Assembly (NCBI GenBank): GCA_003221695.1
Contig: QHSX01000061.1
Coordinates: 1 to 64,000 of the forward strand
Length of the DNA stretch: 64,000 bases
From: Candidatus Rokuibacteriota bacterium
GTDB lineage: Bacteria > Methylomirabilota > Methylomirabilia > Rokubacteriales > CSP1-6
Direction: 5' to 3'
Position 1 is the stretch's first letter; the number at the start of each line of letters is the position of its first letter. Below the pieces are notes generated by a model. It searched no databases, was not told where the DNA came from, and saw only the letters and a list, made by a program, of their open reading frames with translations. The translations under genes were made by a program, and so were the position numbers. Positions 1 through 64,000 of the stretch are shown here, in pieces.

Positions 1-252
1 GAGGCCGACCGCGATGACCCCGACCGCGATCGACGTCACCGCGCCGCGCATGATGCGCGAGAGGACGTCCCTGCCGTACTGGTCGGTGCCGAACGGGTGC
101 GCCGCCGACGGGCCCTGAAGGCGCCCGGCGATCGACATGGCGAGCGGGTCCGCCGGCGTGTAGACGAGGCTCAGTGCGGCGGTCAGGACCAGGAGGGTCG
201 TGACCGCGACGCCGAGGGTGAACGTGACGTGGCGGAGGGGCCGTCGGCGCAA
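1..252 (-). CDS. DppC-like peptide ABC permease (partial, runs off left edge)
   Basis: Inner-membrane permease of a peptide/nickel-type ABC importer; only the first ~84 residues are inside the window. Read from a probable TTG at 252, about 8 bases after the stop of the DppB-like gene: a basic start, one hydrophobic segment (VAVTTLLVLTAALSLVY) and then the DppC signature HPFGTDQYGRDVLSRIMRG that precedes the membrane core in this family. It is the third gene of the operon binding protein, DppB, DppC. The start codon is uncertain because the first in-frame candidates are TTG or CTG. Family assignment is secure from the signature; the substrate cannot be told. Confidence 0.85.
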   Translation of the reverse strand, partial: MRRRPLRHVTFTLGVAVTTLLVLTAALSLVYTPADPLAMSIAGRLQGPSAAHPFGTDQYGRDVLSRIMRGAVTSIAVGVIAVGL

Positions 253-260
253 GGCCCGCC

Positions 261-1205
261 TCAGTCGTACCGGATCCGGGGATCGAGGAGCACGTAGGCG
301 AGGTCCACGGCGAAGTTGATCAGCACGATCGAGGAAGCCACGAAGAGGATCACGCCCTGCACGACCGGCAGGTCGCGGGCCGTGATCGCGCCGAGCGCCA
401 ACCGCCCGAGCCCCGGCAGCGCGAACACGGACTCGAGGACGATCGAGCCCGCCATGAGCTGGCCGAGCTGGATCCCGGCCACGGTCACGATCGGGATCAG
501 CGCGTTCCGGAGCGTGTGCTTGCCCAGCACCAGCGCCTCGCTCACCCCCTTGGCCCGCGCCGCACGGACGTATTCCTCGCGCAGGACGTCGAGCACCGCC
601 GACCGCGTGGCGCGGACGAGGACGGCGGCCTGGAAGAGGCCGAGCGCGATCGCGGGCAGCAGCAGCGAGCGGATCCCCGGCCAGAGTCCGCCGGACCATC
701 CCGCGAAGCCGCCCGACTCCACCCAGCCGAGCCGCACCGAGAAGAGAAAGATCAGCAGGAGCCCGGCCCAGAAGGACGGGACGGCGATGCCGATCTGCGA
801 GAAGACCATCGCGAGGTAGTCGCCCGCGCGGCGGTGGCGCGTCGCCGCGTAGAGGCCGAGCGGCAGGGCCGTCACGGACATGAGGCACGCCGCCAGCAGC
901 GTCAGCGGGATCGTGACGCCGAGCCGGCTCACGATGAGGCCGCCGACCGGCACGTCGTACTGGATCGACACGCCGAGATCCCCGGACAGCGCGTTCCAGA
1001 GCCAATGCGCGTACTGGATCGCGATCGGGCGATTGAGCCCCATCGCCTCGCGCAGCCGCGCCGTCGCCGCCGGGTTCCCCTCCGTGCCCATGATGAGGAG
1101 CGCGGGGTCGCCCGGCAGGACGCGCACGACCACGAACACGAGCAGGGAGACGAAGAAGAGGGTCGCGGCGAACGCCGCGACCCGCCTCACGAGATACCGC
1201 CGCAC
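261..1205 (-). CDS. DppB-like peptide ABC transporter permease
   Basis: Inner-membrane permease subunit, 314 residues, normal family length. It begins MRRYLVRRV, the typical DppB N-terminus, followed by a first membrane helix and VLPGDPALLIMG, then the periplasmic loop with LNRPIAIQYAHWL. The EAA loop is visible as EEYVRAARAKGVSEALVLGKHTLRNA, which contacts the ATPase, and the protein ends DPRIRYD, the usual C-terminus. It lies 21 bases downstream of the binding-protein gene and immediately upstream of the DppC-like gene, so the three form one importer operon. Peptides, nickel or other small solutes are possible substrates. Confidence 0.93.
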   Translation of the reverse strand: MRRYLVRRVAAFAATLFFVSLLVFVVVRVLPGDPALLIMGTEGNPAATARLREAMGLNRPIAIQYAHWLWNALSGDLGVSIQYDVPVGGLIVSRLGVTIPLTLLAACLMSVTALPLGLYAATRHRRAGDYLAMVFSQIGIAVPSFWAGLLLIFLFSVRLGWVESGGFAGWSGGLWPGIRSLLLPAIALGLFQAAVLVRATRSAVLDVLREEYVRAARAKGVSEALVLGKHTLRNALIPIVTVAGIQLGQLMAGSIVLESVFALPGLGRLALGAITARDLPVVQGVILFVASSIVLINFAVDLAYVLLDPRIRYD

Positions 1206-1226
1206 GCCGCTACGCGCCCGCCCGCG

Positions 1227-2753
1227 CTACTTGGCCCACGCGACCTCGGCGAGGTCCGCCGACGGGACGGGCAGGTCCTTCCAGAGTCCCGCGACGCCCT
1301 TCTTCGCCACGACCAGGCGCGGGTGCATGTAGAGCCAGACCACCGGCGCGTCCTCGACCAGCTTCTTCTGCATCCGCGCGTACAGCTCGCGGCGCGCCTT
1401 GTCGTCGAGGGTGACCTCGGACTCCTTGAACAGCGTCTGGAACTCCGGGCTGTCGTAGCGGAAGTAGTACGTCGGCTTCGCGTAGTTTTCGATGTCCCAC
1501 GCCTCGGCGTGGCCGATGATCGTCAGGTCGTAGTCCGCCTCGCGCCAGACCCGCGCGATCCACTGCCCCCACTCGATCTGCTCGATCCGCACCTTCACCC
1601 CCACCTTCGCGAGGTGGTTGGCGATGATCTCGCCCGTGCGGACCGTGTAGTAGTACTGCGGCGCGACCTTCAGCACGGTCTCGAAGCCGTTCGGGTAGCC
1701 CGCCTCGGCGAGGAGCTTCTTCGCCCTCGCCGGGTCGTACGGCATGAGGCCGGACACGTCGACGTAGTACGGGTTCAGCGGGTCCACGTTCGAGCCGAGG
1801 ATCCGGCCCAATCCGAACATCGCGCCCTGGAGGACGTCCTGCTTGTTGATCGCGTGGGTGATCGCGCGCCGCACGCGCACGTCCGCGTAGGGCTTGCGCG
1901 AGTTGTTCATCGCCAGGATCACGTCGTTCGTCGTGTCCCCGACGACGACCTGGAAGCGCGCGTCCTTCTGCACCTCCTGCACGTGCTCGGGGCCCAGGCC
2001 GAAGAGCGACGCGTCGATGTCGCCCGCCTTGAGCGCGGCCAGGGTCGCGTTCGGATCGGGGATGAAGCGGAACACGACCCGGTCGAGGCGGGGCAGCCCC
2101 TTGACGTGGTAGTCGGGGTTCCGCGTCAGCACGATCCGGTCGCCGCGTACCCACTCCGCGAGCTTGAACGGGCCGGTGCCCACGGGGTCGCTCTTCAGCG
2201 TGTCGACGGCCTCGCGCGGGTAGATCACCGAGCCCTGGCGCGCCAGGTTGAGGATGAAGTTCGCGTTGAGGCTCTTGAGCGAGAACGTGATCGTGTAGTC
2301 GTCCTTGACGATGATGTCGCCGATCGCCGCGTAGTACCCGGGGTACGGGTGCTTGGTCTCCGGGTTCATCGCGCGCTCGATGACGTACTTGACGTCGGCC
2401 GCCTTGAGCTCGCGCCCGTTGTGGAAGTGGACGCCACGCTTGAGGAAGAACGTGTAGTTCCGGTTGTCCGTCGTGTGCCACCGCTCGGCGAGCCACGGCA
2501 CGAGCCTGCCGTGACGGTCCACCTTGACGAGCGCCTCCTGGATGTTGTAGAAGACGACCGCCGCGGTCGCCGAGGCGGGCGTGGCCGTCAGGTCGAGCCC
2601 GGGCGGCTCCGCGCCGGTCTGCACGACGAGGCTCGTCGGGGCCTGTGCGGCGGCCGGGCTCGGCGTGAGGCCTGCCACGAGCGCGGCGACCAGGAGCGGC
2701 GTCAGCGCGTGGCGCCCCTTCCCTCGCCGACCCTGGGCGCCTTCGGAAATCAC
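1227..2753 (-). CDS. Peptide-family (SBP_bac_5) ABC solute-binding protein
   Basis: Periplasmic binding protein of the importer encoded next to it, 508 residues. A Sec signal ends in PSPAAAQA near residue 37. The mature part has the SBP_bac_5 landmarks: PWLAERWHTTDN early, a central HFHNGRELKAADVKYVIERA stretch and TGPFKLAEW in the middle. The start is a GTG whose GTGA overlaps the TGA of the upstream epimerase gene, so translation is likely coupled. The family binds peptides, glutathione, sugars or nickel; nothing here defines the ligand. Confidence 0.92.
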   Translation of the reverse strand: MISEGAQGRRGKGRHALTPLLVAALVAGLTPSPAAAQAPTSLVVQTGAEPPGLDLTATPASATAAVVFYNIQEALVKVDRHGRLVPWLAERWHTTDNRNYTFFLKRGVHFHNGRELKAADVKYVIERAMNPETKHPYPGYYAAIGDIIVKDDYTITFSLKSLNANFILNLARQGSVIYPREAVDTLKSDPVGTGPFKLAEWVRGDRIVLTRNPDYHVKGLPRLDRVVFRFIPDPNATLAALKAGDIDASLFGLGPEHVQEVQKDARFQVVVGDTTNDVILAMNNSRKPYADVRVRRAITHAINKQDVLQGAMFGLGRILGSNVDPLNPYYVDVSGLMPYDPARAKKLLAEAGYPNGFETVLKVAPQYYYTVRTGEIIANHLAKVGVKVRIEQIEWGQWIARVWREADYDLTIIGHAEAWDIENYAKPTYYFRYDSPEFQTLFKESEVTLDDKARRELYARMQKKLVEDAPVVWLYMHPRLVVAKKGVAGLWKDLPVPSADLAEVAWAK

Positions 2754-3700
2754 CCCGTGAGCGTCCTGAAATACTCGACCGTGCGCCGGAACCCCTCGTC
2801 GAAGGGCACGAGCGGCGTGTAGCCGAGCAGCCGCTTGCCCTTCGAGACGTCCGCGAGCGTGTGGGCGACATCGCCCGGGCGCGGCGGCCCGTGCCGGCGT
2901 ACGAGGCGCCGCCCGAGGATCGCCTCGAGCTTCGCGATGATCTCGAGCAGGCTCACCCGGTCACCGCAGCCGACGTTGAACACCTCGCCGCCCACGCCCG
3001 CGGCGCGCGCGGCGAGCAGGTTGGCCTCGACGACGTTGTCGATGTAGGTGAAGTCCCGCGACTGGGCCCCGTCGCCGTGGACCTCGAGGGGCTTGCCGCG
3101 GAGGCCCCAGAGGATGAATCGCGGAATCACCGCGGCGTACTCGGATTTGGGATCCTGACGCGGGCCGAAGACGTTGAAGTAGCGGAGCCCGACCGTCTCG
3201 ACGCCGTAGAGCCGCGTCCACACGGCCGCGTACTGCTCGCCCGCCGCCTTCGACACCGCGTAGGGCGAGATCGGCGCCGGCGGCTGCTCCTCGCGCTTGG
3301 GGAGGTCGGGGCGATCGCCGTACACCGACGACGACGACGCGTACACCACGCGGGCGACGCGCGCGCGGCGCGCCGCCGCGAGCACGTTGAGCGTCCCGGT
3401 CACGTTGTTCTCGTTGGCGCCGAGCGGATCCTTCACCGACCGCGGCACCGACCGGAGCGCGGCCTGGTGGAAGATGGCACGGACGCCACGCGCGGCGCGC
3501 TCGACCACGCCACGGTGCCGGATGTCGCCGCGGATCACCTCGAGCCGGCGCCCGGCCTCACGTGCGAACGGCAGATTGGCGCGGCCGCCCGTCGAGAAAT
3601 TGTCGAGCACGCGGACGCGCGCGCCGTCCGCAAGGAGTCGCTCGACGAGGTGGGAGCCGATGAACCCTGCGCCGCCCGTCACGAGAAACACGTCCGCCAC
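2750..3700 (-). CDS. NAD-dependent epimerase/dehydratase (UDP-glucose 4-epimerase-like)
   Basis: Extended short-chain dehydrogenase, 316 residues from the chosen start. The Rossmann motif GGAGFIGSHL sits at the N-terminus, with the catalytic Ser in YASSSSVYGD and Tyr/Lys in PYAVSKAAGEQY; RYFNVFGPRQDP and DFTYIDNVVEA are typical of nucleotide-sugar epimerases. It probably interconverts UDP-sugars for surface polysaccharide. The frame stays open to 3862, but the family start is the GTG at 3700 (VADVFLVTGG), which has no ribosome-binding site and lies six bases after an extended -10 (TGC TACAAT), suggesting a leaderless message. It overlaps the downstream binding-protein gene by 4 bases, an odd pairing with a peptide importer. 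Confidence 0.9.
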   Translation of the reverse strand: MADVFLVTGGAGFIGSHLVERLLADGARVRVLDNFSTGGRANLPFAREAGRRLEVIRGDIRHRGVVERAARGVRAIFHQAALRSVPRSVKDPLGANENNVTGTLNVLAAARRARVARVVYASSSSVYGDRPDLPKREEQPPAPISPYAVSKAAGEQYAAVWTRLYGVETVGLRYFNVFGPRQDPKSEYAAVIPRFILWGLRGKPLEVHGDGAQSRDFTYIDNVVEANLLAARAAGVGGEVFNVGCGDRVSLLEIIAKLEAILGRRLVRRHGPPRPGDVAHTLADVSKGKRLLGYTPLVPFDEGFRRTVEYFRTLTG

Positions 3701-3706
3701 GTGGCG

Positions 3707-3715
3707 ATTGTAGCA
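3707..3715 (-). promoter_or_regulatory. Extended -10 promoter, leaderless start of epimerase gene
   Basis: On the minus strand the sequence TGC TACAAT is an extended -10 element (TGn plus 5/6 match to TATAAT). The GTG start follows after six bases, leaving no room for a Shine-Dalgarno sequence. No convincing -35 is seen at 17 bases, which extended -10 promoters can tolerate. Confidence 0.5.
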
Positions 3716-3841
3716 TTTGACAGGCGTCCGCCTTTCGCCGATCATGGCTCCGTTTTTTTTCCGGCCCGCCCTCGCTCGTGGTGGATCGCGGCGTTCCCGG
3801 GACTCGCGATCTACAGATGAAGCTTTAACCGGCTGCGGCCC

Positions 3842-3869
3842 TTGACGGGGGATTATACGCACGTAATAC
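3842..3869 (+). promoter_or_regulatory. Promoter of AbrB-Doc module with imperfect palindrome
   Basis: TTGACG (3842-3847), 16 bases, TAATAC (3864-3869), then the ATG at 3877 only seven bases later, so the transcript is probably leaderless. The spacer and -10 contain ATTATACGCACGTAAT, with outer arms ATTA/TAAT inverted around eight bases. This is a plausible operator for autoregulation by the AbrB-type antitoxin, as is usual for type II modules; binding is inference. Confidence 0.5.
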
Positions 3870-3876
3870 TAGCGGC

Positions 3877-4143
3877 ATGGCGGTGCGGCGTCGGGTCAGG
3901 CGGATCGGTGGGAGCCTCGGGGTCTTGCTCCCTCGCGACATCGCGGAGGCGATGGACGTCAAGGAGGGATCGGAGGTTCGCCTCACCGTGGTAGGGCGTC
4001 AGGTCGTCGTCGAGCCCGTCGACGACACCCTGGACGACGGCGCGGTCCGGCGCGCCCTTGCCGCCGTGCTCCGCCGTCACGGGCGAGCCTTCCGGCTGCT
4101 GGCGGCATACGACCGGGGTGACTGGGCGCCGCCCCGTCGGTGA
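3877..4143 (+). CDS. AbrB/MazE-type (SpoVT-AbrB fold) antitoxin
   Basis: 88-residue DNA-binding antitoxin. The first ~45 residues are a swapped-hairpin AbrB domain: RRIGGSLGVLLPRDIAEAMD followed by VKEGSEVRLTVVGRQVVVEP. The C-terminal half (DGAVRRALAAVLRRHGRAF) is the variable toxin-binding tail. It overlaps the downstream Doc-like gene by GTGA, the classical arrangement of a type II toxin-antitoxin operon with the antitoxin first. It presumably represses its own promoter. There is no ribosome-binding site before the ATG, in line with a leaderless start. Cytoplasmic. Confidence 0.85.
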   Translation: MAVRRRVRRIGGSLGVLLPRDIAEAMDVKEGSEVRLTVVGRQVVVEPVDDTLDDGAVRRALAAVLRRHGRAFRLLAAYDRGDWAPPRR

Positions 4144-4565
4144 CGCGCCCGCTCCGCTTCCTCTCTCCCGAGCAGATCATCGCCATCCATGACACGCTCC
4201 TCGGCGCCACCGGCGGCCGAGGCGGCGGCGGGCATCGCGGGGCCGCATACGAGGGAGTGGACGCTGCGGCACAGGCCGTCAAGAACTCCTACTACGAGAC
4301 TCTCGAGGAACTGGCAGCGGCCTGCGCGGTGTATATCGTCCAGGGACACGTCTTCGCGGGCGGGAACAAGCGCACCGGCGCCGCCGCGATGCTGACGTTC
4401 CTCCGCGCGAACGGCGGACGCACCGCGATCTCGGCCGACCACCTCGCAGCGATGATGATCGAGTTGCAGCGGCGGGCCGAATCAGGCGAGGACGTCGGGC
4501 GGCTGGTCCGCTCGATCGCTGCAGACCTCGCGAGGCGCCCGCCGCGGTCAAGGCGTCCACGCTGA
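4140..4565 (+). CDS. Doc/Fic-family toxin with degenerate active-site motif
   Basis: 141 residues, Death-on-curing type Fic fold. Known Doc phosphorylates elongation factor Tu with the motif HxFx(D)xNKRT. Here the motif reads HVFAGGNKRT at residues 70-79: His70, Asn76, Lys77, Arg78 and Thr79 are kept but the acidic metal/ATP-binding position (Asp70 in P1 Doc) is Gly74. Activity may therefore be altered or lost. The N-terminus FLSPEQIIAIHDTLL matches Doc proteins. The GTG start overlaps the antitoxin stop. It is followed by ~86 non-coding bases, then the convergent PIN gene. Confidence 0.85.
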   Translation: MTRPLRFLSPEQIIAIHDTLLGATGGRGGGGHRGAAYEGVDAAAQAVKNSYYETLEELAAACAVYIVQGHVFAGGNKRTGAAAMLTFLRANGGRTAISADHLAAMMIELQRRAESGEDVGRLVRSIAADLARRPPRSRRPR

Positions 4566-4650
4566 CGCCGACGTCGGGCATGAGATGGCGGCGCGGTCGA
4601 TCTCGGCCGTCTTCGTGACCATCGGCTGGACCGTGACTCGGGCGCCTCCG

Positions 4651-5091
4651 TCAGGTGGCTCGCTGCGCCGCCATCACGACCTCGAACCCGAGCGCCCGCG
4701 CTGCCCGAGCCTGAACGACGTCGTGGGTCATCAGGCGGGCGACGTCGAGCTCGGTCATGGCAGCGAGGTGGAGCCGGTCAAGCGTGCGGCAGTGCGTCCT
4801 GCTGCCGCCTGCATGTTGGCGCAAGGCTGTCTCGAACACGCTGCCGGGGAGCGAGCGAAATCGAAATGGATCAGTGGCCCGGAACTCTACGAGCTTGGCA
4901 CGAAAGCGTTCCCACCGAGCCTTCCCGTATCGGCCCGCGAGCCAGGCCGCGGTGAGTTGGACGTGGGTCTCCAGTTCTGCCAGCGAGGAGACGATGACGA
5001 GGTCTTCGCTCGCCACTCGGTCACGCACCGCCTCGCTCTCCGGCTCTTGCCAGAGGAGCTTCAGCAGCGCGCTACTGTCGATGTAGAGCAC
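4651..5091 (-). CDS. PIN-domain ribonuclease toxin (VapC-like)
   Basis: 146 residues from the chosen GTG. PIN-fold RNases cut tRNA or rRNA using four acidic residues and Mg2+; here these are Asp5 in LYIDSSALLKLL, Glu in SSLAELET, Asp in CRTLDRLHLAA and Asp in LMTHDVVQ. The frame is open to 5166, but the extra 25 residues (Ser/Arg-rich) precede the conserved first strand and overlap the antitoxin, so the GTG at 5091 is preferred. It overlaps the end of the Phd-type antitoxin gene by 20 bases: a VapBC-like module, antitoxin first. Confidence 0.88.
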   Translation of the reverse strand: MLYIDSSALLKLLWQEPESEAVRDRVASEDLVIVSSLAELETHVQLTAAWLAGRYGKARWERFRAKLVEFRATDPFRFRSLPGSVFETALRQHAGGSRTHCRTLDRLHLAAMTELDVARLMTHDVVQARAARALGFEVVMAAQRAT

Positions 5092-5356
5092 GCGAGGCGC
5101 CGACCTCTCGGGCCTGGCGGTCGGGGATGAGGAACTCCTCCACCCACCGGACGGTTCGCCGCCCACTCACCTTCGCCTGCCAGCGGGCATGGCCTCGAGG
5201 GTCGAAACGCTTTCGGGCGGCCCCGACCTCTCGGACGCGCACGAGCTTGGCGACCGGCTTCCCGTCACGTGTAACGATGATCTCCTTCTCGCGCTCCAGC
5301 AGCGCCTCGGCCCTCGGCCACCGTTGGCGCAGGTCCCGTACGGTGATGGTTTTCAT
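5072..5356 (-). CDS. Phd/YefM-family antitoxin
   Basis: 94 residues. The N-terminus MKTITVRDLRQRWPRAEALL and the REKEIIVTRDGKPVAKLVRV segment are the Phd/YefM DNA-binding core, which forms a beta hairpin plus helices and binds operator DNA; the C-terminal third is the toxin-neutralising tail. It is cotranscribed with the PIN toxin behind it. The ATG follows an extended -10 (TGC TACCCT) by six bases and has no ribosome-binding site. Confidence 0.88.
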   Translation of the reverse strand: MKTITVRDLRQRWPRAEALLEREKEIIVTRDGKPVAKLVRVREVGAARKRFDPRGHARWQAKVSGRRTVRWVEEFLIPDRQAREVGASRALHRQ

Positions 5357-5362
5357 GGTGTA

Positions 5363-5371
5363 AGGGTAGCA
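5363..5371 (-). promoter_or_regulatory. Extended -10 before Phd antitoxin
   Basis: Minus-strand TGC TACCCT followed by six bases and the ATG. The spacing is identical to three other genes in the window (epimerase, PF04392 binding protein, zinc-ribbon protein), supporting a leaderless promoter type. The -10 matches consensus only at the two strongest leading positions and the last T. Confidence 0.4.
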
Positions 5372-5398
5372 TGTTTCACCGCTCGCGCCTGGCCGAGA

Positions 5399-6517
5399 CT
5401 AGCGGGCCGAGGCCGTCGCCGCCGCGCGGTAGATCTCGGCCGTCTTCGCGACCATGGGCTGGATCGAGAACTCGCTCAGCACGCGCGCACGCCCGGCGCG
5501 TCCCATGCGGGCGCGGCGCTCCGGATCGTCGAGCAACGCGCCGATTGCGGTGGCCAGCGCCCGCGCGTCGCCAGGGGGCACGAGGAGGCCCGTCGTGCCG
5601 TGCGCGACGACGTCGCGGTGGCCCGGGACATCGGTCGCGACGACGGCCAGCCCCGCGCCCATCGCTTCCAGGACTGCGAGCGGCAGCCCCTCCTTCGTCG
5701 ACGCAGCCACGTAGAGGTCGAGGAGCGGGTAGACGCGCGCCGGATCGTCGAGCCAGCCGGCGAAGACCACGCGCGCGCCGAGCCCGGCCGCCGCGACCCG
5801 CCGGCGCAGGCGCGCCGCCTCGGGCCCGTCGCCGACCAGGAGGAGCGCGACGTCTCGGCGATTCGAGAACTGGAGAGCTTCCACGAGCGCGTCGAGCCGC
5901 TTGACCGGGTCGAATCGCGCGACGGAGCCCAGCGCGGCGAGGCCGGGGCGCAGGCCCAGATCCGCGCGCGTGAGCGGCGATGCCGCCAGGGACCGGTCCT
6001 GCTCGTCGAGGTCGACGCCGTTGATCACCGTCGCGCCCCGGCCCGGCGCGGCGAGTCCGAGCCGCCGCGCCTCCGCCTCCTGTGTCGGCGAGACGTGGAT
6101 CACCGTGTGGGTCCAGCGCCCGAGGCGCCGCTCGAGGCCGAGGTAGAGCGCCTGGAGCGGGCGCCGGTAGCGCTCGTAGTGGATGCCGTGAAAGGTGTGG
6201 ACGGCGGCCACGCCGGTCCAGCGCGCGGCCAGGCGTCCGTGGAGCCCCGCGCCCTTGCCGTGCGTGTGGACGACCTCGATGCCGAGTCGCCGGATCAGGC
6301 GGACGGTCGCGAGCAGCGGACGCGCGCCGAGCCGGCCCGCCGGAACCTCCGCGACGGCGAGGCCGAGGGCGCGAAAGCGCTCGAAGAAAGGGCCGTCGCG
6401 CGGCCCCGCCACGGTCAGCTCGAACTCGCTCCGCGGGAGGCGACGCGCGAGGTCGTACACCTGGCGCGGGCCGCCGCCGGGCGCCGTCGTGGTGAGCAGC
6501 TCGAGGACACGGATCAA
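5399..6517 (-). CDS. Family 4 glycosyltransferase
   Basis: 372 residues, GT-B fold, transfers a sugar from an activated donor to lipid or polysaccharide at the cytoplasmic face. The N-terminal acceptor domain has TAPGGGPRQVYDLARRL and VVHTHGKGAGLHGRL; the donor domain has GSVARFDPVKRLDALVEAL, LLLVGDGPEAARLRRRV and the E-x7-E motif in EGLPLAVLEAMGAG. The reading frame is open far upstream, but the gene starts at a TTG whose TTGA overlaps the cupin stop. With the epimerase nearby it suggests minor surface-glycan functions. Confidence 0.9.
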   Translation of the reverse strand: MIRVLELLTTTAPGGGPRQVYDLARRLPRSEFELTVAGPRDGPFFERFRALGLAVAEVPAGRLGARPLLATVRLIRRLGIEVVHTHGKGAGLHGRLAARWTGVAAVHTFHGIHYERYRRPLQALYLGLERRLGRWTHTVIHVSPTQEAEARRLGLAAPGRGATVINGVDLDEQDRSLAASPLTRADLGLRPGLAALGSVARFDPVKRLDALVEALQFSNRRDVALLLVGDGPEAARLRRRVAAAGLGARVVFAGWLDDPARVYPLLDLYVAASTKEGLPLAVLEAMGAGLAVVATDVPGHRDVVAHGTTGLLVPPGDARALATAIGALLDDPERRARMGRAGRARVLSEFSIQPMVAKTAEIYRAAATASAR

Positions 6518-6885
6518 GCGCCGGCCTGAGAGACGGACGCGGCGCCGAGCCCCTGACCCGGCTGGCGATACTCCTCGCGCGGCGGGGCGAAGATGTCGAG
6601 GACGACGCAGCGTTGGTCGAGCGCCCGGCCGCCGTGGGGCACGTGGGGCGGCGTCTGCCAGAAGTCGCCGGCCTTCACGTGGTGCTCGACGCCGTCCTGG
6701 ATCCGGATCCACTCGCCCTCGAGACACACACCCCACTGCTCGTTCGGATGCGAGTGCACCGGCGACACCGCGTGCGGCTCGAGGGTCACGACCGACAGCA
6801 TCGCGTTGACGCCGGGGAAGATCCGTGCAGTGATGCCGGGAGCGAGCTGACGGACGATGCCGCCCTCGCGGAGGTTGTGGAACAT
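6514..6885 (-). CDS. Cupin-domain protein
   Basis: 123 residues, single small beta-barrel. The metal-binding cupin motif 1 is visible as SPVHSHPNEQWGVCLEGEW (two His, one Glu) and motif 2 ends in PHVPHGGRA. Such stand-alone cupins are isomerases, sensors or sugar-modifying proteins, so the reaction is not defined. It is translationally coupled to the glycosyltransferase and divergent from the MlrC-like gene. Confidence 0.85.
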   Translation of the reverse strand: MFHNLREGGIVRQLAPGITARIFPGVNAMLSVVTLEPHAVSPVHSHPNEQWGVCLEGEWIRIQDGVEHHVKAGDFWQTPPHVPHGGRALDQRCVVLDIFAPPREEYRQPGQGLGAASVSQAGA

Positions 6886-6905
6886 ACGATCTCCTTTCGT
6901 GTCCG

Positions 6906-6934
6906 TTTACAGCCGCGACCTGAACCCTTATAGT
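6906..6934 (+). promoter_or_regulatory. Sigma-70-type promoter of the mlrC-like gene
   Basis: TTTACA (6906-6911), 17-base spacer, TATAGT (6929-6934): 5/6 match in each box at ideal spacing. Transcription would begin near 6941, 18 bases before the GTG start, which has a good AAGGAGG ribosome-binding site at 6948-6954. It lies in the 73-base divergent gap with the cupin gene. Confidence 0.7.
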
Positions 6935-6958
6935 AACTCCCGCTCCCAAGGAGGCCCC

Positions 6959-8425
6959 GTGCGGTTCTTCGTCGCGATGTTTTCGCACGAGACGAATACG
7001 TTCAGTACGATTCCGACCGACCGGCGTCAGTTCGAGGCGCGCGACCTCCGCTACGGGGGCGAGCTCCTCGAGGCGTACCGTGGGACCGGCACCTGTCTCG
7101 GCGGCATGATCGACGCCGCGGGGGCGCACGGCGTCACCCTGGTCCCCTCCCTCGCGGCCGCCGCCTCGCCCGCGGGTCGCGTGACCGCCGACTTCTACGA
7201 GGCGACCACACGCCGGATCCTCGACGACCTCCGCGGCGCCGGGCGTCTCGACGGCGTGCTGCTCGACCTGCACGGCGCGATGGTGCCCGAGGGGCTCGAG
7301 GACGGCGAGGGTGACCTGCTGCGCGCCGTGCGGGCCACGGTGGGGTCGGCGATGCCCGTCGCCGTCACGCTCGACTTCCACGCGAATCTGAGCCAGGAAC
7401 TCGTGCGCCACGCGACGCTGCTCCACGGCTACAAGACCTATCCCCACGTGGACATGGACGCGCGCGGCCGGGAGGCGACCAAGCGGCTGCTCGACGTCGT
7501 CCTCAAGCGGTGTCGCCCGACGGTGGCGTGGCGCCAGCCTCCGCTGCTCCCGCCCATCGCCGGCCAGCTGACCGCGCGGGGTCCGATGCGCCGGCTCTAC
7601 GACCGCGCGGCCGAGATGGAGCGCGACCCGCGGGTCGTGACGATCTCGATCTTCGCCGGCTTCCCGCTCGCCGATATCCGCGACGCGGGCCTGTCGGTCT
7701 ACGTCGCGACCGACGGGGACCCGGGCCTCGCCGACCGACTCGCCGACGAGCTCGCCACCATGGCGTGGGCCCACCGGGGCGAGTTCCTCCACACCGCGCC
7801 GCCTCCCGGCGAGGCCGTCGCCCGTGCCCTCGCCGCGGACGGGCGGCCCGTCGTCCTCGCCGACATCGCCGACAACACCGGCGGCGGCGCCGCCGGGGAC
7901 ACGACCGAGATCCTCCGCGAGCTCCTGCGCGTGGGCGCGCGCCCGGCGACGGTTGCCTGCATCTGGGACGCGGAAGCGGTGCAGGCGTGCGCCCGGGCGG
8001 GTGTCGGCGCCACGGTGACGGTGGACGTGGGCGGCAAGGTCGACCCGAGCCACGGGGCGCCGGTCCGCGTGACGGGCCGCGTGCGCACCCTCGGGGACGG
8101 CCGCTTCGTCCACAAGGGCCCGATGCTCCGCGGGCTCGAGGGCCGCCTGGGCCCGACCGCGGTGCTCGACGTCAACGACCTCAAGATCATCCTGATCTCG
8201 CTCCGGTGGCAGACGCTCGACCCCGAGATGCTCCGCGTCGTCGGCGTCGACCCGGCCGCCGAGAAGATCCTGGTCGTGAAGTCGTCGGTCCACTACCGCG
8301 CCGCCTTCGAGCCGCTCGCCCACGCGATCATCGAGGTGGACGCACCGGGCCTCTCGTCGTCGAACCTCGCACGCTTCACCTTCAAACACGTGCGCCGGCC
8401 GATCTTCCCGCTCGACGATTTCTAG
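6959..8425 (+). CDS. M81-family protein, microcystinase C (MlrC)-like
   Basis: 488 residues. M81 proteins are zinc peptidases named for the MlrC enzyme that cleaves linear microcystin fragments; most homologues act on unknown peptides or amides. Signature stretches: MFSHETNTFS at the start, GVLLDLHGAMVPEGLEDGEGD, VTLDFHANLS and LLHGYKTYPHVDMDARG, plus ADNTGGGAAGDTT in the C-terminal MlrC domain. No signal peptide. The chosen GTG has a strong ribosome-binding site; an upstream in-frame start at 6857 would overlap the cupin gene. In this genome type such genes often sit beside importers and may process imported solutes, but that is inference. Confidence 0.9.
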   Translation: MRFFVAMFSHETNTFSTIPTDRRQFEARDLRYGGELLEAYRGTGTCLGGMIDAAGAHGVTLVPSLAAAASPAGRVTADFYEATTRRILDDLRGAGRLDGVLLDLHGAMVPEGLEDGEGDLLRAVRATVGSAMPVAVTLDFHANLSQELVRHATLLHGYKTYPHVDMDARGREATKRLLDVVLKRCRPTVAWRQPPLLPPIAGQLTARGPMRRLYDRAAEMERDPRVVTISIFAGFPLADIRDAGLSVYVATDGDPGLADRLADELATMAWAHRGEFLHTAPPPGEAVARALAADGRPVVLADIADNTGGGAAGDTTEILRELLRVGARPATVACIWDAEAVQACARAGVGATVTVDVGGKVDPSHGAPVRVTGRVRTLGDGRFVHKGPMLRGLEGRLGPTAVLDVNDLKIILISLRWQTLDPEMLRVVGVDPAAEKILVVKSSVHYRAAFEPLAHAIIEVDAPGLSSSNLARFTFKHVRRPIFPLDDF

Positions 8426-8449
8426 CCGATCTGACCGAGGAGAACGCCG

Positions 8450-9079
8450 ATGCCGTCTTCAGCCTTTGTCACGGGAGATTTCAAAATCTTCGACGTGAAG
8501 GGCTTCCAGCCCCGCATGGCCGAGCTCAAGAGCCGCGTCCGCCCCAAGCTCGAGGCGCTCGGCAGGAGCCTCGCGCCCGCGGTGGGCCGCTCGCTCGGGG
8601 GCGAGGTCTTCGCGCATGTCGCCAAGCACGCGCGACGCACCGTGAACCCGCCCGACGACACGTGGGTTGCGTTCAGCCCGGACGCGCGCGGCTACAAGAA
8701 GCACTGTCACTTCAAGGTCGCGGTCGCGCGTCACTCGGTCCGGTTCCTCTTCGAGATCGGTCCCGAGTACGCCGACAAGAAGCGCTGGGCGGCCGCCTGG
8801 AAGAAGAACGCGCCGAAGCTCGCGCCGGTCCTGCGTCGCGTGAAGAGCCTCGCGTGGTTCAAGAACGAGCACGACGAGGAGCCGGCGGCGCCGCTCGCCG
8901 ACCTCACCCCGGAGGGGATCGGCGAGCTCGGGGACGAGCTCCTGCGGACGCGCGACGGCCAGCTCGTGATCGGGCGCGCCACGCCCGCCGACGAGGCCGC
9001 GCGGTGGAGCGAGGCGCAGTATCGCGCCGCCGCGCTCGAGACCTTTCGGGCCCTGGTACCGCTCTACCGTTTGCGCTAG
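8450..9079 (+). CDS. DUF1054 (YktB/UPF0637) family protein
   Basis: 209 residues, full length for the family. The conserved block AKHARRTVNPPDDTWVAF followed by RGYKKHCHFKVAVA is the hallmark of DUF1054, known from Bacillus YktB; no biochemical role is established. Cytoplasmic, no membrane segments. It has a GAGGAG ribosome-binding site and sits 24 bases after the mlrC-like gene, so probably the same transcript. Confidence 0.85.
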   Translation: MPSSAFVTGDFKIFDVKGFQPRMAELKSRVRPKLEALGRSLAPAVGRSLGGEVFAHVAKHARRTVNPPDDTWVAFSPDARGYKKHCHFKVAVARHSVRFLFEIGPEYADKKRWAAAWKKNAPKLAPVLRRVKSLAWFKNEHDEEPAAPLADLTPEGIGELGDELLRTRDGQLVIGRATPADEAARWSEAQYRAAALETFRALVPLYRLR

Positions 9080-9102
9080 GAGACGTCGACGACGAGCTCG
9101 GG

Positions 9103-9750
9103 GTGGACACGACGCGCGGGGTGATCTTCGACATGGACGGCGTGCTGATCGACTCGGGCGCGCACCACCGCGCGGCCTGGCGGGCGCTGCTGGACGAGCT
9201 CGGCGTCGCCCCCGCGCGACCCGATTACTGGCGGCTCACGATCGGCCGCCCCGGAAACGAGGCGGTGGAGCTCCTCCTCGGGCGGGAACTCTCGTGGACC
9301 GAGGCGCGGCGGCTCGCCGACCGGAAGCGCGACCACTACCTGCGCCTCGCGCGCCACGGGCTGCCCGCCGTCCGCGGCGTCACGACGTTCCTCGACGAGC
9401 TCGCCACGGCGTCCATTCCCTGTGCGGTGGCCACCTCCGCCTCGCGCGGGGACGTCGACCGACTCCTCGGTCCGCTCGGGCTCCGCGAGCGGTTCGTCGC
9501 CGCCATCGCCGCCGAGGACGTGCGCTTCGGCAAGCCCGACCCGGAGGTGTACCTGCTCGCCGCGGAGGCGCTCGGCGTGCCGCCCCGGGCGTGCCTCGTG
9601 TTCGAGGACTCGGTCGTCGGCGTCCAGGCGGCGCGGCGCGCGGGCATGCGCGTGATCGGCGTCGCCACGGCCCACACCGAGGACGAGCTGCGTGCGGCAG
9701 GCGCCGCCTCCGTCATCGACGACTTCGAGGGGTTCGCGTGGCCGGCGTGA
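9103..9750 (+). CDS. HAD-family phosphatase/phosphomutase
   Basis: About 215 residues. HAD motif I is VIFDMDGVLIDS (nucleophile and acid Asp), motif II ATSASRG, the motif III lysine is in RFGKPDPEVYLLAAEALG and motif IV is FEDSVVGVQAA. A small alpha-helical cap lies between motifs I and II, as in beta-phosphoglucomutase or phosphoglycolate phosphatase relatives. The GTG at 9103 is chosen; GTG 9121 is possible. The substrate is probably a small phosphorylated sugar. It is coupled to the following methyltransferase by a GTGA overlap. Confidence 0.88.
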   Translation: MDTTRGVIFDMDGVLIDSGAHHRAAWRALLDELGVAPARPDYWRLTIGRPGNEAVELLLGRELSWTEARRLADRKRDHYLRLARHGLPAVRGVTTFLDELATASIPCAVATSASRGDVDRLLGPLGLRERFVAAIAAEDVRFGKPDPEVYLLAAEALGVPPRACLVFEDSVVGVQAARRAGMRVIGVATAHTEDELRAAGAASVIDDFEGFAWPA

Positions 9751-10340
9751 GCGCCCCCGAGTTCTGGACCGATCTCTACACCCGCGGCGGCGACGGCTGG
9801 GAGCTCGGCCGACCCGCGCCGGCGCTCGTGGAGTTCCTGGAGGCCACGCGCCTGCCGCCCGGCCGCGTCGCGGTCCCCGGCTGCGGGCGCGGCCACGATG
9901 TGCTCCACCTGTCCCGGCGCGGCTACCAGGCCGTCGGCTTCGACTTCGCGCCGGCGGCGATCGCCGCGGCGCGCGCCCGGGCGAAGGCGGAGCGCCTCGC
10001 GGTCGAGTTCGAGCAGCGCGACATCTTCACCCTCGACCGCGACTACGCCAACACGTTCGACGGCGTGTGGGAGTACACGTGCTTCTGCGCGATCGACCCC
10101 GCGCGCCGCGCCGAGTACGTGCGCACGATGGCCGCGATCCTGCGACCCGGTGGCTGGTTCCTCGCGTGCTTCTATCCGATTCGGCAGCGCGGCGGCGGCC
10201 CGCCCTTCCCGGTCGCGCGGAGCGAGGTGCGGCGCCGCTTCGCGGGGCCGTTCAGAATCGAGCGCGCCGAGGTGCCGTTCCGTTCGGTCGAGCGGCGTCT
10301 GGGCCAGGAATGGATGGTCCTCTTCCGTAAGACGTGTTAA
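9747..10340 (+). CDS. TPMT-like class I SAM methyltransferase
   Basis: 197 residues, thiopurine S-methyltransferase-related. It starts with FWTDLYTRGGDGWELGRPAP, the characteristic TPMT N-terminus, then the SAM-binding motif VAVPGCGRGHDVLHL and GFDFAPAAIAAAR, FDGVWEYTCFCAIDP and LRPGGWFLACFYP. The family methylates thiols, selenols, halides or thiocyanate, so detoxification is plausible. The start is the GTG overlapping the HAD stop. Confidence 0.88.
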   Translation: MSAPEFWTDLYTRGGDGWELGRPAPALVEFLEATRLPPGRVAVPGCGRGHDVLHLSRRGYQAVGFDFAPAAIAAARARAKAERLAVEFEQRDIFTLDRDYANTFDGVWEYTCFCAIDPARRAEYVRTMAAILRPGGWFLACFYPIRQRGGGPPFPVARSEVRRRFAGPFRIERAEVPFRSVERRLGQEWMVLFRKTC

Positions 10341-10378
10341 CGTTACGGCCACTTTTCGCCCCGAGGAGGTAGCGCGAC

Positions 10379-11701
10379 ATGCGAACGCTCCGAACGATGC
10401 TGCTGGCGCTCGGCGGCGCGGCGGTCCTCATCGCGGCGCCGGTGTCCCGCGCCGACGCCCAGGGGCAGACGATCAAGATTGGCGTCCTCTACGACCACAC
10501 GGGCCCGTTCTCGGCGGCGGGGTCCCTCAATTGCTGGCGCGGCGCCAAGATGATCATCGACTACGTCAATGAACGCGGGGGCGTGCTCGGCAAGTACAAG
10601 ATCGTCCAGGTCGACGGCGACAGCCAGTCGAAGGCCGAGGTCGCGATCAACGAGGCCGAGCGTCTGCTCAACGTCGAGAAGGTCGACATCCTCGCGGGGG
10701 TCTACTCGAGCGCCCACGCGGTGCCGCTCGCCGAGAAGGTCGACAAGCAGAAGAGGTTCCTCTGGATCACCACCGCGATCTCGTCGAAGGTCTTCGACGG
10801 GCGCAACCTCCAGTACACGTTCCGTCCGCAGCCGACCGGCACGCAGTTCGGCGAGCTCTCGGTGGAGTACGTCGCCGACTACTCGCAGGACCGGTTCAAG
10901 AAGGCCCCCAAGGACCTCCGGCTGGCGATCATCTACGAGGACGGCGCGTACGGCACCGACGTCGCGCTCGGCAACGAGCTGAAGGCGAAGGAGCTCGGGC
11001 TCAACGTCGTGCTGAAGGAAGGCTATTCGATCAACGCGCCCGACCTCTCGTCGCTCGTCACGAAGCTCCGCGCCGCGCGACCCGACGTCCTCTACCACAC
11101 CGGCTACAACCCCGACATCTCGCTCTTCCTCCGCCAGGCCAAGGAGCAGGGGCTCCGCCTCCGGGCCTACATCGGCCACGGCGCCGGCCACAGCCAGCTC
11201 GACAAGCTGAAGGAGGCCTTCGGCAAGGACGTGGAGTTCTTCCACACGCTCGACCCGATCGCTTCCCAGCTCCTGGACCCGAAGAAACTCAAGCCCGGCG
11301 TCGGCGACCTCACCGCCGAGATGGTGAAGCGGTACAAGACGCAGTACGACGCCAACGCTCCCACGGCCGCGATCGCACCGCACGTCTCGATGGGCTTCAA
11401 CAACCTGTACGTCTTGCTGTCCGACGTGCTGCCGCGCGCCATCCAGAAGCACGGCGGCTTCGGCCCCGACGCGCTGGCCGCCGCGGCCCGCGAGACCGAC
11501 ATCCCCGACGGCGGCACGATGCAGGGCTACGGCGTGAAGTTCTACCCGCCTGGACACCGGTTCGCCGGCCAGAACCAGCGCGCGTTCCCCGCCGTCTTCC
11601 AGATCATCGAGGGGAAGTTCGAGCTGGTCTATCCAAAGACCGTGGCGACCGCCCAGCCGGTCCTGCCGCTCCCGGCGTCCTCGCCGTTTGCGCTTCGCTG
11701 A
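10379..11701 (+). CDS. Branched-chain-amino-acid-type ABC binding protein (LivK-like)
   Basis: 440 residues, periplasmic ligand-binding protein (Peripla_BP_6). A Sec signal peptide ends around APVSRADAQG; the mature protein opens with IKIGVLYDHTGPFSAAGSL, typical of this class. ADILAGVYSSAHAV and LAIIYEDGAYGTDVALGNEL mark the two lobes. It has a GAGGAGG ribosome-binding site and leads the livGFHM operon. The family carries amino acids, amides, urea or aromatic acids; the ligand is unknown. Confidence 0.92.
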   Translation: MRTLRTMLLALGGAAVLIAAPVSRADAQGQTIKIGVLYDHTGPFSAAGSLNCWRGAKMIIDYVNERGGVLGKYKIVQVDGDSQSKAEVAINEAERLLNVEKVDILAGVYSSAHAVPLAEKVDKQKRFLWITTAISSKVFDGRNLQYTFRPQPTGTQFGELSVEYVADYSQDRFKKAPKDLRLAIIYEDGAYGTDVALGNELKAKELGLNVVLKEGYSINAPDLSSLVTKLRAARPDVLYHTGYNPDISLFLRQAKEQGLRLRAYIGHGAGHSQLDKLKEAFGKDVEFFHTLDPIASQLLDPKKLKPGVGDLTAEMVKRYKTQYDANAPTAAIAPHVSMGFNNLYVLLSDVLPRAIQKHGGFGPDALAAAARETDIPDGGTMQGYGVKFYPPGHRFAGQNQRAFPAVFQIIEGKFELVYPKTVATAQPVLPLPASSPFALR

Positions 11702-11708
11702 CCTCGGA

Positions 11709-11725
11709 GGGGGGCGCCGCCCCCC
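11709..11725 (+). promoter_or_regulatory. GC hairpin between binding-protein and livG genes
   Basis: GGGGGGC GCC GCCCCCC forms a 7-bp all-GC stem with a 3-base loop. It abuts the livG ATG (two bases later) and buries the only Shine-Dalgarno-like purines (GGAGG 11706-11710). It could protect the 3' end of the abundant binding-protein message and lower livG translation, a known way of tuning importer stoichiometry; the role is inference. Confidence 0.5.
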
Positions 11726-11727
11726 GT

Positions 11728-12459
11728 ATGCTCGCGGTTAAGGGGCTGACGAAGCACTTCGGCGGTTTCGCGGCGCTGACCGCGGTCTCCTTCGAGGTCA
11801 ACGACGGAGAGATCCTCGGGCTCATCGGGCCGAACGGCTCGGGAAAGACCACGGCCTTCAACTGCATCTCGGGCGCGCTCCCGTGCACGGCGGGCTCCAT
11901 CCGGTTCCGCGGCGAAGAGATCGCCGGCCTCACACCCGACGCGATCTGCCACCGGGGGATCGCCAGGACATTCCAGATCCCGCGGCCGTTCCGCAAGCTC
12001 TCGATCCTCGAGAACGTCGCCGTCGCGGCCCACTTCGGCGCGGCGCGCCGGGCGGACGCGGCGGAGGCGCGCCGCCGCGCGCGCGAGATCCTGGTCACGG
12101 TCGGCTTGCCCGCCGACGGCCTGGCCTCCACGGCGCTGCTGGGCGCGGCCGGGCTCAAGAAGCTCGAGCTGGCGCGGGCCCTCGCCACGGGGCCGCGGCT
12201 CTTGCTGGCCGACGAGAGCCTGGGCGGTCTGGACCCGACAGAGATGACCACGGCCGCCGAGTTGCTCAGGCGGATCCGGGGGGAGCTCGGCGTCACCATC
12301 GTCTGGGTCGAGCACATCATGGCCACGCTCATGCGCGTCGTGGACCGGGTCGTCGTGCTCGACCACGGCGAGAAGATCGCCGAGGGGACCCCGCTCGACG
12401 TCGCGGAGGATCCGCGCGTGGTCGAGGCCTACCTGGGCGAGAGAATCGTGCTCACGTGA
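11728..12459 (+). CDS. livG: LivG-like ABC ATPase
   Basis: 243 residues. Walker A GPNGSGKTT at about 34-42, Walker B LLLADES followed by LGGLDPTEM, switch His in WVEHIMATLM. The ABC signature is not LSGGQ but LGAAGLKKLELARAL, a divergent form that occurs in some LivG subclasses, so it need not mean inactivity. Energises branched-chain-type import at the cytoplasmic membrane together with LivF. It overlaps livF by GTGA. Confidence 0.9.
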   Translation: MLAVKGLTKHFGGFAALTAVSFEVNDGEILGLIGPNGSGKTTAFNCISGALPCTAGSIRFRGEEIAGLTPDAICHRGIARTFQIPRPFRKLSILENVAVAAHFGAARRADAAEARRRAREILVTVGLPADGLASTALLGAAGLKKLELARALATGPRLLLADESLGGLDPTEMTTAAELLRRIRGELGVTIVWVEHIMATLMRVVDRVVVLDHGEKIAEGTPLDVAEDPRVVEAYLGERIVLT

Positions 12460-13166
12460 GCATGCTCGAGCTCCGGGGGGTCACGGCCGGCTACGGCCAC
12501 TTCACCGCCCTCTGGGACGTCACGCTCCGCGTCGAGGCGGGCGAGGCCGTCGCCGTCGTGGGGCCGAACGGCAGCGGCAAGACGACGCTCATGCGCGTGA
12601 TCTCGGGGCTCGTCGCCGCGCGCGCGGGTGACCTCGTCTTCGAGGGCGACTCGCTCGGCGGCCGCAAGGCGCACGAGGTCGTGCGCCGCGGCATCGCCCA
12701 CGTTCCCGAGGGCCGCCGCGTCTTTCCGCGCCTCACCGTGGCCGACAACCTCAGGATGGGGGCGTTCCAGCCGCGCGCGCGCGCGGCGTTCGCCGAGTCG
12801 CTCGCGCGGGTGTACGACCTGTTCCCCGTGCTGCGGGAGCGCGAGCGGCAGCCCGCCGGCAGCCTCTCGGGCGGCGAGCAGCAGATGTTGGCACTCGGCC
12901 GCGCCCTGATGTCGCGGCCCAAGCTGATCCTGCTCGACGAGCCCTCGATGGGGCTGGCGCCCGTGATGGTGCTCCGGCTCTTCGACCTCCTCCGCCGCGT
13001 GCGCGCGGAGGGCTACACGATCCTCGTGGTCGAGCAGAACGTCCGCCAGGTGCTGAGGCTCGTGGACCGCGCGTATCTGCTCGAGGTGGGGCGGATCCGG
13101 ATGGAGGGGCGCGCCGCCGAGCTCAGCGAGCAGGCCTTCGTGCGGAAGGCGTACGTGGGCCTGTGA
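12456..13166 (+). CDS. livF: LivF-like ABC ATPase
   Basis: 236 residues from the GTG overlapping the livG stop (an ATG at 12462 is the alternative). Walker A GPNGSGKTT, signature SLSGGEQQMLALGRAL, Walker B LILLDEPSMGLAP and switch His-region VVEQNVRQVL, the usual LivF sequence with Gln-Asn after VVE. Partner of LivG in the heterodimeric ATPase. It overlaps livH by 4 bases. Confidence 0.93.
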   Translation: MSMLELRGVTAGYGHFTALWDVTLRVEAGEAVAVVGPNGSGKTTLMRVISGLVAARAGDLVFEGDSLGGRKAHEVVRRGIAHVPEGRRVFPRLTVADNLRMGAFQPRARAAFAESLARVYDLFPVLRERERQPAGSLSGGEQQMLALGRALMSRPKLILLDEPSMGLAPVMVLRLFDLLRRVRAEGYTILVVEQNVRQVLRLVDRAYLLEVGRIRMEGRAAELSEQAFVRKAYVGL

Positions 13167-14029
13167 TCGAGCCGATCTTCCTTCTCGAGGCGGCCGTGAA
13201 CGGCATTCTCCTGAGCGGCGTCCTGGCGCTCCTGGCGCTCGGCCTGAACCTGATCTTCGGCGTGGTCGACATCGTCTGGATCGCCTACGTCGACCTCGTC
13301 ATGGTCTGCATGTACCTCGTCTACTTCCTGGTGATGGTCTACGGCTGGCCCCTCTGGCTCGCCGGCCTCGGGTCGCTGGCGCTGGGGGCCCTGCTGGGCC
13401 TGGGCGTGCACCTCTTGATCATCACGCCGATCCTCGGAAGCGCGCCCGTCAACCAGCTCCTCGCGACCGGCGGGCTCCTCTTCTTCCTCCAGTCGTTCGC
13501 GACGTTTCTCTGGACCACCGACCACAAGACCGTCCGCCTGGCGCTGCCGATCCTCGAGGTCGGCGGCATGTTCCTCTCGTTCGTGCGCCTGATCGCGTTC
13601 GTCATCTCGCTCCTCGCGATGCTCGGCCTCTGGGTCTTCCTGCGCCGGACCTACATCGGCACCGCGATCCGCGCCGTCTCGCAGGACCGCGAGGCGATGG
13701 CGCTGATGGGCGCCAACCCGCAGTACGTCTACCTCGTCACCTCGGCCATCGGGGGGGCGATGGCGGGGCTCGCCGGGGCGCTGCTCGTCATCCAGTACTC
13801 GGTGCACCCGTTCTTCGGCGCCGCGTTCGGGCCCCTCACCTTCATGATCTGCGTGCTCGGCGGTCTCGGGAACATGGTCGGCGCCTTCGTCGCGGCGGTC
13901 GTCATGAGCGAGATCATCTCGATCGGCGGCGTCGTGATCTCGACCGAGATGGGGTACGTGATCGCGTTCGTCGTCTTCATCGTGATGATGTTCGTCCGTC
14001 CGGGCGGCCTGCTGGTGCGGCGCGGATGA
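13163..14029 (+). CDS. livH: LivH-like branched-chain-type ABC permease
   Basis: 288 residues, mostly hydrophobic with about eight membrane helices. LNLIFGVVDIVWIAYVD at the N-terminus is the LivH pattern, and RRTYIGTAIRAVSQDREAMALMG is the cytoplasmic coupling loop contacting the ATPases. The C-terminus PGGLLVRRG is typical. GTG start overlapping livF, ATGA overlap with livM. Confidence 0.92.
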   Translation: MIEPIFLLEAAVNGILLSGVLALLALGLNLIFGVVDIVWIAYVDLVMVCMYLVYFLVMVYGWPLWLAGLGSLALGALLGLGVHLLIITPILGSAPVNQLLATGGLLFFLQSFATFLWTTDHKTVRLALPILEVGGMFLSFVRLIAFVISLLAMLGLWVFLRRTYIGTAIRAVSQDREAMALMGANPQYVYLVTSAIGGAMAGLAGALLVIQYSVHPFFGAAFGPLTFMICVLGGLGNMVGAFVAAVVMSEIISIGGVVISTEMGYVIAFVVFIVMMFVRPGGLLVRRG

Positions 14030-15024
14030 GGGCCGGGCGGCTCGCCGGCGCGGTGCTCCTCGCCCTCCTGGTGCTGGGGCCGTTCCTGCCGATGGGCGGC
14101 ATGCGCCAGTACGTCCTGCACGTCCTGATCCAGATCCTCGTCTGGTCCTTCATCGGCGGCGCGTGGTCACTCATGGGCCGCTTCGGCCTCGTCTCCCTGG
14201 GCCACGGAGCCTTCCTCGGCCTCGGGGCTTACACGGTGACCCTCCTCTGGAACGCCTACGGCCTCACGCCCTGGCTCGGCGGCGTGGTCGCCGCCGCGCT
14301 CACGATCGTCGTGGCGCTGGTCGTCGCCTATCCCTGCTCGCGATTCCAGGTCGTCGGCCACTATTTCGCCCTCGTCACGCTCGCCGTCGGCGAAGTCGTG
14401 CGCCTGCTGATCATCGCCGAGCGCAACTGGACCGGCGGCTCCCTCGGTCTCTCGCTCAGGGCTTCTCCGAGCGACAGCCTGCTCGCCATGCAGTTCGCCG
14501 ACAAGCGCGTCTTCTATTACGCCTCGCTGGTCCTCTGGCTCGCCGGGCTCTGGATCTGGTACCGTGTGGACCGGTCGATGGCGCGGGAGGCGATGGAGGC
14601 GATCGGCGAGGACGAGACCGCCGCGGCGTCCGTCGGCATCCACGTGACACGGTTCAAGATGGGGATCACGATGCTCTCGGCGGGTCTGACGGCGATCGGC
14701 GGTGTGGCGTACGCCCAGTACATCACGTACGTGAACCCGGACACCCTCGCCGGCATCGGCGTCTCGCTCCGCATCGTGTTCGCCGTCGTCCTGGGTGGGA
14801 TGTACTCGCTGCTCGGCCCGACCGTGGGAACGGCGCTCACGATTGCGCTCGGCGAGTACCTCCGTGTGGTGTTCGGGCTCAGGCTCATCGGCATGGCCGA
14901 GACGATCTACGGGCTGCTCCTGATCGTGTTCATCATCTTCCTGCCCGCGGGTATCTACGGCTCGCTCCGGGATGCTGTAACGAGACTCGCGAGGCCGGCT
15001 CGACTCGCGGGTGGGCTGAGCTAG
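14026..15024 (+). CDS. livM: LivM-like branched-chain-type ABC permease
   Basis: 332 residues, polytopic. LMGRFGLVSLGHGAFLGLGA is the LivM N-terminal signature, and AMEAIGEDETAAASVGIHVTRFK the coupling loop. It completes the importer set. The stop is directly followed, with no gap, by the ATG of the ParB-domain gene, so that gene is in the same message. Confidence 0.92.
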   Translation: MRAGRLAGAVLLALLVLGPFLPMGGMRQYVLHVLIQILVWSFIGGAWSLMGRFGLVSLGHGAFLGLGAYTVTLLWNAYGLTPWLGGVVAAALTIVVALVVAYPCSRFQVVGHYFALVTLAVGEVVRLLIIAERNWTGGSLGLSLRASPSDSLLAMQFADKRVFYYASLVLWLAGLWIWYRVDRSMAREAMEAIGEDETAAASVGIHVTRFKMGITMLSAGLTAIGGVAYAQYITYVNPDTLAGIGVSLRIVFAVVLGGMYSLLGPTVGTALTIALGEYLRVVFGLRLIGMAETIYGLLLIVFIIFLPAGIYGSLRDAVTRLARPARLAGGLS

Positions 15025-15915
15025 ATGCGCGCGGAACCGCCGGCCAGGGCCCAGGCGCTCGCGGCGCAGGTCGAGCGCGACGGCGGCACGACGCTCGCGG
15101 TCTACCAGGAGCCGCTCGGCGAGCACTGGCAGATCTTCTGTCTCCTCCCGCGCGAGCGCGTGGAGGCGAGCCCCTACCAGCGCGACCTCTCGCCGGCTCA
15201 CGTCAAGCGCCTGACCGAGACCATCAAGCGGCTCGACCGCTTCGTGGACCCGATCGTGGTGATCTCGCCGAAGCCGGGCGTCTACTGGACGCCCAACGGG
15301 AACCATCGCCGCGCGGTGCTCGACAAGCTCCGGGTCGAGCGGGTCCCCGCGATCCTCGTCGTGGAGCCCGAGATGGTCTTCGAGGTGCTCCCCCTCAACG
15401 TCGAGAAGGCCCACAACCTGAAGGAGAAGTCGCTCGAGGTCATCCGGATGTACCGGGCGCTCGTGAAGGACGAGTCCTCCACGACCGAAGAGCGCTGGCA
15501 GCCCCAGTTCGAGTCCGCCCACTTCATCACGCTCGGCCTCCTCTACGAGGAGAACAAGCGGTTCGCGGGCGGGGCGTTCGCGCCGATCCTCCGACGCGTG
15601 GACAAGTTCCTGAAGCTCACCCTGCCGAAGGGCCTCGAGGAGCGCCTCGACCGCGCCACGCTCGTTCGCGAGGCGGACGCGGCGCTGGGCGAGGTCGTGG
15701 CGCGGATCAAGAAGCGCGGCATCAACCACCCGTATGTGAAGAACTACGTGCTGGCCCGCACCACGCCGCTCACCCGGGCGCGCAAGACGCTGCCGCCCTT
15801 CGAGCAGACCTTCAAGAAGCTCCGCGCGAACCTCGAGGCGTTCGACGTCTCCAAGGTCCGCTACGACGAGATCCAGCGCTCCGCGATCATGGCGGCGCCC
15901 GCGCCGGCTGAGTGA
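15025..15915 (+). CDS. ParB N-terminal-like (ParB/Srx) domain protein
   Basis: 296 residues, cytoplasmic. Residues ~40-125 resemble a ParB/sulfiredoxin-fold domain: RVEASPYQRDLSPAHVKRLT, DRFVDPIVVISPKPGVYWTP and NGNHRRAVLDKLRVERVPAI, the last matching the ParB motif GNHRxxAA. There is no recognisable helix-turn-helix; the C-terminal half is helical and lysine-rich. Known relatives are CTPases, nucleases or sulfiredoxins, so the activity cannot be assigned. Its place directly behind livM and before an SDR, rather than near parA, is unusual and suggests a regulatory or metabolic role. Confidence 0.75.
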   Translation: MRAEPPARAQALAAQVERDGGTTLAVYQEPLGEHWQIFCLLPRERVEASPYQRDLSPAHVKRLTETIKRLDRFVDPIVVISPKPGVYWTPNGNHRRAVLDKLRVERVPAILVVEPEMVFEVLPLNVEKAHNLKEKSLEVIRMYRALVKDESSTTEERWQPQFESAHFITLGLLYEENKRFAGGAFAPILRRVDKFLKLTLPKGLEERLDRATLVREADAALGEVVARIKKRGINHPYVKNYVLARTTPLTRARKTLPPFEQTFKKLRANLEAFDVSKVRYDEIQRSAIMAAPAPAE

Positions 15916-16700
15916 CCGGTGGAATGAATAGCGACGTGGGGGACGCCGCCGGATCGCACCTCGTCTCGGGCCACCCACCGATGGAGCCGACCTCACGGCC
16001 CCCGCTACAGAATCGTGTCGCGATCGTGACGGGGGGCACCGGCGCGCTCGGCCGGGCGGTGTCGCTGCGGTTCCTGACCGAGGGCGCGATCGTCGCCGTG
16101 CCGTACGCGGTCGAGACGGAGCGCGACGAGCTGCGCGCGCGGGCCACGGGAGCCGAACGCGACCGCCTCGTGACCGAGCCCGTGGACGTGACCGACCTCG
16201 CGGCGATGACCGCCTTCGTGGAGCGCACCCTGGCGGCCCGCGGGCGCGTGGACATCCTGGTCGGGGCCGTCGGCGGCTTCGCCGGCGGGTCGCTCCTCGA
16301 GACCGACGCGGCCGCCTGGCGGCGAATGCTCGACCTCAATCTCACGAGCGCCTTCACCGCGACGAAGACCGTGGCGCCGCACATGGTCCGCGCCCGGTAC
16401 GGGCGCGTCGTCCTCGTCGCCTCCCGCGCGGTGGTGCCACCGGTGGGCGGCTTCATCGCCTATACGGTGTCGAAGGCGGGGGTCATCACCTTCGTCCAGG
16501 CGCTCGCCCACGAGATGCGTGGGCACGGCGTCACGGTGAACGCGGTGCTGCCGAGCACGATGGACACGCCGGCGAACCGGGCCGCCATGCCCGACAGCGA
16601 CCGCCGCGGCTGGGTGCCCGTCGAGGCCGTGGCCGACGCGATCGCGCTGCTCGCGCGTGAAGAGTCGGCCCACATCACCGGTACGCTGCTCGCCGTCTAG
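15912..16700 (+). CDS. SDR-family oxidoreductase
   Basis: About 262 residues, NAD(P)-dependent classical SDR. TGGTGALGRA is the cofactor glycine motif, VGAVGG replaces NNAG, and the catalytic Tyr/Lys lie in YTVSKAG with Ser in VLVASRA. The start is the GTG overlapping the ParB-domain stop; ATG 15924 or ATG 15981 are possible, since the first ~35 residues precede the Rossmann strand. Reduces or oxidises a carbonyl/alcohol, substrate unknown. Last gene of the liv operon. Confidence 0.87.
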   Translation: MTGGMNSDVGDAAGSHLVSGHPPMEPTSRPPLQNRVAIVTGGTGALGRAVSLRFLTEGAIVAVPYAVETERDELRARATGAERDRLVTEPVDVTDLAAMTAFVERTLAARGRVDILVGAVGGFAGGSLLETDAAAWRRMLDLNLTSAFTATKTVAPHMVRARYGRVVLVASRAVVPPVGGFIAYTVSKAGVITFVQALAHEMRGHGVTVNAVLPSTMDTPANRAAMPDSDRRGWVPVEAVADAIALLAREESAHITGTLLAV

Positions 16701-16771
16701 GAGGATGAGCCCGCGCGCAGCCGGGGCCGGCGTTCACGTGCGCCGGGGATCGCGGGACCACAGATAGGACC

Positions 16772-17953
16772 TTGGGCGTGTACCCCCACCAGGCCGAGCG
16801 GCTCACGGCCGCGCTCGAGCTCGACGGCCTCGCAGCGCTCGTCGCCGCAACGCCCGCGAACGTGTTCTACGTCACCGGGTACGGGCGCCCCTCCCAAGCC
16901 GTCGATCCGTCGGCCGAGTTCTTCGCCGTGTTCACGCGTCGTGGGACCGCGCTCGTCGTGCCCGCGATCGAGGCCCCGGCCGTCGCCGGCGAGCCCGCCG
17001 AAGCGGACCACGTCGTCTGCTACGGCGCGTTCGTCGCCGGGGTCGGCGAGCGTCGCGACGAGCGCGCGCGGCGGGTCGCCGCCTGGGTCCAGGAACCCGC
17101 GGCCGATCCGGCCGAGGGGCTCGCCCGGGCGCTCGACGCGCTCTCCATCGGGCGGGGCCGGGTCGGGCTCGACGCGGAGGGCGCGCCCGAGGCGACGCGT
17201 CGCCGGCTGGCCGAGCGCCTTCCGACGCTCTCGCTGGTGGATGGGACCGCCGCCCTTGCCCGGGCGCGCGCGGTCAAGGGCCCGTGGGAGGTCGAGTGTC
17301 TGGCGCGCGCGCTCGGCACCGCCGAGGAGGCGGTGAACGAGGTGCTCCAGATGCTCAAACCGGGCGTCGGTGAGCGCGAAGCGGCGACGCTCTACGAGGC
17401 CGAGGTCCGAAAGCGCGGCGCGGAGCCGTTCGCGACGCGCATCCTGATGGGCGAGCGGTCCGCGCTCCCGGCCGCGTCCCCGTCGGGGACGGCGCTCCAG
17501 CCGGGAGACCTCGTGAGGCTCGAGGTCGGCTGCGTGGTCAGGGGCTATCGCTCCGCCGTCGCGCGCACCGCCGTGATGGGGGAGCCGACCGCGCTCCAGG
17601 AGGCGCGCCATGCGGCGATCCTGGCGGGCGCCGAGGCCGCGATCGACGCGATCCGGCACGGCGTCTCCGCCGGCCTCGTGTTCGACGCGGCGATCCGCGC
17701 CGTGAGCGAGGCCGGCCTTCCTGGCTACCGACGCGACCACGTTGGCCACGGGATCGGCCTCTGCGCCGTCGAGTCTCCCTGGCTCGCGCCGAGCAGCCCC
17801 GCGACGCTCGAGACCGGCATGGTGCTGAGGGTCGAGACGGTCTACGTGGCGTCCGGCTGGGGCGGCCTCGGTGTCGCGGACACCGTGCTGGTGACGCCGA
17901 AGGAAGCGCGCGTCCTGAACCGCTCCGAGCGTGGCCTGATCATTCTCGACTGA
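16772..17953 (+). CDS. M24-fold (creatinase/prolidase-like) protein lacking metal ligands
   Basis: 393 residues: N-terminal creatinase-like domain (1-165) and C-terminal pita-bread domain (165-393). Metallopeptidases of this fold need Asp, Asp, His, Glu, Glu. Here the first Asp is Glu251 (VRLEVGCVV), the second is Ala262 (GYRSAVART), His326 is kept (GHGIGL), Glu355 is kept (LRVETVY) and the last Glu is Ala369 (GLGVADTV). It therefore cannot bind the dimetal centre and is either a metal-free creatinase-type hydrolase or a pseudoenzyme. The TTG start at 16772 is uncertain; GTG 16778 is equally good. Stand-alone gene 71 bases after the SDR. Confidence 0.85.
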   Translation: MGVYPHQAERLTAALELDGLAALVAATPANVFYVTGYGRPSQAVDPSAEFFAVFTRRGTALVVPAIEAPAVAGEPAEADHVVCYGAFVAGVGERRDERARRVAAWVQEPAADPAEGLARALDALSIGRGRVGLDAEGAPEATRRRLAERLPTLSLVDGTAALARARAVKGPWEVECLARALGTAEEAVNEVLQMLKPGVGEREAATLYEAEVRKRGAEPFATRILMGERSALPAASPSGTALQPGDLVRLEVGCVVRGYRSAVARTAVMGEPTALQEARHAAILAGAEAAIDAIRHGVSAGLVFDAAIRAVSEAGLPGYRRDHVGHGIGLCAVESPWLAPSSPATLETGMVLRVETVYVASGWGGLGVADTVLVTPKEARVLNRSERGLIILD

Positions 17954-18066
17954 CGCCCAGACCTCCGGAAACTCGAACGTTTCTCGTCTCTCGCTGTAAA
18001 CGATCCGATACGCCCGGGCGTCTTATCAGCCAAGCAGTCAAACACTCGACCAGGAGGGGAACGGAG

Positions 18067-18444
18067 ATGAACACGCTGAAGACGCTCGTGGCGGCAGCAG
18101 TGGTGGCGGGCGGCATGGCGCTCGCGCTCCACGCCGGCCCGGCGAGCGCCCAGGAGGTCAAGAACGACCTCAAGGACATCAAGCAGGATCGGCGGGAGAT
18201 CCGCCAGGACACGAAGGAGATCCGGCAGGACCGGCGCGACCTTCGACAGGACCGCCGAGAGCTTTACCAGGACCGCAAGACCGGTGACAAGGATGCGGTC
18301 AAGGGGGACCTCAAGGATCTGAAAGAGGATCGCAAGGACCTCAAGGCGGACCTGAAGGACCGCCGCCAGGACCGACGCGACCTCCGCCGCGACCGTCGCG
18401 ACCTGCGGCGTGACGTGCGCGAGAAGGGCGAGGATCAGAAGTAA
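18067..18444 (+). CDS. Secreted heptad-repeat, highly charged protein
   Basis: 125 residues, no named family recognised. A Sec signal (VAAAVVAGGMALALHAGPASA) is followed by two runs of about five 7-residue repeats of the form D-R-R-D-L-R-Q, broken by KTGDKDAVKG. The regular seven-residue period with Leu/Ile at one position and alternating Asp/Arg or Lys predicts a long charged helix or coiled coil in the periplasm. Strong AGGAGGGG ribosome-binding site. It is followed by a terminator-like hairpin, so it is a separate transcript from the sigma-factor operon. Confidence 0.75.
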   Translation: MNTLKTLVAAAVVAGGMALALHAGPASAQEVKNDLKDIKQDRREIRQDTKEIRQDRRDLRQDRRELYQDRKTGDKDAVKGDLKDLKEDRKDLKADLKDRRQDRRDLRRDRRDLRRDVREKGEDQK

Positions 18445-18461
18445 GCGCTGAAGCCCGAGGT

Positions 18462-18488
18462 GGGCGGGGAGCCCGGCGCTCCCCGCCC
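18462..18488 (+). terminator. Terminator-like hairpin
   Basis: GGGCGGGGAGC and GCTCCCCGCCC form a perfect 11-bp stem with a 5-base loop (CCGGC), followed by TTGCGATT. The T-tract is weak but position, 18 bases after the stop of the heptad-repeat gene, fits a transcription end or processing structure ahead of the sigma-factor gene. Confidence 0.6.
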
Positions 18489-18508
18489 TTGCGATTCATG
18501 AACCAGGA

Positions 18509-19108
18509 GTGGGATGGTGGGGACGAGAGGACGATCCGAGGGTGGAGCTCTCCGATGAGGTGCTGTGCCGGCGCGCGGCCGACCGCGACGAGGCGGCGTT
18601 CGACGTCCTCGTGGCGCGCTACCAGGCGCGCGCATACCGGCTCGCATGGTCCATCGTGCGGAACGCCGAGGACGCGCGCGACCTGTCGCAGGAGGCCTTC
18701 ATCCGGGTCTATCAGTCGGCGGGGAGCTTCGACGGGCGCTCGAAGTTCTCGACCTGGTTCTACCGCATCCTCGTCAACGTTTGCTTGGATCATCGGCGCA
18801 AGCACCGGTGGTGGACGCTCTGGACTCGTGACGCGGGCGATCCCGAGTCGGGCGAGTCGCTGCTCGACCGCCAGCCGGCGCCGTCCCGGGACCCGGTGGA
18901 CGCCATCGGACGGGAGCAGACGTTGAAGCGGCTCTGGGAGGCCGTGGGCCGGCTCGCGCCGCAGCAGCGCGCGGCGGTGATCCTCCAGGTGCAGGAGGAG
19001 CTGCCGACGCCGGAGATCGCGGCGGTGCTCAAGTGCTCGGAGGCGACGGTGCGAGTGCATCTGCACCGCGCGCTCACAACGCTCAGGAAGACGATGGGGA
19101 CGACCTGA
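18509..19108 (+). CDS. ECF-type sigma-70 factor
   Basis: 199 residues. Region 2: AFDVLVARYQARAYRLAWSI and EDARDLSQEAFIRVYQSAGSF, then KFSTWFYRILVNVCLDHRRK; region 4: LAPQQRAAVILQVQEELPTPEIAAVLKCSEATVRVHLHRAL, given here in parts as LAPQQRAAVILQVQ and EIAAVLKCSEATVRVHLH, the helix-turn-helix that reads the -35. Start is GTG 18509 or GTG 18542, the latter aligning with the usual beginning (VELSDE). It directs RNA polymerase to a stress regulon; the following membrane protein is the probable anti-sigma factor. Confidence 0.92.
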   Translation: MGWWGREDDPRVELSDEVLCRRAADRDEAAFDVLVARYQARAYRLAWSIVRNAEDARDLSQEAFIRVYQSAGSFDGRSKFSTWFYRILVNVCLDHRRKHRWWTLWTRDAGDPESGESLLDRQPAPSRDPVDAIGREQTLKRLWEAVGRLAPQQRAAVILQVQEELPTPEIAAVLKCSEATVRVHLHRALTTLRKTMGTT

Positions 19109-19109
19109 C

Positions 19110-19514
19110 ATGGCGACGCATCCCGACCCGGAGCTCGAGCAGTTCCGCGACCTCCTCGCCGACCTCGCGCACGCGGTGGAGCGACCGCCGGACGTCCACT
19201 GGGGCGCCTATCGCGCCGAGCTTCGCGCGAAGCTCGAGACGCGCCTCGCGCGTCGGCGCGCGTGGTGGCGGCGCCCGGTGCCGCTCGCGCTCTCGGCGAG
19301 CCTCGCGGGCGCGCTCGTGGCCTTCACACTCGTCGCCCTCCAGAGCCAGCGTCAGAGCGGGACCGGCGCGGACCTGGCCGCCGTCGAAGAGGCGGCCATC
19401 GGCAACCGCCTGGAACTGCTCGAGCAGTACCGGGTCGTCGAGCACCTCGACCTCCTGGAGGAGTTCGACGTGATCCGTGACCTCGATCGGCTCACCGTCG
19501 AGCGGACGGGCTAG
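19110..19514 (+). CDS. Probable anti-sigma factor (single-pass membrane protein)
   Basis: 134 residues: a cytoplasmic N-terminal region (~55 residues, ending in an Arg-rich RLARRRAWWRRP), one membrane helix (VPLALSASLAGALVAFTLVAL) and an acidic Leu-rich periplasmic tail (LLEQYRVVEHLDLLEEFDVI). There is no zinc-binding HxxxCxxC. Placement one base after the sigma gene and the topology are typical of ECF anti-sigma factors; the assignment is inference from context. Confidence 0.6.
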   Translation: MATHPDPELEQFRDLLADLAHAVERPPDVHWGAYRAELRAKLETRLARRRAWWRRPVPLALSASLAGALVAFTLVALQSQRQSGTGADLAAVEEAAIGNRLELLEQYRVVEHLDLLEEFDVIRDLDRLTVERTG

Positions 19515-19516
19515 CC

Positions 19517-19789
19517 GTGACGCGACGGGTCGCGTGGCTCGCGGTTGTGCTGCTCGGCGTAGGCTCGGCGCTCGCCGCCCCGCCGGGCGCACCACACGCG
19601 GCGGACCCGACGCCCGACGCGCAGATGCTGCTCGACCTCGATCTCCTGAAGGACGCCGATCTCGCGCGAGACCGGAACCTCCTCACGCGGATGCGGCTCG
19701 TGGAGCGGCTCAGGGTGCTGGAGACGCTGCCCGTCCTCGACTCCGAGACGCCGACCGGGGCGCCTTCCAGGGAGGTGAAGCGACCATGA
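19517..19789 (+). CDS. Small secreted protein of sigma-factor cluster
   Basis: 90 residues, family not recognised. A Sec signal peptide (VAWLAVVLLGVGSALAAPPG) precedes an acidic, leucine-rich stretch (MLLDLDLLKDADLARDRNLL and RLRVLETLPVLDS) that resembles the tail of the preceding membrane protein (LLEQYRVVEHLDLLEEF), possibly an interacting or duplicated module. Starts two bases after its stop and overlaps the DUF3106 gene by ATGA. Confidence 0.6.
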   Translation: MTRRVAWLAVVLLGVGSALAAPPGAPHAADPTPDAQMLLDLDLLKDADLARDRNLLTRMRLVERLRVLETLPVLDSETPTGAPSREVKRP

Positions 19790-20442
19790 AGGCCCGCTGG
19801 GTGCCGGGGCTCCTCATCCTCATCGCGCCCGTGCTGACCGGGACGCGCGAGGTCGCGTGGGGTCAGGCGCCGCAGATCGAGGGACTCGAGCGACTCACCC
19901 CGGAGGAGCGCGGGATCGCCGAACGCAATCTCGAGCGATGGCGGAGCCTTTCGCCCGAGGAGCGCGCGCGCGTGCTCGAGAACTACCGTCACTGGAAGTC
20001 CATGTCGCCCGAGGAGCGGAAGGCCGCGAAGGAGAGCTTCAAGCGTTACAGGGCGCTGCCGCCCGACGAGAAGGCGCGGATCATCCAGGACTTCCAGCGC
20101 TGGAACGAGCTGCCCGAGGCGCGGCGGCAGGAGCTGCAGAAGGCGTACGAGCGCTTCCAGCAGCTTCCCCCCGAGCGGCGCGAGCGCATCCTCCAGCGCT
20201 CCCGCCAGTGGGATGCGATGTCGCCCGAGGAGCGGGAGCGCGTCATGAAGAACTACGAGCGCTGGAAGAACATGACCCCCGACGAGCGCGCCCAGGCGCG
20301 CGAGCACTTCCGTCAATTGCCCCCGGAGGAACGTGAGCGGCTTCGCGAGCAGTGGCGCCGAGCGACACCGGAGGAGCGCGAGCGGCTCAAGCGACAGTAC
20401 CGCGGCCCGCGGCCGCTCCAGGGCCAGGAGGCGCCGAGGTGA
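19786..20442 (+). CDS. DUF3106-type PEER-repeat periplasmic protein
   Basis: 218 residues: signal peptide to about residue 28, then ten tandem repeats. Seven are 18 residues of the form L-S-P-E-E-R-x5-N-x-x-R-W-x-x; the last three are shortened to 15 (for example LPPEERERLREQWRR). This is the DUF3106 pattern; function unknown. The charge and helical period suggest an elongated helical-hairpin solenoid. Genes of this kind often lie beside ECF sigma/anti-sigma pairs, where they may sense envelope stress (inference). ATGA overlap upstream, GTGA overlap downstream. Confidence 0.8.
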   Translation: MKARWVPGLLILIAPVLTGTREVAWGQAPQIEGLERLTPEERGIAERNLERWRSLSPEERARVLENYRHWKSMSPEERKAAKESFKRYRALPPDEKARIIQDFQRWNELPEARRQELQKAYERFQQLPPERRERILQRSRQWDAMSPEERERVMKNYERWKNMTPDERAQAREHFRQLPPEERERLREQWRRATPEERERLKRQYRGPRPLQGQEAPR

Positions 20443-22091
20443 GGCGGCTCGCCGTCGCCTTCCTCATGCTCGGCGCGCTGACCGGTGGCGGCGTCCCCGC
20501 GTCCGGCGCCGGCCCCGGCCCGGGCGCTCTGGGGGAGGAGCCAACGCGCGGCGCCCCGCCCCTGGCGGACGACCGGCGGATCCTCCATGTGTTGAATCGT
20601 CTCGCGCTCGGTCCGCGACCCGGCGACCTCGAGCGGGTGCGGGCGGTCGGCGTCGACGCGTGGATCGAGCGCCAGCTCCACCCGGAGACGATCGCCGACG
20701 CCGCGACGGAGCGGGCGCTGGCGACGCTCGCGTCGCTCCGCCTGTCGATCCCGGAGGCGCTCCGCGACTACCCGCGACCCGAACCGAAGCTCAGGGAGAA
20801 ACTCCAGGCGGGCCAGCTGACACGCCAGGAGATGATGGAGCTGTACCCGCCCGAGAAACGGCCCTTCAGGATCACGGCGGAGCTCCAGGCCGCGAAGATG
20901 CTCCGCGCGGTCGAGAGTGAGCGCCAGCTCCAAGAGGTCATGGTCGACTTCTGGTTCAACCACTTCAACGTGTTCGCCGCGAAGGGCGACGTCCGCTGGT
21001 ACGTCGCGGCCTACGAGCGCGACGTCATCCGCCCGAACGCGCTGGGCCGCTTTCCCGACCTCGTCCGCGCCAGCGCGCGCCATCCGGCGATGCTCTTCTA
21101 CCTGGACAACTGGCTCTCCGCCCGGCCGGACTTCACCGTGCCCGCGGGGGGCCCCAAGGGTGGCCGGAAGGCGGGGCTGAACGAGAACTACGCGCGCGAG
21201 CTGATGGAGCTGCACACGCTCGGCGTGGACGGCGGATATACGCAGGCGGACGTCACGGAAGTCGCCCGCGCCTTCACGGGCTGGTCGATCGACCGGCCAC
21301 AGACCGAAGGGCGCTTCGCGTTCCGCCCGCGCATGCACGACACGGGCGAGAAGGTGGTGCTCGGCCACCGGATCCCGGCGGGCGGCGGCCAGGACGACGG
21401 CGAGCGGGTGCTCGCGATCCTGACCCACCATCCCGCGACTGCCCGCTTCATCGCCACCAAGCTCGTGCGCCGGTTCGTCGCAGACACGCCGCCGCCCCCG
21501 CTCGTCCAGCGCGTCGCCGCGACCTATCTCAGCACCGACGGCGACGTCCGGGCGATGCTGCGCACGATCGTCGCGGCGCCCGAGTTCGTCTCCGCGGAGG
21601 CGTACCGGGCGAAGGTCAAGACGCCGTTCGAGTTCGTCGCGAGCGCGGTCCGCGCGCTCGGCGCGACCGTGGACGCCCAGGGGGCGTTCGACCTCGCGCG
21701 GGCGAGCGCCGAGATCGGCGAGCCGCTCTACCAGGCGCAGCCGCCGACCGGCTACCCGGACCGCGCCGAGGCGTGGGTGAACTCCGGGGCGCTCCTGGCG
21801 CGGATGAACTTCGCCCTGGCCCTCGCGAGGAGCCGCTACCCGCGCGTCGCCGTAGACCCGGGCTCACTGGTCACCGGCGCCGACCCACGATCGCCTGACG
21901 CCGTGCTGGACCGGCTGCTCGCCGCGCTCGTCGCCGGACAGGCGAGCGCCGAGACACGCGCCGTCCTCACGGGAGAGCTCACGAACCCACAGATCACGCG
22001 CCTGACGGCCGAGGACCGCGGCCCGGCGTCGACGGACGTCGCCACGCTCGCCGCGCTGGTCCTGGGGTCGCCCGAGTTTCAACGGCGGTAG
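20439..22091 (+). CDS. DUF1800 family protein
   Basis: 550 residues with a signal peptide (VAFLMLGALTGGGVPASGAG). Family landmarks: LHVLNRLALGPRPGDLERVR near residue 50, LQEVMVDFWFNHFNVFA, LNENYARELMELHTLGVDGG and TQADVTEVARAFTGWSI. DUF1800 proteins are exported, of unknown biochemistry, and almost always paired with a DUF1501 gene, as here. GTG start overlapping the DUF3106 stop. Confidence 0.9.
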   Translation: MRRLAVAFLMLGALTGGGVPASGAGPGPGALGEEPTRGAPPLADDRRILHVLNRLALGPRPGDLERVRAVGVDAWIERQLHPETIADAATERALATLASLRLSIPEALRDYPRPEPKLREKLQAGQLTRQEMMELYPPEKRPFRITAELQAAKMLRAVESERQLQEVMVDFWFNHFNVFAAKGDVRWYVAAYERDVIRPNALGRFPDLVRASARHPAMLFYLDNWLSARPDFTVPAGGPKGGRKAGLNENYARELMELHTLGVDGGYTQADVTEVARAFTGWSIDRPQTEGRFAFRPRMHDTGEKVVLGHRIPAGGGQDDGERVLAILTHHPATARFIATKLVRRFVADTPPPPLVQRVAATYLSTDGDVRAMLRTIVAAPEFVSAEAYRAKVKTPFEFVASAVRALGATVDAQGAFDLARASAEIGEPLYQAQPPTGYPDRAEAWVNSGALLARMNFALALARSRYPRVAVDPGSLVTGADPRSPDAVLDRLLAALVAGQASAETRAVLTGELTNPQITRLTAEDRGPASTDVATLAALVLGSPEFQRR

Positions 22092-22099
22092 GCGACGCG

Positions 22100-23329
22100 A
22101 TGAACCGACGGACCTTCCTCAGGTGTGGAGCATGCGCGCTCGTGGCGCTCGGCGGGCCGCCGCGGTTTCTCGTCCGGACCGCTGCGGCGACGGCGGCCCG
22201 AGGCAAGGTCCTCGTCGCCGTCTTCCAGCGGGGCGCCGTCGACGGGCTCAGCATGGTCGTGCCCCACGGCGACCCGGCGTACGCCGCCGCCCGCCAGACC
22301 ATCGCGCTCAGACCGCCGAAGCGCGGTGAGGCGGACCGCGCGGTCGACCTCGATGGCTTCTTCGCGCTGCATCCCGGGTTGGCGCCGCTCGTGCCGCTCT
22401 GGGAGAGCCGCTCGCTCGCGATCGTCCACGCCTGCGGCTCGCCCGACACGACCCGCTCGCACTTCGACGCCCAGGACTACATGGAGTCGGGGTCGCCGGG
22501 AGTCAAGAGCACGCCCGACGGCTGGCTCGCACGCGCCGTGAAGGGGCTCCCACAGCCGAAGGCCTCGCCGTTCCGCGCCGTCGCGCTGGGCCCGATCCTT
22601 CCGCGCGCGCTCCAGGGCGACGTCGGAGCGGTCGCGATGGCGTCGCTCGACCGCTTCGATGTTCGTGCCGGGGACACCGGCGCCCGCGGCGGCTTCGAGG
22701 CGCTCTACGCCCGGAGCGTGAGCGACCTCCTGTCGGGCACGGGGCGCGAGACGCTCGAAGCAGTGAAGATGCTGCGGAGCGCCGACGCGGCGCGCATCCC
22801 GCCCGCGAACGGCGCCCTCTACCCGCGCGGCCCGTTCGGCGAGTCGATGCGCCAGATCGCCCAGCTCATCAAGGCGAATATCGGGCTCGAGGTCGCCTTC
22901 GCCGACATGCAGGGGTGGGACACCCATGTCGGCCAGGGTGCCGAGCAAGGCCAGCTCGCGGCCCGGTTGCGCGAGTTCGGCGGGGCGCTCGCCGCCTTCG
23001 CGCAGGATCTCGGCGACCGGATGGCCGACGTCGTCGTCCTCACCATGTCCGAGTTCGGGCGCACGGTCGTGGAGAACGGCAACCGCGGCACCGACCACGG
23101 CCACGCGACCGCGATGCTCGCCCTGGGCGGCGGCGTCCGCGGGGGCCGTGTCTACGGGCGCTGGCCGGGGCTCGCGCGCGAGCAGCGCTTCGAGGGGCGC
23201 GACCTCGCGGTGACGACCGACTTCCGCACGCTCTTCGGCGAGGTCGCTCGCTCCCACCTCGGCGTCCCGACGGCGCCGCTCTTCCCCGGCTGGACACCGT
23301 CCCGCCCTCCGCTCGGCCTGTTCGCGTAG
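22100..23329 (+). CDS. DUF1501 family protein, Tat-exported
   Basis: 409 residues. The N-terminus NRRTFLRCGACALVALGG is a twin-arginine signal. The body shows the alkaline-phosphatase-like DUF1501 pattern: VAVFQRGAVDGLSMVVPHGD, ALHPGLAPLVPLWES, HACGSPDTTRSHFDAQDYME, then VVVLTMSEFGRTVVENG and GTDHGHATAMLALGG, with Asp/His residues able to bind metal. Function unknown; forms a two-gene unit with the DUF1800 gene and ends the sigma-factor operon. Confidence 0.9.
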   Translation: MNRRTFLRCGACALVALGGPPRFLVRTAAATAARGKVLVAVFQRGAVDGLSMVVPHGDPAYAAARQTIALRPPKRGEADRAVDLDGFFALHPGLAPLVPLWESRSLAIVHACGSPDTTRSHFDAQDYMESGSPGVKSTPDGWLARAVKGLPQPKASPFRAVALGPILPRALQGDVGAVAMASLDRFDVRAGDTGARGGFEALYARSVSDLLSGTGRETLEAVKMLRSADAARIPPANGALYPRGPFGESMRQIAQLIKANIGLEVAFADMQGWDTHVGQGAEQGQLAARLREFGGALAAFAQDLGDRMADVVVLTMSEFGRTVVENGNRGTDHGHATAMLALGGGVRGGRVYGRWPGLAREQRFEGRDLAVTTDFRTLFGEVARSHLGVPTAPLFPGWTPSRPPLGLFA

Positions 23330-23600
23330 TCCCGAAGCGCCCACACGCTGACCGACGCTGGTGAGAACCCTGACGGAGGCGTAGGGACTTTTCCGCGTTG
23401 ACAACTCACGGGCACCTCCCCGAATGATGATGAAGACCGCCCTCACGTCCCGTCAGATTCCCGGGACCGGCGTCATCTGGAAGATCTGCCGGGAGTAGCC
23501 TGACCGCCCGATCTCTCACCACGAGAGTGCGCGCCGTCCCGGCTTGGGGGCGCGGGAAAGGAGGTTGGCGTTGCGGAAGGCTCGACGAGATTAATACGGC
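23330..23600. other. Non-coding stretch upstream of Cys-rich secreted gene
   Basis: No gene is supported in these ~270 bases. They contain a TTGACA at 23398-23403 without a recognisable -10, a small hairpin CTCTC-ACCAC-GAGAG (23513-23527), and a possible weak promoter TTGCGG...TAATAC (23571-23597, 15-base spacer) just before the next gene. The region has room for a regulatory leader, but no known riboswitch class was recognised. Confidence 0.5.
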
Positions 23601-23621
23601 GTAGGCGCCGCGAGCGCCTAC
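23601..23621 (+). promoter_or_regulatory. 5' leader hairpin of Cys-rich secreted gene
   Basis: GTAGGCGC and GCGCCTAC form a perfect 8-bp stem with loop CGCGA, ending three bases before the GGGAGGAG ribosome-binding site of the gene at 23639. It could be an mRNA stabiliser, a translation switch or a protein-binding operator. Confidence 0.5.
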
Positions 23622-23638
23622 CAGGGAGGAGCAGTCGC

Positions 23639-24100
23639 ATGCAGAAAGCACTCGTATTCGGCCCGACGGTCGCGCTGGTCTGTCTAGGCTGGATCGCAAC
23701 GGCGCAGGCGGAGTCACTGAAGACGGACTTTGCGCTCTTGAACGAACCGGGGGGAGACCAGAACGTCATCTGCAGGTGTGCCGGCCCTCAGGGGCTGCCC
23801 ACAGGCTGCCAGATCAAGGTCACGATGGGGAATCGGAACGATCCTGGCCTGGGTGGTGTGAACGGGTTCGTCAGAGTCACATACAATGACCTCGACTTCG
23901 TCGACTACCCCATTCCTGCGGGGACGACCTTGAACATCACCATGGCGGCCGGAGGTTCAGATTCGGATAAGGCGGTCAAGGTGAGCGGAGACGGGTCGGG
24001 TGGTTCGATGCTGGTCGGTCAAATGAGTGCGGAAAGTTCGCAGACGGTTCGCTGCTGCACCAGCCCGGCCTCGGATTGTCAGACGTTCCCGGTGCCGTGA
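23639..24100 (+). CDS. Cysteine-containing secreted protein, unknown
   Basis: 153 residues, no family recognised. Signal peptide with cleavage after IATAQA (about residue 24). The mature domain looks all-beta and holds six cysteines: ICRCAGPQG, TGCQIKV, RCCTSPASDC, likely forming disulfides in the periplasm or outside. The DNA is visibly less GC-rich, with relaxed third positions (ACA, AAT, GGT, TCA codons), unlike its neighbours, which suggests recent acquisition. Strong ribosome-binding site; monocistronic between two hairpins. Confidence 0.7.
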   Translation: MQKALVFGPTVALVCLGWIATAQAESLKTDFALLNEPGGDQNVICRCAGPQGLPTGCQIKVTMGNRNDPGLGGVNGFVRVTYNDLDFVDYPIPAGTTLNITMAAGGSDSDKAVKVSGDGSGGSMLVGQMSAESSQTVRCCTSPASDCQTFPVP

Positions 24101-24118
24101 GGTTCGACTGACTGGGGC

Positions 24119-24145
24119 CGCGGGCGGGAGCCCTTCCCGCCCGCG
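24119..24145 (+). terminator. Terminator-like hairpin
   Basis: CGCGGGCGGGA and TCCCGCCCGCG pair over 11 bp with loop GCCCT, 19 bases after the stop of the Cys-rich gene. No T-tract follows, so it may be a mRNA 3'-end stabiliser or a factor-assisted terminator. Confidence 0.45.
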
Positions 24146-24237
24146 CCCGCCGACGCGCTCACGGCCGGCGCGGCGTGATTCCCGGTCGGCGCTCGGCGTT
24201 GCGTGCGGCGCCGGCGGTGTGTTACCGTCCGCGCGTC

Positions 24238-24966
24238 ATGGGCCATAACCTCGTCCTCACGCGTGACGGCGCGATCGCGACCGTCACGTTGAATCGCCCC
24301 GACCGACGCAACGCGCTGAGCGACGCCATGCTGACCGAGCTCGGGGCGGCGGTCGCCGAGCTGCGGGACGACGCCGCCACGCGCGTCGTGATCGTCACCG
24401 GCGCGCCGCCCGTCTTCTGCGCCGGCGCCGATGCACCGCTCCGCTCGAAGATGACCGCCGACGAGCGGCGGCGGGCGTTCGCGCAGCGGAAGGGCCAGTT
24501 CCGCCGCCTCTTCGAGCGCGCGAACACGCTGCTGGAGAGCCTCGAGCAGCCGACGCTCGCGATGATCAACGGTCACGCGATCGGCGGTGGCTGGGGGCTC
24601 ACGCTCGCGTGCGACTTCCGTTGGGCCGCCGCCGAGGCGGAGTTCTGGATCCCCGAGGTCGACCTCGGCGTGCCGCTCGGCCCGGCCTCCACGGCGCGCT
24701 TCGTCCGTCTCGTCGGGCCCGCGCGCGCCAAGGAGATCATCATGGAGTGCCGGCGGTATTCGGCCGCGGACGCCCACGCGGTGGGCCTCCTCCACCGCGT
24801 CGTGCCGGGCCCATCGCTCGTCAAAGAGGTGCGCGCCTACGCCGAGTTCCTGGCCGCCAAGCCCGCAAGGCCGCTCGCGGAGGCCAAGGCGCGGATCAAC
24901 GCCATCGCCCGCACGGGCATCCCCGAGGTCAACGCGATGACGGACGGGTTCCTCGACCGCGGATGA
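24238..24966 (+). CDS. Enoyl-CoA hydratase/isomerase family protein
   Basis: 242 residues from MGHNLVLTRD; the frame is open to 24175 but those residues are not family-like. Crotonase landmarks: VTLNRPDRRNALSDAML, oxyanion hole FCAGADAPL and HAIGGGWGLTLACDFR, then WIPEVDLGVPLG. The first catalytic Glu of enoyl hydratases (GGGxEL) is Gly here while the second (PExxLG) is present, so isomerase, lyase or other crotonase chemistry is possible. Coupled by ATGA to a CoA-transferase, indicating shared CoA-thioester metabolism. Confidence 0.88.
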   Translation: MGHNLVLTRDGAIATVTLNRPDRRNALSDAMLTELGAAVAELRDDAATRVVIVTGAPPVFCAGADAPLRSKMTADERRRAFAQRKGQFRRLFERANTLLESLEQPTLAMINGHAIGGGWGLTLACDFRWAAAEAEFWIPEVDLGVPLGPASTARFVRLVGPARAKEIIMECRRYSAADAHAVGLLHRVVPGPSLVKEVRAYAEFLAAKPARPLAEAKARINAIARTGIPEVNAMTDGFLDRG

Positions 24967-26144
24967 TGCTCGAGGGGATCCGCGTCCTCGACCTCTCACG
25001 GGTCATCGCCGGACCGTACTGCGCGACACTCATGGCCGACCTCGGCGCCGACGCCGTCAAGGTCGAGCGCCCGGGACGGGGCGACGACCTGCGCGCATGG
25101 CGCGGTGACGGCATGAGCGCCACGTTCGCCGCGATCAACCGGAACAAGCGCGGGATCGCGGTGGACCTCCAGCACCCCGAGGGTGCGCGGCTCGTGTTCG
25201 AGCTCGCGCGGCGCGCGGACGTCGTCATCGAGAACTTCCTCCCCGGCGTCGCCGACCGGCTGGGCGTCGGCTACCCCGCGGTGAGCGGAGCGAACCCGTC
25301 GGTCGTCTACGTGTCCGTCACCGGCTTCGGCCAGACGGGACCGCACGCGCGGCGCGCGGGCTACAACACGATCGCGCAGGGGATGAGCGGCATCATGGCC
25401 CTCACCGGGCCGCCCGGGAGCCCGCCCACCAAGGTCGGCGGCTCGGTGGCGGACCTCTCCGCCGCGTTCCTCGCGTTCGGCGCGGCGAACGCCGCGCTCG
25501 TCCACCGGCTCCGGACCGGCCAAGGCCAGTTCCTCGACGTGAGCCTGCTCGCCTCCACGGTGGCGCTCCTCCCCGATCCGGTCGCCCACTACTTCGACTC
25601 CGGGACGCGCCCGCCGCGCGTCGGGAACCGGAACCCCAACCTCACCCCGGCCGAGGCGTTCCACACCAAGGACGGCTGGGTCCAGGTCGTCATCATGAAC
25701 CCCGACCAGTACGCGCGCCTGTGCACGGTCCTGGGCGACGCCGAGCTCGCGACCGACCCGAAGTTCGCGACCAACGACAGCCGCCTCGCGCATCACCCCG
25801 AGCTCCGGGCGCGGATCGAAGCCGCGCTCGCCCGGGCGACGACCGCCGAGTGGGTGAGGCGCTTCGAGGCGGCCCAGGTCGCCGCCGGGCCGATCTACGA
25901 GTTCGACGAGGTGTTCGAGGATCCCCAGGTCAAGCACCTGGGGCTCGTGACTGAAATCGACCAGCCGGGCTACGGGAAGGCGAAGATGCTCGCCTTCCCC
26001 GTCCGCGCCTCGGCGACACCGGCCACGATCCGCCGCCCGGCCCCGCGGCTCGGCGAGCACACCGCCGAGGTGCTCGGCGAGCTCGGCCTCGGGCGCCCCG
26101 AGATCGAGCGCCTCGCCGCCGCCGGCGTCGTCGCGCTCGCATGA
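24963..26144 (+). CDS. Class III CoA-transferase (CaiB/BaiF)
   Basis: 393 residues, normal length. N-terminal LEGIRVLDLSRVIAGPYCAT, ADLGADAVKVERPGRGDDLR and NRNKRGIAVDLQHPEG are the family signatures; the catalytic Asp is in KVGGSVADLSAAF near residue 170. Moves CoA between carboxylic acids via an aspartyl anhydride/thioester, as formyl-CoA or carnitine-CoA transferases do. Works with the preceding crotonase on an imported organic acid (inference). Confidence 0.92.
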   Translation: MMLEGIRVLDLSRVIAGPYCATLMADLGADAVKVERPGRGDDLRAWRGDGMSATFAAINRNKRGIAVDLQHPEGARLVFELARRADVVIENFLPGVADRLGVGYPAVSGANPSVVYVSVTGFGQTGPHARRAGYNTIAQGMSGIMALTGPPGSPPTKVGGSVADLSAAFLAFGAANAALVHRLRTGQGQFLDVSLLASTVALLPDPVAHYFDSGTRPPRVGNRNPNLTPAEAFHTKDGWVQVVIMNPDQYARLCTVLGDAELATDPKFATNDSRLAHHPELRARIEAALARATTAEWVRRFEAAQVAAGPIYEFDEVFEDPQVKHLGLVTEIDQPGYGKAKMLAFPVRASATPATIRRPAPRLGEHTAEVLGELGLGRPEIERLAAAGVVALA

Positions 26145-26157
26145 GCGGGAGGTGACG

Positions 26158-26481
26158 ATGCGACGACACCCCGTGCTCCTGGCGCTGGCGGTCCTCGCCG
26201 CCACGGCCTGCGCGCTCCACCCCGGGCGCATGTTCCCGTCGCCCGAGCCCGGAGAGATCACCGTCAACACGACGGACAAGGGGGCGCTGGTACGGATGTT
26301 CGGCGAGCCCTACCAGGTTGGGCTCGACAGCGGCGACCAGACGTGGCGCTGGTTCTACGCCGAGTACGGCGTCCGCGGCGAGGCCAGCAAGGACTTGACC
26401 GTCCGCTTCAACCCGAATGGCACGGTCAAGTCCTATTCGTTCAGCTCGAACTTCCCCGACGACATGAAGCGGCTCAGGTAA
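26158..26481 (+). CDS. Lipoprotein, BamE/SmpA-like
   Basis: 107 residues from the ATG preceded by GGGAGG (GTG 26152 is also in frame). A lipobox AATAC at the end of LLALAVLAATAC predicts lipid attachment. The mature region TDKGALVRMFGEPYQVGLDS and TWRWFYAEYG resembles the SmpA/OmlA fold (short helix then antiparallel strands) found in BamE and in many outer-membrane lipoproteins. Specific function not assignable. Confidence 0.65.
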   Translation: MRRHPVLLALAVLAATACALHPGRMFPSPEPGEITVNTTDKGALVRMFGEPYQVGLDSGDQTWRWFYAEYGVRGEASKDLTVRFNPNGTVKSYSFSSNFPDDMKRLR

Positions 26482-26494
26482 GGAGGCGAGTGCC

Positions 26495-26677
26495 ATGCCC
26501 AACATCACGATCCAGTGGTACGCGGGACGCACCCAGGACCAGAAGCGGCAGCTCACCGCGGCGATCACCGAGGCGATGGTGAAGATCGGCAAGACGACCC
26601 CCGACCAGGTCCACATCGTCTTCCAGGACGTCGAGAAGTCGAACTGGGGCTGGAACGGCAGGCTCGCGAGCGACTAG
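26495..26677 (+). CDS. 4-oxalocrotonate tautomerase-family protein
   Basis: 60 residues. After Met removal Pro1 is the catalytic base (MPNITIQWYAGRTQDQKRQL); Arg in AGR and a C-terminal aromatic-rich tail (NWGWNGR) are typical of 4-OT. Forms hexamers that isomerise unsaturated oxo-acids; works in degradation of aromatic or other organic acids, in keeping with the neighbouring CoA enzymes. Ribosome-binding site AAGGAGG 13 bases upstream of the start. Confidence 0.9.
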   Translation: MPNITIQWYAGRTQDQKRQLTAAITEAMVKIGKTTPDQVHIVFQDVEKSNWGWNGRLASD

Positions 26678-26699
26678 GCAGGTCTGACGCCCTGAGTCG

Positions 26700-26727
26700 T
26701 TGACAAGGCGCGCGGTTCGCGGATAAT
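26700..26727 (+). promoter_or_regulatory. Strong sigma-70 promoter of the peptide importer
   Basis: TTGACA (26700-26705), 16 bases, GATAAT (26722-26727): 6/6 and 5/6 matches, the best canonical promoter in the window. Transcription would start near 26734, 27 bases before the importer's first ATG. Confidence 0.75.
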
Positions 26728-26738
26728 CACGCAACCTC

Positions 26739-26750
26739 CCTCCCGGGAGG
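26739..26750 (+). promoter_or_regulatory. Palindrome covering the ribosome-binding site
   Basis: CCTCCCGGGAGG is a perfect 12-bp palindrome whose right half is the Shine-Dalgarno sequence of the binding-protein gene. In mRNA it can pair intermolecularly or in a tight hairpin and may modulate initiation; it could also be an operator. Confidence 0.4.
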
Positions 26751-26759
26751 ACCGCCGCC

Positions 26760-28364
26760 ATGAGCCGATCAACGATGCCAGGCTTGGGGGCCCTGAGCCT
26801 CATCATCAACGACGCGTACTCTGCCCTCCGCCGCTCCCGCTGGATCGGCGTCCTCCTGCTGTGGGGCGGGCTCGAATGCCTCGCGCCACACCCTGCCGAT
26901 GCCGCGCCGGAGGGAACGATGACCTGGGGGCTCCACGTGACGCTGGCGTCGCGCTGGCTCGACCCCGCCGAGACGGAAGCCCTCATCACGCCCTTCATGG
27001 TCCTCTACGCGATCCACGACGCCGTCGCGAAGCCGATGCCCGCGGGGCCGATCACCCCGAGCCTCGCCGAGTCCTGGTCGGTGTCGAAGGACGGGCTCAC
27101 CTATGAGTTCGTGCTGAGGAAGACCGCGCGGTTCCACAACGGCGACCCCGTGACCGCCGACGACGTCAAGTTCTCGTTCGACCGCTACAAGGGCGCGGCG
27201 GCCAAGCTCCTCAAGGACAAGGTGCGAGAGGTCCAGATCGTCGACGCCGGGCGCGTGCGTTTCCATCTCAAGGAACCCTGGCCCGATTTCATGACCTTCT
27301 ACGGCACGTCGGCGTCCGGCGCCGCTTGGATCGTCCCGCGGAAGTACATCGAGAAGGTCGGTGACGACGGCTTCAAGAAGGCACCCGTCGGCGCGGGGCC
27401 GTACAAGGTGGTGAGCTTCACCCCAGGCGTGGAGCTGGTGATGGAGGCCTTTGACGGCTACTGGCGCAAGACGCCGAACGTCAAGCGGCTCGTCTTCCGC
27501 TCCATGCCGGAAGAAGCCACGCGTGCCACCGCTCTGAAGAAGGGCGAGGTGGACATCGTCTATCTCCTCAGTGGTCCGATCGCCGAGGACACCAGGCGAA
27601 CCCCGAACCTCAAACTCGTGCCTTCCAAACCGCCGGGGGTGTTCTGGCTGGAATTTCCGGACCAGTGGGACCCGAAATCGCCCTGGCACGACCGCCGAGT
27701 GAGGCTCGCGGCGAGCCTCGCCATCGACCGGGAGGCGGTCAACCAGGCCGAGACGCTGGGCTTCTCGCGACCTACAGGAAGCATCATTCCACGAATCTTC
27801 GAGTACGCGCTGCCCTTCGACCCGCCCCCCTACGATCCCAAGCGAGCCAGAGAGCTCCTCGCCGAGGCGGGTCACCCCAACGGCTTCGACGCAGGCGACT
27901 TTTACCCGTTCCCTCCGTACACCTCGATGGGGGAGGCCCTGGCCGGTTACCTGCAGGCGGTCGGGATCCGGACGCGGATCCAGACGATGGAGCGGGCGAC
28001 GTTCCTCACCGCGTGGCGAGAGAAGAAGCTCAAGGGTCTCGTGGTGGGCATCACCGGCGCGGCGGGCAATGCGGCGACGCGTCTCGAGGCCTACGTCACC
28101 CGGGGCGGGATCTACTCGTACGGGGTCATCCCGGAGGTCGAGGATCTGTTCCAGCGCCAGGCCAGGGAGCCGGACCGGGCCAGGCGCGAGGCCCTCCTGC
28201 ACCAGATCCAGAAGATCCTCCACGAGCGCGTGCTACACGCCCCGATCTACGAGCTCGCGTTCCTCTGGGGCGTCGGGCCCCGCGTCGAAGAGTCCGGGGC
28301 GGACCTGATCAGGTCGCACGCCTACTCGGCGCCGTACGAGGACCTCAGGCTCAAGAAGCCATGA
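26760..28364 (+). CDS. Peptide-family (SBP_bac_5) ABC solute-binding protein
   Basis: 534 residues, long N-region then membrane-spanning signal (WIGVLLLWGGLECLAPHPADA). The mature part starts GTMTWGLHVTLASRWLDPAE; PSLAESWSVSKDGLTYEFVL and RFHNGDPVTADDVKFSFDRY are SBP_bac_5 landmarks, with GAGPYKVVSF in the middle. Periplasmic receptor of the five-gene importer. The unusual feature is the ~35-residue pre-sequence ahead of the hydrophobic core. Distinct from the binding protein at the left end of the window. ATGA overlap with the permease. Confidence 0.9.
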   Translation: MSRSTMPGLGALSLIINDAYSALRRSRWIGVLLLWGGLECLAPHPADAAPEGTMTWGLHVTLASRWLDPAETEALITPFMVLYAIHDAVAKPMPAGPITPSLAESWSVSKDGLTYEFVLRKTARFHNGDPVTADDVKFSFDRYKGAAAKLLKDKVREVQIVDAGRVRFHLKEPWPDFMTFYGTSASGAAWIVPRKYIEKVGDDGFKKAPVGAGPYKVVSFTPGVELVMEAFDGYWRKTPNVKRLVFRSMPEEATRATALKKGEVDIVYLLSGPIAEDTRRTPNLKLVPSKPPGVFWLEFPDQWDPKSPWHDRRVRLAASLAIDREAVNQAETLGFSRPTGSIIPRIFEYALPFDPPPYDPKRARELLAEAGHPNGFDAGDFYPFPPYTSMGEALAGYLQAVGIRTRIQTMERATFLTAWREKKLKGLVVGITGAAGNAATRLEAYVTRGGIYSYGVIPEVEDLFQRQAREPDRARREALLHQIQKILHERVLHAPIYELAFLWGVGPRVEESGADLIRSHAYSAPYEDLRLKKP

Positions 28365-29278
28365 GGCGGTACATCCTCCGTCGGCTCGGATTCGCGCTCG
28401 TCTCGCTGTTCCTCCTGTCGGTGACGATCTTCTTCTTCGTCCGCGTCACCGGTGACCCGGCCGTCCTCCTCACGGAGCCGGGCGCGAGCCAGGCGGACCT
28501 CGACGCGATCCGGCAGCAGTTCGGCCTCGATCAGCCGCTCTGGGTCCAGTACGGAAGCTTCCTCGCCCACCTGTTGCGGGGCGACTTCGGCCAGTCGTTC
28601 TACTACCGGACGGATGTCCTCGAGCTCTACCTCTCCCGCCTGCCCGCCTCGCTCCTCCTCGCGGCGGTGGCGATGGCGTTCTCGCTGGTGATCGGCCTCC
28701 CCACGGGCATCGTCGCGGCGGTGCGAGTGAACGGCTGGTGGGACAGCGCGGGGAAAATCTTCGCCCTGCTCGGGCTCTCGATGCCCTCCTTCTGGGTCGG
28801 GCTGCTCATGATCCTCTTCTTCTCCGTCTACCTCGGCTGGCTGCCGTCCTCCGGCTCGGGCACCCCACTCCACGTCCTCATGCCGGCGTTCGCGCTCGGC
28901 TGGTACTTCGCGGCCGCGCACATGCGGCTCACGCGCTCGTCGATGCTCGAGGTCCTCGGCTCCGAGTACGTCAAGCTGGCGCGGCTCAAGGGGCTGCCGG
29001 AGGCCCTCGTGATCGCGAAGCACGCCTTCAAGAACGCGCTCATCCCCGTCCTCACGCTCGCCGGGATCAACCTCGTGCTGATGGTCAATGTCGCCGTCGT
29101 CGTCGAGACCGTCTTCGCCTGGCCCGGCGTCGGCCGGCTGCTCTACGAGGGCATCGCGTTCCGCGACTTCCCCGTCGTCCAGGCGACGGTCCTGCTCGGC
29201 GGCGTCATGATCGTGACCGTCAACCTGGTCGTCGACGTGCTCTACGCGATGATCGATCCACGGATCCGGTACGAGTGA
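28361..29278 (+). CDS. DppB-like peptide ABC permease
   Basis: 305 residues, six membrane helices expected. MRRYILRRLGFALVSLFLLS at the N-terminus, QQFGLDQPLWVQYGSFL in the first periplasmic loop, EAA loop SEYVKLARLKGLPEALVIAKHAFKNA in part (KLARLKGLPEALVIAKHAFK), and end DPRIRYE. The same architecture as the permease at the left edge but a separate paralogue. Confidence 0.93.
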   Translation: MRRYILRRLGFALVSLFLLSVTIFFFVRVTGDPAVLLTEPGASQADLDAIRQQFGLDQPLWVQYGSFLAHLLRGDFGQSFYYRTDVLELYLSRLPASLLLAAVAMAFSLVIGLPTGIVAAVRVNGWWDSAGKIFALLGLSMPSFWVGLLMILFFSVYLGWLPSSGSGTPLHVLMPAFALGWYFAAAHMRLTRSSMLEVLGSEYVKLARLKGLPEALVIAKHAFKNALIPVLTLAGINLVLMVNVAVVVETVFAWPGVGRLLYEGIAFRDFPVVQATVLLGGVMIVTVNLVVDVLYAMIDPRIRYE

Positions 29279-30162
29279 TGACCGGCAGCCGGGCCGCGGG
29301 GCTCACGCTGGCGTGGCGCTTCGCCGCCTTCCGAAGCGAAGGGTTCCCGCTCCTCCCGACGCTGATCCTCCTGACGCTCGCGCTCGTGGCGATCTTCGCC
29401 AACGCGATCGCGCCGTACAACCCCGAAGTCGGCGTGCTCGGCGAGCGCTTCCGTCCGCCCGCGTGGCAGGCGGGCGGCAGTGCGGAGCACGTCCTCGGCA
29501 CCGACCACCTCGGGCGCGACGTCCTCTCACGGCTCATCTTCGGCGCCCGCGTGTCCATGGTCGTCGGCTTCACGGCGGTCATCGTCGCGGGTCTCCTCGG
29601 CACCGTGCTCGGGATCCTGTCCGGCTATCTCGGCGGGTGGGTGGATCAAGTCATCATGCGGATCACCGACACGTGGCTCGCCCTGCCCGCACTGACCTTC
29701 GCGATCTTCCTCGCCGCGATCGTCGGACCGAGCGAGATGAACATCGTGATCATCCTGGCCGCGGTCTACTGGACGCGCTACGCGCGTGTCATCCGCGGGG
29801 AGGTCCTCTCGCTCAAGGAGCGCGACTTCGTGCGCCTCGCGATCGTCGCGGGCTGCGCCAAGCGGACGATCATGCGCCGCCACATCCTGCCGAACGTGCT
29901 CAACTCCGCCATCGTGCTCGCCACGCTCATGCTGGGCGTCGTCATCGTCACCGAGGCGTCGCTCTCGTTCCTCGGCGTGGGCGTGCCGCCCCCCAAGCCC
30001 GCGTGGGGGCTCATGCTCGCCGACGGCAAGAAGGGGCTGATGGCCGGCTACTGGTGGCTCACGGTGCTGCCGGGCTGCTGCATCGTGCTGATGGTGCTCG
30101 CCGCGAATCTCCTGGGCGACTGGCTTCGGGTGAAGCTCGACCCCCAGCTCCGTCAGCTGTGA
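29278..30162 (+). CDS. DppC-like peptide ABC permease
   Basis: 294 residues. Begins with a cytoplasmic segment, a first helix (LPTLILLTLALVAIFANAI), then HVLGTDHLGRDVLSRLIFGA, the DppC signature. The EAA loop is LKERDFVRLAIVAGCAKRTI. One-base overlap (TGATG) with the DppB-like stop. Second half of the membrane channel. Confidence 0.93.
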   Translation: MTGSRAAGLTLAWRFAAFRSEGFPLLPTLILLTLALVAIFANAIAPYNPEVGVLGERFRPPAWQAGGSAEHVLGTDHLGRDVLSRLIFGARVSMVVGFTAVIVAGLLGTVLGILSGYLGGWVDQVIMRITDTWLALPALTFAIFLAAIVGPSEMNIVIILAAVYWTRYARVIRGEVLSLKERDFVRLAIVAGCAKRTIMRRHILPNVLNSAIVLATLMLGVVIVTEASLSFLGVGVPPPKPAWGLMLADGKKGLMAGYWWLTVLPGCCIVLMVLAANLLGDWLRVKLDPQLRQL

Positions 30163-31136
30163 GTCTCCTCCTCGACGTCCGCGGGCTGTCGACCCACTAC
30201 GTGAGCGCGCGCGGCACGCGCGTGACGCGCGCGGTGGACCAGGTGTCGTTTGCGCTCGGGGAGGGCGAGACGCTCGGCATCGTGGGCGAGTCGGGTTCGG
30301 GCAAGACCACGCTCGCGCTCTCGCTCCTGAGGCTCCTGCCGCCCGCGGCGCGGATCGTCGCCGGCGAGGTCCGGTTCGAGGGCGACGACCTGCTCCGAAA
30401 GCCCGCCGCCCAGATGCGGAGGATCCGTGGCAAGCGGATCGCGATGATCCTGCAGGACCCGATGGCCTCGCTCAACCCGCTCTTCACGATCGGCGACCAG
30501 GTGGCCGAGCCGATCCGCGTCCACGAGGGCGCCAGCCGCGGCAGCGCGTGGGTGCGTGCGCGGGAGCTCCTTCGGGCGGTGCGGATCGCCGCACCCGAGC
30601 TCCGCGTGCGCGAATATCCGCACCAGATGTCGGGCGGGATGCGCCAGCGCATCGTCGGGGCGATCGCGATCTCGTGCGAGCCGCGCCTCTTGATCGCCGA
30701 CGAGCCCACGACGAGCCTCGACGTGACCATCCAGGCCCAGTACCTGAACCTGCTCCGCGACCTGCAGCGCGCGCGCCACCTCGCGATGATCTTCATCACC
30801 CACAACCTCGGTATCGTCGCCAAGATGTGCGATCGGGTGGCGGTGATGTACGCGGGGCGGATGGTCGAGGCGGGGCCGATCCGCAAGATCTTCAACGCGC
30901 CGGCGCACCCGTACACCAAGGCCCTCCTCGAGTCGATCCCCAGGCTCGGCGACGGCCGCGAGCGTCTAATCGCGATCGACGGGCAACCACCCGACCCGGC
31001 GAACCCACCCGCCGGCTGTCCGTTCCACCCGCGGTGCCCGCGGGTGCTGGACCGCTGCCGGCAGGAGGCGCCGCCCGAGGTCGCCGTGGGCGAGGGCCAG
31101 ACCGCGCGCTGCTGGCTCGCCGGCGACCGCCGATGA
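30159..31136 (+). CDS. DppD-like ABC ATPase
   Basis: 325 residues. Walker A GESGSGKTT, signature QMSGGMRQRIVGAIAI, Walker B LLIADEPTTSLD, switch His THNLGIV, and the oligopeptide-type C-terminal extension with PFHPRCPRVLDRCRQE, a cysteine cluster seen in this subfamily (reported to hold Fe-S in some members). GTG start overlapping the permease stop. Confidence 0.94.
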   Translation: MSLLLDVRGLSTHYVSARGTRVTRAVDQVSFALGEGETLGIVGESGSGKTTLALSLLRLLPPAARIVAGEVRFEGDDLLRKPAAQMRRIRGKRIAMILQDPMASLNPLFTIGDQVAEPIRVHEGASRGSAWVRARELLRAVRIAAPELRVREYPHQMSGGMRQRIVGAIAISCEPRLLIADEPTTSLDVTIQAQYLNLLRDLQRARHLAMIFITHNLGIVAKMCDRVAVMYAGRMVEAGPIRKIFNAPAHPYTKALLESIPRLGDGRERLIAIDGQPPDPANPPAGCPFHPRCPRVLDRCRQEAPPEVAVGEGQTARCWLAGDRR

Positions 31137-32131
31137 CCGCCCCGATCCTGGAGGCCCGGGACCTCACCAAGCACTTCCCGGTCAAGCGCGGTCTCCTCGG
31201 ACGCGGGGCCGGCGTCGTGCGCGCCGTGGACGGGGTCTCGTTCGCGATCGAGCCCGGCCGGACCCTCGGCGTCGTCGGTGAGTCTGGGTGCGGCAAGACG
31301 ACGACCGCGAAGCTCGTGCTGCATCTCGAAGCGCCCACGTCGGGCGCGATCCGCTTCGAGGGCCGGGACTTCCAGGCGTTCGACGCGGACGCGCTGCGCG
31401 CGTACCGCCGATCCGTGCAGGCCGTCTTCCAGGACCCCTACGCCTCGCTCAATCCGCGGATGCGCGTCGGCTCGATCATCGCGGAGCCCCTCGTCACAAA
31501 CGAATCGCTGCCGGCCGGCGCCGCGCGGACGCGGGTCGCCCGCCTCCTCGAGGTGGTCGGCCTGCCGGCGCGCGCCGCCGACCTCTTTCCCCACGAGTTC
31601 TCGGGCGGGCAGCGGCAGCGGATCGCGATCGCGCGGGCGCTCGCGCTCGAGCCGAAGCTCGTCGTGCTCGACGAGCCGGTGTCGGCTCTGGACGTCTCGA
31701 TCCGCGCCCAGATCCTGAACCTGCTCCGCGACCTCCAGAGCCGGCTCGGCCTGTCGTACCTCTTCATCGCGCACGACCTCGCGGCCGTCGCCCACATGAG
31801 CCACACGATCGCGGTGATGTACCTCGGGAAGATCGTCGAGATCGGCCCCGCCGAGACCGTCGCCGCCTCACCCCGGCACCCCTACACCCAGGCGCTCTTC
31901 TCGGCGGCGCTGCCGTCCCACCCCGACGAGAAGCGGGACGAGGTCGTCGTGACGGGCGAGGTGCCGAGCCCGCTCGCGCCGCCGAGCGGCTGCCGCTTCC
32001 ACCCGCGCTGCCCTCACGCGATGGCACGGTGCTCGACCGAGGAACCCGCCCTCGGTCCCGAGGCGAGGCGCCTCGTCGCCTGCCACCTCTACACGGGCGT
32101 CCGGGTCAGCGTCGGAGCCGCAGCACGTTGA
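31133..32131 (+). CDS. DppF-like ABC ATPase
   Basis: 332 residues. Walker A GESGCGKTT, signature EFSGGQRQRIAIARALALEP, Walker B LVVLDEPVSALD, and C-terminal FHPRCPHAMARC cluster. Completes the importer. Its last 26 bases overlap the end of the convergent receiver-cyclase gene, so the two operons meet tail to tail with no terminator space. Confidence 0.94.
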   Translation: MTAPILEARDLTKHFPVKRGLLGRGAGVVRAVDGVSFAIEPGRTLGVVGESGCGKTTTAKLVLHLEAPTSGAIRFEGRDFQAFDADALRAYRRSVQAVFQDPYASLNPRMRVGSIIAEPLVTNESLPAGAARTRVARLLEVVGLPARAADLFPHEFSGGQRQRIAIARALALEPKLVVLDEPVSALDVSIRAQILNLLRDLQSRLGLSYLFIAHDLAAVAHMSHTIAVMYLGKIVEIGPAETVAASPRHPYTQALFSAALPSHPDEKRDEVVVTGEVPSPLAPPSGCRFHPRCPHAMARCSTEEPALGPEARRLVACHLYTGVRVSVGAAAR

Positions 32132-33200
32132 AGGCCGGCACGGACTTCGAGAAGCCCTTGAGCGTGAGGCCCCCGAGCTCTTCGACCTCGACCGAGTCGT
32201 CGACCGCACCATACACGCGCTGGGCGATCAGGATCTGGCCGGGCTTCGCCTCGCCGCACAACCGGGCCGCGAGGTTGGTGACGGTACCGATCGCGCCATA
32301 GTCCAGGCGCCCCTCGAAGCCGATCGCGCCGATCGTGGCGTATCCCTGGGCCACCCCGACGCCGAAGTCGAGGTCGTAGCCACGTTTCTTCCACTTCACG
32401 AGGAGCTCGTCCACCCGCCCACGCATCGCGACCGCCATCCGCACCGCGCGTGCGGGAGCGTCCGGGACGGGCACCGGATCGTTGAAGAAGATCATCATGC
32501 CGTCGCCGGTGAAGCGCTCGAGCGTGCCCTCGTGCTCGAGGATCAGGGCGCCCATCTCGGCGTGGTACTCACGCAGCACCCCCATGACCTCCTCGGGCTC
32601 CGAGGTCTCGGCGAACGACGTGAAGCCGCGGAGGTCGAGGAAGACGACGGTGATCTCGCGGCGGTGACTCTTCAGGGGATCCTCGGCGTCGCCGCTCACG
32701 ATCATTTCGGCGAGCTGAGGCGAGAAGAAGCGCTTGAGCCGCTCCAGGCGCTCGAGCTGGGCGACCTGCACCTCGACCCGCTGCTCGAGCGTCCGGTTCC
32801 ACTCTGCGAGCTCGTCGTGGAGCAGCTTGATCCGGAGGAGCGACCTCACACGCGCGAGCAGCTCCTGCTGATTGATCGGCTTGGAGAGGAAGTCGTCGGC
32901 GCCCGCGTCGATCCCCTTCACCCGTTCCTGCGCCGGATCGAGCGCCGTCACCATGACGACGGGCAGCGTCGCCGTGGCCGGGTTCGTGCGGATCTTGCGG
33001 CAGACCTCGTAGCCGCTCATCTCGGGCATGACGACGTCGAGCAGCACCAGGTCCGGGGTTTCTTTCGGGACCTTTTCGAGCGCCTGGACGCCGGAGGACG
33101 CCGTGACGACCGCGTAGCCCTTGGCCGTCAGCAGATCGGCCAGCAGCTTGACGTTCTGCGGCGTGTCGTCGACGACGAGGATCTTCGCCGGCGCGCTCAT
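32106..33200 (-). CDS. Response regulator with class III adenylate/guanylate cyclase output
   Basis: 364 residues: receiver domain 1-125 with phospho-acceptor Asp55 in LVLLDVVMPEMSG and acidic pocket VVDD; a helical linker; cyclase domain ~185-364 with metal Asp in TVVFLDLRGFTSF and ERFTGDGMMIFF, the base-specifying Asp region RLDYGAIG and transition-state Asn/Arg in TVTNLAARL. Probably makes cAMP when phosphorylated. Last gene of the ten-gene sensory operon; ATG overlaps the end of the small receiver gene by 4 bases. Likely partner of the two upstream histidine kinases. Confidence 0.92.
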   Translation of the reverse strand: MSAPAKILVVDDTPQNVKLLADLLTAKGYAVVTASSGVQALEKVPKETPDLVLLDVVMPEMSGYEVCRKIRTNPATATLPVVMVTALDPAQERVKGIDAGADDFLSKPINQQELLARVRSLLRIKLLHDELAEWNRTLEQRVEVQVAQLERLERLKRFFSPQLAEMIVSGDAEDPLKSHRREITVVFLDLRGFTSFAETSEPEEVMGVLREYHAEMGALILEHEGTLERFTGDGMMIFFNDPVPVPDAPARAVRMAVAMRGRVDELLVKWKKRGYDLDFGVGVAQGYATIGAIGFEGRLDYGAIGTVTNLAARLCGEAKPGQILIAQRVYGAVDDSVEVEELGGLTLKGFSKSVPAFNVLRLRR

Positions 33201-33555
33201 TTCCGGTCGAGCATCGCGCGGACCGCCTCGAGGAAGTCCTTCACCCTGATCGGCTTCGACTGGTAGCCGTCGAAGCCCGCGGCCATGATCTTCTGACGGT
33301 CGTGCGTCATGGCCGACGCCGTCACCGCGATGACCGGGATCGCGCGGGTCGACGCATCGGCGCGCAACTGGCCGAGCGCGGTGATGCCGTTCATTCCCGG
33401 GAGCTGGATGTCCATGAGGACGAGTGCCGGATGGCGTTCCTTGGCCAGACGCACGCCGTCCTCTCCGTTCGAGGCCTCGACGGTCTGGTAGCCTTTGAAC
33501 TGGAGGACGTCGCGCACGAGCTTCAGGTTCTTCTCGTTGTCCTCGACGATCAGGA

Positions 33556-33571
<16 letters not shown>
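33197..33571 (-). CDS. CheY-like single-domain response regulator
   Basis: 124 residues. ILIVEDNEKNLKLVRDVL gives the acidic pocket, Asp54 in LVLMDIQLPGMNG is the phosphorylation site, and Lys in YQSKPI the conserved lysine. No output domain, so it acts by protein contact or as a phosphate shuttle between the kinases and the receiver-cyclase. It overlaps the kinase end by 16 bases. Confidence 0.92.
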
Positions 33572-35063
<1,492 letters not shown>

Positions 35064-35067
<4 letters not shown>

Positions 35068-35672
35068 GGCCGCCCCATCTCCCGCAGCAGACTCTGCACG
35101 TCTCCGAGCAGCTCGTCGGGGTCGAACCGCACTCCCAGGTACTGTACGCGGAGGACCCCGTCCCTGTCGATAAGCGAGGTGAGGAACGTGTGGTCCACGT
35201 CCCCGTGCGGGTTCTTCCGAGCGTAGACTCCGTACCGCCTCTCGACGTCCTGGATCTCGGCCGCCGAGCCCGTCAGGAACGCCCAGCCCGCCGGATTCGC
35301 GCCGTGGGCCCGGGCGTAGCGCCTGAGAACCTCGGGCGTGTCGCGCTCGGGATCGACCGTCACCGACGCGAAGAACACCCGCGGGCCGAACTCAGGGCCG
35401 AGCTTGGCCTGGAGCGCAGCCATTTTCGCCGTCAGGAGCGGGCACGTGTCGGCGCAGCTCGCATAGACGAAGGTGACCGCGACGACCTTTCCGCGGAGGT
35501 CCCGGAGCGAGAGGCGCGCACCGTCCTGAGTCGTCAGCGCGAACTCCGGCGCCGGCCCGATCCTCGAGAGGCGCGCGTCCCCCCTGGCCTCATGGCCCGC
35601 GACGCGCGCGGCTGCGGCGCAGATCGCGAGGGCGACGAGCGCCGCCACGCTCCACGGTCTCAGACGGCTCAC
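35064..35672 (-). CDS. SCO1/SenC-family copper-thiol protein
   Basis: 202 residues with an N-terminal signal or anchor (VAALVALAICAAAARVAG). Thioredoxin fold with the SCO copper site: the CxxxC motif in YASCADTCPLLTAKM and the distal His in DVDHTFLTSLID. Known SCO proteins deliver copper to the Cu-A site of cytochrome oxidase or reduce its cysteines. Here it is not beside oxidase genes but between four cysteine-bearing binding proteins and a histidine kinase, which suggests a role in metal or thiol handling for those proteins (inference). Confidence 0.92.
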
Positions 35673-35703
35673 GCGAGTCCTTCAGCTCTTTGTCTACCGC
35701 CCA

Positions 35704-36702
35704 TCAGCCCTTCAGCTCCTTCTTGAGCTCTGTGAGGAAGCGCCAGTTCGTCGACTGAGCGATGATCTTCTGCGGGCTCGACTTGATCATCCCCGCCTCG
35801 TGGAGGCGGAGCGCGTAGAAGCGGATCGTGTCCTCGGGGTCGTACGCCCGCCACTTGCCGTACGGGACATCCTTCATCGCCTGGAGCGCGTACTCGTACT
35901 GCTTGATGTAGCCCTTGTCCACGAGAACCCGCGCCACCCGTTCCGGCTCGCGGGCGCACAGGTCGGCCGCCTTCAAGATGGCGCGCAGCGCGCGCTTGGT
36001 GGCGACGGGATACTTGCGCACGAACTCGCGGGTGCCCGTCACCACGCAGCAGAAGTATTGAGACCAGGGCCGGTCCACCGCGCTGTTGACCACCACGTGT
36101 CCGACGTTCCTCGCCCGCAGTTCCTGCGGGCTCGGCGGAAACGCCAGGAAGGCGTCGATCAGCCCCTCCTCGAGAAACCGCATCGACTCGGACGGCGGGA
36201 ACCTCGCCCAGTTGATGTCCTTGCCGGGGTCCAGCCCGACGTACGCCACCATGCTCGAGAGAAAGATGTGCTCGGGGCCTCCCAGCCACGCCACGGCGAC
36301 GATCTTTCCCTTCAGGTCGCGGATGGCACGGACTCGATCACCCCCGAGCAGCTCGAAGCACCCGACGTGCGCGCCCGCCAGAAACACGATCGGGTCCCCC
36401 TGCGCCACACGGATGAGGTTGGGCCCGACGAAGTTCATGCTGATGTCGGCGTCGCCCGCGGCGAGGGCTTCCGAGATGACACCCCCCGCGAGCTTGGCGT
36501 ACTGCACGTCGGTGAAGCCTTCGTCTCTCAGCAGCGTGTCGGCAACGTATTGGGGCGCCCAGCAGATGCTGGAGCTCTGGATCAGCCGGAGTCTCGTCGT
36601 CTCGGGCGGCGGCTCGGCGGCGGCCGCGTCGGGGCGCAGTCCCAGGCACCCCGCGGTCCCCGCCACGGCGACTTGTCGAAGGAACTCTCGCCGGCTGCGC
36701 AT
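35704..36702 (-). CDS. Tat-exported NMT1/THI5-like binding protein, paralogue 1
   Basis: 332 residues. Twin-arginine signal SRREFLRQVAVAGTAG, then the NMT1/THI5-type periplasmic-binding fold: ICWAPQYVADTLL, DADISMNFVGPNLI, IRDLKGKIVAV, and a long C-terminal helical region RKYPVATKRALRAILKA. Five cysteines are shared with the three paralogues next to it (ICWAPQY, HVGCFEL, SQYFCC, DLCA). Relatives bind pyrimidines, taurine, nitrate or sulfonates. No permease or ATPase gene is in the operon. Ends ~31 bases before the SCO1 gene. Confidence 0.9.
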   Translation of the reverse strand: MRSRREFLRQVAVAGTAGCLGLRPDAAAAEPPPETTRLRLIQSSSICWAPQYVADTLLRDEGFTDVQYAKLAGGVISEALAAGDADISMNFVGPNLIRVAQGDPIVFLAGAHVGCFELLGGDRVRAIRDLKGKIVAVAWLGGPEHIFLSSMVAYVGLDPGKDINWARFPPSESMRFLEEGLIDAFLAFPPSPQELRARNVGHVVVNSAVDRPWSQYFCCVVTGTREFVRKYPVATKRALRAILKAADLCAREPERVARVLVDKGYIKQYEYALQAMKDVPYGKWRAYDPEDTIRFYALRLHEAGMIKSSPQKIIAQSTNWRFLTELKKELKG

Positions 36703-36710
36703 AGATCCTC

Positions 36711-37724
36711 CTACCCCTTGAGCTCCTTCTTCAGCTCGTTGAGGAAGCGCCAGTCCGTGCCGTCGGCAATCAGCTTCTGTGGGCTGCCCTTCACCATCCC
36801 GGCTTCCCGCAGGCGGAGCGCGTAGAAGCGCACGGTCTCCTCGGGGTTGTACTCCCGCCAGCGGCCGAACGGGATCTCCGTCATCGCCTGGCGAACATAT
36901 GCCGGCGCGCCTGGGAAGCCCCGGTCCGCAAATGCCCGCGCGCCCCGGCCCGGCTCCACGGCGCAGAGCTGATCGCCCTTGAGGATGGCGCGGAGGGCGC
37001 GCTTGGTCGCCACGGGGTGTCTGCGAACGAACTCGCGGTTGGCCGAGACCAGGCAGCAGAAGTACTGGGACCAGGGGCGGTCGACGGCGCTGTTGAGCAG
37101 GACCCGCCCGATCTTCCTGGCCCGCAGCTCCTGAGGGTCGGGCGGGAACCCGAGAAAGCCGTCGATCTTTCCCTCCGCCAGAAGCCGCTTGGCCTCGGCC
37201 GGTGGGTGCTCCAGCCACGTGATGTCCCGGTTGGGATCGAGCCCGACTTGGCTGACGATGCTGGCGATGAAGGTGTGCTGGGGAGAATTCCGCTGGGGGA
37301 CGGCGACGGTCTTGCCCTTCAGGTCGCTGATCGTCCGCACCCGCTCGCTCCCGAACAGCTCGAAGCACCCGACGTGCACGCCGCCCAGGAGTACGATCGG
37401 CTCTCCCGCGTCGAGGGAGACGACCAGCGGCGCAGCGAAGTTCATGGCGACGTCGACCTCACCGGCGCCCATCGCCTTGGCGAGGGGGATGCCGCCGACT
37501 CCCGCCCCCTTCTCGCCGACGTAGCGGACATCGGTGAACCCCTCGGATGTCAAAAACTCCTCGGCCACGTACTGGGGCGCCACACAGACGCTGGGTACCT
37601 TCGACAGGCGGATCCGGGTCGTCTCCGGTGGCGGCTCGGCAGCCCCCGCCCGTGATCTCAAGCCGAGCAGACCGGCTGCGCCCCCGTACGCCAATCCGCG
37701 CAGGAACGCCCGCCGTGTGGTCAT
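36711..37724 (-). CDS. Tat-exported NMT1/THI5-like binding protein, paralogue 2
   Basis: 337 residues, Tat signal TTRRAFLRGLAYGGAAG. Same fold and shared cysteines (SVCVAPQY, HVGCFELFG, SQYFCCLV, QLCA) as its neighbours, but the ligand-contact regions differ (MNFAAPLVVSLDAGEP and QRNSPQHTF in place of FVGPNLIRV and LGGPEHIF), so a different ligand is likely. It shows a longer and rearranged segment ADRGFPGAPAYVRQA near the C-terminus. It begins inside the ATGA overlap with paralogue 3. Confidence 0.9.
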   Translation of the reverse strand: MTTRRAFLRGLAYGGAAGLLGLRSRAGAAEPPPETTRIRLSKVPSVCVAPQYVAEEFLTSEGFTDVRYVGEKGAGVGGIPLAKAMGAGEVDVAMNFAAPLVVSLDAGEPIVLLGGVHVGCFELFGSERVRTISDLKGKTVAVPQRNSPQHTFIASIVSQVGLDPNRDITWLEHPPAEAKRLLAEGKIDGFLGFPPDPQELRARKIGRVLLNSAVDRPWSQYFCCLVSANREFVRRHPVATKRALRAILKGDQLCAVEPGRGARAFADRGFPGAPAYVRQAMTEIPFGRWREYNPEETVRFYALRLREAGMVKGSPQKLIADGTDWRFLNELKKELKG

Positions 37725-38716
37725 CCCTTCAGCTCCTTCTTCAGCTCGTTGAGGAAGCGCCAGTCGGTGGACTGGGCGATGATCTTCTGCGGGCTCGACT
37801 TGATCATCCCGGCCTCGTGGAGGCGCAGGGAGTAAAACCGGATCGTGTCTTCGGGGTCGTAGTCCCGCCACTTGGCGTACGTGATCTCCTTCATCGTCTG
37901 GAGGGCGTAGGCGTAGTTGTACCCTTTGTCGGCCACCAGCCGAGCGGCCCGGTCGGGCTCAACGGCACAGAGGTTGGCCGCCTTCAAGATCGCGCGGAGC
38001 GCCCGCTTGGTCGCCACCGGGTGCTTGCGGACAAACTCGCGATTCGAGGCGACGATGCAGCAGAAGTACTGGGACCAGGGCCGGTCCACCCCGCTGTTGA
38101 CGATGACGTGGCCGATCTTCCTCGCCCGCAGCTCTTGGGCCGCCGGCGGAAAGGCCATCAGTGCGTCGATCTTGCGCGCTTCGAGCAGACGTATCGTCTC
38201 GCCCACCGGATACGTCACGAAGTTGATGTCCTTGCCCGGATCGAGGCCGACGTGGGCCGCCATGCTCGCGAGGAACACGTGGTGGGGCGATCCGAGCTCG
38301 GGCACCGCCACGGTCTTCCCCTTGAGATCGCGAACCGCCCGGACCCGGTCCGTCCCGAACAGCTCGTAACAGCCGACGTGCACCCCCCCGAGAAGCACGA
38401 TCGGGAGCCCTGCATCCACCTGAATAATGAACGGTGCGACGAAGGCCATGCTGATGTCGACGTTGCCCGAGGCGATCTCCCCGTACGGCGTGACACCCAC
38501 CTTGAGGTTCACGTACTGGACGTCGCTGAACCCCTCGGTCTTGAGCAGCTCCTCGGCGACGTATTGCGGCGCCACACAGACGCCGGCGATCTGAACCAGC
38601 CTGATCCTGGTCGTCTCCGGTGCCGACTCGCCCTCCGCCTGGCGAGGGTGCAGGTCGAGGACACTCGCGGCCCCCAGGAGACTCAGTCCCTGGACGAAGG
38701 CGCGTCGGTGGATCAT
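37721..38716 (-). CDS. Tat-exported NMT1/THI5-like binding protein, paralogue 3
   Basis: 331 residues, Tat-like signal IHRRAFVQGLSLLGAAS (Arg-Arg kept, Phe-Val after). Shared cysteines GVCVAPQY, HVGCYELFG, SQYFCCIV, NLCA. The pocket segment reads MAFVAPFIIQVDAGLP. Overlaps both neighbours by four bases, so the four paralogues are translationally coupled and probably made in fixed ratio. Confidence 0.9.
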   Translation of the reverse strand: MIHRRAFVQGLSLLGAASVLDLHPRQAEGESAPETTRIRLVQIAGVCVAPQYVAEELLKTEGFSDVQYVNLKVGVTPYGEIASGNVDISMAFVAPFIIQVDAGLPIVLLGGVHVGCYELFGTDRVRAVRDLKGKTVAVPELGSPHHVFLASMAAHVGLDPGKDINFVTYPVGETIRLLEARKIDALMAFPPAAQELRARKIGHVIVNSGVDRPWSQYFCCIVASNREFVRKHPVATKRALRAILKAANLCAVEPDRAARLVADKGYNYAYALQTMKEITYAKWRDYDPEDTIRFYSLRLHEAGMIKSSPQKIIAQSTDWRFLNELKKELKG

Positions 38717-39753
38717 GTGTTCAGCTCCTTCTTCAGCTCGTTGAGGAATCGCCAATCGGTCGCCTGGGCGAGGATCTTCTGCGGACTCGCCTTGATCATG
38801 CCGGCCTCGTGCAGGCGCAGCGCGTAGAACCGGAGCGTGTCCTCCGGGTCGTACTCGCGCCACTTCCCGTACGGCAGCTCCTTCATGACCTGGAGCGCGT
38901 ACTCGTAGCGCGGCGTGTAGCCCTTGTCCACGAGGGCACGCGCGGCGCGTTGCGGATCGAGTGCGCAGAGGTCGGCGGCCTTCACGATCGCGCGGAGCGC
39001 CCGCTTGGTCGCGACGGGGTGCCTGAGCACGAACGCCTTGCTCGCCGTCAGGAGACAGCAGAAGTACTGAGACCACGGGCGGTCGGCCGCGCTGTTGACC
39101 AGCACGTGCCCGATCTTCTGCGCCCGCAGCTCCTGGGGCTGCGGCGGGAAGCCGAGGAAGGCGTCCGCCTTTCCCTCGGTGAAGAGGCGCATCGACTCCT
39201 CGATGGGAGGGAGGCGGCGAGCGCCGGCGAGCTCGGGACGCGCAGACTCGGGCGTGATCCACCTGATGTCCCGGCGCGGGTCGAGGCCCACATGCGCGAC
39301 GATGGTGGCGAAGAAGGTGTGCGGCGAGCCGCTCAGCGAATCGACGACGGCGGTCTTGCCTTTCAGATCACGGATCCGCTGGACCCGGTCGCTTCCGAAG
39401 ACCTCGAAGCAGCCCACGTGGACCCCGGCGAGGAACACCACCGGATCGCCCGCGTCCACTCGGATGATGTTGGGCCCGACGAAGTTCAGGCTCATGTCGG
39501 CCTCGCCGGCGGCGAGTCGTACCGAGACTGCCCCGGTCGCCATCTCGACGTACGTGATGTCGGTGAAGCCCTCGGCCCGCAGCAGATCGTCGGCGATGTA
39601 CTGCGGCGCCCAGCAGATGCTGGGCGCCCGGAGCAGTCGGAGCCGCGTGGTCTCCGGCGGGGGCTCGGCGGCGACGGGTAGGGGGCGCACCCCCAAGAAT
39701 GTCGCCGCGCCTGCGAGCGTGATCCGGTTCAGGAACTCTCTGCGGCTGGGCAT
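38713..39753 (-). CDS. Tat-exported NMT1/THI5-like binding protein, paralogue 4
   Basis: 346 residues, Tat signal SRREFLNRITLAGAAT. Shared cysteines SICWAPQY, HVGCFEVFG, SQYFCCLL, DLCA. It carries an insertion of about 15 residues around TPESARPELAGARRLPP relative to the others. First of the four paralogues, starting 18 bases after the Cache histidine kinase gene ends, so receptor and kinase are cotranscribed. Confidence 0.9.
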   Translation of the reverse strand: MPSRREFLNRITLAGAATFLGVRPLPVAAEPPPETTRLRLLRAPSICWAPQYIADDLLRAEGFTDITYVEMATGAVSVRLAAGEADMSLNFVGPNIIRVDAGDPVVFLAGVHVGCFEVFGSDRVQRIRDLKGKTAVVDSLSGSPHTFFATIVAHVGLDPRRDIRWITPESARPELAGARRLPPIEESMRLFTEGKADAFLGFPPQPQELRAQKIGHVLVNSAADRPWSQYFCCLLTASKAFVLRHPVATKRALRAIVKAADLCALDPQRAARALVDKGYTPRYEYALQVMKELPYGKWREYDPEDTLRFYALRLHEAGMIKASPQKILAQATDWRFLNELKKELNT

Positions 39754-39771
39754 ATGACCTCCCGCCTCAGC

Positions 39772-42663
39772 TCATTTGTCACGCTTCAGCGGGAGCGTGA
39801 AGGTGAACGTGGAGCCCTGGCGGACCTGGCTCTTCACCCAGATCTTGCCGCCGTGCAGCTCGACGAACTTCCGCGAGAGCGTCAGCCCGAGGCCCGTGCC
39901 CTCGTGCTTCTTCGCGTAATCGGTCCCGACCTGACGGAACTCCTCGAAGACGGCCTCCTGATCCTCGAACGCGATGCCCACGCCGGTGTCGCTCACCGCG
40001 ATTTCGGCGACGCCGTTCGCGGCGGCGGCGCGAACCTCGACCCGTCCGCCCTCGGGAGTGAACTTGATCGCGTTCGCCAGGAGGTTGAGGAGGACCTGCT
40101 TGACCTTCCGCTCGTCTCCACGAAGAGCGCCGAGTCGGTCGTCGACCGCGACCTCGAGCGTGATCCCACGGCGCATGGCGCGCTCGCGCACGAGGGTGAC
40201 CGCGTTGTCGATCGCCTGCGGCAGATGGAAGTCGGCGAGCTCCAGCTCCATCCGACCCGCCTCGATCTTCGAGAGGTCGAGGATGTCGTTGATCAGGGAG
40301 AGCAGGTGGCGGCCGGAGGCGAGAATGTCTTGTAGATACTCTTCCTGCTTCGCGTTGACCTCGCCGAACATCCGCTCGATCAGCACTTCGGAGAAGCCGA
40401 TCACCGCGTTGAGCGGTGTCCGGAGCTCGTGCGACATGTTGGCGAGGAACTCCGACTTGTGCCGGTCGGCGACCTCCAGCTGGCGGCTCTTTTCCTCCAG
40501 CTCCTGGAACAGGCGCGCGTTCTCCAGCGCGAGGGCGGACTGGGTCGCGAAGGTCCTGAGGAGCTCGACCACCTCGGCGGGGAACTCGCCGGGCGCCTTC
40601 CGATTCAGCGAGAGGCTCCCGATAATCTGGCCCTCGCGGAGGAGGGGGACGGAGAGGAGCGCACGGTAGCCGGCCCTGAGCAGGATGTCGCGGAGCCGAC
40701 TCTGGTAGACGCCCGGCGCGGCGATGTCCGAGATCTGGATCGGCTCGCGGGTCTCTGCGGCGCGACCCATGACGCCCTCGCCCTTCCGGAGCGGCATCGC
40801 TCGGACGGTCTCGACGAACGTCGCGTCCAGATTGTCGGCCGCGCGCAGGCGAAACTCCTCGACCCCCACATCGTACTCATAGATCGTGCACCCGTCCGCG
40901 CCGGCGAGCTGCCGCGCGCGCGACACGATCGTGTTGAGCACGGTCTCGACATTCAGCGTGGAGCTGACCGCGCGGCTCACCTCGCCGAGCGCCTTCAGCT
41001 CATCGACCGAGCGCACCAGGTCCCGGGTCCGCGCCTCCAGTTCTTGGAACAGGCGCACGTTCTCGATCGCGATGACGGCCTGGTCGGCGAAGGTCTTCAA
41101 CAGCGTGATCTGCTTCTCGGAGAAAGGGCGGGGCTCGCGTCGGCGGACGAGGATGGCGCCGATGGCGGTCCCCTCGCGCATGAGAGGCGTCGCCAGGGTC
41201 GCCCGGTGGCCGAACCGGAGCGCCATCGCCTTGCCCTCTGGGTACTCGGCGTCCGATACCTGCGTGAGATCGGCCACGTGGACCGCCTGGCCGTCGAGCA
41301 CCGCTCGTCCGGTGACCCACGCTCGGCTCAGGCGCTGTCGCTGTCCGACCGGCGCTCCGAGCGGGCCGAAGTGGGCCCGCGGCACCACGTCGTCGCCGTC
41401 GCGGAGCAGAATGGTCGCGTCAAGGGCCTCGCAGAGGCGTGCCGAGCTCTCGGCAACGGCGTCCAGCACGGGCTGGATGTCGGTCGGCGAGCTCGAGATC
41501 GCGCGCAGGATCTCGGCGATTGCCGTCTGCTGCTCGAGCGACTTGCTGAGCTCGCGCGTGCGCTCCTCGACCTTGCCCTCGAGGGTCGCGTACGACTCCT
41601 GGAGCTGGGCGGTCATGCTGTTGAACTGCGTGGCGAGCGCCTCCAGCTCGTCGCCCGTCTTGATCTCGATCCGGTGGCCGAGCTCGCCCGCGCCGATCCG
41701 CGCCGCCCCCGCCTGGAGAGTCTGGACGGGCGTCACCATCCGTCGCGCGAGAAAGAGGCTCGCGACCACGGCGAGGGCGACGCCGAGCAGCAGGAGGATC
41801 ACCGTCCGGATCGCCGAGGCGTAGAGCGGCGCGAAGGCCTCGCCCAGCGGCTGCTCGACGAAGACCGACCAGCCGAGCGGCGCGATCGTCGCGAAGGCGG
41901 TGAGCACCGGTCGACGCTCGCGGTCGTGAGCGATCGTCACCGTCTCGGCGTCGGCCAGGGCGGCCGGCGCCGCGCGAGCCTGTCGCACCTGGGGCAGCGC
42001 GGCGAGGTCCGTCTTCTGGAGCACGAGGCTGATATCGGGATGCGCGATGAGCTGGCCGCGAGAGTCCACGACGTAGGCGTGGCCCGCCTTCCCGCTCTTG
42101 ATCTGCGAGACGACGTCCCAGATGAACTTCAGATTCACCTCGGCGACGGTCACGCCGGCCTTCGGGCCGCCGCCGAGGGCGATCGTCATGTACGGCTCGG
42201 ATTCTTTGCGGAAGTAAACCGGGCCGTGGAAGGCTCGGCCGGCCTTCGGCACGAGGAACTTCGGCTCGCGCGAAAAGTCCGTCCCGCTGCCGACCACGTC
42301 CATCGCGAGGCGCGAGACGCGAAGCTGCTCGCGGCCGCCGGGATCGAGGTAGCTCAGCTCGGTGATGGCCGGAGCCTGGCGCTGGAGTCGAAGGTAGTCG
42401 ACGCGACGCTGATCCATCCGCGTGGCCGGCGGGCCGAGCACGGGCTGCGTGGTCCAGCCCATCTGGCGCTCGATCTCCCTGATGAACTGCTCGATCGTCG
42501 AGGCGGCCGCCAGGGCCTTCTCCCGCTGGACGCCGAGGAGCGCCGCCTTGTTCTCCTGGTACGAGAAGTAGATCTCCACCACGCCACTCACGAGCAGCGC
42601 CCCGCTTACGAGGAGCGTGATCAGAGCGACATACTTACCGAAGAGGCGTCCGTGGCGGATCAC
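39772..42663 (-). CDS. Cache-HAMP-GAF-GAF histidine kinase
   Basis: 963 residues. TM1 ~12-33; periplasmic double-Cache ligand-binding region ~35-285 (with VYFRKESEPYMTIALGG and GHAYVVDSRGQLIAHPD); TM2 ~288-310; HAMP ~310-362; GAF ~395-535; GAF ~565-715; HisKA with FLANMSHELRTPLNAVIGFS; HATPase with NLLANAIKFTPEGG and GTGLGLTLS. It senses a periplasmic small molecule directly or through a binding protein and a cytoplasmic signal through the GAFs. Sits between a PF04392 binding-protein gene and the four Tat-exported binding proteins in one operon. Confidence 0.93.
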   Translation of the reverse strand: MIRHGRLFGKYVALITLLVSGALLVSGVVEIYFSYQENKAALLGVQREKALAAASTIEQFIREIERQMGWTTQPVLGPPATRMDQRRVDYLRLQRQAPAITELSYLDPGGREQLRVSRLAMDVVGSGTDFSREPKFLVPKAGRAFHGPVYFRKESEPYMTIALGGGPKAGVTVAEVNLKFIWDVVSQIKSGKAGHAYVVDSRGQLIAHPDISLVLQKTDLAALPQVRQARAAPAALADAETVTIAHDRERRPVLTAFATIAPLGWSVFVEQPLGEAFAPLYASAIRTVILLLLGVALAVVASLFLARRMVTPVQTLQAGAARIGAGELGHRIEIKTGDELEALATQFNSMTAQLQESYATLEGKVEERTRELSKSLEQQTAIAEILRAISSSPTDIQPVLDAVAESSARLCEALDATILLRDGDDVVPRAHFGPLGAPVGQRQRLSRAWVTGRAVLDGQAVHVADLTQVSDAEYPEGKAMALRFGHRATLATPLMREGTAIGAILVRRREPRPFSEKQITLLKTFADQAVIAIENVRLFQELEARTRDLVRSVDELKALGEVSRAVSSTLNVETVLNTIVSRARQLAGADGCTIYEYDVGVEEFRLRAADNLDATFVETVRAMPLRKGEGVMGRAAETREPIQISDIAAPGVYQSRLRDILLRAGYRALLSVPLLREGQIIGSLSLNRKAPGEFPAEVVELLRTFATQSALALENARLFQELEEKSRQLEVADRHKSEFLANMSHELRTPLNAVIGFSEVLIERMFGEVNAKQEEYLQDILASGRHLLSLINDILDLSKIEAGRMELELADFHLPQAIDNAVTLVRERAMRRGITLEVAVDDRLGALRGDERKVKQVLLNLLANAIKFTPEGGRVEVRAAAANGVAEIAVSDTGVGIAFEDQEAVFEEFRQVGTDYAKKHEGTGLGLTLSRKFVELHGGKIWVKSQVRQGSTFTFTLPLKRDK

Positions 42664-42678
42664 GTGGCGCTCACCGCA

Positions 42679-43662
42679 TCACTCGACGATGCGGTCCGCG
42701 CGCGTGAGTAGCTCGGTCGGCACCTGGAGGCCCAGGGCGGCCGCGGTCCCCTTGTTGATCGCGAGGACGAGCTTCCGGGCCCCCTCGACCGGGAGCTGCT
42801 GGGCTTTGGCGCCCTTGAGGATCTTGGCGACGATGCCGGCGGCCTGGATCCCTTCCGCGTACGGGTCCGAGCCGTAGGCGGCGAGCGCGCCCTGCTGGAT
42901 CCACAGCGCAGTCGGGAAGACGGCGGGGATCTTCCGCGCGCGCGACAGCTCGAGCATCCGTCCCGGGATCGCGAGCGAGCCGAGGTCCGGCGGCAAGAGA
43001 CCGTCGCCGGGACGGAGCTCCTGCATCGCGCGCTCCACGTCCGCGGGGTCGCGCACCGCACGATCCAGCACGGCGACCTTGAACTGGGTCGCCACGGCCT
43101 TCGCCTTCTCCGCGGCGGCGCGGGACGCGGCGTCGTCGGGCTGATAGACGGAAAGTACGCGGCCGACATTCGGCGCCAGCGCTTTGAGGATCTCGAGGCG
43201 CTTCGGCACCAGGTCGGTCGTGAGGCTCGACACGCCCGTGAGGTTGCCGTCGGGCTTCGCGAGGTCCCTGACGAGGCCCGCGGCGACCGGGTCGGGCACG
43301 GCGGTGAAGACGATCGGGATCGTGAGCGTGGCGGCCTTCGCGGCCCGTGCGGCGGCGTCGCCGTTGGCGAAGATGAGGTCCACCCCGGCCTTTGCGAGCT
43401 CCTCCGCCGCTCTCGACAGGGCCCTGACGTCGCCGCGCGTGAAGCGGACGTCGAAGCTCACGTCGTCCTCCTGAAGCCCGAGCTCCTTGAGCCCGGCCCG
43501 GAGCCCCTCGACCATCGGAGAGTTCGCGGCGAGCGTCGTGTTGACGACCCCGATGCGAAAGCGCTTCGCCGGCTGGGCGAGCGCGTCGTCGGGCAGGACC
43601 GATGTCGCACCGAGAAGCAGCAGGACAACGGCGGGTAGTCCAGTTCGGGTCAGCAGGCTCAT
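42679..43662 (-). CDS. PF04392-type (ABC_sub_bind, TrpX-like) binding protein
   Basis: 327 residues from the ATG at 43662; the frame is open to 43701, but MSLLTRTGLPAVVLLLLGAT is a normal Sec signal start and lies six bases after an extended -10. The mature part begins FRIGVVNTTLAANSPMVEGL; IPIVFTAVPDPVAAGLV and GNLTGVSSLTTDL are family signatures, and the C-terminus ends LLTRADRIVE. The family binds tryptophan, tyrosine or related ligands in characterised cases. It is the first gene of the sensory operon and the only intact member of a local group of four. Confidence 0.9.
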   Translation of the reverse strand: MSLLTRTGLPAVVLLLLGATSVLPDDALAQPAKRFRIGVVNTTLAANSPMVEGLRAGLKELGLQEDDVSFDVRFTRGDVRALSRAAEELAKAGVDLIFANGDAAARAAKAATLTIPIVFTAVPDPVAAGLVRDLAKPDGNLTGVSSLTTDLVPKRLEILKALAPNVGRVLSVYQPDDAASRAAAEKAKAVATQFKVAVLDRAVRDPADVERAMQELRPGDGLLPPDLGSLAIPGRMLELSRARKIPAVFPTALWIQQGALAAYGSDPYAEGIQAAGIVAKILKGAKAQQLPVEGARKLVLAINKGTAAALGLQVPTELLTRADRIVE

Positions 43663-43668
43663 GGCGAG

Positions 43669-43677
43669 AAGATAGCA
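43669..43677 (-). promoter_or_regulatory. Extended -10, likely promoter of the ten-gene sensory operon
   Basis: Minus-strand TGC TATCTT, six bases before the ATG at 43662. No ribosome-binding site lies between, so the operon message is probably leaderless. Same geometry as the epimerase, Phd and zinc-ribbon genes. Confidence 0.45.
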
Positions 43678-43776
43678 CGGGCAGATCAATTCCGGATTCA
43701 CGACCGTGGGGAGATTCGTGACGGAGGTCCGATTAGGCGTCGCTCGTCACTCGATCGCCTTATCGGTACCGCTCCA

Positions 43777-43956
43777 CTATTCGATCACCTGGTCGGCACG
43801 TATCAACAGCGACTGGCGGATCGTGAGCCCGAGGGCCCGGGCGGTCTTCATGTTGATGACGAACTCGTACCGGATCGGCTGTTCCAGAGGAAGCTCCGCC
43901 ATCAGGCCGGACGTCGTCCAAAGCGCGAGCACGCAGAGGAACGTTCGCCGGTTCAT
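43777..43956 (-). pseudogene. PF04392 remnant: signal peptide fused to C-terminal tail
   Basis: 59-codon frame. Residues 1-20 ([20 protein letters not shown]) are the export signal and 23-59 the family's extreme C-terminus ([20 protein letters not shown] then LIRADQVIE). Roughly 250 residues in between are missing in frame, so it cannot form the binding fold. Its start overlaps the stop of the next remnant by four bases. Probably a deletion remnant, though the frame is intact and could still be translated. Confidence 0.75.
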
Positions 43957-44710
43957 TCGATGAGCTGATCCGCTCGCACCAGCAGCGACTGCGGGATCGT
44001 CAGCCCCATGGCCTTCGCGGTCTTGAGATTGATCACCAATTCGAACTTCGTGGCCTGCTGGTACGGCAGCTCGCCTGGATGTGCTCCCTCAAATATCCGG
44101 GCGATGTAGCCCGCCGCGCCGCGATAGAGCTCTGCGATCTCTGTCGAGTACGCCATGAGGCCACCGGACTCCACAAACTCCCGCCAAGGATACACTGCGG
44201 CCAGTTGAGCCTGCTTGGCCAGCTCGACAATGACCCGGCGATGCGTGAAGTTCTCGACCGCATCGACGACGAGGAACGCCTTCACGCGCTCACGAACCAT
44301 CAAGCCGAACGCCCGCCGATACTCCGGCTCCTGGATGGGGTCGCCGAGCGGCGCCTCAACGAGTGTCAGCCCGGCCTGCTGGGCGGCCTCGCGCATCACC
44401 CAGCCGGACGGCCCCTGGCTTGAGCTGGACCACCTCGCGGGCGAGATCGCCGTAGCGCCCCGTATGCCCTCCTCACTAAGCGCCGCTCCACCACGAGGTT
44501 CCTCCCTTCCGCGTAACCGAGGCGACGCAGCTCGGAGAAGAGCGCCTTGTAAAAACGGGGGCCCTTTTCCTCGGTCAGGTCGGCGACAGGCGTCGAGGGG
44601 TGCACGAACGCGATCCGGTACATCTTCCCCGCCTGCTGCGCGTCTGCGGCGAGTGGCGCGGACAGCGTCCCCATCGTTAGCCCGCAGAGGAACGTGCGCC
44701 TGTCCATCAT
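43953..44710 (-). pseudogene. PF04392 binding-protein pseudogene (deletion and frameshift)
   Basis: N-terminal part (from MDRRTFLCGLTMGTLSAPLA through RIAFVHPSTP to GYAEGRNLVVERR) is followed by a frameshift near 44485; GRYGDLAREVVQLKPG continues in another frame. The part that should carry the first half of the binding fold is then missing (about 110 residues), and the C-terminal piece (VKAFLVVDAVENFTHRRVIV to [10 protein letters not shown]) is in yet another frame. Overlaps the third copy by ATGA. No functional protein is expected. Confidence 0.8.
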
Positions 44711-45710
44711 TCGATCACCTGATCCGCCCTGAACAGCAGCGACTGCGGGATCGTGAGGCCGAGCGCCTTTGCGGTCTTGAGGTTGATCACGAGCTCGACC
44801 TTTTCTGGCTCCTCCACCGGAAGGTCCGATGGCTTGGCGCCGTTCAGAATCTTCCCGACCAACGCGCCGGCGCGCCGGAAGTCTGCGGTCGCGCTTGCTC
44901 CGTATGCCATGAGACCGCCAGCGAGGGCGAAGTCAGGTCGCCACCCGATCATCGGGAGTCGATGCTGCAGGGCGAGTTCTCCTAGTTGGACGTGCGCTAT
45001 AAAGAAGGTGCTGTCGGGCAGCAAAAGCACGCCCTGGGCGCGATTCCGCACCATTTCATGAAACACCCCTGCGAAATCTTGCGGGCGGCGCGCCTCGAAC
45101 ACCTGAGACTGTAGACCGAGCGCACGGGCGGAATCGAGACTAACGTGCAGATGATGGGCAAAAGGCAATGGGTTCGACAGAATGGCTATCCGGGAAAGCT
45201 TCGGGACGGCCTCCATGAGGAAGCTCAGTCGTTTCCGGTTAGCTGCGTCCCTGTGTGCGTGAGACCCGTCATATTGCCGCCAGGGCGTGAAAGGCTGACG
45301 ACGAACTGGCTCGCCACCGGGTCGGCTGAGCCACTGAACACAATGGGAATCGTCCGGGTCGCCTGCTTGGCGGCCACGGCTGCCTGGTCGCTGGGAGTGA
45401 AGATGGCATCGACACCAAGACGCACAAGGTCTGCCGCCAACTCCGGTAACCGCTCGTATCGATGCTCCGCCCATCTCCACTCGATCGTCAGGTTCTGGCC
45501 TTCGACGTAACCAAGTTCGCGGAGCCCTTCTCGAAAGGCCTCGTTGAGAGACGGAACGCCGGGCGCCGGACCGGACGCCAAAAGACCCACACGCACGCTT
45601 TTCCCGGTAGGCTTCGCACCACTCTGCTGCTGCGCCTCGACGGCGAGCGGCACGGCGAGCAGGTTCGCGACAAGGGCGAGGGCGAGGATCAGCGGCGTTC
45701 TCCGCCCCAT
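44707..45710 (-). pseudogene. PF04392 binding protein with single frameshift
   Basis: Full-length copy split by one frameshift near 45225-45245. The 5' part (signal to VEAQQQSG, then VRVGLLASGP, IPIVFSGSADPVASQFVV, GGNMTGLTHTGTQLTG) ends at a TGA; the 3' part continues one frame off from KRLSFLMEAVPKLSRIAIL to LLFRADQVIE. Restoring one base in the short A-run CGGAAACG would rejoin them, so this is either a young pseudogene or an assembly error. Lower GC than the core operons. Confidence 0.8.
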
Positions 45711-45907
45711 GGTCTCCTCCCGGCGGGCCTGACTACATACCCTTGCTGCGAGCCTGTCAATGGAGATGCGCGGAGGTCTTCCGGGGCCGAGCGAGAGCCG
45801 CTTGGTCTAAGCCCGCGGCTGAGGGGGCGACCGTCGTGGCGAACGGGACGGCCAGGTGCGGGCGCGGTTTCCCGACCTGCCAGCCTTCAACGCTCTGACG
45901 TGGTCGG

Positions 45908-45920
45908 TTATACGTATAAT
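45908..45920 (+). promoter_or_regulatory. Palindromic operator over a perfect -10
   Basis: TTATACGTATAA (45908-45919) is a perfect 12-bp palindrome, and TATAAT (45915-45920) is a consensus -10 lying over its right half. The ATG of the antitoxin-like gene is 25 bases downstream with an AGGAGG site. A repressor bound here would block the promoter, as expected for autoregulation by an antitoxin. The -35 is poor (TCTGAC at 15 bases). Confidence 0.55.
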
Positions 45921-45945
45921 TTGCGTACGTCAGGAGGTGTCGGGT

Positions 45946-46196
45946 ATGGCACGAACGGCCGCGCGGCGCGAGAAGTGGACACTTTCGTTCGACGCAGGTC
46001 TGAAGCGTTTCCTCGTAAAGACCGCGAGGCGACGCTGCGTCTATCCCGTCACCTACTCGAGGAGATCGTGCAAGAAAAACTCAATCCGTACGGTCACACG
46101 GACCTCAAGGACAGCGTGGCGTATGTCCGGCTGCTCCGCCGGCGCTCGCGTAGGACCTCCGACGAGAGCTTTCTCAAGGAAGTCCGGGCGTGGTAG
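45946..46196 (+). pseudogene. Frameshifted orphan antitoxin-like gene
   Basis: About 83 codons in two frames. Frame one: MARTAARREKWTLSFDAGLK through RRRCVYPVT; then one base is missing near 46051-46055 and the frame continues LLEEIVQEKLNPYGHTDLKD to FLKEVRAW with stop at 46196. The joined sequence looks like a short ribbon-helix-helix-type antitoxin that normally precedes a PIN toxin, but no toxin follows: the convergent phosphatase gene begins 23 bases before its end. Family match is from memory of similar sequences, so moderate. Confidence 0.55.
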
Positions 46197-46656
46197 TGAG
46201 CAGTCGGTCGATCGCCTTCTCCAGGCAGCGCTTGATCTCGTCGCGACAGGCGCGGTACACGTCCTCGTCCTGGCCGACCGGGTCCGCGATGTCGCCGTCC
46301 TCGCCGACGAACTCCTTGAGCGTGAACACCGGCCGCCCGTCGGCCTCGGCGAGGGCGCGGAGCTCGCGCTTCTGGAGCGCGGTCATCGTCAGGATCAGGT
46401 CGGCGGCGGCGACGACCTCTCGGTGCTGGCGGAGGTTCGTGGAGAGGATCTCGGTCTCCGAGAGGTGGATCCCGTCCTCGCGGAGCAGCAGGCGCGCGTC
46501 GAGGGACGGGATCATGCCGTCGCGCGCGGTGTGACCGATGCCGCCCGACCTGACCCGCACGCGGCCGTTCCGCTCCGCGAGCATCTTTTCGAGCAGCGCC
46601 TGGGCCATCACGCTCCGACACGTGTTCGCGTGGCAGACGATCAGGACGGTCTTCAC
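46174..46656 (-). CDS. Low-molecular-weight protein-tyrosine phosphatase/arsenate reductase-like
   Basis: 160 residues. The phosphate loop is CHANTCRS near the N-terminus (C-x5-R-S, with Asn and Cys as in the family) and the general acid is the Asp of DIADPVGQDEDVYRACRDEI. Could dephosphorylate protein tyrosines or act as a thioredoxin-coupled arsenate reductase; residues between do not decide. GTG start overlapping the SDR stop. The convergent antitoxin remnant overlaps its end by 23 bases. Confidence 0.9.
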   Translation of the reverse strand: MKTVLIVCHANTCRSVMAQALLEKMLAERNGRVRVRSGGIGHTARDGMIPSLDARLLLREDGIHLSETEILSTNLRQHREVVAAADLILTMTALQKRELRALAEADGRPVFTLKEFVGEDGDIADPVGQDEDVYRACRDEIKRCLEKAIDRLLTTTPGLP

Positions 46657-47645
46657 GGCTCCTCCCAGGGCGACTGCCAGAACCGCATACCGTGAGCGAG
46701 CTCCTTCCACTCTCCGGCGGGACGCTCGTGGAGGGTCTTGCCGAAGAGCGTGCCCGGCGGTGGCTTGAGGCCCCGGCCGAGGGTCGACGGAAAGAGCGTC
46801 GCCAGCTCGTCCGGCGTGAGACGCCGGTCGGCCTCGAGGCGGCGCACCGCCTGGGGCTGGGCGACCAGCGTGTAGCCGTAGCCGAATGAGTGGAACACCT
46901 GGCCGTTGACGTGCTGGGCGCCGTCGCTCGCCAGGTAGACGACGAGGGGCGCGACGTTGTCGGGGTCGCGTTCGGTCTCGGCCGCCAGCTCGCTTGGCCA
47001 CTTGCCGGTCTCGGCGAAGACCTCGCGGCCGCGCGGCGTGGAGTCGATCATGCGGGTGGCACCGCTCGGGAGGATCGCGTTCGTCGTCACACCGTACTTG
47101 GCGAGGGCGTTGGCGGTGGACCACGTGAGCCCGAGGATCCCCGCCTTGGCCGCGGCGTAGTTCGGCTGGCCCGGCGCGCCGAGCGCGGAGACCGAGGACA
47201 TGCTGATGATCCGCCCGCCGCACGTCTCGCGCATCGCGATCGAGGCCGCCCGGACCGCGTTGAACATGCCCTTGAGGTGGACGGCGATCACCGCGTCCCA
47301 CTCCGCTTCGGTCATGTTGAAGACCATCCGGTCGCGCAGGATGCCGGCGACGTGCACGAGGATGTCGATCCGCCCGTACGTTCGGATCACCTGCTCGACC
47401 ATCGACGCCGCCTCGGCGACGTCCGCGACCGAGCCGAAGTTCGGCACCGCCGCGCCGCCGGCCTTGACGATCTCGTCCACCACCTGCGCGGCCGGCCGCG
47501 CGTCGCCGCCCTCGCCCGCGAGGCTCGCGCCGAGGTCGTTGACGACGACCCGCGCCCCGGCCCGGGCGAGGGCGAGCGCGACCCCCCGGCCGATCCCGCG
47601 CCCTCCTCCAGTCACCAGTGCCGCCTTGCCGTCGAGCATGCCCAT
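46653..47645 (-). CDS. SDR oxidoreductase with C-terminal extension
   Basis: 330 residues, about 80 longer than a plain SDR. TGGGRGIGRGVALALARAGA binds NAD(P), HVAGILRDRM replaces NNAG, MSSVSALGAPGQPNYAAAKA holds Ser, Tyr and Lys. The N-terminal part resembles the 3-hydroxyacyl-CoA dehydrogenase of peroxisomal-type multifunctional enzymes (NDLGASLAGEGG insertion). The C-terminal ~75 residues (RRLEADRRLTPDELATLFPS onward) have no clear family. Follows the selenoprotein-like gene by three bases. Confidence 0.88.
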   Translation of the reverse strand: MGMLDGKAALVTGGGRGIGRGVALALARAGARVVVNDLGASLAGEGGDARPAAQVVDEIVKAGGAAVPNFGSVADVAEAASMVEQVIRTYGRIDILVHVAGILRDRMVFNMTEAEWDAVIAVHLKGMFNAVRAASIAMRETCGGRIISMSSVSALGAPGQPNYAAAKAGILGLTWSTANALAKYGVTTNAILPSGATRMIDSTPRGREVFAETGKWPSELAAETERDPDNVAPLVVYLASDGAQHVNGQVFHSFGYGYTLVAQPQAVRRLEADRRLTPDELATLFPSTLGRGLKPPPGTLFGKTLHERPAGEWKELAHGMRFWQSPWEEP

Positions 47646-47648
47646 GGT

Positions 47649-48560
47649 CTACTCCGGAAGGGGTCGATAGTAGGGGTTCCCTGCCTTCGTCCACGCGCCG
47701 AGCATCTCGCGGAACGCGGGTCCCATCGGGTCGATCCCGCGCATCGGCATCGTACCGCGTCGGATCGTGAAGTCGTGCGGCGCGAGCTCCCCCGCCCGCT
47801 CGAAGTGACGCGCGGCGGCCTCCGAACGCCCGCACTCGAAGAGCCACCGGCCCAGGCCGAACTCGGCCCGCGCCTGCTGGTCCGTGTCGGTGGGCAGGGA
47901 CTGGAGCGCCTGTGTCCGCGCCTTGGGAAGGGGCGGCGCCTCCCCCCGCACCCAGGCCCTCAACGCCCCGAGGTGCTTCGCGGCCTCGAGCCCGGTGATG
48001 TGCTTGAACGTGTCGGTACCGAAAGCCACGTCGTTCGGACGAACGATCCGACCGCGCTCGTCGATCCAGACGATCGTCGGCACGTTGACCATGTTGTAGA
48101 GATCCGCGACGACGTGCCGCGTGTCGATCAGGGACGGGTGCTCGGGCTTGGCGGCGTCGATCCAGGGGCGAGCGTCCGCGGGACTCCGATCGAGCGCCAC
48201 GGTGACGACGCTGAAGCCGAAGCCCCGGAGCTCCTCATGGACCGCCTGCCACACGGGCAGGTCGAGACGGCACCCTCACCAGGACGCGTAGGCGACCAGG
48301 AGCACCTTCGCCCCGCGGTGGGCTGAGAGCGTGTGCGGGCGGCCGTCGAGATCCGGCAGCGTGAAGTCAGGCGCCTCCAGCGAGACGAGCGCGGCGGCGC
48401 GCACGGCCGCGGGCACGCCGAGGTACGCGGCGCGCTCGTCGAGGTCGAGCGCGACCGGGCGCCCCGCGTCCTGCGCCCGTCTCGCCCGCTCGAAGCCGTC
48501 TCCATAGGCCACCTCGACCGCGCGGCCGTCGTCGATGAGCGTGAACCCCGGCTCGGCCAT
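47649..48560 (-). CDS. TlpA/redoxin-like protein with predicted selenocysteine (TGA at residue 95)
   Basis: 303 residues if the TGA at 48276-48278 is read as Sec. Residues 70-200 form a thioredoxin-fold redoxin: APDFTLPDLDGRPHTLSAHR, KVLLVAYASW, then U-G-C-R-L-D-L-P, FGFSVVTVALDRSPADARPW and the cis-Pro loop VNVPTIVWIDERGRIV. The TGA occupies exactly the active-site cysteine position of W-C-x-x-C proteins, giving a U-x-C redox pair, and the frame stays open before and after. A SECIS-like hairpin follows. The C-terminal ~100 residues are TPR-like. No signal peptide, so probably cytoplasmic. It lies between two SDRs in one operon. Alternative: a nonsense-mutated pseudogene. Confidence 0.8.
48242..48275 (-). 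promoter_or_regulatory. SECIS-like stem-loop downstream of the in-frame UGA
   Basis: Counting from the first base after UGA, bases 15-20 (CCUGCC) pair with 26-31 (GGCAGG) around the loop CGUGU; a bulged A14 and three further pairs (UCG with CGG) extend the stem. The apical loop starts 21 bases after UGA and has G as its second base. These values meet the published bacterial SECIS pattern (short stem, small loop with an early G, loop 16-37 bases from UGA). Confidence 0.7.
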
Positions 48561-48572
48561 GACCGCCGCCCC

Positions 48573-49373
48573 CTACGGCCCACCCGGCGGCGCGCCCGCG
48601 CGGCTCGCCGCGGCGATGTCCGCGCTCATGTCGCGCGGGATCGTCGGGCTCATGACGATCTCCTCGATCACCGTGCGCGCCGGCAGCGTGACACACAGGA
48701 GGATCGCGCGCGCCACATCCTCCGCTTGCATCATCGTCGCCCGCGCCTTCGCGTCCGGCGGCAGCGGCCGGTTCTCGAGGATCGGCGTATCCACCTCCGC
48801 CGGCATGATCGTCGTTGCGCGGATCCCCTTGTCGCGAAGCTCCGTGTGGATGTGGGACATCAGATTCCGGACGGCAGCCTTGGCCGCGCCGTACGGCGCG
48901 CCGCCGATGAGCCCCGGCCGGAGCGCGGCGACCGACGACACGGTGACGATCGTCCCGCCTCCGCGTTCGAGCATGCTCGGGAGCACGGCCTGGGTCAGCG
49001 CGTAGACGCCGTTCAGGTTGACGTCGAGCACGCTATCCCATTCGTCCTTGCTCACCCAGCGGATCGAGCGGGTCTTGCTCGAGTGGCCGGCGTTGTTGAC
49101 GAGGACGTCGACCCGGCCGAGCGTCGCGAGCGTCCAGTGGGCGAGCGCGGCCGCCGCGCCGTGCCTCGAGACGTCCGCCTGCCGGGCGGTCGCCTTCCCG
49201 CCCGCCTTGTGGAGCTCGCCGACGACGTCATCGAGCGGCGGCTTGCGCCGGCCGGCGACGACGACGTGCGCGCCCTCCGCGGCAAGCAGCCTGGCGGTTT
49301 CGCGGCCGATGCCGCTGCCGCCCCCGGTGACGATGGCGACCTGCCCGTCGAGTCTCGCCATCACGCCAGCCAA
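48573..49373 (-). CDS. SDR-family oxidoreductase
   Basis: 266 residues, classical SDR. TGGGSGIGRETARLLAAEGA, DVLVNNAGHSSKTRS, and catalytic Ser/Tyr/Lys in TVSSVAALRPGLIGGAPYGAAKA (within SSVAALRPG and PYGAAKAAV). Metabolic substrate unknown. Ends 12 bases before the selenoprotein-like start and begins 13 bases after the aldolase, so cotranscribed with both. Confidence 0.9.
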   Translation of the reverse strand: MAGVMARLDGQVAIVTGGGSGIGRETARLLAAEGAHVVVAGRRKPPLDDVVGELHKAGGKATARQADVSRHGAAAALAHWTLATLGRVDVLVNNAGHSSKTRSIRWVSKDEWDSVLDVNLNGVYALTQAVLPSMLERGGGTIVTVSSVAALRPGLIGGAPYGAAKAAVRNLMSHIHTELRDKGIRATTIMPAEVDTPILENRPLPPDAKARATMMQAEDVARAILLCVTLPARTVIEEIVMSPTIPRDMSADIAAASRAGAPPGGP

Positions 49374-49386
49374 CGGTCCCCCAAGA

Positions 49387-50178
49387 TCAGTACGCCGGCA
49401 GCTTCCCGGCCCGGACGCCGGTCTTTCGCACGGCGGCGACCTCCTCGGCGGCCTTGGCGGCCAGGAAGCGGCTGTCGCTGGCGAGCGTGACGAACTGGTA
49501 GCCCGCGGCGATCATCTTCAGCGCGTAGGCCGCGGTCGCGTTGTGGATGCCCGCGACGACGCCGTGGCGCTTGCACGCCTCGACGATTCTCTGCTGGGCT
49601 TCCACGACGGGCGGGTCGGTCTGGTCGAGGCGCGGCTTGCAGCCGAGCGTCAGCGACAGGTCCGAGGGGCCGACATAGACCGCATCAACACCGGGGACCG
49701 TCAGGATCGCGTCGATGTTCTTCACGGCCTCGGCCGTCTCGATCATCGGCATGACGATCAAGTCGTCGTTGGCGTGGTCGCCGTAGTCGCCGCCCGCGTA
49801 GATCGACGCCCGCACGGGACCCCAGCTCCGGTAGCCGCGGGGCGCGTACTTGCACGCGGCAACCAGCGCCTCCGCCTGGGCCCGCGTGTTGATCATCGGG
49901 CAGATGACGCCGTAGACGCCCGCGTCGAGGATCTTCATGACGCGCGCCGGATCGTTCCAGGGGACGCGCGCCAGCGGGATCATCGGGGTCGTCGAGATCG
50001 CCTGGAGCATCGTGACGGCCACCTGGTAGTCGACGACGCCGTGCTGCATGTCCACGGTGAGGGAGTCGAACCCCTGGTGGGCCATGACCTCAGCGGAGAA
50101 CGCGCTCGGAATCGACAGCCACCCGTTCACGACCGCCTCGCCCCGCGCCCAGATCGTCTTCAGCGTGTTCTCCCTCAC
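49387..50178 (-). CDS. HpcH/HpaI-family aldolase/citrate lyase-like
   Basis: 263 residues. Class II aldolase of 2-keto-3-deoxy acids: SIPSAFSAEVMAHQGFDSLT, the active-site Arg in YRSWGPVRAS, metal ligands Glu in MPMIETAEAVKNIDAI and Asp in YVGPSDLSLTLG. Splits or forms pyruvate plus an aldehyde, for example in homoprotocatechuate or sugar-acid breakdown. GTG start one base after the nuclease stop. Confidence 0.92.
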   Translation of the reverse strand: MRENTLKTIWARGEAVVNGWLSIPSAFSAEVMAHQGFDSLTVDMQHGVVDYQVAVTMLQAISTTPMIPLARVPWNDPARVMKILDAGVYGVICPMINTRAQAEALVAACKYAPRGYRSWGPVRASIYAGGDYGDHANDDLIVMPMIETAEAVKNIDAILTVPGVDAVYVGPSDLSLTLGCKPRLDQTDPPVVEAQQRIVEACKRHGVVAGIHNATAAYALKMIAAGYQFVTLASDSRFLAAKAAEEVAAVRKTGVRAGKLPAY

Positions 50179-50179
50179 G

Positions 50180-51121
50180 TCACTCTCCTCCCCCTCGGGC
50201 GCCGAGCTCGGGACGGCACACCGCCCGGAAATTGCACCAGCGACAGATTCGCAGATCCTCGGTCTTCTCGAAGTCGGCGACGGCCGCGACGTTCGCCTCC
50301 GGGTCCGCGAGGTAGGCCTTCATCGACCGGATCGAGAGGCGGAGCTGCTCGCGGACCGCCTCGAGCCGCTCGTCACTCCAGTGGACAGGCGTGACCTCGG
50401 GCCCGCGGAGGTTCGCCTCGAAGAGGTCCACGCGCGCGGGCTCGACGCCGAGGACGTCGTGGGCATACAGGGCGTAGCACCCCAGCTGGAAGGCCGCGCC
50501 GTCCGCGGAGGTCCCGCCCGTCTTCCAGTCGACGAGGGCGAGGCGTTCTTCGTGCGTCCAGAAGCCGAAGTCGGGCGCGACCCACACCGCCGTGCCCTCG
50601 AAGTCGAAGACCTTCGACCAGTGCTCGATCGACCAGTGCTCGGGCGCGGTCTTGCGGATCTCGCCGGTGAGCGGCAGGTGGAAGAAGTTCCGCAGGCACA
50701 CGGCGACGTTGCGGCTGAGCGCCTGCCACGCCTCCGGCTGGAGCTCCACCCGGTACTCGTGCTCGAAGAGCGCGGTCGATTTTGGCGTGTCGTGGTAGTG
50801 GCCCGCCTTGGAGGAACGCCACTCGCCCCGCATCCGCTCGATGACGTCGGCGATGAAGGGCTCGACGGGGATGTCCCGGCCCTGGGCGAAGGCGTGCAAG
50901 GCCATCTCGACCGCGTCGTGCACGACGCGCCCGGCCCACTGCTGGCGGGAGGCGAGCTGCTTCAGGACGTAAAGCCGTCGGACCTCCGGGGCCGCCGCCG
51001 CGTCCCAGCCTCCCCAGGCGCCGTAATAGTGGTAGTAGTACTTGCGCTTGCACTCCTGAAAGGCGTTGTCGCGGCTCCGCGACCAGGAGAAGTCGTTGGT
51101 GAGCTCCGCCATCGGCGGCAT
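50180..51121 (-). CDS. Stand-alone PD-(D/E)XK nuclease with Cys cluster (RecB/Cas4-like)
   Basis: 313 residues. The nuclease motif is Asp in APDFGFW and Asp-x-Lys in LALVDWKTGG followed by QLGCYALYA. Four cysteines, one near the start (FQECKRKYYYHY) and three at the end (CRWCNFRAVC), are arranged like the Fe-S cluster of AddB and Cas4. No helicase or CRISPR genes are nearby, so DNA repair or a house-keeping function is more likely. ATG 51121, with ATG 51112 possible. First gene of the operon leading to the phosphatase. Confidence 0.85.
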   Translation of the reverse strand: MPPMAELTNDFSWSRSRDNAFQECKRKYYYHYYGAWGGWDAAAAPEVRRLYVLKQLASRQQWAGRVVHDAVEMALHAFAQGRDIPVEPFIADVIERMRGEWRSSKAGHYHDTPKSTALFEHEYRVELQPEAWQALSRNVAVCLRNFFHLPLTGEIRKTAPEHWSIEHWSKVFDFEGTAVWVAPDFGFWTHEERLALVDWKTGGTSADGAAFQLGCYALYAHDVLGVEPARVDLFEANLRGPEVTPVHWSDERLEAVREQLRLSIRSMKAYLADPEANVAAVADFEKTEDLRICRWCNFRAVCRPELGARGGGE

Positions 51122-51150
51122 TGTCGCACGAGGGCGGAGCCGCCGCGCCC

Positions 51151-51630
51151 CTACCTGCCGAGGAGATGGGGCAGCGCGTCCACCCCCGCCTTCGCGACCT
51201 GGCCGTCCTGCGGCGCCGTCCCGCCGCTGGCGCCGATGGCGCCCAGGAGCTTGCCGTCGAGCATGATCGGCACGCCGCCCTCGATGGGCATGGCGCCGCT
51301 GAGGCCGAGGATCGCGGTGCGCCCTCCCGCGACGGCGTCCTCGAAGACCTTGGTCGGCCGCTTGAACATGACGGCCGACTGCGCCTTCTTGATGGCGACG
51401 TCGACGCTGCCCGCCTGCGTCTCGTCGGCCCGCTGGAGATAGAGTAGATGGCCGCCCTCATCTACGACGGCGATGACCATCCGCCAGCTGTTCTTCGCCG
51501 CCTCGGATTCGGCCGCCGCCGCGAGCTTCTTCACCGTGTCGAGCGTGAGGGCCTTCTTGTCCATCAGTTGCGCGGACGCGGTCGCGGTGAGCGTGAGCGA
51601 GACCAGGAGGATCCCCAGGATTCGCAGCAT
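51151..51630 (-). CDS. GlcG/HbpS-family secreted protein
   Basis: 159 residues with a Sec signal ending TATASAQ. The mature part LTLDTVKKLAAAAESEA, VVDEGGHLLYLQRADETQAG and AMPIEGGVPIMLDGKLLGAIG is the GlcG/HbpS (Haem_degrading) fold. Members bind heme or corrinoids, or accompany catabolic operons; no function is fixed. Single gene divergent from the zinc-ribbon gene. Confidence 0.88.
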   Translation of the reverse strand: MLRILGILLVSLTLTATASAQLMDKKALTLDTVKKLAAAAESEAAKNSWRMVIAVVDEGGHLLYLQRADETQAGSVDVAIKKAQSAVMFKRPTKVFEDAVAGGRTAILGLSGAMPIEGGVPIMLDGKLLGAIGASGGTAPQDGQVAKAGVDALPHLLGR

Positions 51631-51756
51631 ACTCGTCTCTCCTTCGAGGGTGGAATGGTGTGGAGCGGCGCGAGTGTAACGGCGGTCTCCGGCGCGGTCA
51701 AGACCTCGCGGCAGACCTCGCGGCAGCGCCGCCGCTGCACAACGCCACAGCGCTGC

Positions 51757-51785
51757 TTGACCGTCCCCCGGGGCGCTGCTACGGT
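51757..51785 (+). promoter_or_regulatory. Promoter with leaderless start for zinc-ribbon gene
   Basis: TTGACC (51757-51762), 17-base spacer, extended -10 TGC TACGGT (51777-51785), then six bases and the GTG. It is the clearest example of the leaderless geometry seen elsewhere in the window, as both boxes are present. Confidence 0.6.
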
Positions 51786-51791
51786 GGGCAC

Positions 51792-52088
51792 GTGACCAGC
51801 AAGTCCTTCACCGTCGAGTGCCCGTGCTGTAAGGCCAAGCTCACGCTGGACCCAGAGCTCCGGGCCGTGATCGCGCACGAGCCGCCGCCGCCGACGCGCT
51901 CGGTCGCCGACCTCGGCGGGGCGCTCGACAAGCTGCGCAGGCGCTCCGCCCAGATCGAGGAGCGCTTCCGCCAGGGCGTCGAGGCGGAAGGGCAGAAGGG
52001 CAAGCTCCTCGACCGCAAGTTCCAGGAGGGCCTGAAGAAGGCGAAGGACTCGCCCGACCCGCCGAAGCGCCCCTTCGACTACGAGTAG
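51792..52088 (+). CDS. Small zinc-ribbon protein
   Basis: 98 residues, family unknown. The N-terminus FTVECPCCKAKLTLDPELRA has a CxCC group and resembles half of a zinc ribbon, perhaps completed in a dimer. The rest is a charged helix (DKLRRRSAQIEERFRQGVEA) and a Lys-rich tail ending PKRPFDYE. GTG start without ribosome-binding site, six bases after the -10. One base separates it from the squalene-synthase-like gene. Confidence 0.7.
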   Translation: MTSKSFTVECPCCKAKLTLDPELRAVIAHEPPPPTRSVADLGGALDKLRRRSAQIEERFRQGVEAEGQKGKLLDRKFQEGLKKAKDSPDPPKRPFDYE

Positions 52089-52089
52089 G

Positions 52090-53109
52090 ATGGCCGACGA
52101 CCTGCTGCGCGACCTCCTGCGGCGGGTCAGCCGGAGCTTCTACCTCTCACTCGTCATCCTGCCGCGCCCGCTCCGCGAGCCCATCGGCCTCGCGTACCTG
52201 TTGGCGCGCGCGGCCGACACCGTCGCCGACACGCGCCTGATCGCGCGGGAGGAGCGCGTGCGCCACGTCGAGACGCTCCGGCGCGCCTGCGCCGGCCAAG
52301 CATCCGACGTCGCCGCGGTGGCCCGCGCCTGCGCGCCACACCAGGCCCACGCCGCGGAGCGGCGGCTCCTTGAGCGTCTCGGCGAGGCGCTCGCGCGCCT
52401 CGAAGCGCTCCCGGCCGAGGATCGCGTCGAAGTCCGGGCGGTCCTCGCCACGCTGACGACCGGCATGCTCTTCGACCTCGCGCGCTTCCCCGGGGAGGAC
52501 GCCGCGAGCCTGGCCGCGCTCGACACGCTCGACGAGCTCGACCGCTACACGTACCTCGTCGCCGGCTGCGTCGGCCCCTTCTGGACGGCGCTCTGCGTCG
52601 CCCACCGCCCACGGCTCCGGCGCTGGGACCCGCGCGAGAAGAGTCGAGCGGGCGTGAGCTTCGGCAAGGCGCTCCAGATGACCAACGTGCTCCGCGACGT
52701 CCCGAGCGACCTCCGACACGGCCGCTGTTACCTGCCCTCGGCCGACCTCTGGGCTCTCGGCCTCGTCCCGAAGGACCTCCTCGAGCCCGGCGCCGGAGCC
52801 CGCGTGCGCCCACTCTATCGGCGGCTTCTCACGAGCGCGCTCGCCCACTATGACGTCGCGTGGCGCTACACGCTCGCGATCCCGCGTCTCGAGTGGCGGA
52901 TGCGGCTCGCGTGCGCGTGGCCCCTCCTGATCGGCGGGGCGACGCTTGCCGCGCTCGCCGCCCACCCGGATCCGCTCGCGGTCACGGCGCCGATCAAGAT
53001 TCCCCGCGGTACCGTGCGCGCGCTGCTCGCTCGCTCGGCGCTCGCCGTCTGGTCCGACACCACGCTCGCCGCCGAGGCGGCGCGCGTCAGGCGGAGAATC
53101 GCGCTCTAA
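52090..53109 (+). CDS. Squalene/phytoene synthase family protein
   Basis: 339 residues. SRSFYLSLVILPRPLREPIG is the usual entry; the first Asp-rich motif is DTVAD and the second is NVLRDVPSDLRHGRCYLP (Asp-x3-Asp), both needed for Mg-diphosphate binding. The DTVAD form is closer to squalene synthases than to phytoene synthases (which have DDxxD). Head-to-head condensation of farnesyl diphosphate is likely, giving hopanoid or other triterpene precursors, but no hopanoid genes are adjacent. It is cotranscribed with the zinc-ribbon protein. Confidence 0.87.
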   Translation: MADDLLRDLLRRVSRSFYLSLVILPRPLREPIGLAYLLARAADTVADTRLIAREERVRHVETLRRACAGQASDVAAVARACAPHQAHAAERRLLERLGEALARLEALPAEDRVEVRAVLATLTTGMLFDLARFPGEDAASLAALDTLDELDRYTYLVAGCVGPFWTALCVAHRPRLRRWDPREKSRAGVSFGKALQMTNVLRDVPSDLRHGRCYLPSADLWALGLVPKDLLEPGAGARVRPLYRRLLTSALAHYDVAWRYTLAIPRLEWRMRLACAWPLLIGGATLAALAAHPDPLAVTAPIKIPRGTVRALLARSALAVWSDTTLAAEAARVRRRIAL

Positions 53110-53187
53110 TTTCTCTCTTGCGCTCGCCGGGAGCGGACGGCAGGGTAGGGCAAGCGCCAGCCAACGCTGCCGCACAGGGAGGAGACG

Positions 53188-53427
53188 ATGGAACGAACGT
53201 TCGGTGAGCCCCAGCCCTGGATGCCTGCCCCGGCCCCGCCCTCGCCCATGCCGCCCATGACGTCGCCCGGGCCGAGCATGCCGTCGGCCCCGCGACCGCC
53301 CGCGAAGGCGGCCAAGCCCAAGGCGAAGGCGAAGCCCAAGCGCAAGGCGAAGAAGAAGGTAACCGCGCGGCGGAAGACTACGGGGAAGGCGAAGAAGGCC
53401 CGGGGCAAGGCTCGGCGGCGACGCTAG
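53188..53427 (+). CDS. Histone H1-like basic protein
   Basis: 79 residues. N-terminal half Pro/Met-rich (PAPAPPSPMPPMTSPGPS), C-terminal half Lys/Ala/Arg-rich (KAKAKPKRKAKKKVTARR). No fold expected; resembles bacterial histone-H1-like or AlgP tails that coat DNA. Strong AGGGAGGAG ribosome-binding site. Followed by a palindrome at the meeting point with the M23 gene. Confidence 0.7.
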   Translation: MERTFGEPQPWMPAPAPPSPMPPMTSPGPSMPSAPRPPAKAAKPKAKAKPKRKAKKKVTARRKTTGKAKKARGKARRRR

Positions 53428-53441
53428 GAGCGCGTCGGACG

Positions 53442-53463
53442 GGGGGAGCGGCGCCGCTCCCCC
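53442..53463. terminator. Bidirectional terminator-like palindrome
   Basis: GGGGGAGCGGC joined to GCCGCTCCCCC is a perfect 22-bp palindrome between two convergent genes. It can form a hairpin in either transcript (about 9 bp stem with a tight loop). No T-tract is present, so termination efficiency is uncertain. Confidence 0.5.
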
Positions 53464-53472
53464 AGCCGTTGA

Positions 53473-54357
53473 CTAGTCGCCGAGGGCGAGGCCCAGGAGG
53501 GCCGCCGGGTCCACCCGCGCGGTGCCGACCTGGCTCCCGAAGTGCAGGTGCGGGCCGGTCGCCCGGCCGCTGGCCCCCACCGACCCGAGCGTCTGACCGC
53601 GCTCGACGCGCTCGCCCTCGCTGACGGCCACCGAGTCCAGGTGGAAGTAGAGGGTGTAGAGACCGAGACCGTGGTCGAGCACGACCAGGCGGCCGGGGAA
53701 GAAGAATTCGGCGACGAGGGCCACGCGGCCCGTGTTGGCCGCGACGACCGGCGTCCCGAGGGGCACCGAGTAGTCGATCCCGCCGTGAGGTGAGCGCGGC
53801 GCGCCGTTGATGATCCGCCGGGCGCCGAAGCCGGTGCCGGGCACCGTTCCCCCGACGGGGCGTGTGAACCGGCCGCGCCAGAGACGCTCGACGGTGACGG
53901 TTCTGAACACCGCCGTGAGCCGCTGGGCCTCCGCGAGCGCGCGGCGTTCCGTGTCGGAGTCGAGGTCCACCATCGCCCGCGGGAGCGTGAGGCGCTCCAC
54001 CGGAAACCGCCGCGGCGCGAACCTCACGGTGCCGCGCGCCGTCCGCGGCTTCCGATCGCCTTCGAGGACGGCCACTCCCCACGGACGCGCGCCGGGTTTG
54101 GTCTCGAGGTCGATCCCCACGAGCGCGGCGTGACCGCCCGCGTAGGGAAAGAAGGTCAGCGGGCTCCCGCCAACGGAGCCCTCGACCCGCGCGGCCTCCG
54201 GCAGGTTCCGCACGTGGAGCCACGCGACGTCGCCGACGCGCGGATCCTTCGGGTGCCAGACAGCGTCGGCACGCTCGCCCGCGCGCGCACCGTCCCCCGC
54301 CAGCACACCAACGGCGACACAGCCGGCGAGGATACCCGCGCGCGCGACCCCGCTCAC
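53473..54357 (-). CDS. M23-family (LytM) metallopeptidase
   Basis: 294 residues with an N-terminal signal (AGILAGCVAVGVLAGDGARAG). The C-terminal ~130 residues hold the LytM domain: HGGIDYSVPLGTPVVA gives the H-x3-D zinc ligands, GPHLHFGSQVG the H-x-H. The N-terminal half is a beta domain without known name. Cuts cross-links in peptidoglycan or activates amidases. GTG start overlapping the PAC2 gene stop. Confidence 0.9.
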   Translation of the reverse strand: MSGVARAGILAGCVAVGVLAGDGARAGERADAVWHPKDPRVGDVAWLHVRNLPEAARVEGSVGGSPLTFFPYAGGHAALVGIDLETKPGARPWGVAVLEGDRKPRTARGTVRFAPRRFPVERLTLPRAMVDLDSDTERRALAEAQRLTAVFRTVTVERLWRGRFTRPVGGTVPGTGFGARRIINGAPRSPHGGIDYSVPLGTPVVAANTGRVALVAEFFFPGRLVVLDHGLGLYTLYFHLDSVAVSEGERVERGQTLGSVGASGRATGPHLHFGSQVGTARVDPAALLGLALGD

Positions 54358-55229
54358 TCCGGCCGCTGCTGCCGCAGGAACTGCTCGATTTCGGCAACGA
54401 GCTCCGAGGCCGGCGGCAGGTCACTCCCCTGGGCCGGCTCGGCGGACGGCTCTTCGGCGTCGCGCGATTCGAGCTTCTTGATGTAGTTCGCGATCTTGGC
54501 GTTCTGCCGGACGATCTCGGTCAGGTTCTGGTCGAACTGCTTCACCGCGCTCTCGAGGTCGGCGAGATCCAGGGTGGTGCCGAGCAGCGGGAGCACCCGC
54601 CGCACGAGCGCGAGCGTCGCCTTCGGGTTCTCGATCCCCGAGATGTAGTGGGGCACGTTCGCCCAGAGGCTCGCAGCGGTGAACCCCTGCTCGCGACAGA
54701 TCGTGTTCAGCACGCCGACGATGCCGGTGGGCCCCTCGTACTTGGTCGGCCGGATGCCGAGCCGGGCGGCCAGCTCGGCGTCCGTGGCGCCGCCGACGAG
54801 GCGGACCGGGCGGGTGTGGGGGACCTCGGCGAGGAGGGCTCCGAGCGTCAGCACCACCGTCGCCTCGCACCGGCGCGCGAGCTCGAGCACGGTCGCGCAG
54901 TAGGTCTTCCACTTGAGGTGCGGCTCGGCCGCGACGCCGACGATCAGGTCGCGCGCGAGGTCCGACGCCCGGGCGATCGAGAACTCGGTCGCGGGCCAGA
55001 CGATCTCCCGCTCCGTCTCGGAGCCCGCCTTGAAGCGGACGTAGGGGCGGGAGAGACCGAAATGGTAGAACTCCTCGGGATCGATCTCGGCGAACTTCTC
55101 GGCGTGGAAGGCGGTGGCGAGATAGCGCGAGGCGGTCGTCGCAGCCTCGGCCGCGTCGTTCCAGCCGCTGAACGCGATGATGAGGATGGGCCGTCGCGGG
55201 CCGTCGGGCAACGCGTGGATCGTGAGCAT
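54354..55229 (-). CDS. PAC2-family (proteasome assembly chaperone-like) protein
   Basis: 291 residues from MLTIHALPDG; upstream in-frame residues to 55340 are not family-like. ILIIAFSGWNDAAEAATTAS is the family start; TYCATVLELARRCEATVVLT, then PVRLVGGATDAELAARLGI, GPTGIVGVLNTICREQGFTA and LWANVPHYI are conserved. Bacterial PAC2 proteins are known mainly from organisms with proteasomes, but many lack them and the function is open. An acidic Glu/Gln-rich tail follows. It has an extended -10 (TGC TAGACT) and GAGGAG ribosome-binding site upstream. Confidence 0.87.
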   Translation of the reverse strand: MLTIHALPDGPRRPILIIAFSGWNDAAEAATTASRYLATAFHAEKFAEIDPEEFYHFGLSRPYVRFKAGSETEREIVWPATEFSIARASDLARDLIVGVAAEPHLKWKTYCATVLELARRCEATVVLTLGALLAEVPHTRPVRLVGGATDAELAARLGIRPTKYEGPTGIVGVLNTICREQGFTAASLWANVPHYISGIENPKATLALVRRVLPLLGTTLDLADLESAVKQFDQNLTEIVRQNAKIANYIKKLESRDAEEPSAEPAQGSDLPPASELVAEIEQFLRQQRPE

Positions 55230-55258
55230 TGCGAATCTCCTCGACGAGCTCCGTGTTG

Positions 55259-55267
55259 AGTCTAGCA
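55259..55267 (-). promoter_or_regulatory. Extended -10 before PAC2 gene
   Basis: Minus-strand TGC TAGACT, 29 bases before the ATG, with a GAGGAG ribosome-binding site in between. Same TGC-TAnnnT core as the leaderless promoters, but with a leader. Confidence 0.4.
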
Positions 55268-55277
55268 CGATCCCGGA

Positions 55278-55306
55278 TTGACCAGGCGCGACGACGACGG
55301 TAGCAT
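55278..55306 (+). promoter_or_regulatory. Sigma-70-type promoter of lipoprotein gene
   Basis: TTGACC (55278-55283), 17 bases, TAGCAT (55301-55306); the ATG is 32 bases downstream with GAGGAGG. Divergent from the PAC2 promoter. Confidence 0.55.
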
Positions 55307-55338
55307 GGCCGCATCCAAAACGCAGAGGAGGTTGACAC

Positions 55339-55596
55339 ATGCGAGGTACGAACGGGCGCCTGCTCCTCGCCGGGACGGCGCTCCTCCTGTCGGCTGGCTG
55401 CGCGACGACTGACGAGTGGGCGACCTGGAGCCAGAACCCGGCCCACTTCGCGTCGATCGAGCATTATCGATTTTCGGTGAAGAACCGTCCGGGCACGAGC
55501 CCGCGGGTGACGCGAGAGGACCTCGACGCGGCGCGAGCGCAGAACTGGTGGGGTCGGCCCATCACGGTGAGGCAGGAACAGATTCTTGAGCGCTAG
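55339..55596 (+). CDS. Small lipoprotein, unknown
   Basis: 85 residues. Lipobox LSAGC after LLLAGTALLLSAG predicts a lipid-anchored mature protein of about 64 residues with a conserved look: WATWSQNPAHFASIEHYRFS and ARAQNWWGRPITVRQEQIL. The WxxWxxxPxHF pattern recurs in small lipoproteins of related genomes as far as I recall, without known role. Overlaps the next gene start. Confidence 0.65.
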   Translation: MRGTNGRLLLAGTALLLSAGCATTDEWATWSQNPAHFASIEHYRFSVKNRPGTSPRVTREDLDAARAQNWWGRPITVRQEQILER

Positions 55597-56281
55597 GCTG
55601 CTCACGGCAGCCGTGGCGCTCGCTCTCAGCGTCGTCGGGCGCGCCGTCGCGGCGCCCCTCGACGACCGCATCCTCCCCGTCGACGAGTACACGTCGCAGA
55701 AGGCGCGCGCGCTCGCGCAGAAGTACGCGCCCGTGCTGCGCGACCTCAACGCGGGGATCTATCACTGCCTGCCCTGGCTGGACGTCTCCAAAGAGTCGAT
55801 CGGCTTCTTCCGGCCCAAGCACCTCGTCCAGTCGCAGGACAACCGCTATCTCTCGCTCCGGATCTTCATCGTGCAGGACCGGTCGCCGCAGTTCGCGGCG
55901 CTCAAGCTCGAGGAGCGTGCCTCGGCCATGTTCTCGCGCTACGTCGGGGCCATGCTGCGGCGCATGGCGCAGCGCAGGGAGCTGGTCACCGATTCGCTCG
56001 TCGACGGCTTCTCGGTGATCGTCGGCTGGCTCAAGCCCACGAGCCAGCCCCCGGCGCCACCGGTGCACGAGACGATCGCGGTCTTCGCGGACCGACCGAC
56101 CGTCGCCGAGTACGTCGCGGGACGCGTGAGCATCACCGCGCTGGCGGCGCGCGCCGCGGTGTTCGGGTACGACGGCGAGACGCCGCTCGGGCGGATCCCG
56201 CTCCGGGTGTGGGAGGACGACTTCCTCAAGACCTTCCAGCTCGCCAACGACCAGCCCGCGTCGGGCGTCAGCTGCCGCTGA
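55586..56281 (+). CDS. Secreted protein of unknown function
   Basis: 231 residues, TTG start inside the end of the lipoprotein gene. Signal peptide ending VVGRAVAAP; the mature part DDRILPVDEYTSQKARALAQ, YAPVLRDLNAGIYHCLPWLD, FFRPKHLVQSQDNRYLSLRI looks like a mixed alpha/beta domain. No recognised family. With the lipoprotein it forms a two-gene unit, probably an envelope complex. The end overlaps the convergent Mrp gene by 14 bases. Confidence 0.65.
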   Translation: MSARLLTAAVALALSVVGRAVAAPLDDRILPVDEYTSQKARALAQKYAPVLRDLNAGIYHCLPWLDVSKESIGFFRPKHLVQSQDNRYLSLRIFIVQDRSPQFAALKLEERASAMFSRYVGAMLRRMAQRRELVTDSLVDGFSVIVGWLKPTSQPPAPPVHETIAVFADRPTVAEYVAGRVSITALAARAAVFGYDGETPLGRIPLRVWEDDFLKTFQLANDQPASGVSCR

Positions 56282-57125
56282 GGAGGCGCTGCCGAAGGTC
56301 GGCGGCGACCGCCAGGAGCGCGCGGGCGGCGGCGCTCTCGGGCGCGACCGCGACGAAGGGCTCGCCGCGATCCGCCGCGGCGGCGAGCGCCGGGTCGAAG
56401 GGCACGCGCCCGAGGAGGGGGATGTCCGCGTCGCGGGCGAGCACGGCGGCGTCCGGGCCGGGAAACAGCCCGGCCATGTTCTCGACGAGGCCAAGAACCG
56501 GCGCCTTGACCTGACTCGCCACCGTGATGGCTTTCCTCACGACGAGATGCGAGACGTCCGACGGAATCGTGACGACGATGGTCCCGGCCAGGCGCTCGAC
56601 CAGCGAGGCGAGCGTAACGAGCCGGTCCGTGCCCGGCGGCAGGTCGAGCAGCAGCAGGTCGAGCTCGCCCCAGTTCGTGTCCGTGAGGAACTCGCGGAGC
56701 GCGCTGGCCTCCATCGCGCCGCGCCAGGTATGGGCCTCGGCCTGGGTCACCGCGTTCCACTCGAGGGGAGCCGAGTCCGACGGGAGCAGCAGGTCCATGG
56801 ACATCACCTTGACGCCGAGTGTGGTCCGCGGCGGCTCGACGCCCCCCGAGGCCAGGACGAGGCGCTGGCCACGCACGCCGAGCATCTTCGCCATCGTGGG
56901 CCCGTTGAGATCCGCGTCGAGGACGCCGACGCGGAGGCCGCTCTGCGCCAGGCCGCACGCGAGGTTCGCGGTGAGCGACGACTTGCCGACGCCGCCTTTG
57001 CCCGACACGATCGCGACGATGGCGCGGACGCTGGCGAGTCGCTCCCTGAGCCTCCGCTGCTGAGCCTCGACCTGGGCGACGATGTTCGAGCCGCCGTCCC
57101 CCGCGATGTCCGTGTACTTTTTCAC
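56268..57125 (-). CDS. mrp: Mrp/NBP35-type P-loop ATPase (Fe-S carrier)
   Basis: 285 residues. Deviant Walker A SGKGGVGKSSLTANLACGLA, then VGVLDADLNGPTMAKML (Mrp switch) and LLLLDLPPGTDRLVTLA. The CxxC that binds the Fe-S cluster in many Mrp proteins is not seen, so it may be a ParA-like relative rather than a cluster carrier. No N-terminal DUF59 domain. GTG start, cytoplasmic. It sits downstream of the radical SAM locus, in keeping with Fe-S handling. Confidence 0.85.
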   Translation of the reverse strand: MKKYTDIAGDGGSNIVAQVEAQQRRLRERLASVRAIVAIVSGKGGVGKSSLTANLACGLAQSGLRVGVLDADLNGPTMAKMLGVRGQRLVLASGGVEPPRTTLGVKVMSMDLLLPSDSAPLEWNAVTQAEAHTWRGAMEASALREFLTDTNWGELDLLLLDLPPGTDRLVTLASLVERLAGTIVVTIPSDVSHLVVRKAITVASQVKAPVLGLVENMAGLFPGPDAAVLARDADIPLLGRVPFDPALAAAADRGEPFVAVAPESAAARALLAVAADLRQRLLSGS

Positions 57126-57198
57126 GCGGCGCCCCCGGAGGACCCCGTCATCGCTCGCCGCCGGTCGCGGCGGCGCGTGGGCTCGCCCGACTCACGCA

Positions 57199-57648
57199 TC
57201 ACGGCTCGCCTCGTGACGAGACGTCACTCGGCTCGCCCTGCCAGGCCGCGCGCGCCAGCATGGTGGCGGTGAGCGCGGCGACGAGCGCCATGAGCCAGGC
57301 GCCGAGGGGGCTCGGCGGCACTCCGCCGCCGAAGGCCGGCATGCGCGTCGACTCGGCGCCGACGAGCGCCAGGCGCGCGACGTACAGCGCCCGGATCGCG
57401 ACGAGCACGGCGAGGATGCGCGTGCAGTCGCGCCGCGAGAGCACCCAGCGCTCGAACCATCGACGCCGGCGGTAGAGGAGCGGGGGGACGCCCACGGCGA
57501 TCAGTGCGCCGACGCCGAACCAGACGAGCGGCCGGCCGCGCACGGGAAAGACCGCGAGTTGGAGATAGAGCGCGGTGAGCCAGTAGACGATGCCGTATCC
57601 GAGGTACGTCCACGCGGCCTGCCGGAATCGCCGCTCGATGGCGGTCAC
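57199..57648 (-). CDS. Small polytopic membrane protein
   Basis: 149 residues from the GTG that overlaps the radical SAM stop. About four membrane helices: YLGYGIVYWLTALYLQLAVF, LVWFGVGALIAVGVPPLLY, ILAVLVAIRALYVARLALVG and LGAWLMALVAALTATMLARA. No known family. Coupling to the radical SAM gene suggests a linked function at the membrane. Confidence 0.6.
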   Translation of the reverse strand: MTAIERRFRQAAWTYLGYGIVYWLTALYLQLAVFPVRGRPLVWFGVGALIAVGVPPLLYRRRRWFERWVLSRRDCTRILAVLVAIRALYVARLALVGAESTRMPAFGGGVPPSPLGAWLMALVAALTATMLARAAWQGEPSDVSSRGEP

Positions 57649-59030
57649 GGGGAGGACGGCCGGAAGCGACCGCCCCACGTCGCCCGGACCTCGGCCAGAA
57701 GCTCCCGGGTCACGACCGCCTGGCCGCGGCCCCGCGCGTACGCCTCGACCGCCCTGACCACCATTCCGCGGGCGAACGACGGAATCGCCTGGAGCCGCTC
57801 GCGCGCGTCAGGATCCCACGCGAGCTCCCAGGTCACCGGCAGCCCGAACGTGACCGTCGGCGGCAGCTCGACGACCGCGCCGCCGTGGGCACCGGGCGTG
57901 TAGCCACACGCGGGATCCTCGGCGAGGTAGTCGCCATACGTGGCGTAGGCGCGGCATCGGCAGCCGCCGCAGATCTTCGAGAACTCGCACGCCCCGCAGC
58001 GTCCGCCGAGCTTCGGGTCGCGCAGGTCGTCGAAGACCGGCGCCCCGCGCCAGAGCTCGGCGAAGCTCGCGCTCCTGAGATTCCCCGCCGACACCGGCAT
58101 GTAGGGGCATGGCGTCACGTCGCCCTCGGGCGTGATCCGACAGTAGTACTTGCCCGCGGGGCACGAGCCGTGGGCGTAGTTCTGGAGCAGCGGCGACGAT
58201 GGGTTCAGCTGCCAGAGAATTCGCCGGAAATGCGGGGCGCATTTGGCGCGGATGAGCAGCCCGTCCGTGCGGACGACGGGCGCCGACCACGGATCCTCGA
58301 ACCCGGCGGTCGCCGGGCCGCGGACGCCCTGCGCCGTCGCCAGGAACGTCAGGATCCTCTCGTAGGCCGCGGCGTCGATGTCGGTGAGGTCCCGCCCCCG
58401 CCCCGTCCGCACGAGGAAGAAGAGGTTCAGGACCTTGGCCCCGAGCTCCTTCGCGAGGTCGATCATCGCGGGGATCTCGCCGACGTTCCAGTCTGTCACC
58501 GACATGTGCAGGGAGAAATCGAGGCCGGCGTCGCTCAGCACCCGCGTGGCGCGCACGGCGCCGTCCCAGGCGCCCGGCAGATGGCGGAACGCGTCGTGCT
58601 TGACGCGGTCGGTGGAGTCGAGGCTGATCGACGCGCCGAGGATCCCGTGCGCGCGCATGCGCCGCGCCTCGCGGTCGCCCAGCAGCACGCCGTTGGTGCC
58701 GAGGACCGTCGTGAACCGCTTCTCGGCGGCGTACGCGGCGATCTCCCAGAGGTCGCGGCGCAGGAGGGGCTCGCCGCCGGTGAGGATCAGGAAGACGTTC
58801 GGGTTGACCTGCGCGATCTCGTCGAGCACGCGCCGGCACTCGTCGGTGGTGAGTTCTCCCCGCGTGTCGGCGCCGGCGAACGCCGACATGTAGCAGTGCG
58901 CGCACTCGAGGTTACACCGCTGGGTCAGGTTCCACGACACGCTGTACGCCGTGTACGGAGCCGCCCCGCCGCCCGGCGTGGGCGTGGACGACGACGCCGG
59001 GTGATGCGCGGGGGTCTCAGGGTGCATCAC
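57645..59030 (-). CDS. Radical SAM/SPASM protein with C-terminal PCP_red-like domain
   Basis: 461 residues. The SAM cluster motif is CNLECAHC (C-x3-C-x2-C) after SWNLTQR; ILTGGEPLLRRDLWEIAAYA follows. The SPASM region holds CRITPEGDVTPCPYMP and CGACEFSKICGGCRCRAY, binding extra Fe-S clusters. The last ~60 residues (WDPDARERLQAIPSFARGMV, then VEAYARGRGQAVVTRELLAE) resemble the PCP_red domain of light-independent protochlorophyllide reductase. Overall resembles heme d1/alternative heme maturases (NirJ, AhbC/D) and peptide-modifying enzymes. Uses SAM radicals on a tetrapyrrole or peptide. Confidence 0.87.
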   Translation of the reverse strand: MMHPETPAHHPASSSTPTPGGGAAPYTAYSVSWNLTQRCNLECAHCYMSAFAGADTRGELTTDECRRVLDEIAQVNPNVFLILTGGEPLLRRDLWEIAAYAAEKRFTTVLGTNGVLLGDREARRMRAHGILGASISLDSTDRVKHDAFRHLPGAWDGAVRATRVLSDAGLDFSLHMSVTDWNVGEIPAMIDLAKELGAKVLNLFFLVRTGRGRDLTDIDAAAYERILTFLATAQGVRGPATAGFEDPWSAPVVRTDGLLIRAKCAPHFRRILWQLNPSSPLLQNYAHGSCPAGKYYCRITPEGDVTPCPYMPVSAGNLRSASFAELWRGAPVFDDLRDPKLGGRCGACEFSKICGGCRCRAYATYGDYLAEDPACGYTPGAHGGAVVELPPTVTFGLPVTWELAWDPDARERLQAIPSFARGMVVRAVEAYARGRGQAVVTRELLAEVRATWGGRFRPSSP

Positions 59031-59043
59031 GACCGAAACCGCG

Positions 59044-59174
59044 TAGGCGCGGGGGGATGGGGGAGGCTCCGGAGTCCGTTGTAGTCAGGGTTGACCTCAC
59101 ACGGCGTCGTTGACAGGCTCGCGATGCGCCTTGGAGCAGTCGGATTCCGGAGCCTCCCCCACCCCCCGCGCCTA
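59044..59174. repeat. 131-bp element with ~33-bp imperfect inverted repeats
   Basis: Arms at 59044-59077 and 59142-59174: TAGGCGCGGGGGG...TGGGGGAGGCTCCGGA and its reverse complement differ by one inserted A and one A/G substitution, and weaker similarity continues outwards (AAACC next to both ends). The 64-base middle has two TTGAC repeats. It fills the gap between the USP fusion and the radical SAM gene, and the right arm includes the stop codon of the USP gene. Could be a MITE-like insertion or a large mRNA hairpin. Confidence 0.75.
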
Positions 59175-61073
59175 GCGTGGTTTTTTGTTCGAGACGTAGC
59201 CCGCGATCACTTCGTTCATCGTCTGCCGCGCGTGACCGATGCCCTCCTCGCAGACGGCGAGGTCGATCGTCGCCACGCCCTTGGTGGCGGCGACCTTCTC
59301 GATCTCCTCGCGCGTCATGTCGCGCATGAACCCCGCGGGCACGCGGCCGAGGCGCGCGGTCGCCTCCGCGGTCCAGACGAGGCCGCTCTCGTTCGCCTCC
59401 GCCGCGGGCGCCTGGGCGGGCTCGAACCGAGTCTTGGCGAGGAGCGTGTCCCAGCCGGCCCCGAGCTTCTCGCGGCCCACGGTCTCCTCGATCATCGGGA
59501 GTGCCCACTCGCAGGTGATGACGGGGATCTTCCGCGAGCGCGCGTACTTCTCGATCCGCGCTTTGGCGCGTCGGCGCAGGTAGGCGTCCGTCACCTCACG
59601 GAGCGCGTCGCGCGCGTCGGCCGACCACTTCACCTGCACGCCCGGCATCGACTCCTCCTCCTCGATGCCGCCCTCCTGGGCTGCGATCGTCTCGACCACC
59701 TCCCGCGAGATCACCTGGAACCGGTCGGCGGACGCCTTGCAGACCGGGCACGTGACGACCGGGTTCGGCCCCTTGACCGTGTAGCCGCACACCGAGCAGA
59801 TCGCCGTCGCGGCCTGCGTCTCGGCGCGGAGCCTCGCGACCGCGAGGTCCTCGGCCAGGATCTGCATCTTCTCGGCCATGCGGGTCGGCATGAAGATCGC
59901 CATCGCCTCGTCGATGACCTTGTTCGTGATGACCGTGTGGCCCTGCTCGATCGCGTACCGAAGCAGCGCCGTGCGCGCCACCCCCTTCACCTGCGGCGGC
60001 ACGCGCTCCATGCGGGCCTCGGCCTCCTCGGTCCAGGCGATGATCTCCTCGGCACGGACGTCGAGCGGCGGGTAGAACTTGCCGCCCGTCAGGAGCACGT
60101 TGCAGGGCAGGAGCCGCAGGAGGTTCTCGGTGTTGGAGCCGAGGTCCACCTCGTGCTCGTCCGAGTGGACCCCGATACGCCCCAGGATCAGGAGCCACGG
60201 CTGCTCCTTGCGAGCGAACGTGAGGACCTTCTCGAAGCACTTCCCGTCGAGCAGGGTGATCGCCAGGTCGACGCCGGCCTCGGCGGCGAGCTTTCGGCCG
60301 ATCTCCAGATGCGACTGGTAGATCTTGGCCAATCCAGTATCGATGATCTCCTCGTGCAGTTGCTCTTGCTCTTTGAATCGGAAGATTTTCGAAGCCCTTT
60401 CGCTCAGCACGCCGACGATCCCGTTGAACATCGCATAGTGGAGGTACGGATCGTAGACCGCGACCGCCTGGAGGGTGCGGCCCAGCGCCTTTGCGAGGCC
60501 GATGCCCAGCCGGAGGGCGTTGAAGGACTGGGGGGAGCCGTCGAGGCCCACGACGATGGCGCCCTGCGTGTCCTTCAGCGGATCGGCATTGCGGACGACC
60601 AGCGTGTCCTTCGGGACCTTGCGGACGAAGCGCTCGGTCACCGAGCCGAGCTGGCTGTCCTTCACCGCGCCCATGCCGAGGGCGCCCATGACGACCAGGT
60701 CGTAGTCGGACGCGAGGCAGTCCTCGACGAGCACCTTGTAGTGCTTACCGTCGATCAGCTTCCGCTCGAAGGCGAGCCCCGCGGCCTCGGCGCGTCGGGC
60801 GGCGACGTCGAGGTAGGAGTCGGAGATGAGCTGGAGGCCCATGGCGATCAGCGAGTCGTGGATCTTCCGCTGGCGCTCGAGCTCGTGCTCGTCCTTGTAC
60901 TCGTCCGGCAGCGTGTACTCCATCTGCTTGAATCGGTAGTCGTGGAGCCGCGCCGCGTACACGTGGACGCCGGTGAGCTTGGCGCCGCAGGTCCGGCCCA
61001 ACTCGACGGCGAGCTCGATCGCCCGGTTCGAGTAGTCCGAGTTGTCCACCGGAACGCAGATGTGCTTGAACAT
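59172..61073 (-). CDS. USP-USP-PCP_red-rubredoxin-PCP_red-PCP_red fusion protein
   Basis: 633 residues. USP domain 1 (1-165) has the ATP motif G130-x2-G133-x9-G143-S144; USP domain 2 (170-332) has a near-match around residue 300. PCP_red-like modules at ~345-395 (IIAWTEEAEARMERVPPQVK), ~482-530 (WSADARDALREV, RIEKYARSRKIPVITCEWAL) and ~566-612 (LVWTAEATARLGRVPAGFMR). A rubredoxin-type zinc/iron ribbon lies at 426-445 (Cys426, Cys429, Cys442, Cys445). Cytoplasmic, likely a redox or stress sensor. Starts with a GGGAGGG site. Confidence 0.85.
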   Translation of the reverse strand: MFKHICVPVDNSDYSNRAIELAVELGRTCGAKLTGVHVYAARLHDYRFKQMEYTLPDEYKDEHELERQRKIHDSLIAMGLQLISDSYLDVAARRAEAAGLAFERKLIDGKHYKVLVEDCLASDYDLVVMGALGMGAVKDSQLGSVTERFVRKVPKDTLVVRNADPLKDTQGAIVVGLDGSPQSFNALRLGIGLAKALGRTLQAVAVYDPYLHYAMFNGIVGVLSERASKIFRFKEQEQLHEEIIDTGLAKIYQSHLEIGRKLAAEAGVDLAITLLDGKCFEKVLTFARKEQPWLLILGRIGVHSDEHEVDLGSNTENLLRLLPCNVLLTGGKFYPPLDVRAEEIIAWTEEAEARMERVPPQVKGVARTALLRYAIEQGHTVITNKVIDEAMAIFMPTRMAEKMQILAEDLAVARLRAETQAATAICSVCGYTVKGPNPVVTCPVCKASADRFQVISREVVETIAAQEGGIEEEESMPGVQVKWSADARDALREVTDAYLRRRAKARIEKYARSRKIPVITCEWALPMIEETVGREKLGAGWDTLLAKTRFEPAQAPAAEANESGLVWTAEATARLGRVPAGFMRDMTREEIEKVAATKGVATIDLAVCEEGIGHARQTMNEVIAGYVSNKKPR

Positions 61074-61082
61074 GGGCCCTCC

Positions 61083-61892
61083 CTATCGCAGCTCGAATTC
61101 GACCGTCACCACCTTGCGGGGCGCGATCGTCACCTCTTTCGTGATCGTCGTGGGCTCGTCGTACACCGGCCGACCGTCCTTGTCGACGCCCCTGCCTCGG
61201 AAGCCGGCGTGCCACATCGTGACCTTATAGGTCCCGGGCGGGACGTCGGCAATCCGGAAGGCCCCGCGCGCGTCCGTGACCGTGACGTAGGGGCTGTCGT
61301 GGACGAGGATCCAGGCGGCCATGTGCGTGTGAGCGTCGCACAGGACGTGCACGACGCCGGGCTTCGACAGCCGCCTCGTGACGTCGATCAGCTGGTTCTT
61401 GTTCGGCAGGGCCACGTTGAAGACCGTCGGCTTGCCCATGAAGCCGTGGGTGTTGTGGAGGACCGGGTCGGAGTTCTTCACGTGGATCCGCTCGCCGGGG
61501 CTCACCGCGGTGACGTGGGCGACGAACAGGCACTTGTGGTTGTCGAGGATCACGTCGCCGCCGCCCTTCTTGCCGCCCACGACGCCCTCGAGCATCACGA
61601 CGCCATCCCTCACGCCGTGGTCCGGGCCGAGCACGAGCGCCTCGGGAGGCTTCGACTCGCCGCAGACGTCCCGGTTCTTGTTGACCGGAATCGGTTCGTA
61701 CGCGGGCGGCGTGCCGACGAACTTCAGGGTCCCGGTCACGGCGCCGCCGTCCGCCACGGCGACGACCTCGTACGTCGCGCCCGGGGCCGGCGCGGCGAGC
61801 GCCTGCGCCGCCAGGAAGACGAGCGCTACGACTCGGGGTTGACGGCGTACTCGAGGGCCAGCCAGAAGCTCCGGCTGTACCGGAAGAACCAC
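61083..61892 (-). CDS. Periplasmic cupredoxin-like/carboxypeptidase-regulatory-like protein
   Basis: About 269 residues if the GTG at 61892 is used; a later start is possible because no good start codon lies close to the signal peptide (VVALVFLAAQALAAPAPG). The mature part has a beta-rich domain with VVMLEGVVGG, NSDPVLHNTHGF and VHVLCDAHTHMAAWILVHDS, where Cys, His and Met are placed like a type I copper site, then a carboxypeptidase-regulatory-like module (GAFRIADVPPGTYKVTMWHA). Found near oxidase genes in several soil bacteria as far as I recall; electron transfer or copper binding is inference. Overlaps DUF983. Confidence 0.7.
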   Translation of the reverse strand: MVLPVQPELLAGPRVRRQPRVVALVFLAAQALAAPAPGATYEVVAVADGGAVTGTLKFVGTPPAYEPIPVNKNRDVCGESKPPEALVLGPDHGVRDGVVMLEGVVGGKKGGGDVILDNHKCLFVAHVTAVSPGERIHVKNSDPVLHNTHGFMGKPTVFNVALPNKNQLIDVTRRLSKPGVVHVLCDAHTHMAAWILVHDSPYVTVTDARGAFRIADVPPGTYKVTMWHAGFRGRGVDKDGRPVYDEPTTITKEVTIAPRKVVTVEFELR

Positions 61893-62194
61893 AGGGGGAA
61901 CACCACGACCACGGGGAGCCACAGGGCGAGTTGCGCCGCGGTCGAGAGCTCCGTGAACGCCCAGAGCAGGACGTAGCCTCCGATCACGACGAGCGTGGTC
62001 ACCGCGTAGTTGACGTAGATCGCGCCGACGAAGTAGCCCTGCGCCCGTTCGAAGCGGAGACCGCAGGCCGAGCAGGCGGGCGCCATCCGGAACCAGCCTC
62101 GGAACATCGGGCCCGCGCCGCACCGGGGACACTGAAGGCGCGCCGCCTGCCCGAAGGCTCGCCGCAGGCGGACCGCTCGACGCTCGGGCGCCAT
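61826..62194 (-). CDS. DUF983 membrane protein
   Basis: 122 residues. N-terminal zinc ribbon CPRCGAGPMFRGWFRM then CSACGL, and FERAQGYFVGAIYVNY leading into two membrane helices. DUF983 proteins commonly lie in cytochrome oxidase clusters with no proven role. Its 3' end is overlapped by the cupredoxin-like gene in another frame. Confidence 0.87.
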   Translation of the reverse strand: MAPERRAVRLRRAFGQAARLQCPRCGAGPMFRGWFRMAPACSACGLRFERAQGYFVGAIYVNYAVTTLVVIGGYVLLWAFTELSTAAQLALWLPVVVVFPLWFFRYSRSFWLALEYAVNPES

Positions 62195-62225
62195 CGCGCA
62201 CCTCGTAGCTCCGCGCCCCCGCCAC

Positions 62226-62555
62226 TCAGTGCTTGGCGGGCGCGCTCACGGCGGCCTTCACGCCCACCGTGCGCTTCGCGACGGCGAAGCCGTCCGGGAG
62301 GAGCAGGAACACCAGGAGGGTTGCGATCATGAGCGGCGTGATCGCCACCAGGCCCAGCGTGCCGGTCTCGAACCGGAGGTGCATGAAGTACATCGCGACG
62401 AGCACCGCCTTGCCGAGTGCCAACGCGCACAGCAGGACGACGATCGTCGTCTTGTTCAGGGGCGCGTAGATCACCGCGATCTCGATCACGGTGAGGATCG
62501 CGAGGTACCAGAAGATCGCCATGTAGTTGGGGTGCTTGTGCTCTGCGCCCGCCAT
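62226..62555 (-). CDS. Cytochrome oxidase subunit IV (CyoD/COX4-like)
   Basis: 109 residues, three membrane helices: YMAIFWYLAILTVIEIAVIY, TIVVLLCALALGKAVLVAMY and LGLVAITPLMIATLLVFLLL, with HLRFET before the last, typical of prokaryotic subunit IV. Small accessory subunit of a heme-copper oxidase in the inner membrane. Follows subunit III by 12 bases. Confidence 0.88.
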   Translation of the reverse strand: MAGAEHKHPNYMAIFWYLAILTVIEIAVIYAPLNKTTIVVLLCALALGKAVLVAMYFMHLRFETGTLGLVAITPLMIATLLVFLLLPDGFAVAKRTVGVKAAVSAPAKH

Positions 62556-62567
62556 CGCCTCGGCCCC

Positions 62568-63185
62568 CTAGATGAGGTACATGAAGGTGAACACCATGAT
62601 CCACACGAGGTCGACGAAGTGCCAGTAGAGCCCGGTGATCTCGACCGCGTTGTAGCTCGCCGCCGGCGCCGGGCGGTTTGTGACATAGCGGATCATCGAG
62701 ACGAGGTAGATCACGCCCCCGGTGACGTGCAGACCGTGGAACCCCGTGACGAGGAAGAAGGACGTGCCGAAGAGCGACGCGCCCCACGGGTTGCCGTTGA
62801 TATGGAGCCCCTCGTGGATCAGCTTGGACCACTCATAAGCCTGGCAGCTCACGAAGATCGCGCCACCGAGCGCCGTGAAGAAGAGGAACATCCGGCACTT
62901 CGACCGGTCGCCCTTTCCCAGCCACTCGAGCGCCTTGACCATCGTGACGCTCGAGCAGATCAGCAGGAAGGTCATCGCGGCGGTCAGGTTGATCCCGAGC
63001 ACCGCGTACGGGCTCGGCCAGTCGGCGCTGGTCGCCCGCATCCCGCCGTAGGACGCGAGCAGGACGCCGAAGCCGACGGCGTCGCCTGCCAGAAAGATCC
63101 ACATGCCGAGCTTGCCCCAGCTCTCGGGGGTGAGCGGGGTCTCGGCCGGCTCGACGGCCGAGTGCACGGAGGCTGACGGGCTCAT
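62568..63185 (-). CDS. Cytochrome oxidase subunit III (first copy)
   Basis: 205 residues from MSPSASVHSA; the frame open to 63305 is not family-like. Conserved features: LGMWIFLAGDAVGFGVLLAS, the Glu-containing FVSCQAYEWSKLIHEG, TSFFLVTGFHGLHVTGGVIY and the end VEITGLYWHFVDLVWIMVFT. It is a standard CoxC/CyoC-like subunit that stabilises subunit I. Confidence 0.92.
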   Translation of the reverse strand: MSPSASVHSAVEPAETPLTPESWGKLGMWIFLAGDAVGFGVLLASYGGMRATSADWPSPYAVLGINLTAAMTFLLICSSVTMVKALEWLGKGDRSKCRMFLFFTALGGAIFVSCQAYEWSKLIHEGLHINGNPWGASLFGTSFFLVTGFHGLHVTGGVIYLVSMIRYVTNRPAPAASYNAVEITGLYWHFVDLVWIMVFTFMYLI

Positions 63186-63237
63186 ATCGTCTCCTTGATC
63201 GTGTCGAGATCGTTGCGCGCGGGGCTCACGGCACCAC

Positions 63238-63921
63238 TCAGAGCAGGTAGACCGTGACGTAGAGGAGCGGCCACAGCCCGACCACGAAGTGCCAGAACAT
63301 CGCACACGCTCTCACCGGCGCCGTCCGGCCTTGCCCGAAATGGCCGCGGGACGCGAGCACGAGCGTCACCGAGAGCCAGACCAGCGCCCCGAAGACGTGC
63401 GCGGCGTGCGCGCCGATCAGCGTGTAGAAGGTGGCGCCGTAGGTGCCGGCCGAGACCGTCAGCCCGAAGCCGATCAGGCGCGCCCACTCGTAGCCCTGGA
63501 CCAGCAGGAAGAGCGCGCCGAGGCCAGCCGTGGCAGCGAGCCGCCTCACCAGGAGGGTCTCCTCACCGCGCATGAGCGCCCCGACGGCGCGCGCCATCGT
63601 GACGCTCGAGGCGAGCAGCACCAGCGTGTTGAGGCCGGTGACGCCCACGGGGAGCCGCGGCTGCTGCGGCGGCGGCCAGAGCGGCTGGCCGAGCCGCGTG
63701 ACGAACAGCGCCGCCATGAGCGCGGCGAAGAACACCGTCTCACCGCCGATCAGGAAGAGGACGGCGAGCCGCAAGTTGTCGAGCACGGGACGCCGCGGGG
63801 CGGGCTCGCGCTCCGAGCCATCGCCGCCGCCCGTCGGCGGGGGGGGCGGGACCACGGGCCCATTCGGCCGGTGGGTGACCGGGCCGCGCTGGGAGGGCGC
63901 CTGGAGCAACCCCGTCGTCAC
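63238..63921 (-). CDS. Cytochrome oxidase subunit III-like (second, divergent copy)
   Basis: 227 residues with a Pro-rich cytoplasmic head (NGPVVPPPPPTGGGDGS) not found in the other copy. Core: LRLAVLFLIGGETVFFAALM, LFLLVQGYEWARLIGFGLTV, FYTLIGAHAAHVFGALVWLS and CAMFWHFVVGLWPLLYVTVY. The two subunit III genes differ clearly, so one may belong to a different oxidase type (as in alternative complex III-linked or b-type enzymes) or the two form an unusual complex. GTG start overlapping the previous stop. Confidence 0.88.
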   Translation of the reverse strand: MTTGLLQAPSQRGPVTHRPNGPVVPPPPPTGGGDGSEREPAPRRPVLDNLRLAVLFLIGGETVFFAALMAALFVTRLGQPLWPPPQQPRLPVGVTGLNTLVLLASSVTMARAVGALMRGEETLLVRRLAATAGLGALFLLVQGYEWARLIGFGLTVSAGTYGATFYTLIGAHAAHVFGALVWLSVTLVLASRGHFGQGRTAPVRACAMFWHFVVGLWPLLYVTVYLL

Positions 63922-64000
63922 CAGCGGATCCCCACGAGGAACGAGGCGACGACGAGCACCCCGATGATCGCGAGGAGGACCCGGAGCGTCTGGTGGGTCG
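63918..64000 (-). CDS. Membrane protein C-terminus (partial, runs off right edge)
   Basis: Only the last ~27 residues are in the window: a hydrophobic helix (LRVLLAIIGVLVVASFLVGI) ending IRW and TGA, overlapping the oxidase subunit III start by 4 bases. Probably a small accessory membrane protein of the oxidase operon. No family call possible. Confidence 0.5.
   Translation of the reverse strand, partial: THQTLRVLLAIIGVLVVASFLVGIRW

Follow-up and report, generated by a model that had tools for sequence, protein, structure and literature searches.

A periplasmic substrate-binding protein (SBP) encoded beside a membrane kinase is the hallmark of the TorT-TorS, LuxP-LuxQ and CuaD-type systems. 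Of 11 characterised SBP-kinase pairs, 10 are gene neighbours (quoted in PMC11113362), and neighbouring SBP and kinase genes without a detected interaction have also been reported (PMC11113362). The locus described here shares this arrangement, with a co-receptor role proposed for its SBPs, and its kinase, like TorS, has a predicted all-helical periplasmic sensor. It differs from the TorT-TorS type in its NMT1/SsuA-like SBPs with a cleft of four cysteines and a histidine, in their occurrence as one to seven tandem copies, and in its SCO1 protein and receiver-cyclase output.

The locus lies in the window, the whole 64,000-nucleotide stretch of contig QHSX01000061.1 (Candidatus Rokuibacteriota bacterium) that was analysed, in which an earlier note had drawn attention to four tandem binding proteins with shared cysteines. 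Here we report that these cysteine-cleft SBPs belong to a conserved operon with a kinase and a cyclic-nucleotide enzyme and no transporter, and are therefore probably the detectors of an undescribed sensing system, perhaps one based on copper or thiols. The operon is a variant of SBP-controlled two-component systems; no account of an SBP-SCO1-kinase-cyclase operon was found in a search of published open-licence papers.

The binding-protein operon and its conserved neighbours

The genes concerned, from the upstream end, are as follows.

39772..42663, minus strand: second histidine kinase, dCache-HAMP-GAF-GAF-HisKA-HATPase, the probable operon start (Pfam; 18 bp upstream of SBP1)
38713..39753, minus strand: SBP1, which leads the tandem, an NMT1-type binding protein with a Tat signal (ORF, Pfam NMT1_2/NMT1, twin-arginine motif, five cysteine columns)
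37721..38716, minus strand: SBP2, of the same NMT1-type family as SBP1 (ORF, Pfam, alignment)
36711..37724, minus strand: SBP3, of the same NMT1-type family as SBP1 (ORF, Pfam, alignment)
35704..36702, minus strand: SBP4, of the same NMT1-type family as SBP1 and the reference for numbering (ORF, Pfam, alignment, model of the mature part)
35064..35672, minus strand: SCO1/SenC periplasmic thiol/copper protein (Pfam SCO1-SenC, E=2e-30)
33556..35067, minus strand: sensor histidine kinase with periplasmic four-helix bundle, HAMP, HisKA and HATPase (Pfam, four-helix model)
33197..33571, minus strand: single-domain response regulator, its gene overlapping the stop of the kinase gene (coordinates, translation; its family occurs in 36 loci)
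32106..33200, minus strand: response regulator fused to a class III nucleotide cyclase (Pfam Response_reg and Guanylate_cyc)

All four SBPs are complete ORFs on the minus strand between 35704 and 39753, and the earlier note was right to call them tandem Tat-signal paralogues, its twin-arginine motifs (SRREFL, TRRAFL, HRRAFV and SRREFL) being exact. ATGA overlaps join SBP1 to SBP2 and SBP2 to SBP3, a few bases separate SBP3 from SBP4, and the tandem paralogues are 61-68% identical to SBP4. Each matches Pfam NMT1_2 (PF13379; 43.8-70.9 bits against a gathering score of 24.7) and NMT1 (PF09084) above the cut-off. The NCBIfam SsuA/TauA/SaoX models give matches below their cut-offs only: SsuA_fam scores 53-85 bits, short of 163.5, and the taurine SBP model reaches no more than 36 bits where 304 are required. 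Three further copies of the family are found elsewhere in the source genome (a 4.6-Mb assembly).

From Rokubacteria to rhizobia the genes keep the order SBP (one to seven copies), SCO1, kinase, response regulator and response regulator-cyclase. Carriers are Rokubacteria, Mesorhizobium, Rhizobium, Sinorhizobium, Bradyrhizobium, Burkholderiales, Acetobacteraceae, Nitrospirae and Deltaproteobacteria, and a complete plasmid of Sinorhizobium mexicanum has the same operon order in its RefSeq annotation. Downstream sequence of 3 kb or more was available for 59 loci, and among these the kinase was found in 52, the cyclase in 39, SCO1 in 33 and a called receiver gene in 30, all lower bounds, the genes of related loci having been called mechanically. 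No such kinase lies near the SBPs in 7 of the 59 loci with enough flank or near the three extra copies in the source genome, which counts against the co-receptor reading proposed below. Intergenic gaps in the operon have medians near zero or negative (-1 for the 33 cases of SBP-SCO1 adjacency). The dCache-GAF kinase upstream of the SBPs recurs in some other Rokubacteria (loci L021, L110, L112 and L115).

SCO1, whose proximity the earlier note had read, together with the vicinal CC pair, as a pointer to a metal or redox-active thiol, is a genuine conserved member of the operon in those 33 loci, and its C73 and C77 (CxxxC) and H161 are kept in 42 homologues; it is absent from about 40% of SBP loci, among them those of Bradyrhizobium, Nitrospirae and others. 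The receiver aspartate of the cyclase and its catalytic metal-binding pair, D189/D233, are conserved in 44 homologues. Some loci of Nitrospirae and Desulfobulbaceae have a sigma-54 NtrC-type regulator instead of the cyclase; there the signalling output is swapped while SBPs and kinase stay. ABC permease and ATPase genes are missing from the window operon and from any conserved position around 74 loci, and the 25 commonest families of the 133 flanking proteins include neither. The association with a two-component/cyclase module without a transporter had escaped the earlier note.

Invariant cysteines at the predicted binding cleft

Five cysteines (C47, C115, C218, C219 and C249 in SBP4 numbering) had been described as invariant, and across the four SBPs of the window they are. 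An alignment of 195 full-length homologues, taken from 74 named loci in several phyla together with relatives in the same order, retains four of them throughout (C47, C115, C218 and C219, each 195/195), along with W213 (195/195) and H112 (194/195), while C249, in the LCA motif, is found in 182; the family-wide invariant set is therefore four cysteines with H112 and W213. Just five columns of the whole alignment hold cysteine in at least 10% of members, four of them in 100%, a degree of conservation far above chance. Loss of the four in close homologues, which the earlier note had said would count against it, was not seen among the 195. Two peptide patterns in the locus search included the conserved cysteines, a possible source of bias; this explanation is ruled out by 51 members that match neither pattern and retain all four. 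Pattern-free profile searches of the order and the class placed near-full-length true members at about 315-660 bits and the next SBPs at about 60 bits or less. The cysteines are a fixed trait of the family, and 191-192 of the 195 carry the twin-arginine motif.

The mature part of SBP4, modelled by AlphaFold2 with the family alignment, has a two-lobed fold (pLDDT 96, pTM 0.93) whose nearest structural neighbour is NrtA (TM 0.83, query-normalised), followed by CmpA, TauA and SsuA and then Thi5. Aligned by hhalign to a TauA sequence that agrees with the numbering of PMC6906117 at the residues checked, C219 corresponds to Asp205, C218 to Leu204, W213 to W199 and E117 to the hinge residue Glu106, C115 lying two residues earlier on the same strand; C47, outside the hhalign range, corresponds to Ser32 by hand alignment on a shared proline. 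In TauA, Asp205, Glu106, Leu204 and Ser32 contact the ligand or line its pocket, and Glu106 is essential (PMC6906117). By alignment, then, C47, C218 and C219 are at pocket positions and C115 is on the hinge strand. The most variable columns include pocket-edge positions (41-46, 70-79, 89-98, 138-144 and 167-172) and the Cys/His set is fixed, so that the cleft, as judged from these columns, is a constant anchor with variable surroundings.

The differences among the four paralogues had been taken as a hint of a set of ligands, and their phylogeny agrees. In a FastTree tree of the 195 SBPs, 146 of 164 tandem copies are nearest to a relative in another locus, which rules out recent tandem duplication; for SBP3 of the window, the counterpart in a relative lies at a distance of 0.11 and the nearest SBP of its own operon at 0.78. 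The tandem SBPs are, on this tree, old and separately maintained lineages, as would be consistent with different ligands.

The suggestion that THI5 is a distant relative also held up. A PDB search with a single SBP sequence gave no useful match, and it was the family profile that found THI5 as its best PDB sequence match (E=4e-10). The CCCFC motif of THI5 binds iron (PMC10512395), and in hhalign the CC pair of the SBPs aligns with it, with a four-residue gap needed after the motif (the Thi5 sequence used matches the PDB stretches in the profile-search output). SBP4 differs from THI5 in having only two of the motif cysteines and in being exported. A THI5-like enzyme (HMP-P synthase) is ruled out by these two cysteines and by Asn and Pro at the positions of the active-site residues Lys62 and His66 (hhalign).

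The SBPs of the window have the fold, the Pfam families (NMT1_2/NMT1) and the pocket topology in common with NrtA, CmpA, TauA and SsuA, from which they differ in their HxGC motif and in a signalling operon in place of transporter genes. Within Rokubacteria, NrtA-like transporter SBPs (L100, L102-L104) carry equivalents of C47, W213 and C218-C219 and a Tat signal but, unlike the window SBPs, not H112/C115 of the HxGC motif; their genes are flanked by permease/ATPase genes and by those for cyanase, nitrite reductase/CysG or AtzE/HpxZ. The earlier note had asked whether the cysteines are restricted to Tat-signal members of the family, and had argued from Tat export to possible cofactor loading in the cytoplasm. 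Neither point sets these SBPs apart, since three of the four cysteines recur in Tat-signal transport SBPs, and the twin-arginine signals of those same-order relatives rule out the Tat signal as evidence of cofactor loading. A TrpX-type SBP at 44396 in the window likewise has a twin-arginine signal. A pure metal reading is weakened by the recurrence of three of the cysteines in transporter SBPs of the nitrate/nitrite/cyanate type, which shows these three to be compatible with small nitrogen anions.

These relatives lend some weight to the idea that the SBPs are ordinary binding proteins of ABC transport whose ligands are small anions (nitrate, nitrite, cyanate or sulfonates), with the permease and ATPase elsewhere and a kinase that merely regulates nitrogen or sulfur genes. 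In fold and sequence they are nearest to NrtA, TauA, CmpA and SsuA, and the same-order proteins sharing C47, W213 and C218-C219 do have permease/ATPase neighbours beside nitrogen genes. We nevertheless think this unlikely: no conserved position around the 74 loci holds a permease or ATPase and 52 of 59 loci carry the kinase instead, one to seven SBPs per kinase would be odd for a single transporter, and the HxGC motif is missing from the transport group. A point against the co-receptor reading is that the SBPs may yet work with a transporter whose genes lie at another site.

The cysteines might instead form structural or regulatory disulfides, a thiol redox switch for which SCO1 would be the reductase and through which the redox state of the periplasm would be sensed. 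A directly adjacent SCO1 with a conserved CxxxC, a vicinal cysteine pair and an export route that would deliver reduced protein all fit such a switch. It too is improbable, as Bradyrhizobium, Nitrospirae and other carriers without SCO1 keep all four cysteines, three of these align with ligand-pocket residues (PMC6906117), and the variable pocket loops suggest a small-molecule ligand as well.

The kinase sensor domain and a cupredoxin-linked sister branch

The SBPs and the kinase go together. Among 60 genomes of the order, strong matches to both were found in 9, to the kinase only in 1, to the SBP only in 2 and to neither in 48 (Fisher P=3.6e-8), and the exceptions lie at contig ends or with other module genes. 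The periplasmic domain of the kinase has a mean identity of 58% across phyla, against 53% for the kinase core, and a sensor domain in direct contact with a small ligand would not usually be so conserved. Its model has a four-helix topology (pTM 0.54) and weak PDB matches to NarQ and chemoreceptors, for which reasons it is used for that topology only; the structural matches listed do not include TorS.

In a sister branch of the kinase SBPs are absent, and 22 of 33 loci have a receiver-cyclase. A cupredoxin-like protein is encoded nearby in 26 of these 33, within 0-2 kb and often in the kinase operon itself, overlapping or 4 bp apart, and all 27 sequences compared keep its Cu-type His/Cys/His/Met set. 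The sensor domains share 58% and 59% identity inside the respective branches and 24% across them, and at 18 positions a residue that never varies in the SBP branch is replaced in the cupredoxin branch. Such divergence would be expected of a sensor domain matched to its partner in the periplasm. CopRS/CusRS and CinRS-CinA are copper-sensing two-component systems with periplasmic copper proteins. As in these, a periplasmic copper-type protein, here with copper binding predicted, is encoded beside the kinase in both branches; the kinase family described here differs from them in its sensor domain and cyclase output.

The SCO1 partner and the cupredoxin-like protein of the sister branch would also suit SBPs that chaperone or buffer copper(I) and pass it through SCO1 to a cuproenzyme, the kinase module sensing copper alone. 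We regard this as quite improbable, given that the conserved neighbourhood holds no cuproenzyme, that SCO1 is not universal, and that multiple divergent paralogues with variable loops fit a set of ligands better than a single metal. Mere co-travel of SBP and two-component genes in a mobile cassette, as their patchy distribution, their plasmid location in rhizobia and the published cases of adjacent but unlinked SBP and kinase genes (PMC11113362) might suggest, is very improbable in view of the overlapping genes, the constant order across phyla, the co-occurrence and the partner-specific divergence of the sensor.

A proposed sensing mechanism and its significance

Our preferred reading, to which we give somewhat better than even chances, is that the SBPs are periplasmic sensory co-receptors of the adjacent kinase and not transporter subunits, and that their Cys/His cleft binds a metal, with copper favoured, or a thiol-reactive ligand. 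Support for the sensory role is moderate. The SBPs would be exported folded via Tat, and each would close its two lobes on a ligand at the cleft formed by Cys47, Cys115, Cys218-Cys219 and His112, where the variable loops may give each paralogue its own specificity. SCO1 might hold the cysteines reduced, or load or remove copper. The liganded or metallated SBP would then dock on the four-helix periplasmic domain of the kinase at 33556-35067 and so alter how strongly the kinase phosphorylates the single receiver and the receiver-cyclase, giving a cyclic-nucleotide signal. The contact between SBP and kinase, the identity of the ligand and cAMP or cGMP as the output are what we infer.

For the ligand site, dependence on a metal or thiol is favoured, and copper itself is a possible but doubtful candidate. 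The four invariant cysteines and the histidine at the cleft, the intact SCO1, the cupredoxin-linked sister kinase and the parallel with THI5 speak for a metal or copper; the loci without SCO1, and the three cysteines shared with transporter SBPs, speak against copper specifically. Tentatively, and at a low probability, a more specific scheme can be drawn, in which several tandem SBPs share one Cys4-His metal anchor, probably for Cu(I), and differ only in their loops. Each would read a compound of its own, metal-bound or thiol-reactive, and report to the one kinase and cyclase that they share, within a kinase family that reads periplasmic copper proteins, either SBPs with SCO1 or a cupredoxin.

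In databases these genes are labelled as substrate-binding proteins of ABC transporters. Should they prove to be detectors for a cyclic-nucleotide signalling module found from Rokubacteria to symbiotic rhizobia, a whole annotation class would be wrong. Culturable carriers (Sinorhizobium, Mesorhizobium and Bradyrhizobium) make the proposal testable now, and the Cys/His cleft, together with the cupredoxin-linked sister module, would give a testable handle on periplasmic copper or thiol sensing in soil bacteria.

A second, cupredoxin-linked module

Relatives of the kinase of the SBP module (substrate-binding proteins, SCO1, kinase, receivers) form a sister branch of 33 loci without SBPs (L121-L123, L125-L153), most of which carry a second module of the same taxonomic order, composed of a cupredoxin-like CarboxypepD_reg protein, a four-helix-bundle kinase, a receiver and a receiver-cyclase. 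The module with the cupredoxin-like protein occurs at 26 of the 33 loci, and His/Cys/His/Met are kept in all 27 such proteins from the branch. Like the SBP module, it is apparently undescribed.

L121 6617-11131: example of the sister-branch module
Window 61083-62225: CarboxypepD_reg protein, cupredoxin-like profile match (131 bits)

No kinase adjoins the window protein.

Other genes of the window

39772-42663: dCache-HAMP-GAF-GAF histidine kinase, immediately upstream of SBP1, first of the tandem SBPs
42679-45710: TrpX-like SBPs (ABC_sub_bind), several genes or gene fragments
57645-61073: two proteins with PCP_red-type domains, one Radical SAM/SPASM and one Usp

A second kinase lies downstream of the tandem SBPs. 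No transporter genes were noted alongside the TrpX-like SBPs, of which the one at 44396 has a Tat-like start (MDRRTFL). The Usp protein combines three PCP_red-type domains with a rubredoxin-like domain.

Transport relatives and possible ligands

NrtA/CmpA-like transport SBPs with Tat signals (L100, L102-L104, L156-L160) carry cysteines at pocket positions matching the SBP1-SBP4 family (IPITCATP, WPGHPCCAF); permease and ATPase genes adjoin them, with cyanase, nitrite reductase/CysG or AtzE/HpxZ as varying neighbours. Alpha/beta hydrolases recur beside family SBPs (6 of 133 neighbours), at further loci besides these two:

L048 12089-12991: alpha/beta hydrolase
L051 5885-6859: alpha/beta hydrolase

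This recurrence is a possible hint of ester or amide ligands.

Follow-up and report, generated by a model that had tools for sequence, protein, structure and literature searches.

An in-frame TGA at the active site of a TlpA/ResA-like gene from Rokubacteria: a well-supported candidate selenoprotein of the predicted UGC kind

How an in-frame TGA within an otherwise continuous oxidoreductase gene is to be read is the question raised by a locus in the 64,000-nucleotide stretch of Candidatus Rokuibacteriota DNA analysed in this study, hereafter the window. A preliminary description had placed a candidate selenoprotein at positions 47649-48560, with TGA in the place of a catalytic cysteine. Our analysis shows that these coordinates are correct and adds the strand, minus, which that description had not given. 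When the TGA is taken as a residue, the minus-strand frame reads MAEPGF...LLVAYASW-U-GCRLDLPVW...VNVPTIVWID...RPLPE and then ends in TAG; the frame LLVAYASW-TGA-GCRLDLPVW had therefore been read properly, with TGA as codon 95, and the count of 208 codons after it is also right. Under table 11 the same frame is divided into a 94-aa ORF (48560..48276) and a GTG-started 201-aa ORF (48254..47649). At a GC content of about 70%, an open frame is by itself weak evidence, and it is the conservation of the TGA that exceeds chance. The features at issue are the following:

48560..47649, minus strand: candidate selenoprotein gene of 303 codons, one of them an in-frame UGA (ATG at 48560, TAG at 47651..47649)
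48276..48278, minus strand: UGA codon 95, putatively read as selenocysteine, from the frame and homologue conservation
48267..48278, minus strand: active-site codons U95-G96-C97-R98, invariant in the alignment (position 95 being Sec or Cys)

The protein encoded by this frame is predicted to adopt a thioredoxin fold. Its Pfam matches are to AhpC-TSA (PF00578, 57.9 bits against a cut-off of 26) and Redoxin (42.7 bits), and the AlphaFold2 model, in which Cys was placed at position 95, reaches a mean pLDDT of 96.4 and a pTM of 0.93. In structural comparisons, for which Foldseek was also used, residues 57-206 of the model match the DsbE-like protein 3gl3 (Z 16.1, rmsd 2.0 over 140 residues), while ResA 1st9 aligns with residues 59-206 (Z 15.2, rmsd 2.2 for 136 residues). 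Further downstream, a TPR-like region contains model helices 225-242 and 246-259; its Pfam TPR_2 match of 18.7 bits is under the cut-off of 27, and TPR proteins in the PDB are matched by whole-sequence E-value only, with no single stretch passing. These parts of the protein correspond to:

48042..48377, minus strand: AhpC-TSA / TlpA-like thioredoxin-fold domain, residues 62-173 (Pfam PF00578, E 1.2e-15; AlphaFold2)
48075..48089, minus strand: V-N-V-P-T, residues 158-162, putative cis-Pro loop, the cis state being assigned by homology
47772..47870, minus strand: TPR-like helical segment, residues 231-263 (sub-cut-off Pfam TPR_2, PDB profile matches, helices)

The loop VNVPTIVWID, which had been noted as the cis-Pro loop in the downstream part, is present in the sequence with V-N-V-P-T at residues 158-162. 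The TGA, said to sit exactly where the nucleophilic cysteine would be, is indeed located at the thioredoxin active site, within W-TGA-G-C-R, where two of 62 homologues carry TGC (Cys). In the protein alignment A1, which holds 61 sequences with L058 and L067 left out, S93, W94, G96, C97 and R98 are invariant, and position 95 is either Sec or Cys. Since C97 is the sole downstream Cys found in all 63 rows, a Sec95-Cys97 selenenylsulfide would be the natural redox pair. The window protein resembles ResA, TlpA and DsbE (CcmG) in its fold (Z 12.0 to 16.1), in the Trp before the nucleophile and in the conserved Pro of the facing loop, but it has U-x-C in place of C-x-x-C as well as N- and C-terminal additions. 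TlpA/ResA oxidoreductases are exported to the extracytoplasmic side, whereas neither an export signal nor a hydrophobic N-terminus is seen by eye in the window protein, which suggests a cytosolic location.

Given that the top Pfam match is AhpC-TSA, and that this kind of protein was first named 'Prx-like' in catalogues, as the relevant section of one of them has it (PMC2398784), the protein could be a selenoprotein as proposed and yet function as a peroxiredoxin-type peroxidase, not as a disulfide oxidoreductase. However, the peroxiredoxin signature T-x-x-C/U, given as TxxU for Sec-Prx in the same section (PMC2398784), is absent from the window protein, which reads A92-S93-W94-U95 at this place. 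Moreover, the best structural matches of the model are DsbE-like and ResA proteins, with Z values of 14.3 to 16.1, against 12.0 to 13.2 for peroxiredoxin-type chains. We therefore regard a peroxidase as unlikely, and a TlpA/ResA-type disulfide oxidoreductase as the preferred reading of the fold.

The homologues that bear on the reading of the TGA come from a scan of GTDB genome contigs, which gave 63 loci; 20 of these are Rokubacteria by record title, and the remaining loci include Chloroflexi, Planctomycetia, Alpha-, Gamma- and Deltaproteobacteria, Actinomycetota and Lambdaproteobacteria. The nearest named relative, with a protein identity of 87%, is a Candidatus Rokuibacteriota MAG. One locus (L044), the match of which starts after codon 95, was left out of the codon counts and of the genome selA search. 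Across the 62 homologues that span the codon, TGA is found in 60 and TGC in two (L035 and L043). A comparison of homologues at this codon had been recommended in the preliminary description, and it reveals always TGA or TGC and no unrelated residue, so that Sec appears nearly fixed among the sampled relatives. In the phylum of the window, 47 of 95 genomes have a relative at E <=1e-30. Exactly one TGA is present in each of the 52 phylum matches that span codon 95, out of 55 in all, the other three beginning downstream, and its placement is SW-TGA-GCR in all ten phylum matches examined as loci, the window's own copy included. A near and a far copy occur together in three phylum genomes (G037, G061 and G091).

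Against ten close relatives, differences at codon positions 1, 2 and 3 number 166, 188 and 374 before the UGA (940 codons) and 265, 213 and 721 after it (2080 codons). By this measure, the codons downstream of the UGA evolve as coding sequence. As table 11 gives two separate ORFs, the TGA might be a true stop, with a functional 94-aa product and the 201-aa ORF as a second protein. Such a division, however, would cut the thioredoxin fold immediately before its active site, although the three residues that directly follow the TGA (G96, C97 and R98) do not vary across 61 sequences. Both Cys homologues run through as a single protein, and one confident AlphaFold2 fold, with Cys modelled at position 95, covers both halves; a pair of separate proteins is thus highly improbable.

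The selenocysteine reading gains further support from a SECIS-type hairpin just past the UGA:

48245..48261, minus strand: putative SECIS apical hairpin CCUGCC-CGUGU-GGCAGG (fold, compensatory changes, synonymous-codon control, published model)

This hairpin has a 6-bp stem (CCUGCC/GGCAGG) and a 5-nt loop (CGUGU), with the stem at +14 nt and the loop at +20 nt from the UGA, and the apical hairpin alone folds at -9.3 kcal/mol. The bacterial SECIS model, as set out in the pertinent section of a 2026 review (PMC13188914), comprises a stem of 4-16 bp, an apical loop of 3-9 nt with G in the first two loop positions, a UGA-to-loop distance of 16-37 nt and an MFE <= -7.5 kcal/mol, and the window hairpin agrees with the model in every one of these respects. 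The stem is mostly encoded by Leu-Pro-Val-Trp-Gln codons, so that protein conservation might mimic pairing, and three controls were applied for this reason. The third codon bases of Pro and Val, at which any base is synonymous, are designated N1 and N2, and the SECIS alignment (A3) leaves out the two TGC genes, L035 and L043. Among the 61 TGA genes, N1-N2 is C-G in 44, G-C in 13, A-T in three and the non-pair G-G in one. Complementarity of the two bases is seen in 60 of 61 genes at this site; elsewhere in these genes, Pro-Val dipeptides pair in 17 of 62 cases with wobble counted. By synonymous resampling per gene, the combination of five inner pairs, a Watson-Crick N1:N2 and G-[G/U] is expected in 8.3 of 61 genes and observed in 60, and with the partner slid by 1-3 bases 34.6-63.8% of cells are paired, compared with 98.5% in register. 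Covariation was assessed by five measures in all. Cells changed on both sides number 24 (59 distinct rows) against a shuffle mean of 5.1, a value reached by none of 500 shuffles, and two of the five measures are no better than shuffles, namely pairs changed on both sides (3, reached by 189 of 500) and further pair types (8, reached by 130 of 500). The first Leu base and the last Gln base also change together (C-G, T-G, T-A). Mapped on the 62-row protein tree, N1/N2 requires no fewer than nine changes of state and TGA/TGC a single one; a strict test of independent pairs for Pro3/Val3 on this tree yields 2-3 pairs, too few for significance. Taken together, the 60 nt that follow the UGA show no greater stability than shuffles (z +1.0).

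The machinery for selenocysteine insertion was another point on which the preliminary description had asked for a check, and all four genes that it named, selA, selB, selC and selD, are present in the source genome, which comprises 4.6 Mb in 109 contigs and is listed as 100% complete. There selA (588.6 bits), selB (373.3 bits) and selD (337.1 bits) score above their curated cut-offs, and tRNA-Sec (selC) scores 69.8 bits against a cut-off of 47 and is called by ARAGORN as tRNA-SeC with anticodon tca; selA, selB and selC all lie inside 5 kb on contig C52. Because the selD gene (L084 1405-2727, minus strand, contig C35) holds one TGA in frame, in TCAG-TGA-ASK, the SelD protein of this genome seems to be a selenoprotein itself. 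Two additional in-frame TGA candidates were observed in the same genome, a TlpA-like FWATW-TGA-PDCREELP of the U-x-x-C form (L073 1357-1929, contig C14) and TYG-TGA-INCRNVIPQL in a thioredoxin-like frame (L079, about 1500-1986, contig C11).

Among the 47 phylum genomes that hold the gene, selA is matched in 44, in 43 of them over the cut-off, and tRNA-Sec in 38 at E <=1e-9. Neither is matched in three of the 47 (G057, G060 and G076), all of which are fragmented, with 250-480 contigs; one of them, G060, is 95% complete and has a TGA-form relative, yet shows no selA or tRNA-Sec match. Since selA is likewise matched in 40 of the 48 phylum genomes that lack the gene, against 44 of 47 among the holders, the selA pattern is consistent with the selenocysteine reading but not discriminating within the phylum. 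Outside Rokubacteria, the selA search covered the genomes of 42 of the 43 loci not so titled, L044 being omitted. The gene selA is over the cut-off in 35 of 40 TGA-form genomes there, and no selA over the cut-off was found in the other five (G101, G111, G112, G114 and G128). Turning to the TGC form, selA is unmatched in the complete Aquihabitans chromosome, whose Cys gene has the loop GGCGT, with the G-[G/U] core lost. The genome of L035, by comparison, has a selA match, and its gene, with TGC at 2866, has an intact SECIS-type hairpin. Since hairpin and selA are both retained, L035 looks like a recent change from Sec to Cys.

UGA still terminates genes here. TGA is the end of 36 of the 62 family genes with a stop in hand (61 loci and the window) and of three of the four neighbouring genes, while the candidate selenoprotein gene itself ends in TAG. 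If UGA were read as another residue, for instance Trp, through a changed code or a suppressor, the frame would stay open just the same, whichever residue the TGA were given. It is the use of TGA as a gene end, the finding of Cys as the only replacement, and the presence of tRNA-Sec and SelB together with a conserved SECIS-type hairpin that speak against such decoding and make its probability very small. Smaller still is the chance that the TGA is a nonsense mutation or an assembly error in an otherwise Cys oxidoreductase gene, for although TGA and TGC differ by a single base and two homologues (L035, L043) are of the Cys form, the TGA is common to 60 of 62 homologues from various assemblies and phyla and to all 52 spanning phylum matches, and the codons past it are under protein-level constraint. 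The earlier view that a random nonsense mutation at this codon is improbable is borne out by the identical TGA in these homologues, and a sequencing error seems very unlikely as its source because the same TGA is present in 60 other assemblies. The selenocysteine interpretation is thus supported by the conservation of TGA, the sel genes, the SECIS-type hairpin and the coding constraint past the UGA.

The preliminary description did not recall the U-x-C form as a well characterised selenoprotein family. This is right in that no biochemical study of a UGC-type protein was found in the open-licence literature, but as a predicted kind it has been catalogued since 2005/2008. In the relevant parts of these catalogues, a Prx-like selenoprotein with UXC is represented by one sequence in 2005 (PMC1088965) and 'Prx-like (UGC-containing)' by 46 Sec and 855 Cys sequences from marine metagenomes in 2008 (PMC2398784), and the UGC kind is listed again in 2022 (PMC9312934) and 2026 (PMC13188914). 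Most selenoproteins in the table of the 2022 review are, by its accompanying section, bioinformatic predictions (PMC9312934), and a passage of the 2026 review mentions a MAG from Methylomirabilota in which 63 selenoprotein genes are predicted (PMC13188914). Nothing naming 'WAxxUGC', or 'UGC motif' together with selenocysteine, was found in the open-licence literature; among the matches listed there for selenoproteins of Rokubacteria/Methylomirabilota, no title is on the present gene, and the available portions of PMC5029168 do not mention 'UGC'. The families called 'Prx-like (UGC-containing)' and 'UGC-containing TlpA disulfide reductase family' are, in the excerpts that describe them, alike in an AhpC-TSA/TlpA-type fold, Sec in UGC and Cys homologues. 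The window gene fits the UGC catalogue family by its PF00578 match and by U95-G96-C97, a likeness based on its published description. The UxxC Prx-like/TlpA selenoproteins are similar in having Sec at the equivalent nucleophile position, but two residues separate their Sec from Cys, against one in the window protein. We conclude that the window gene is a well-supported further example of the predicted UGC selenoprotein kind.

The protein tree, from which L067 was left out, reveals two starred clades, A with 37 rows including the window and B with 25 rows at 35-45% identity in the best segment. Relatives enter A1, the tree and the alignment behind the model in a shortened form that keeps 94 codons ahead of the Sec codon. 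With relatives so shortened, the profile NF041054 (WAxxUGC_long, ResA-like WAxxUGC motif-containing protein) matches all 61 A1 members at E <=0.001; at full length, for the window and nine relatives, only L047 of clade B passes the cut-off of 300, with 308.7. The window protein differs from NF041054 in scoring below this cut-off (214.6 against 300 bits), in reading Y-A-S-W-U-G-C without the W-A-x-x-U-G-C motif of the profile's name, and in lacking an N-terminal C-x4-C. Clade-B relatives read W-A/S-S-W-U-G-C. A C-x4-C lies upstream of the fold in 50 of 63 rows, the copy in L071 being doubtful, in a poorly aligned stretch; the 13 rows without it comprise the 11 that make up the window's own starred Rokubacterial clade, plus L027 and L061, the latter having a frame that is cut short 39 codons upstream. 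In the aligned N-termini of 25 chosen rows, the segment is missing in the displayed members of the window's clade, which has lost a segment that most relatives keep. In L018, L026, L065 and others this segment resembles GWxxxPEGxCxxxxCVP, and Pfam at E 0.1 gave no match to it in the three proteins scanned. All 11 rows sampled from the window's Rokubacterial clade have Sec. We speculate, with rather less than even confidence, that this clade may be a separate short UGC subfamily that always uses Sec and has dropped C-x4-C; if the segment acts as an additional redox site or metal site, members of the clade would be one-pair seleno-oxidoreductases with a changed electron donor or substrate. If this is true, the window's clade would offer a natural comparison with the long form. 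Three of the loci (L032, L067 and L068) are titled Klebsiella pneumoniae; L032 and L068 group with relatives from environmental MAGs, L067 is outside the tree, and the titles look doubtful.

The genes around the locus were compared over flanks of about 3 kb:

46653..47645, minus strand: short-chain dehydrogenase, adjoining downstream (Pfam); 13 of the 20 Rokubacterial loci have it adjacent on that side
48573..49373, minus strand: short-chain dehydrogenase, adjoining upstream (Pfam); 9 of the 20 Rokubacterial loci have a near relative upstream
49387..50178, minus strand: HpcH/HpaI aldolase family gene, further upstream (Pfam); 15 of the 20 Rokubacterial loci have a near relative upstream

Both short-chain dehydrogenase (SDR) genes are companion genes within Rokubacteria. 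Near relatives of the window's neighbours flank the gene in Rokubacterial loci only, with weak SDR matches elsewhere in L033, L061 and L068. Because no neighbour family recurred in more than five of the 42 other loci that were clustered, the neighbourhood, conserved in Rokubacterial loci only, was set aside as a guide to function. Elsewhere in the window, positions 42679-45710 hold consecutive ORFs resembling ABC transporter substrate-binding proteins, some apparently split; one was recognised by PF04392 and the rest by eye.

In summary, the computed evidence, which comprises the conserved TGA, its replacement by Cys in two homologues, covariation of the SECIS type, the Sec machinery, constraint on the codons past the UGA and a predicted fold, makes it very probable that the gene encodes a selenoprotein in which UGA95 is decoded as Sec, a TlpA/ResA-fold Sec95-Cys97 oxidoreductase, probably cytosolic and with a TPR-like tail. 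From this evidence we infer Sec insertion itself, the Se-S bond, the catalytic direction, the substrate and the location, and the catalytic role is predicted from fold and motif. In the mechanism that we propose, SelB and Sec-tRNA(Sec) would decode UGA95 as selenocysteine, directed by the hairpin just past the UGA, which is formed largely from the Leu-Pro-Val-Trp-Gln codons. The product would be a soluble TlpA/ResA-fold oxidoreductase whose Sec95-Gly-Cys97 redox centre would cycle between selenolate/thiol and selenenylsulfide, and this cycle would reduce a disulfide or a similar oxidised substrate. With its codons serving both the protein and the SECIS, the gene would be a clean example of overlapping constraints. 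An uncultured lineage of soil bacteria thereby gains a well-supported selenoprotein, whose frame appears under table 11 as two ORFs. Since Sec is retained in 60 of 62 relatives here, against 46 Sec and 855 Cys sequences in the catalogue family as given in that part of its 2008 description (PMC2398784), the subfamily could help to test why Sec is retained.
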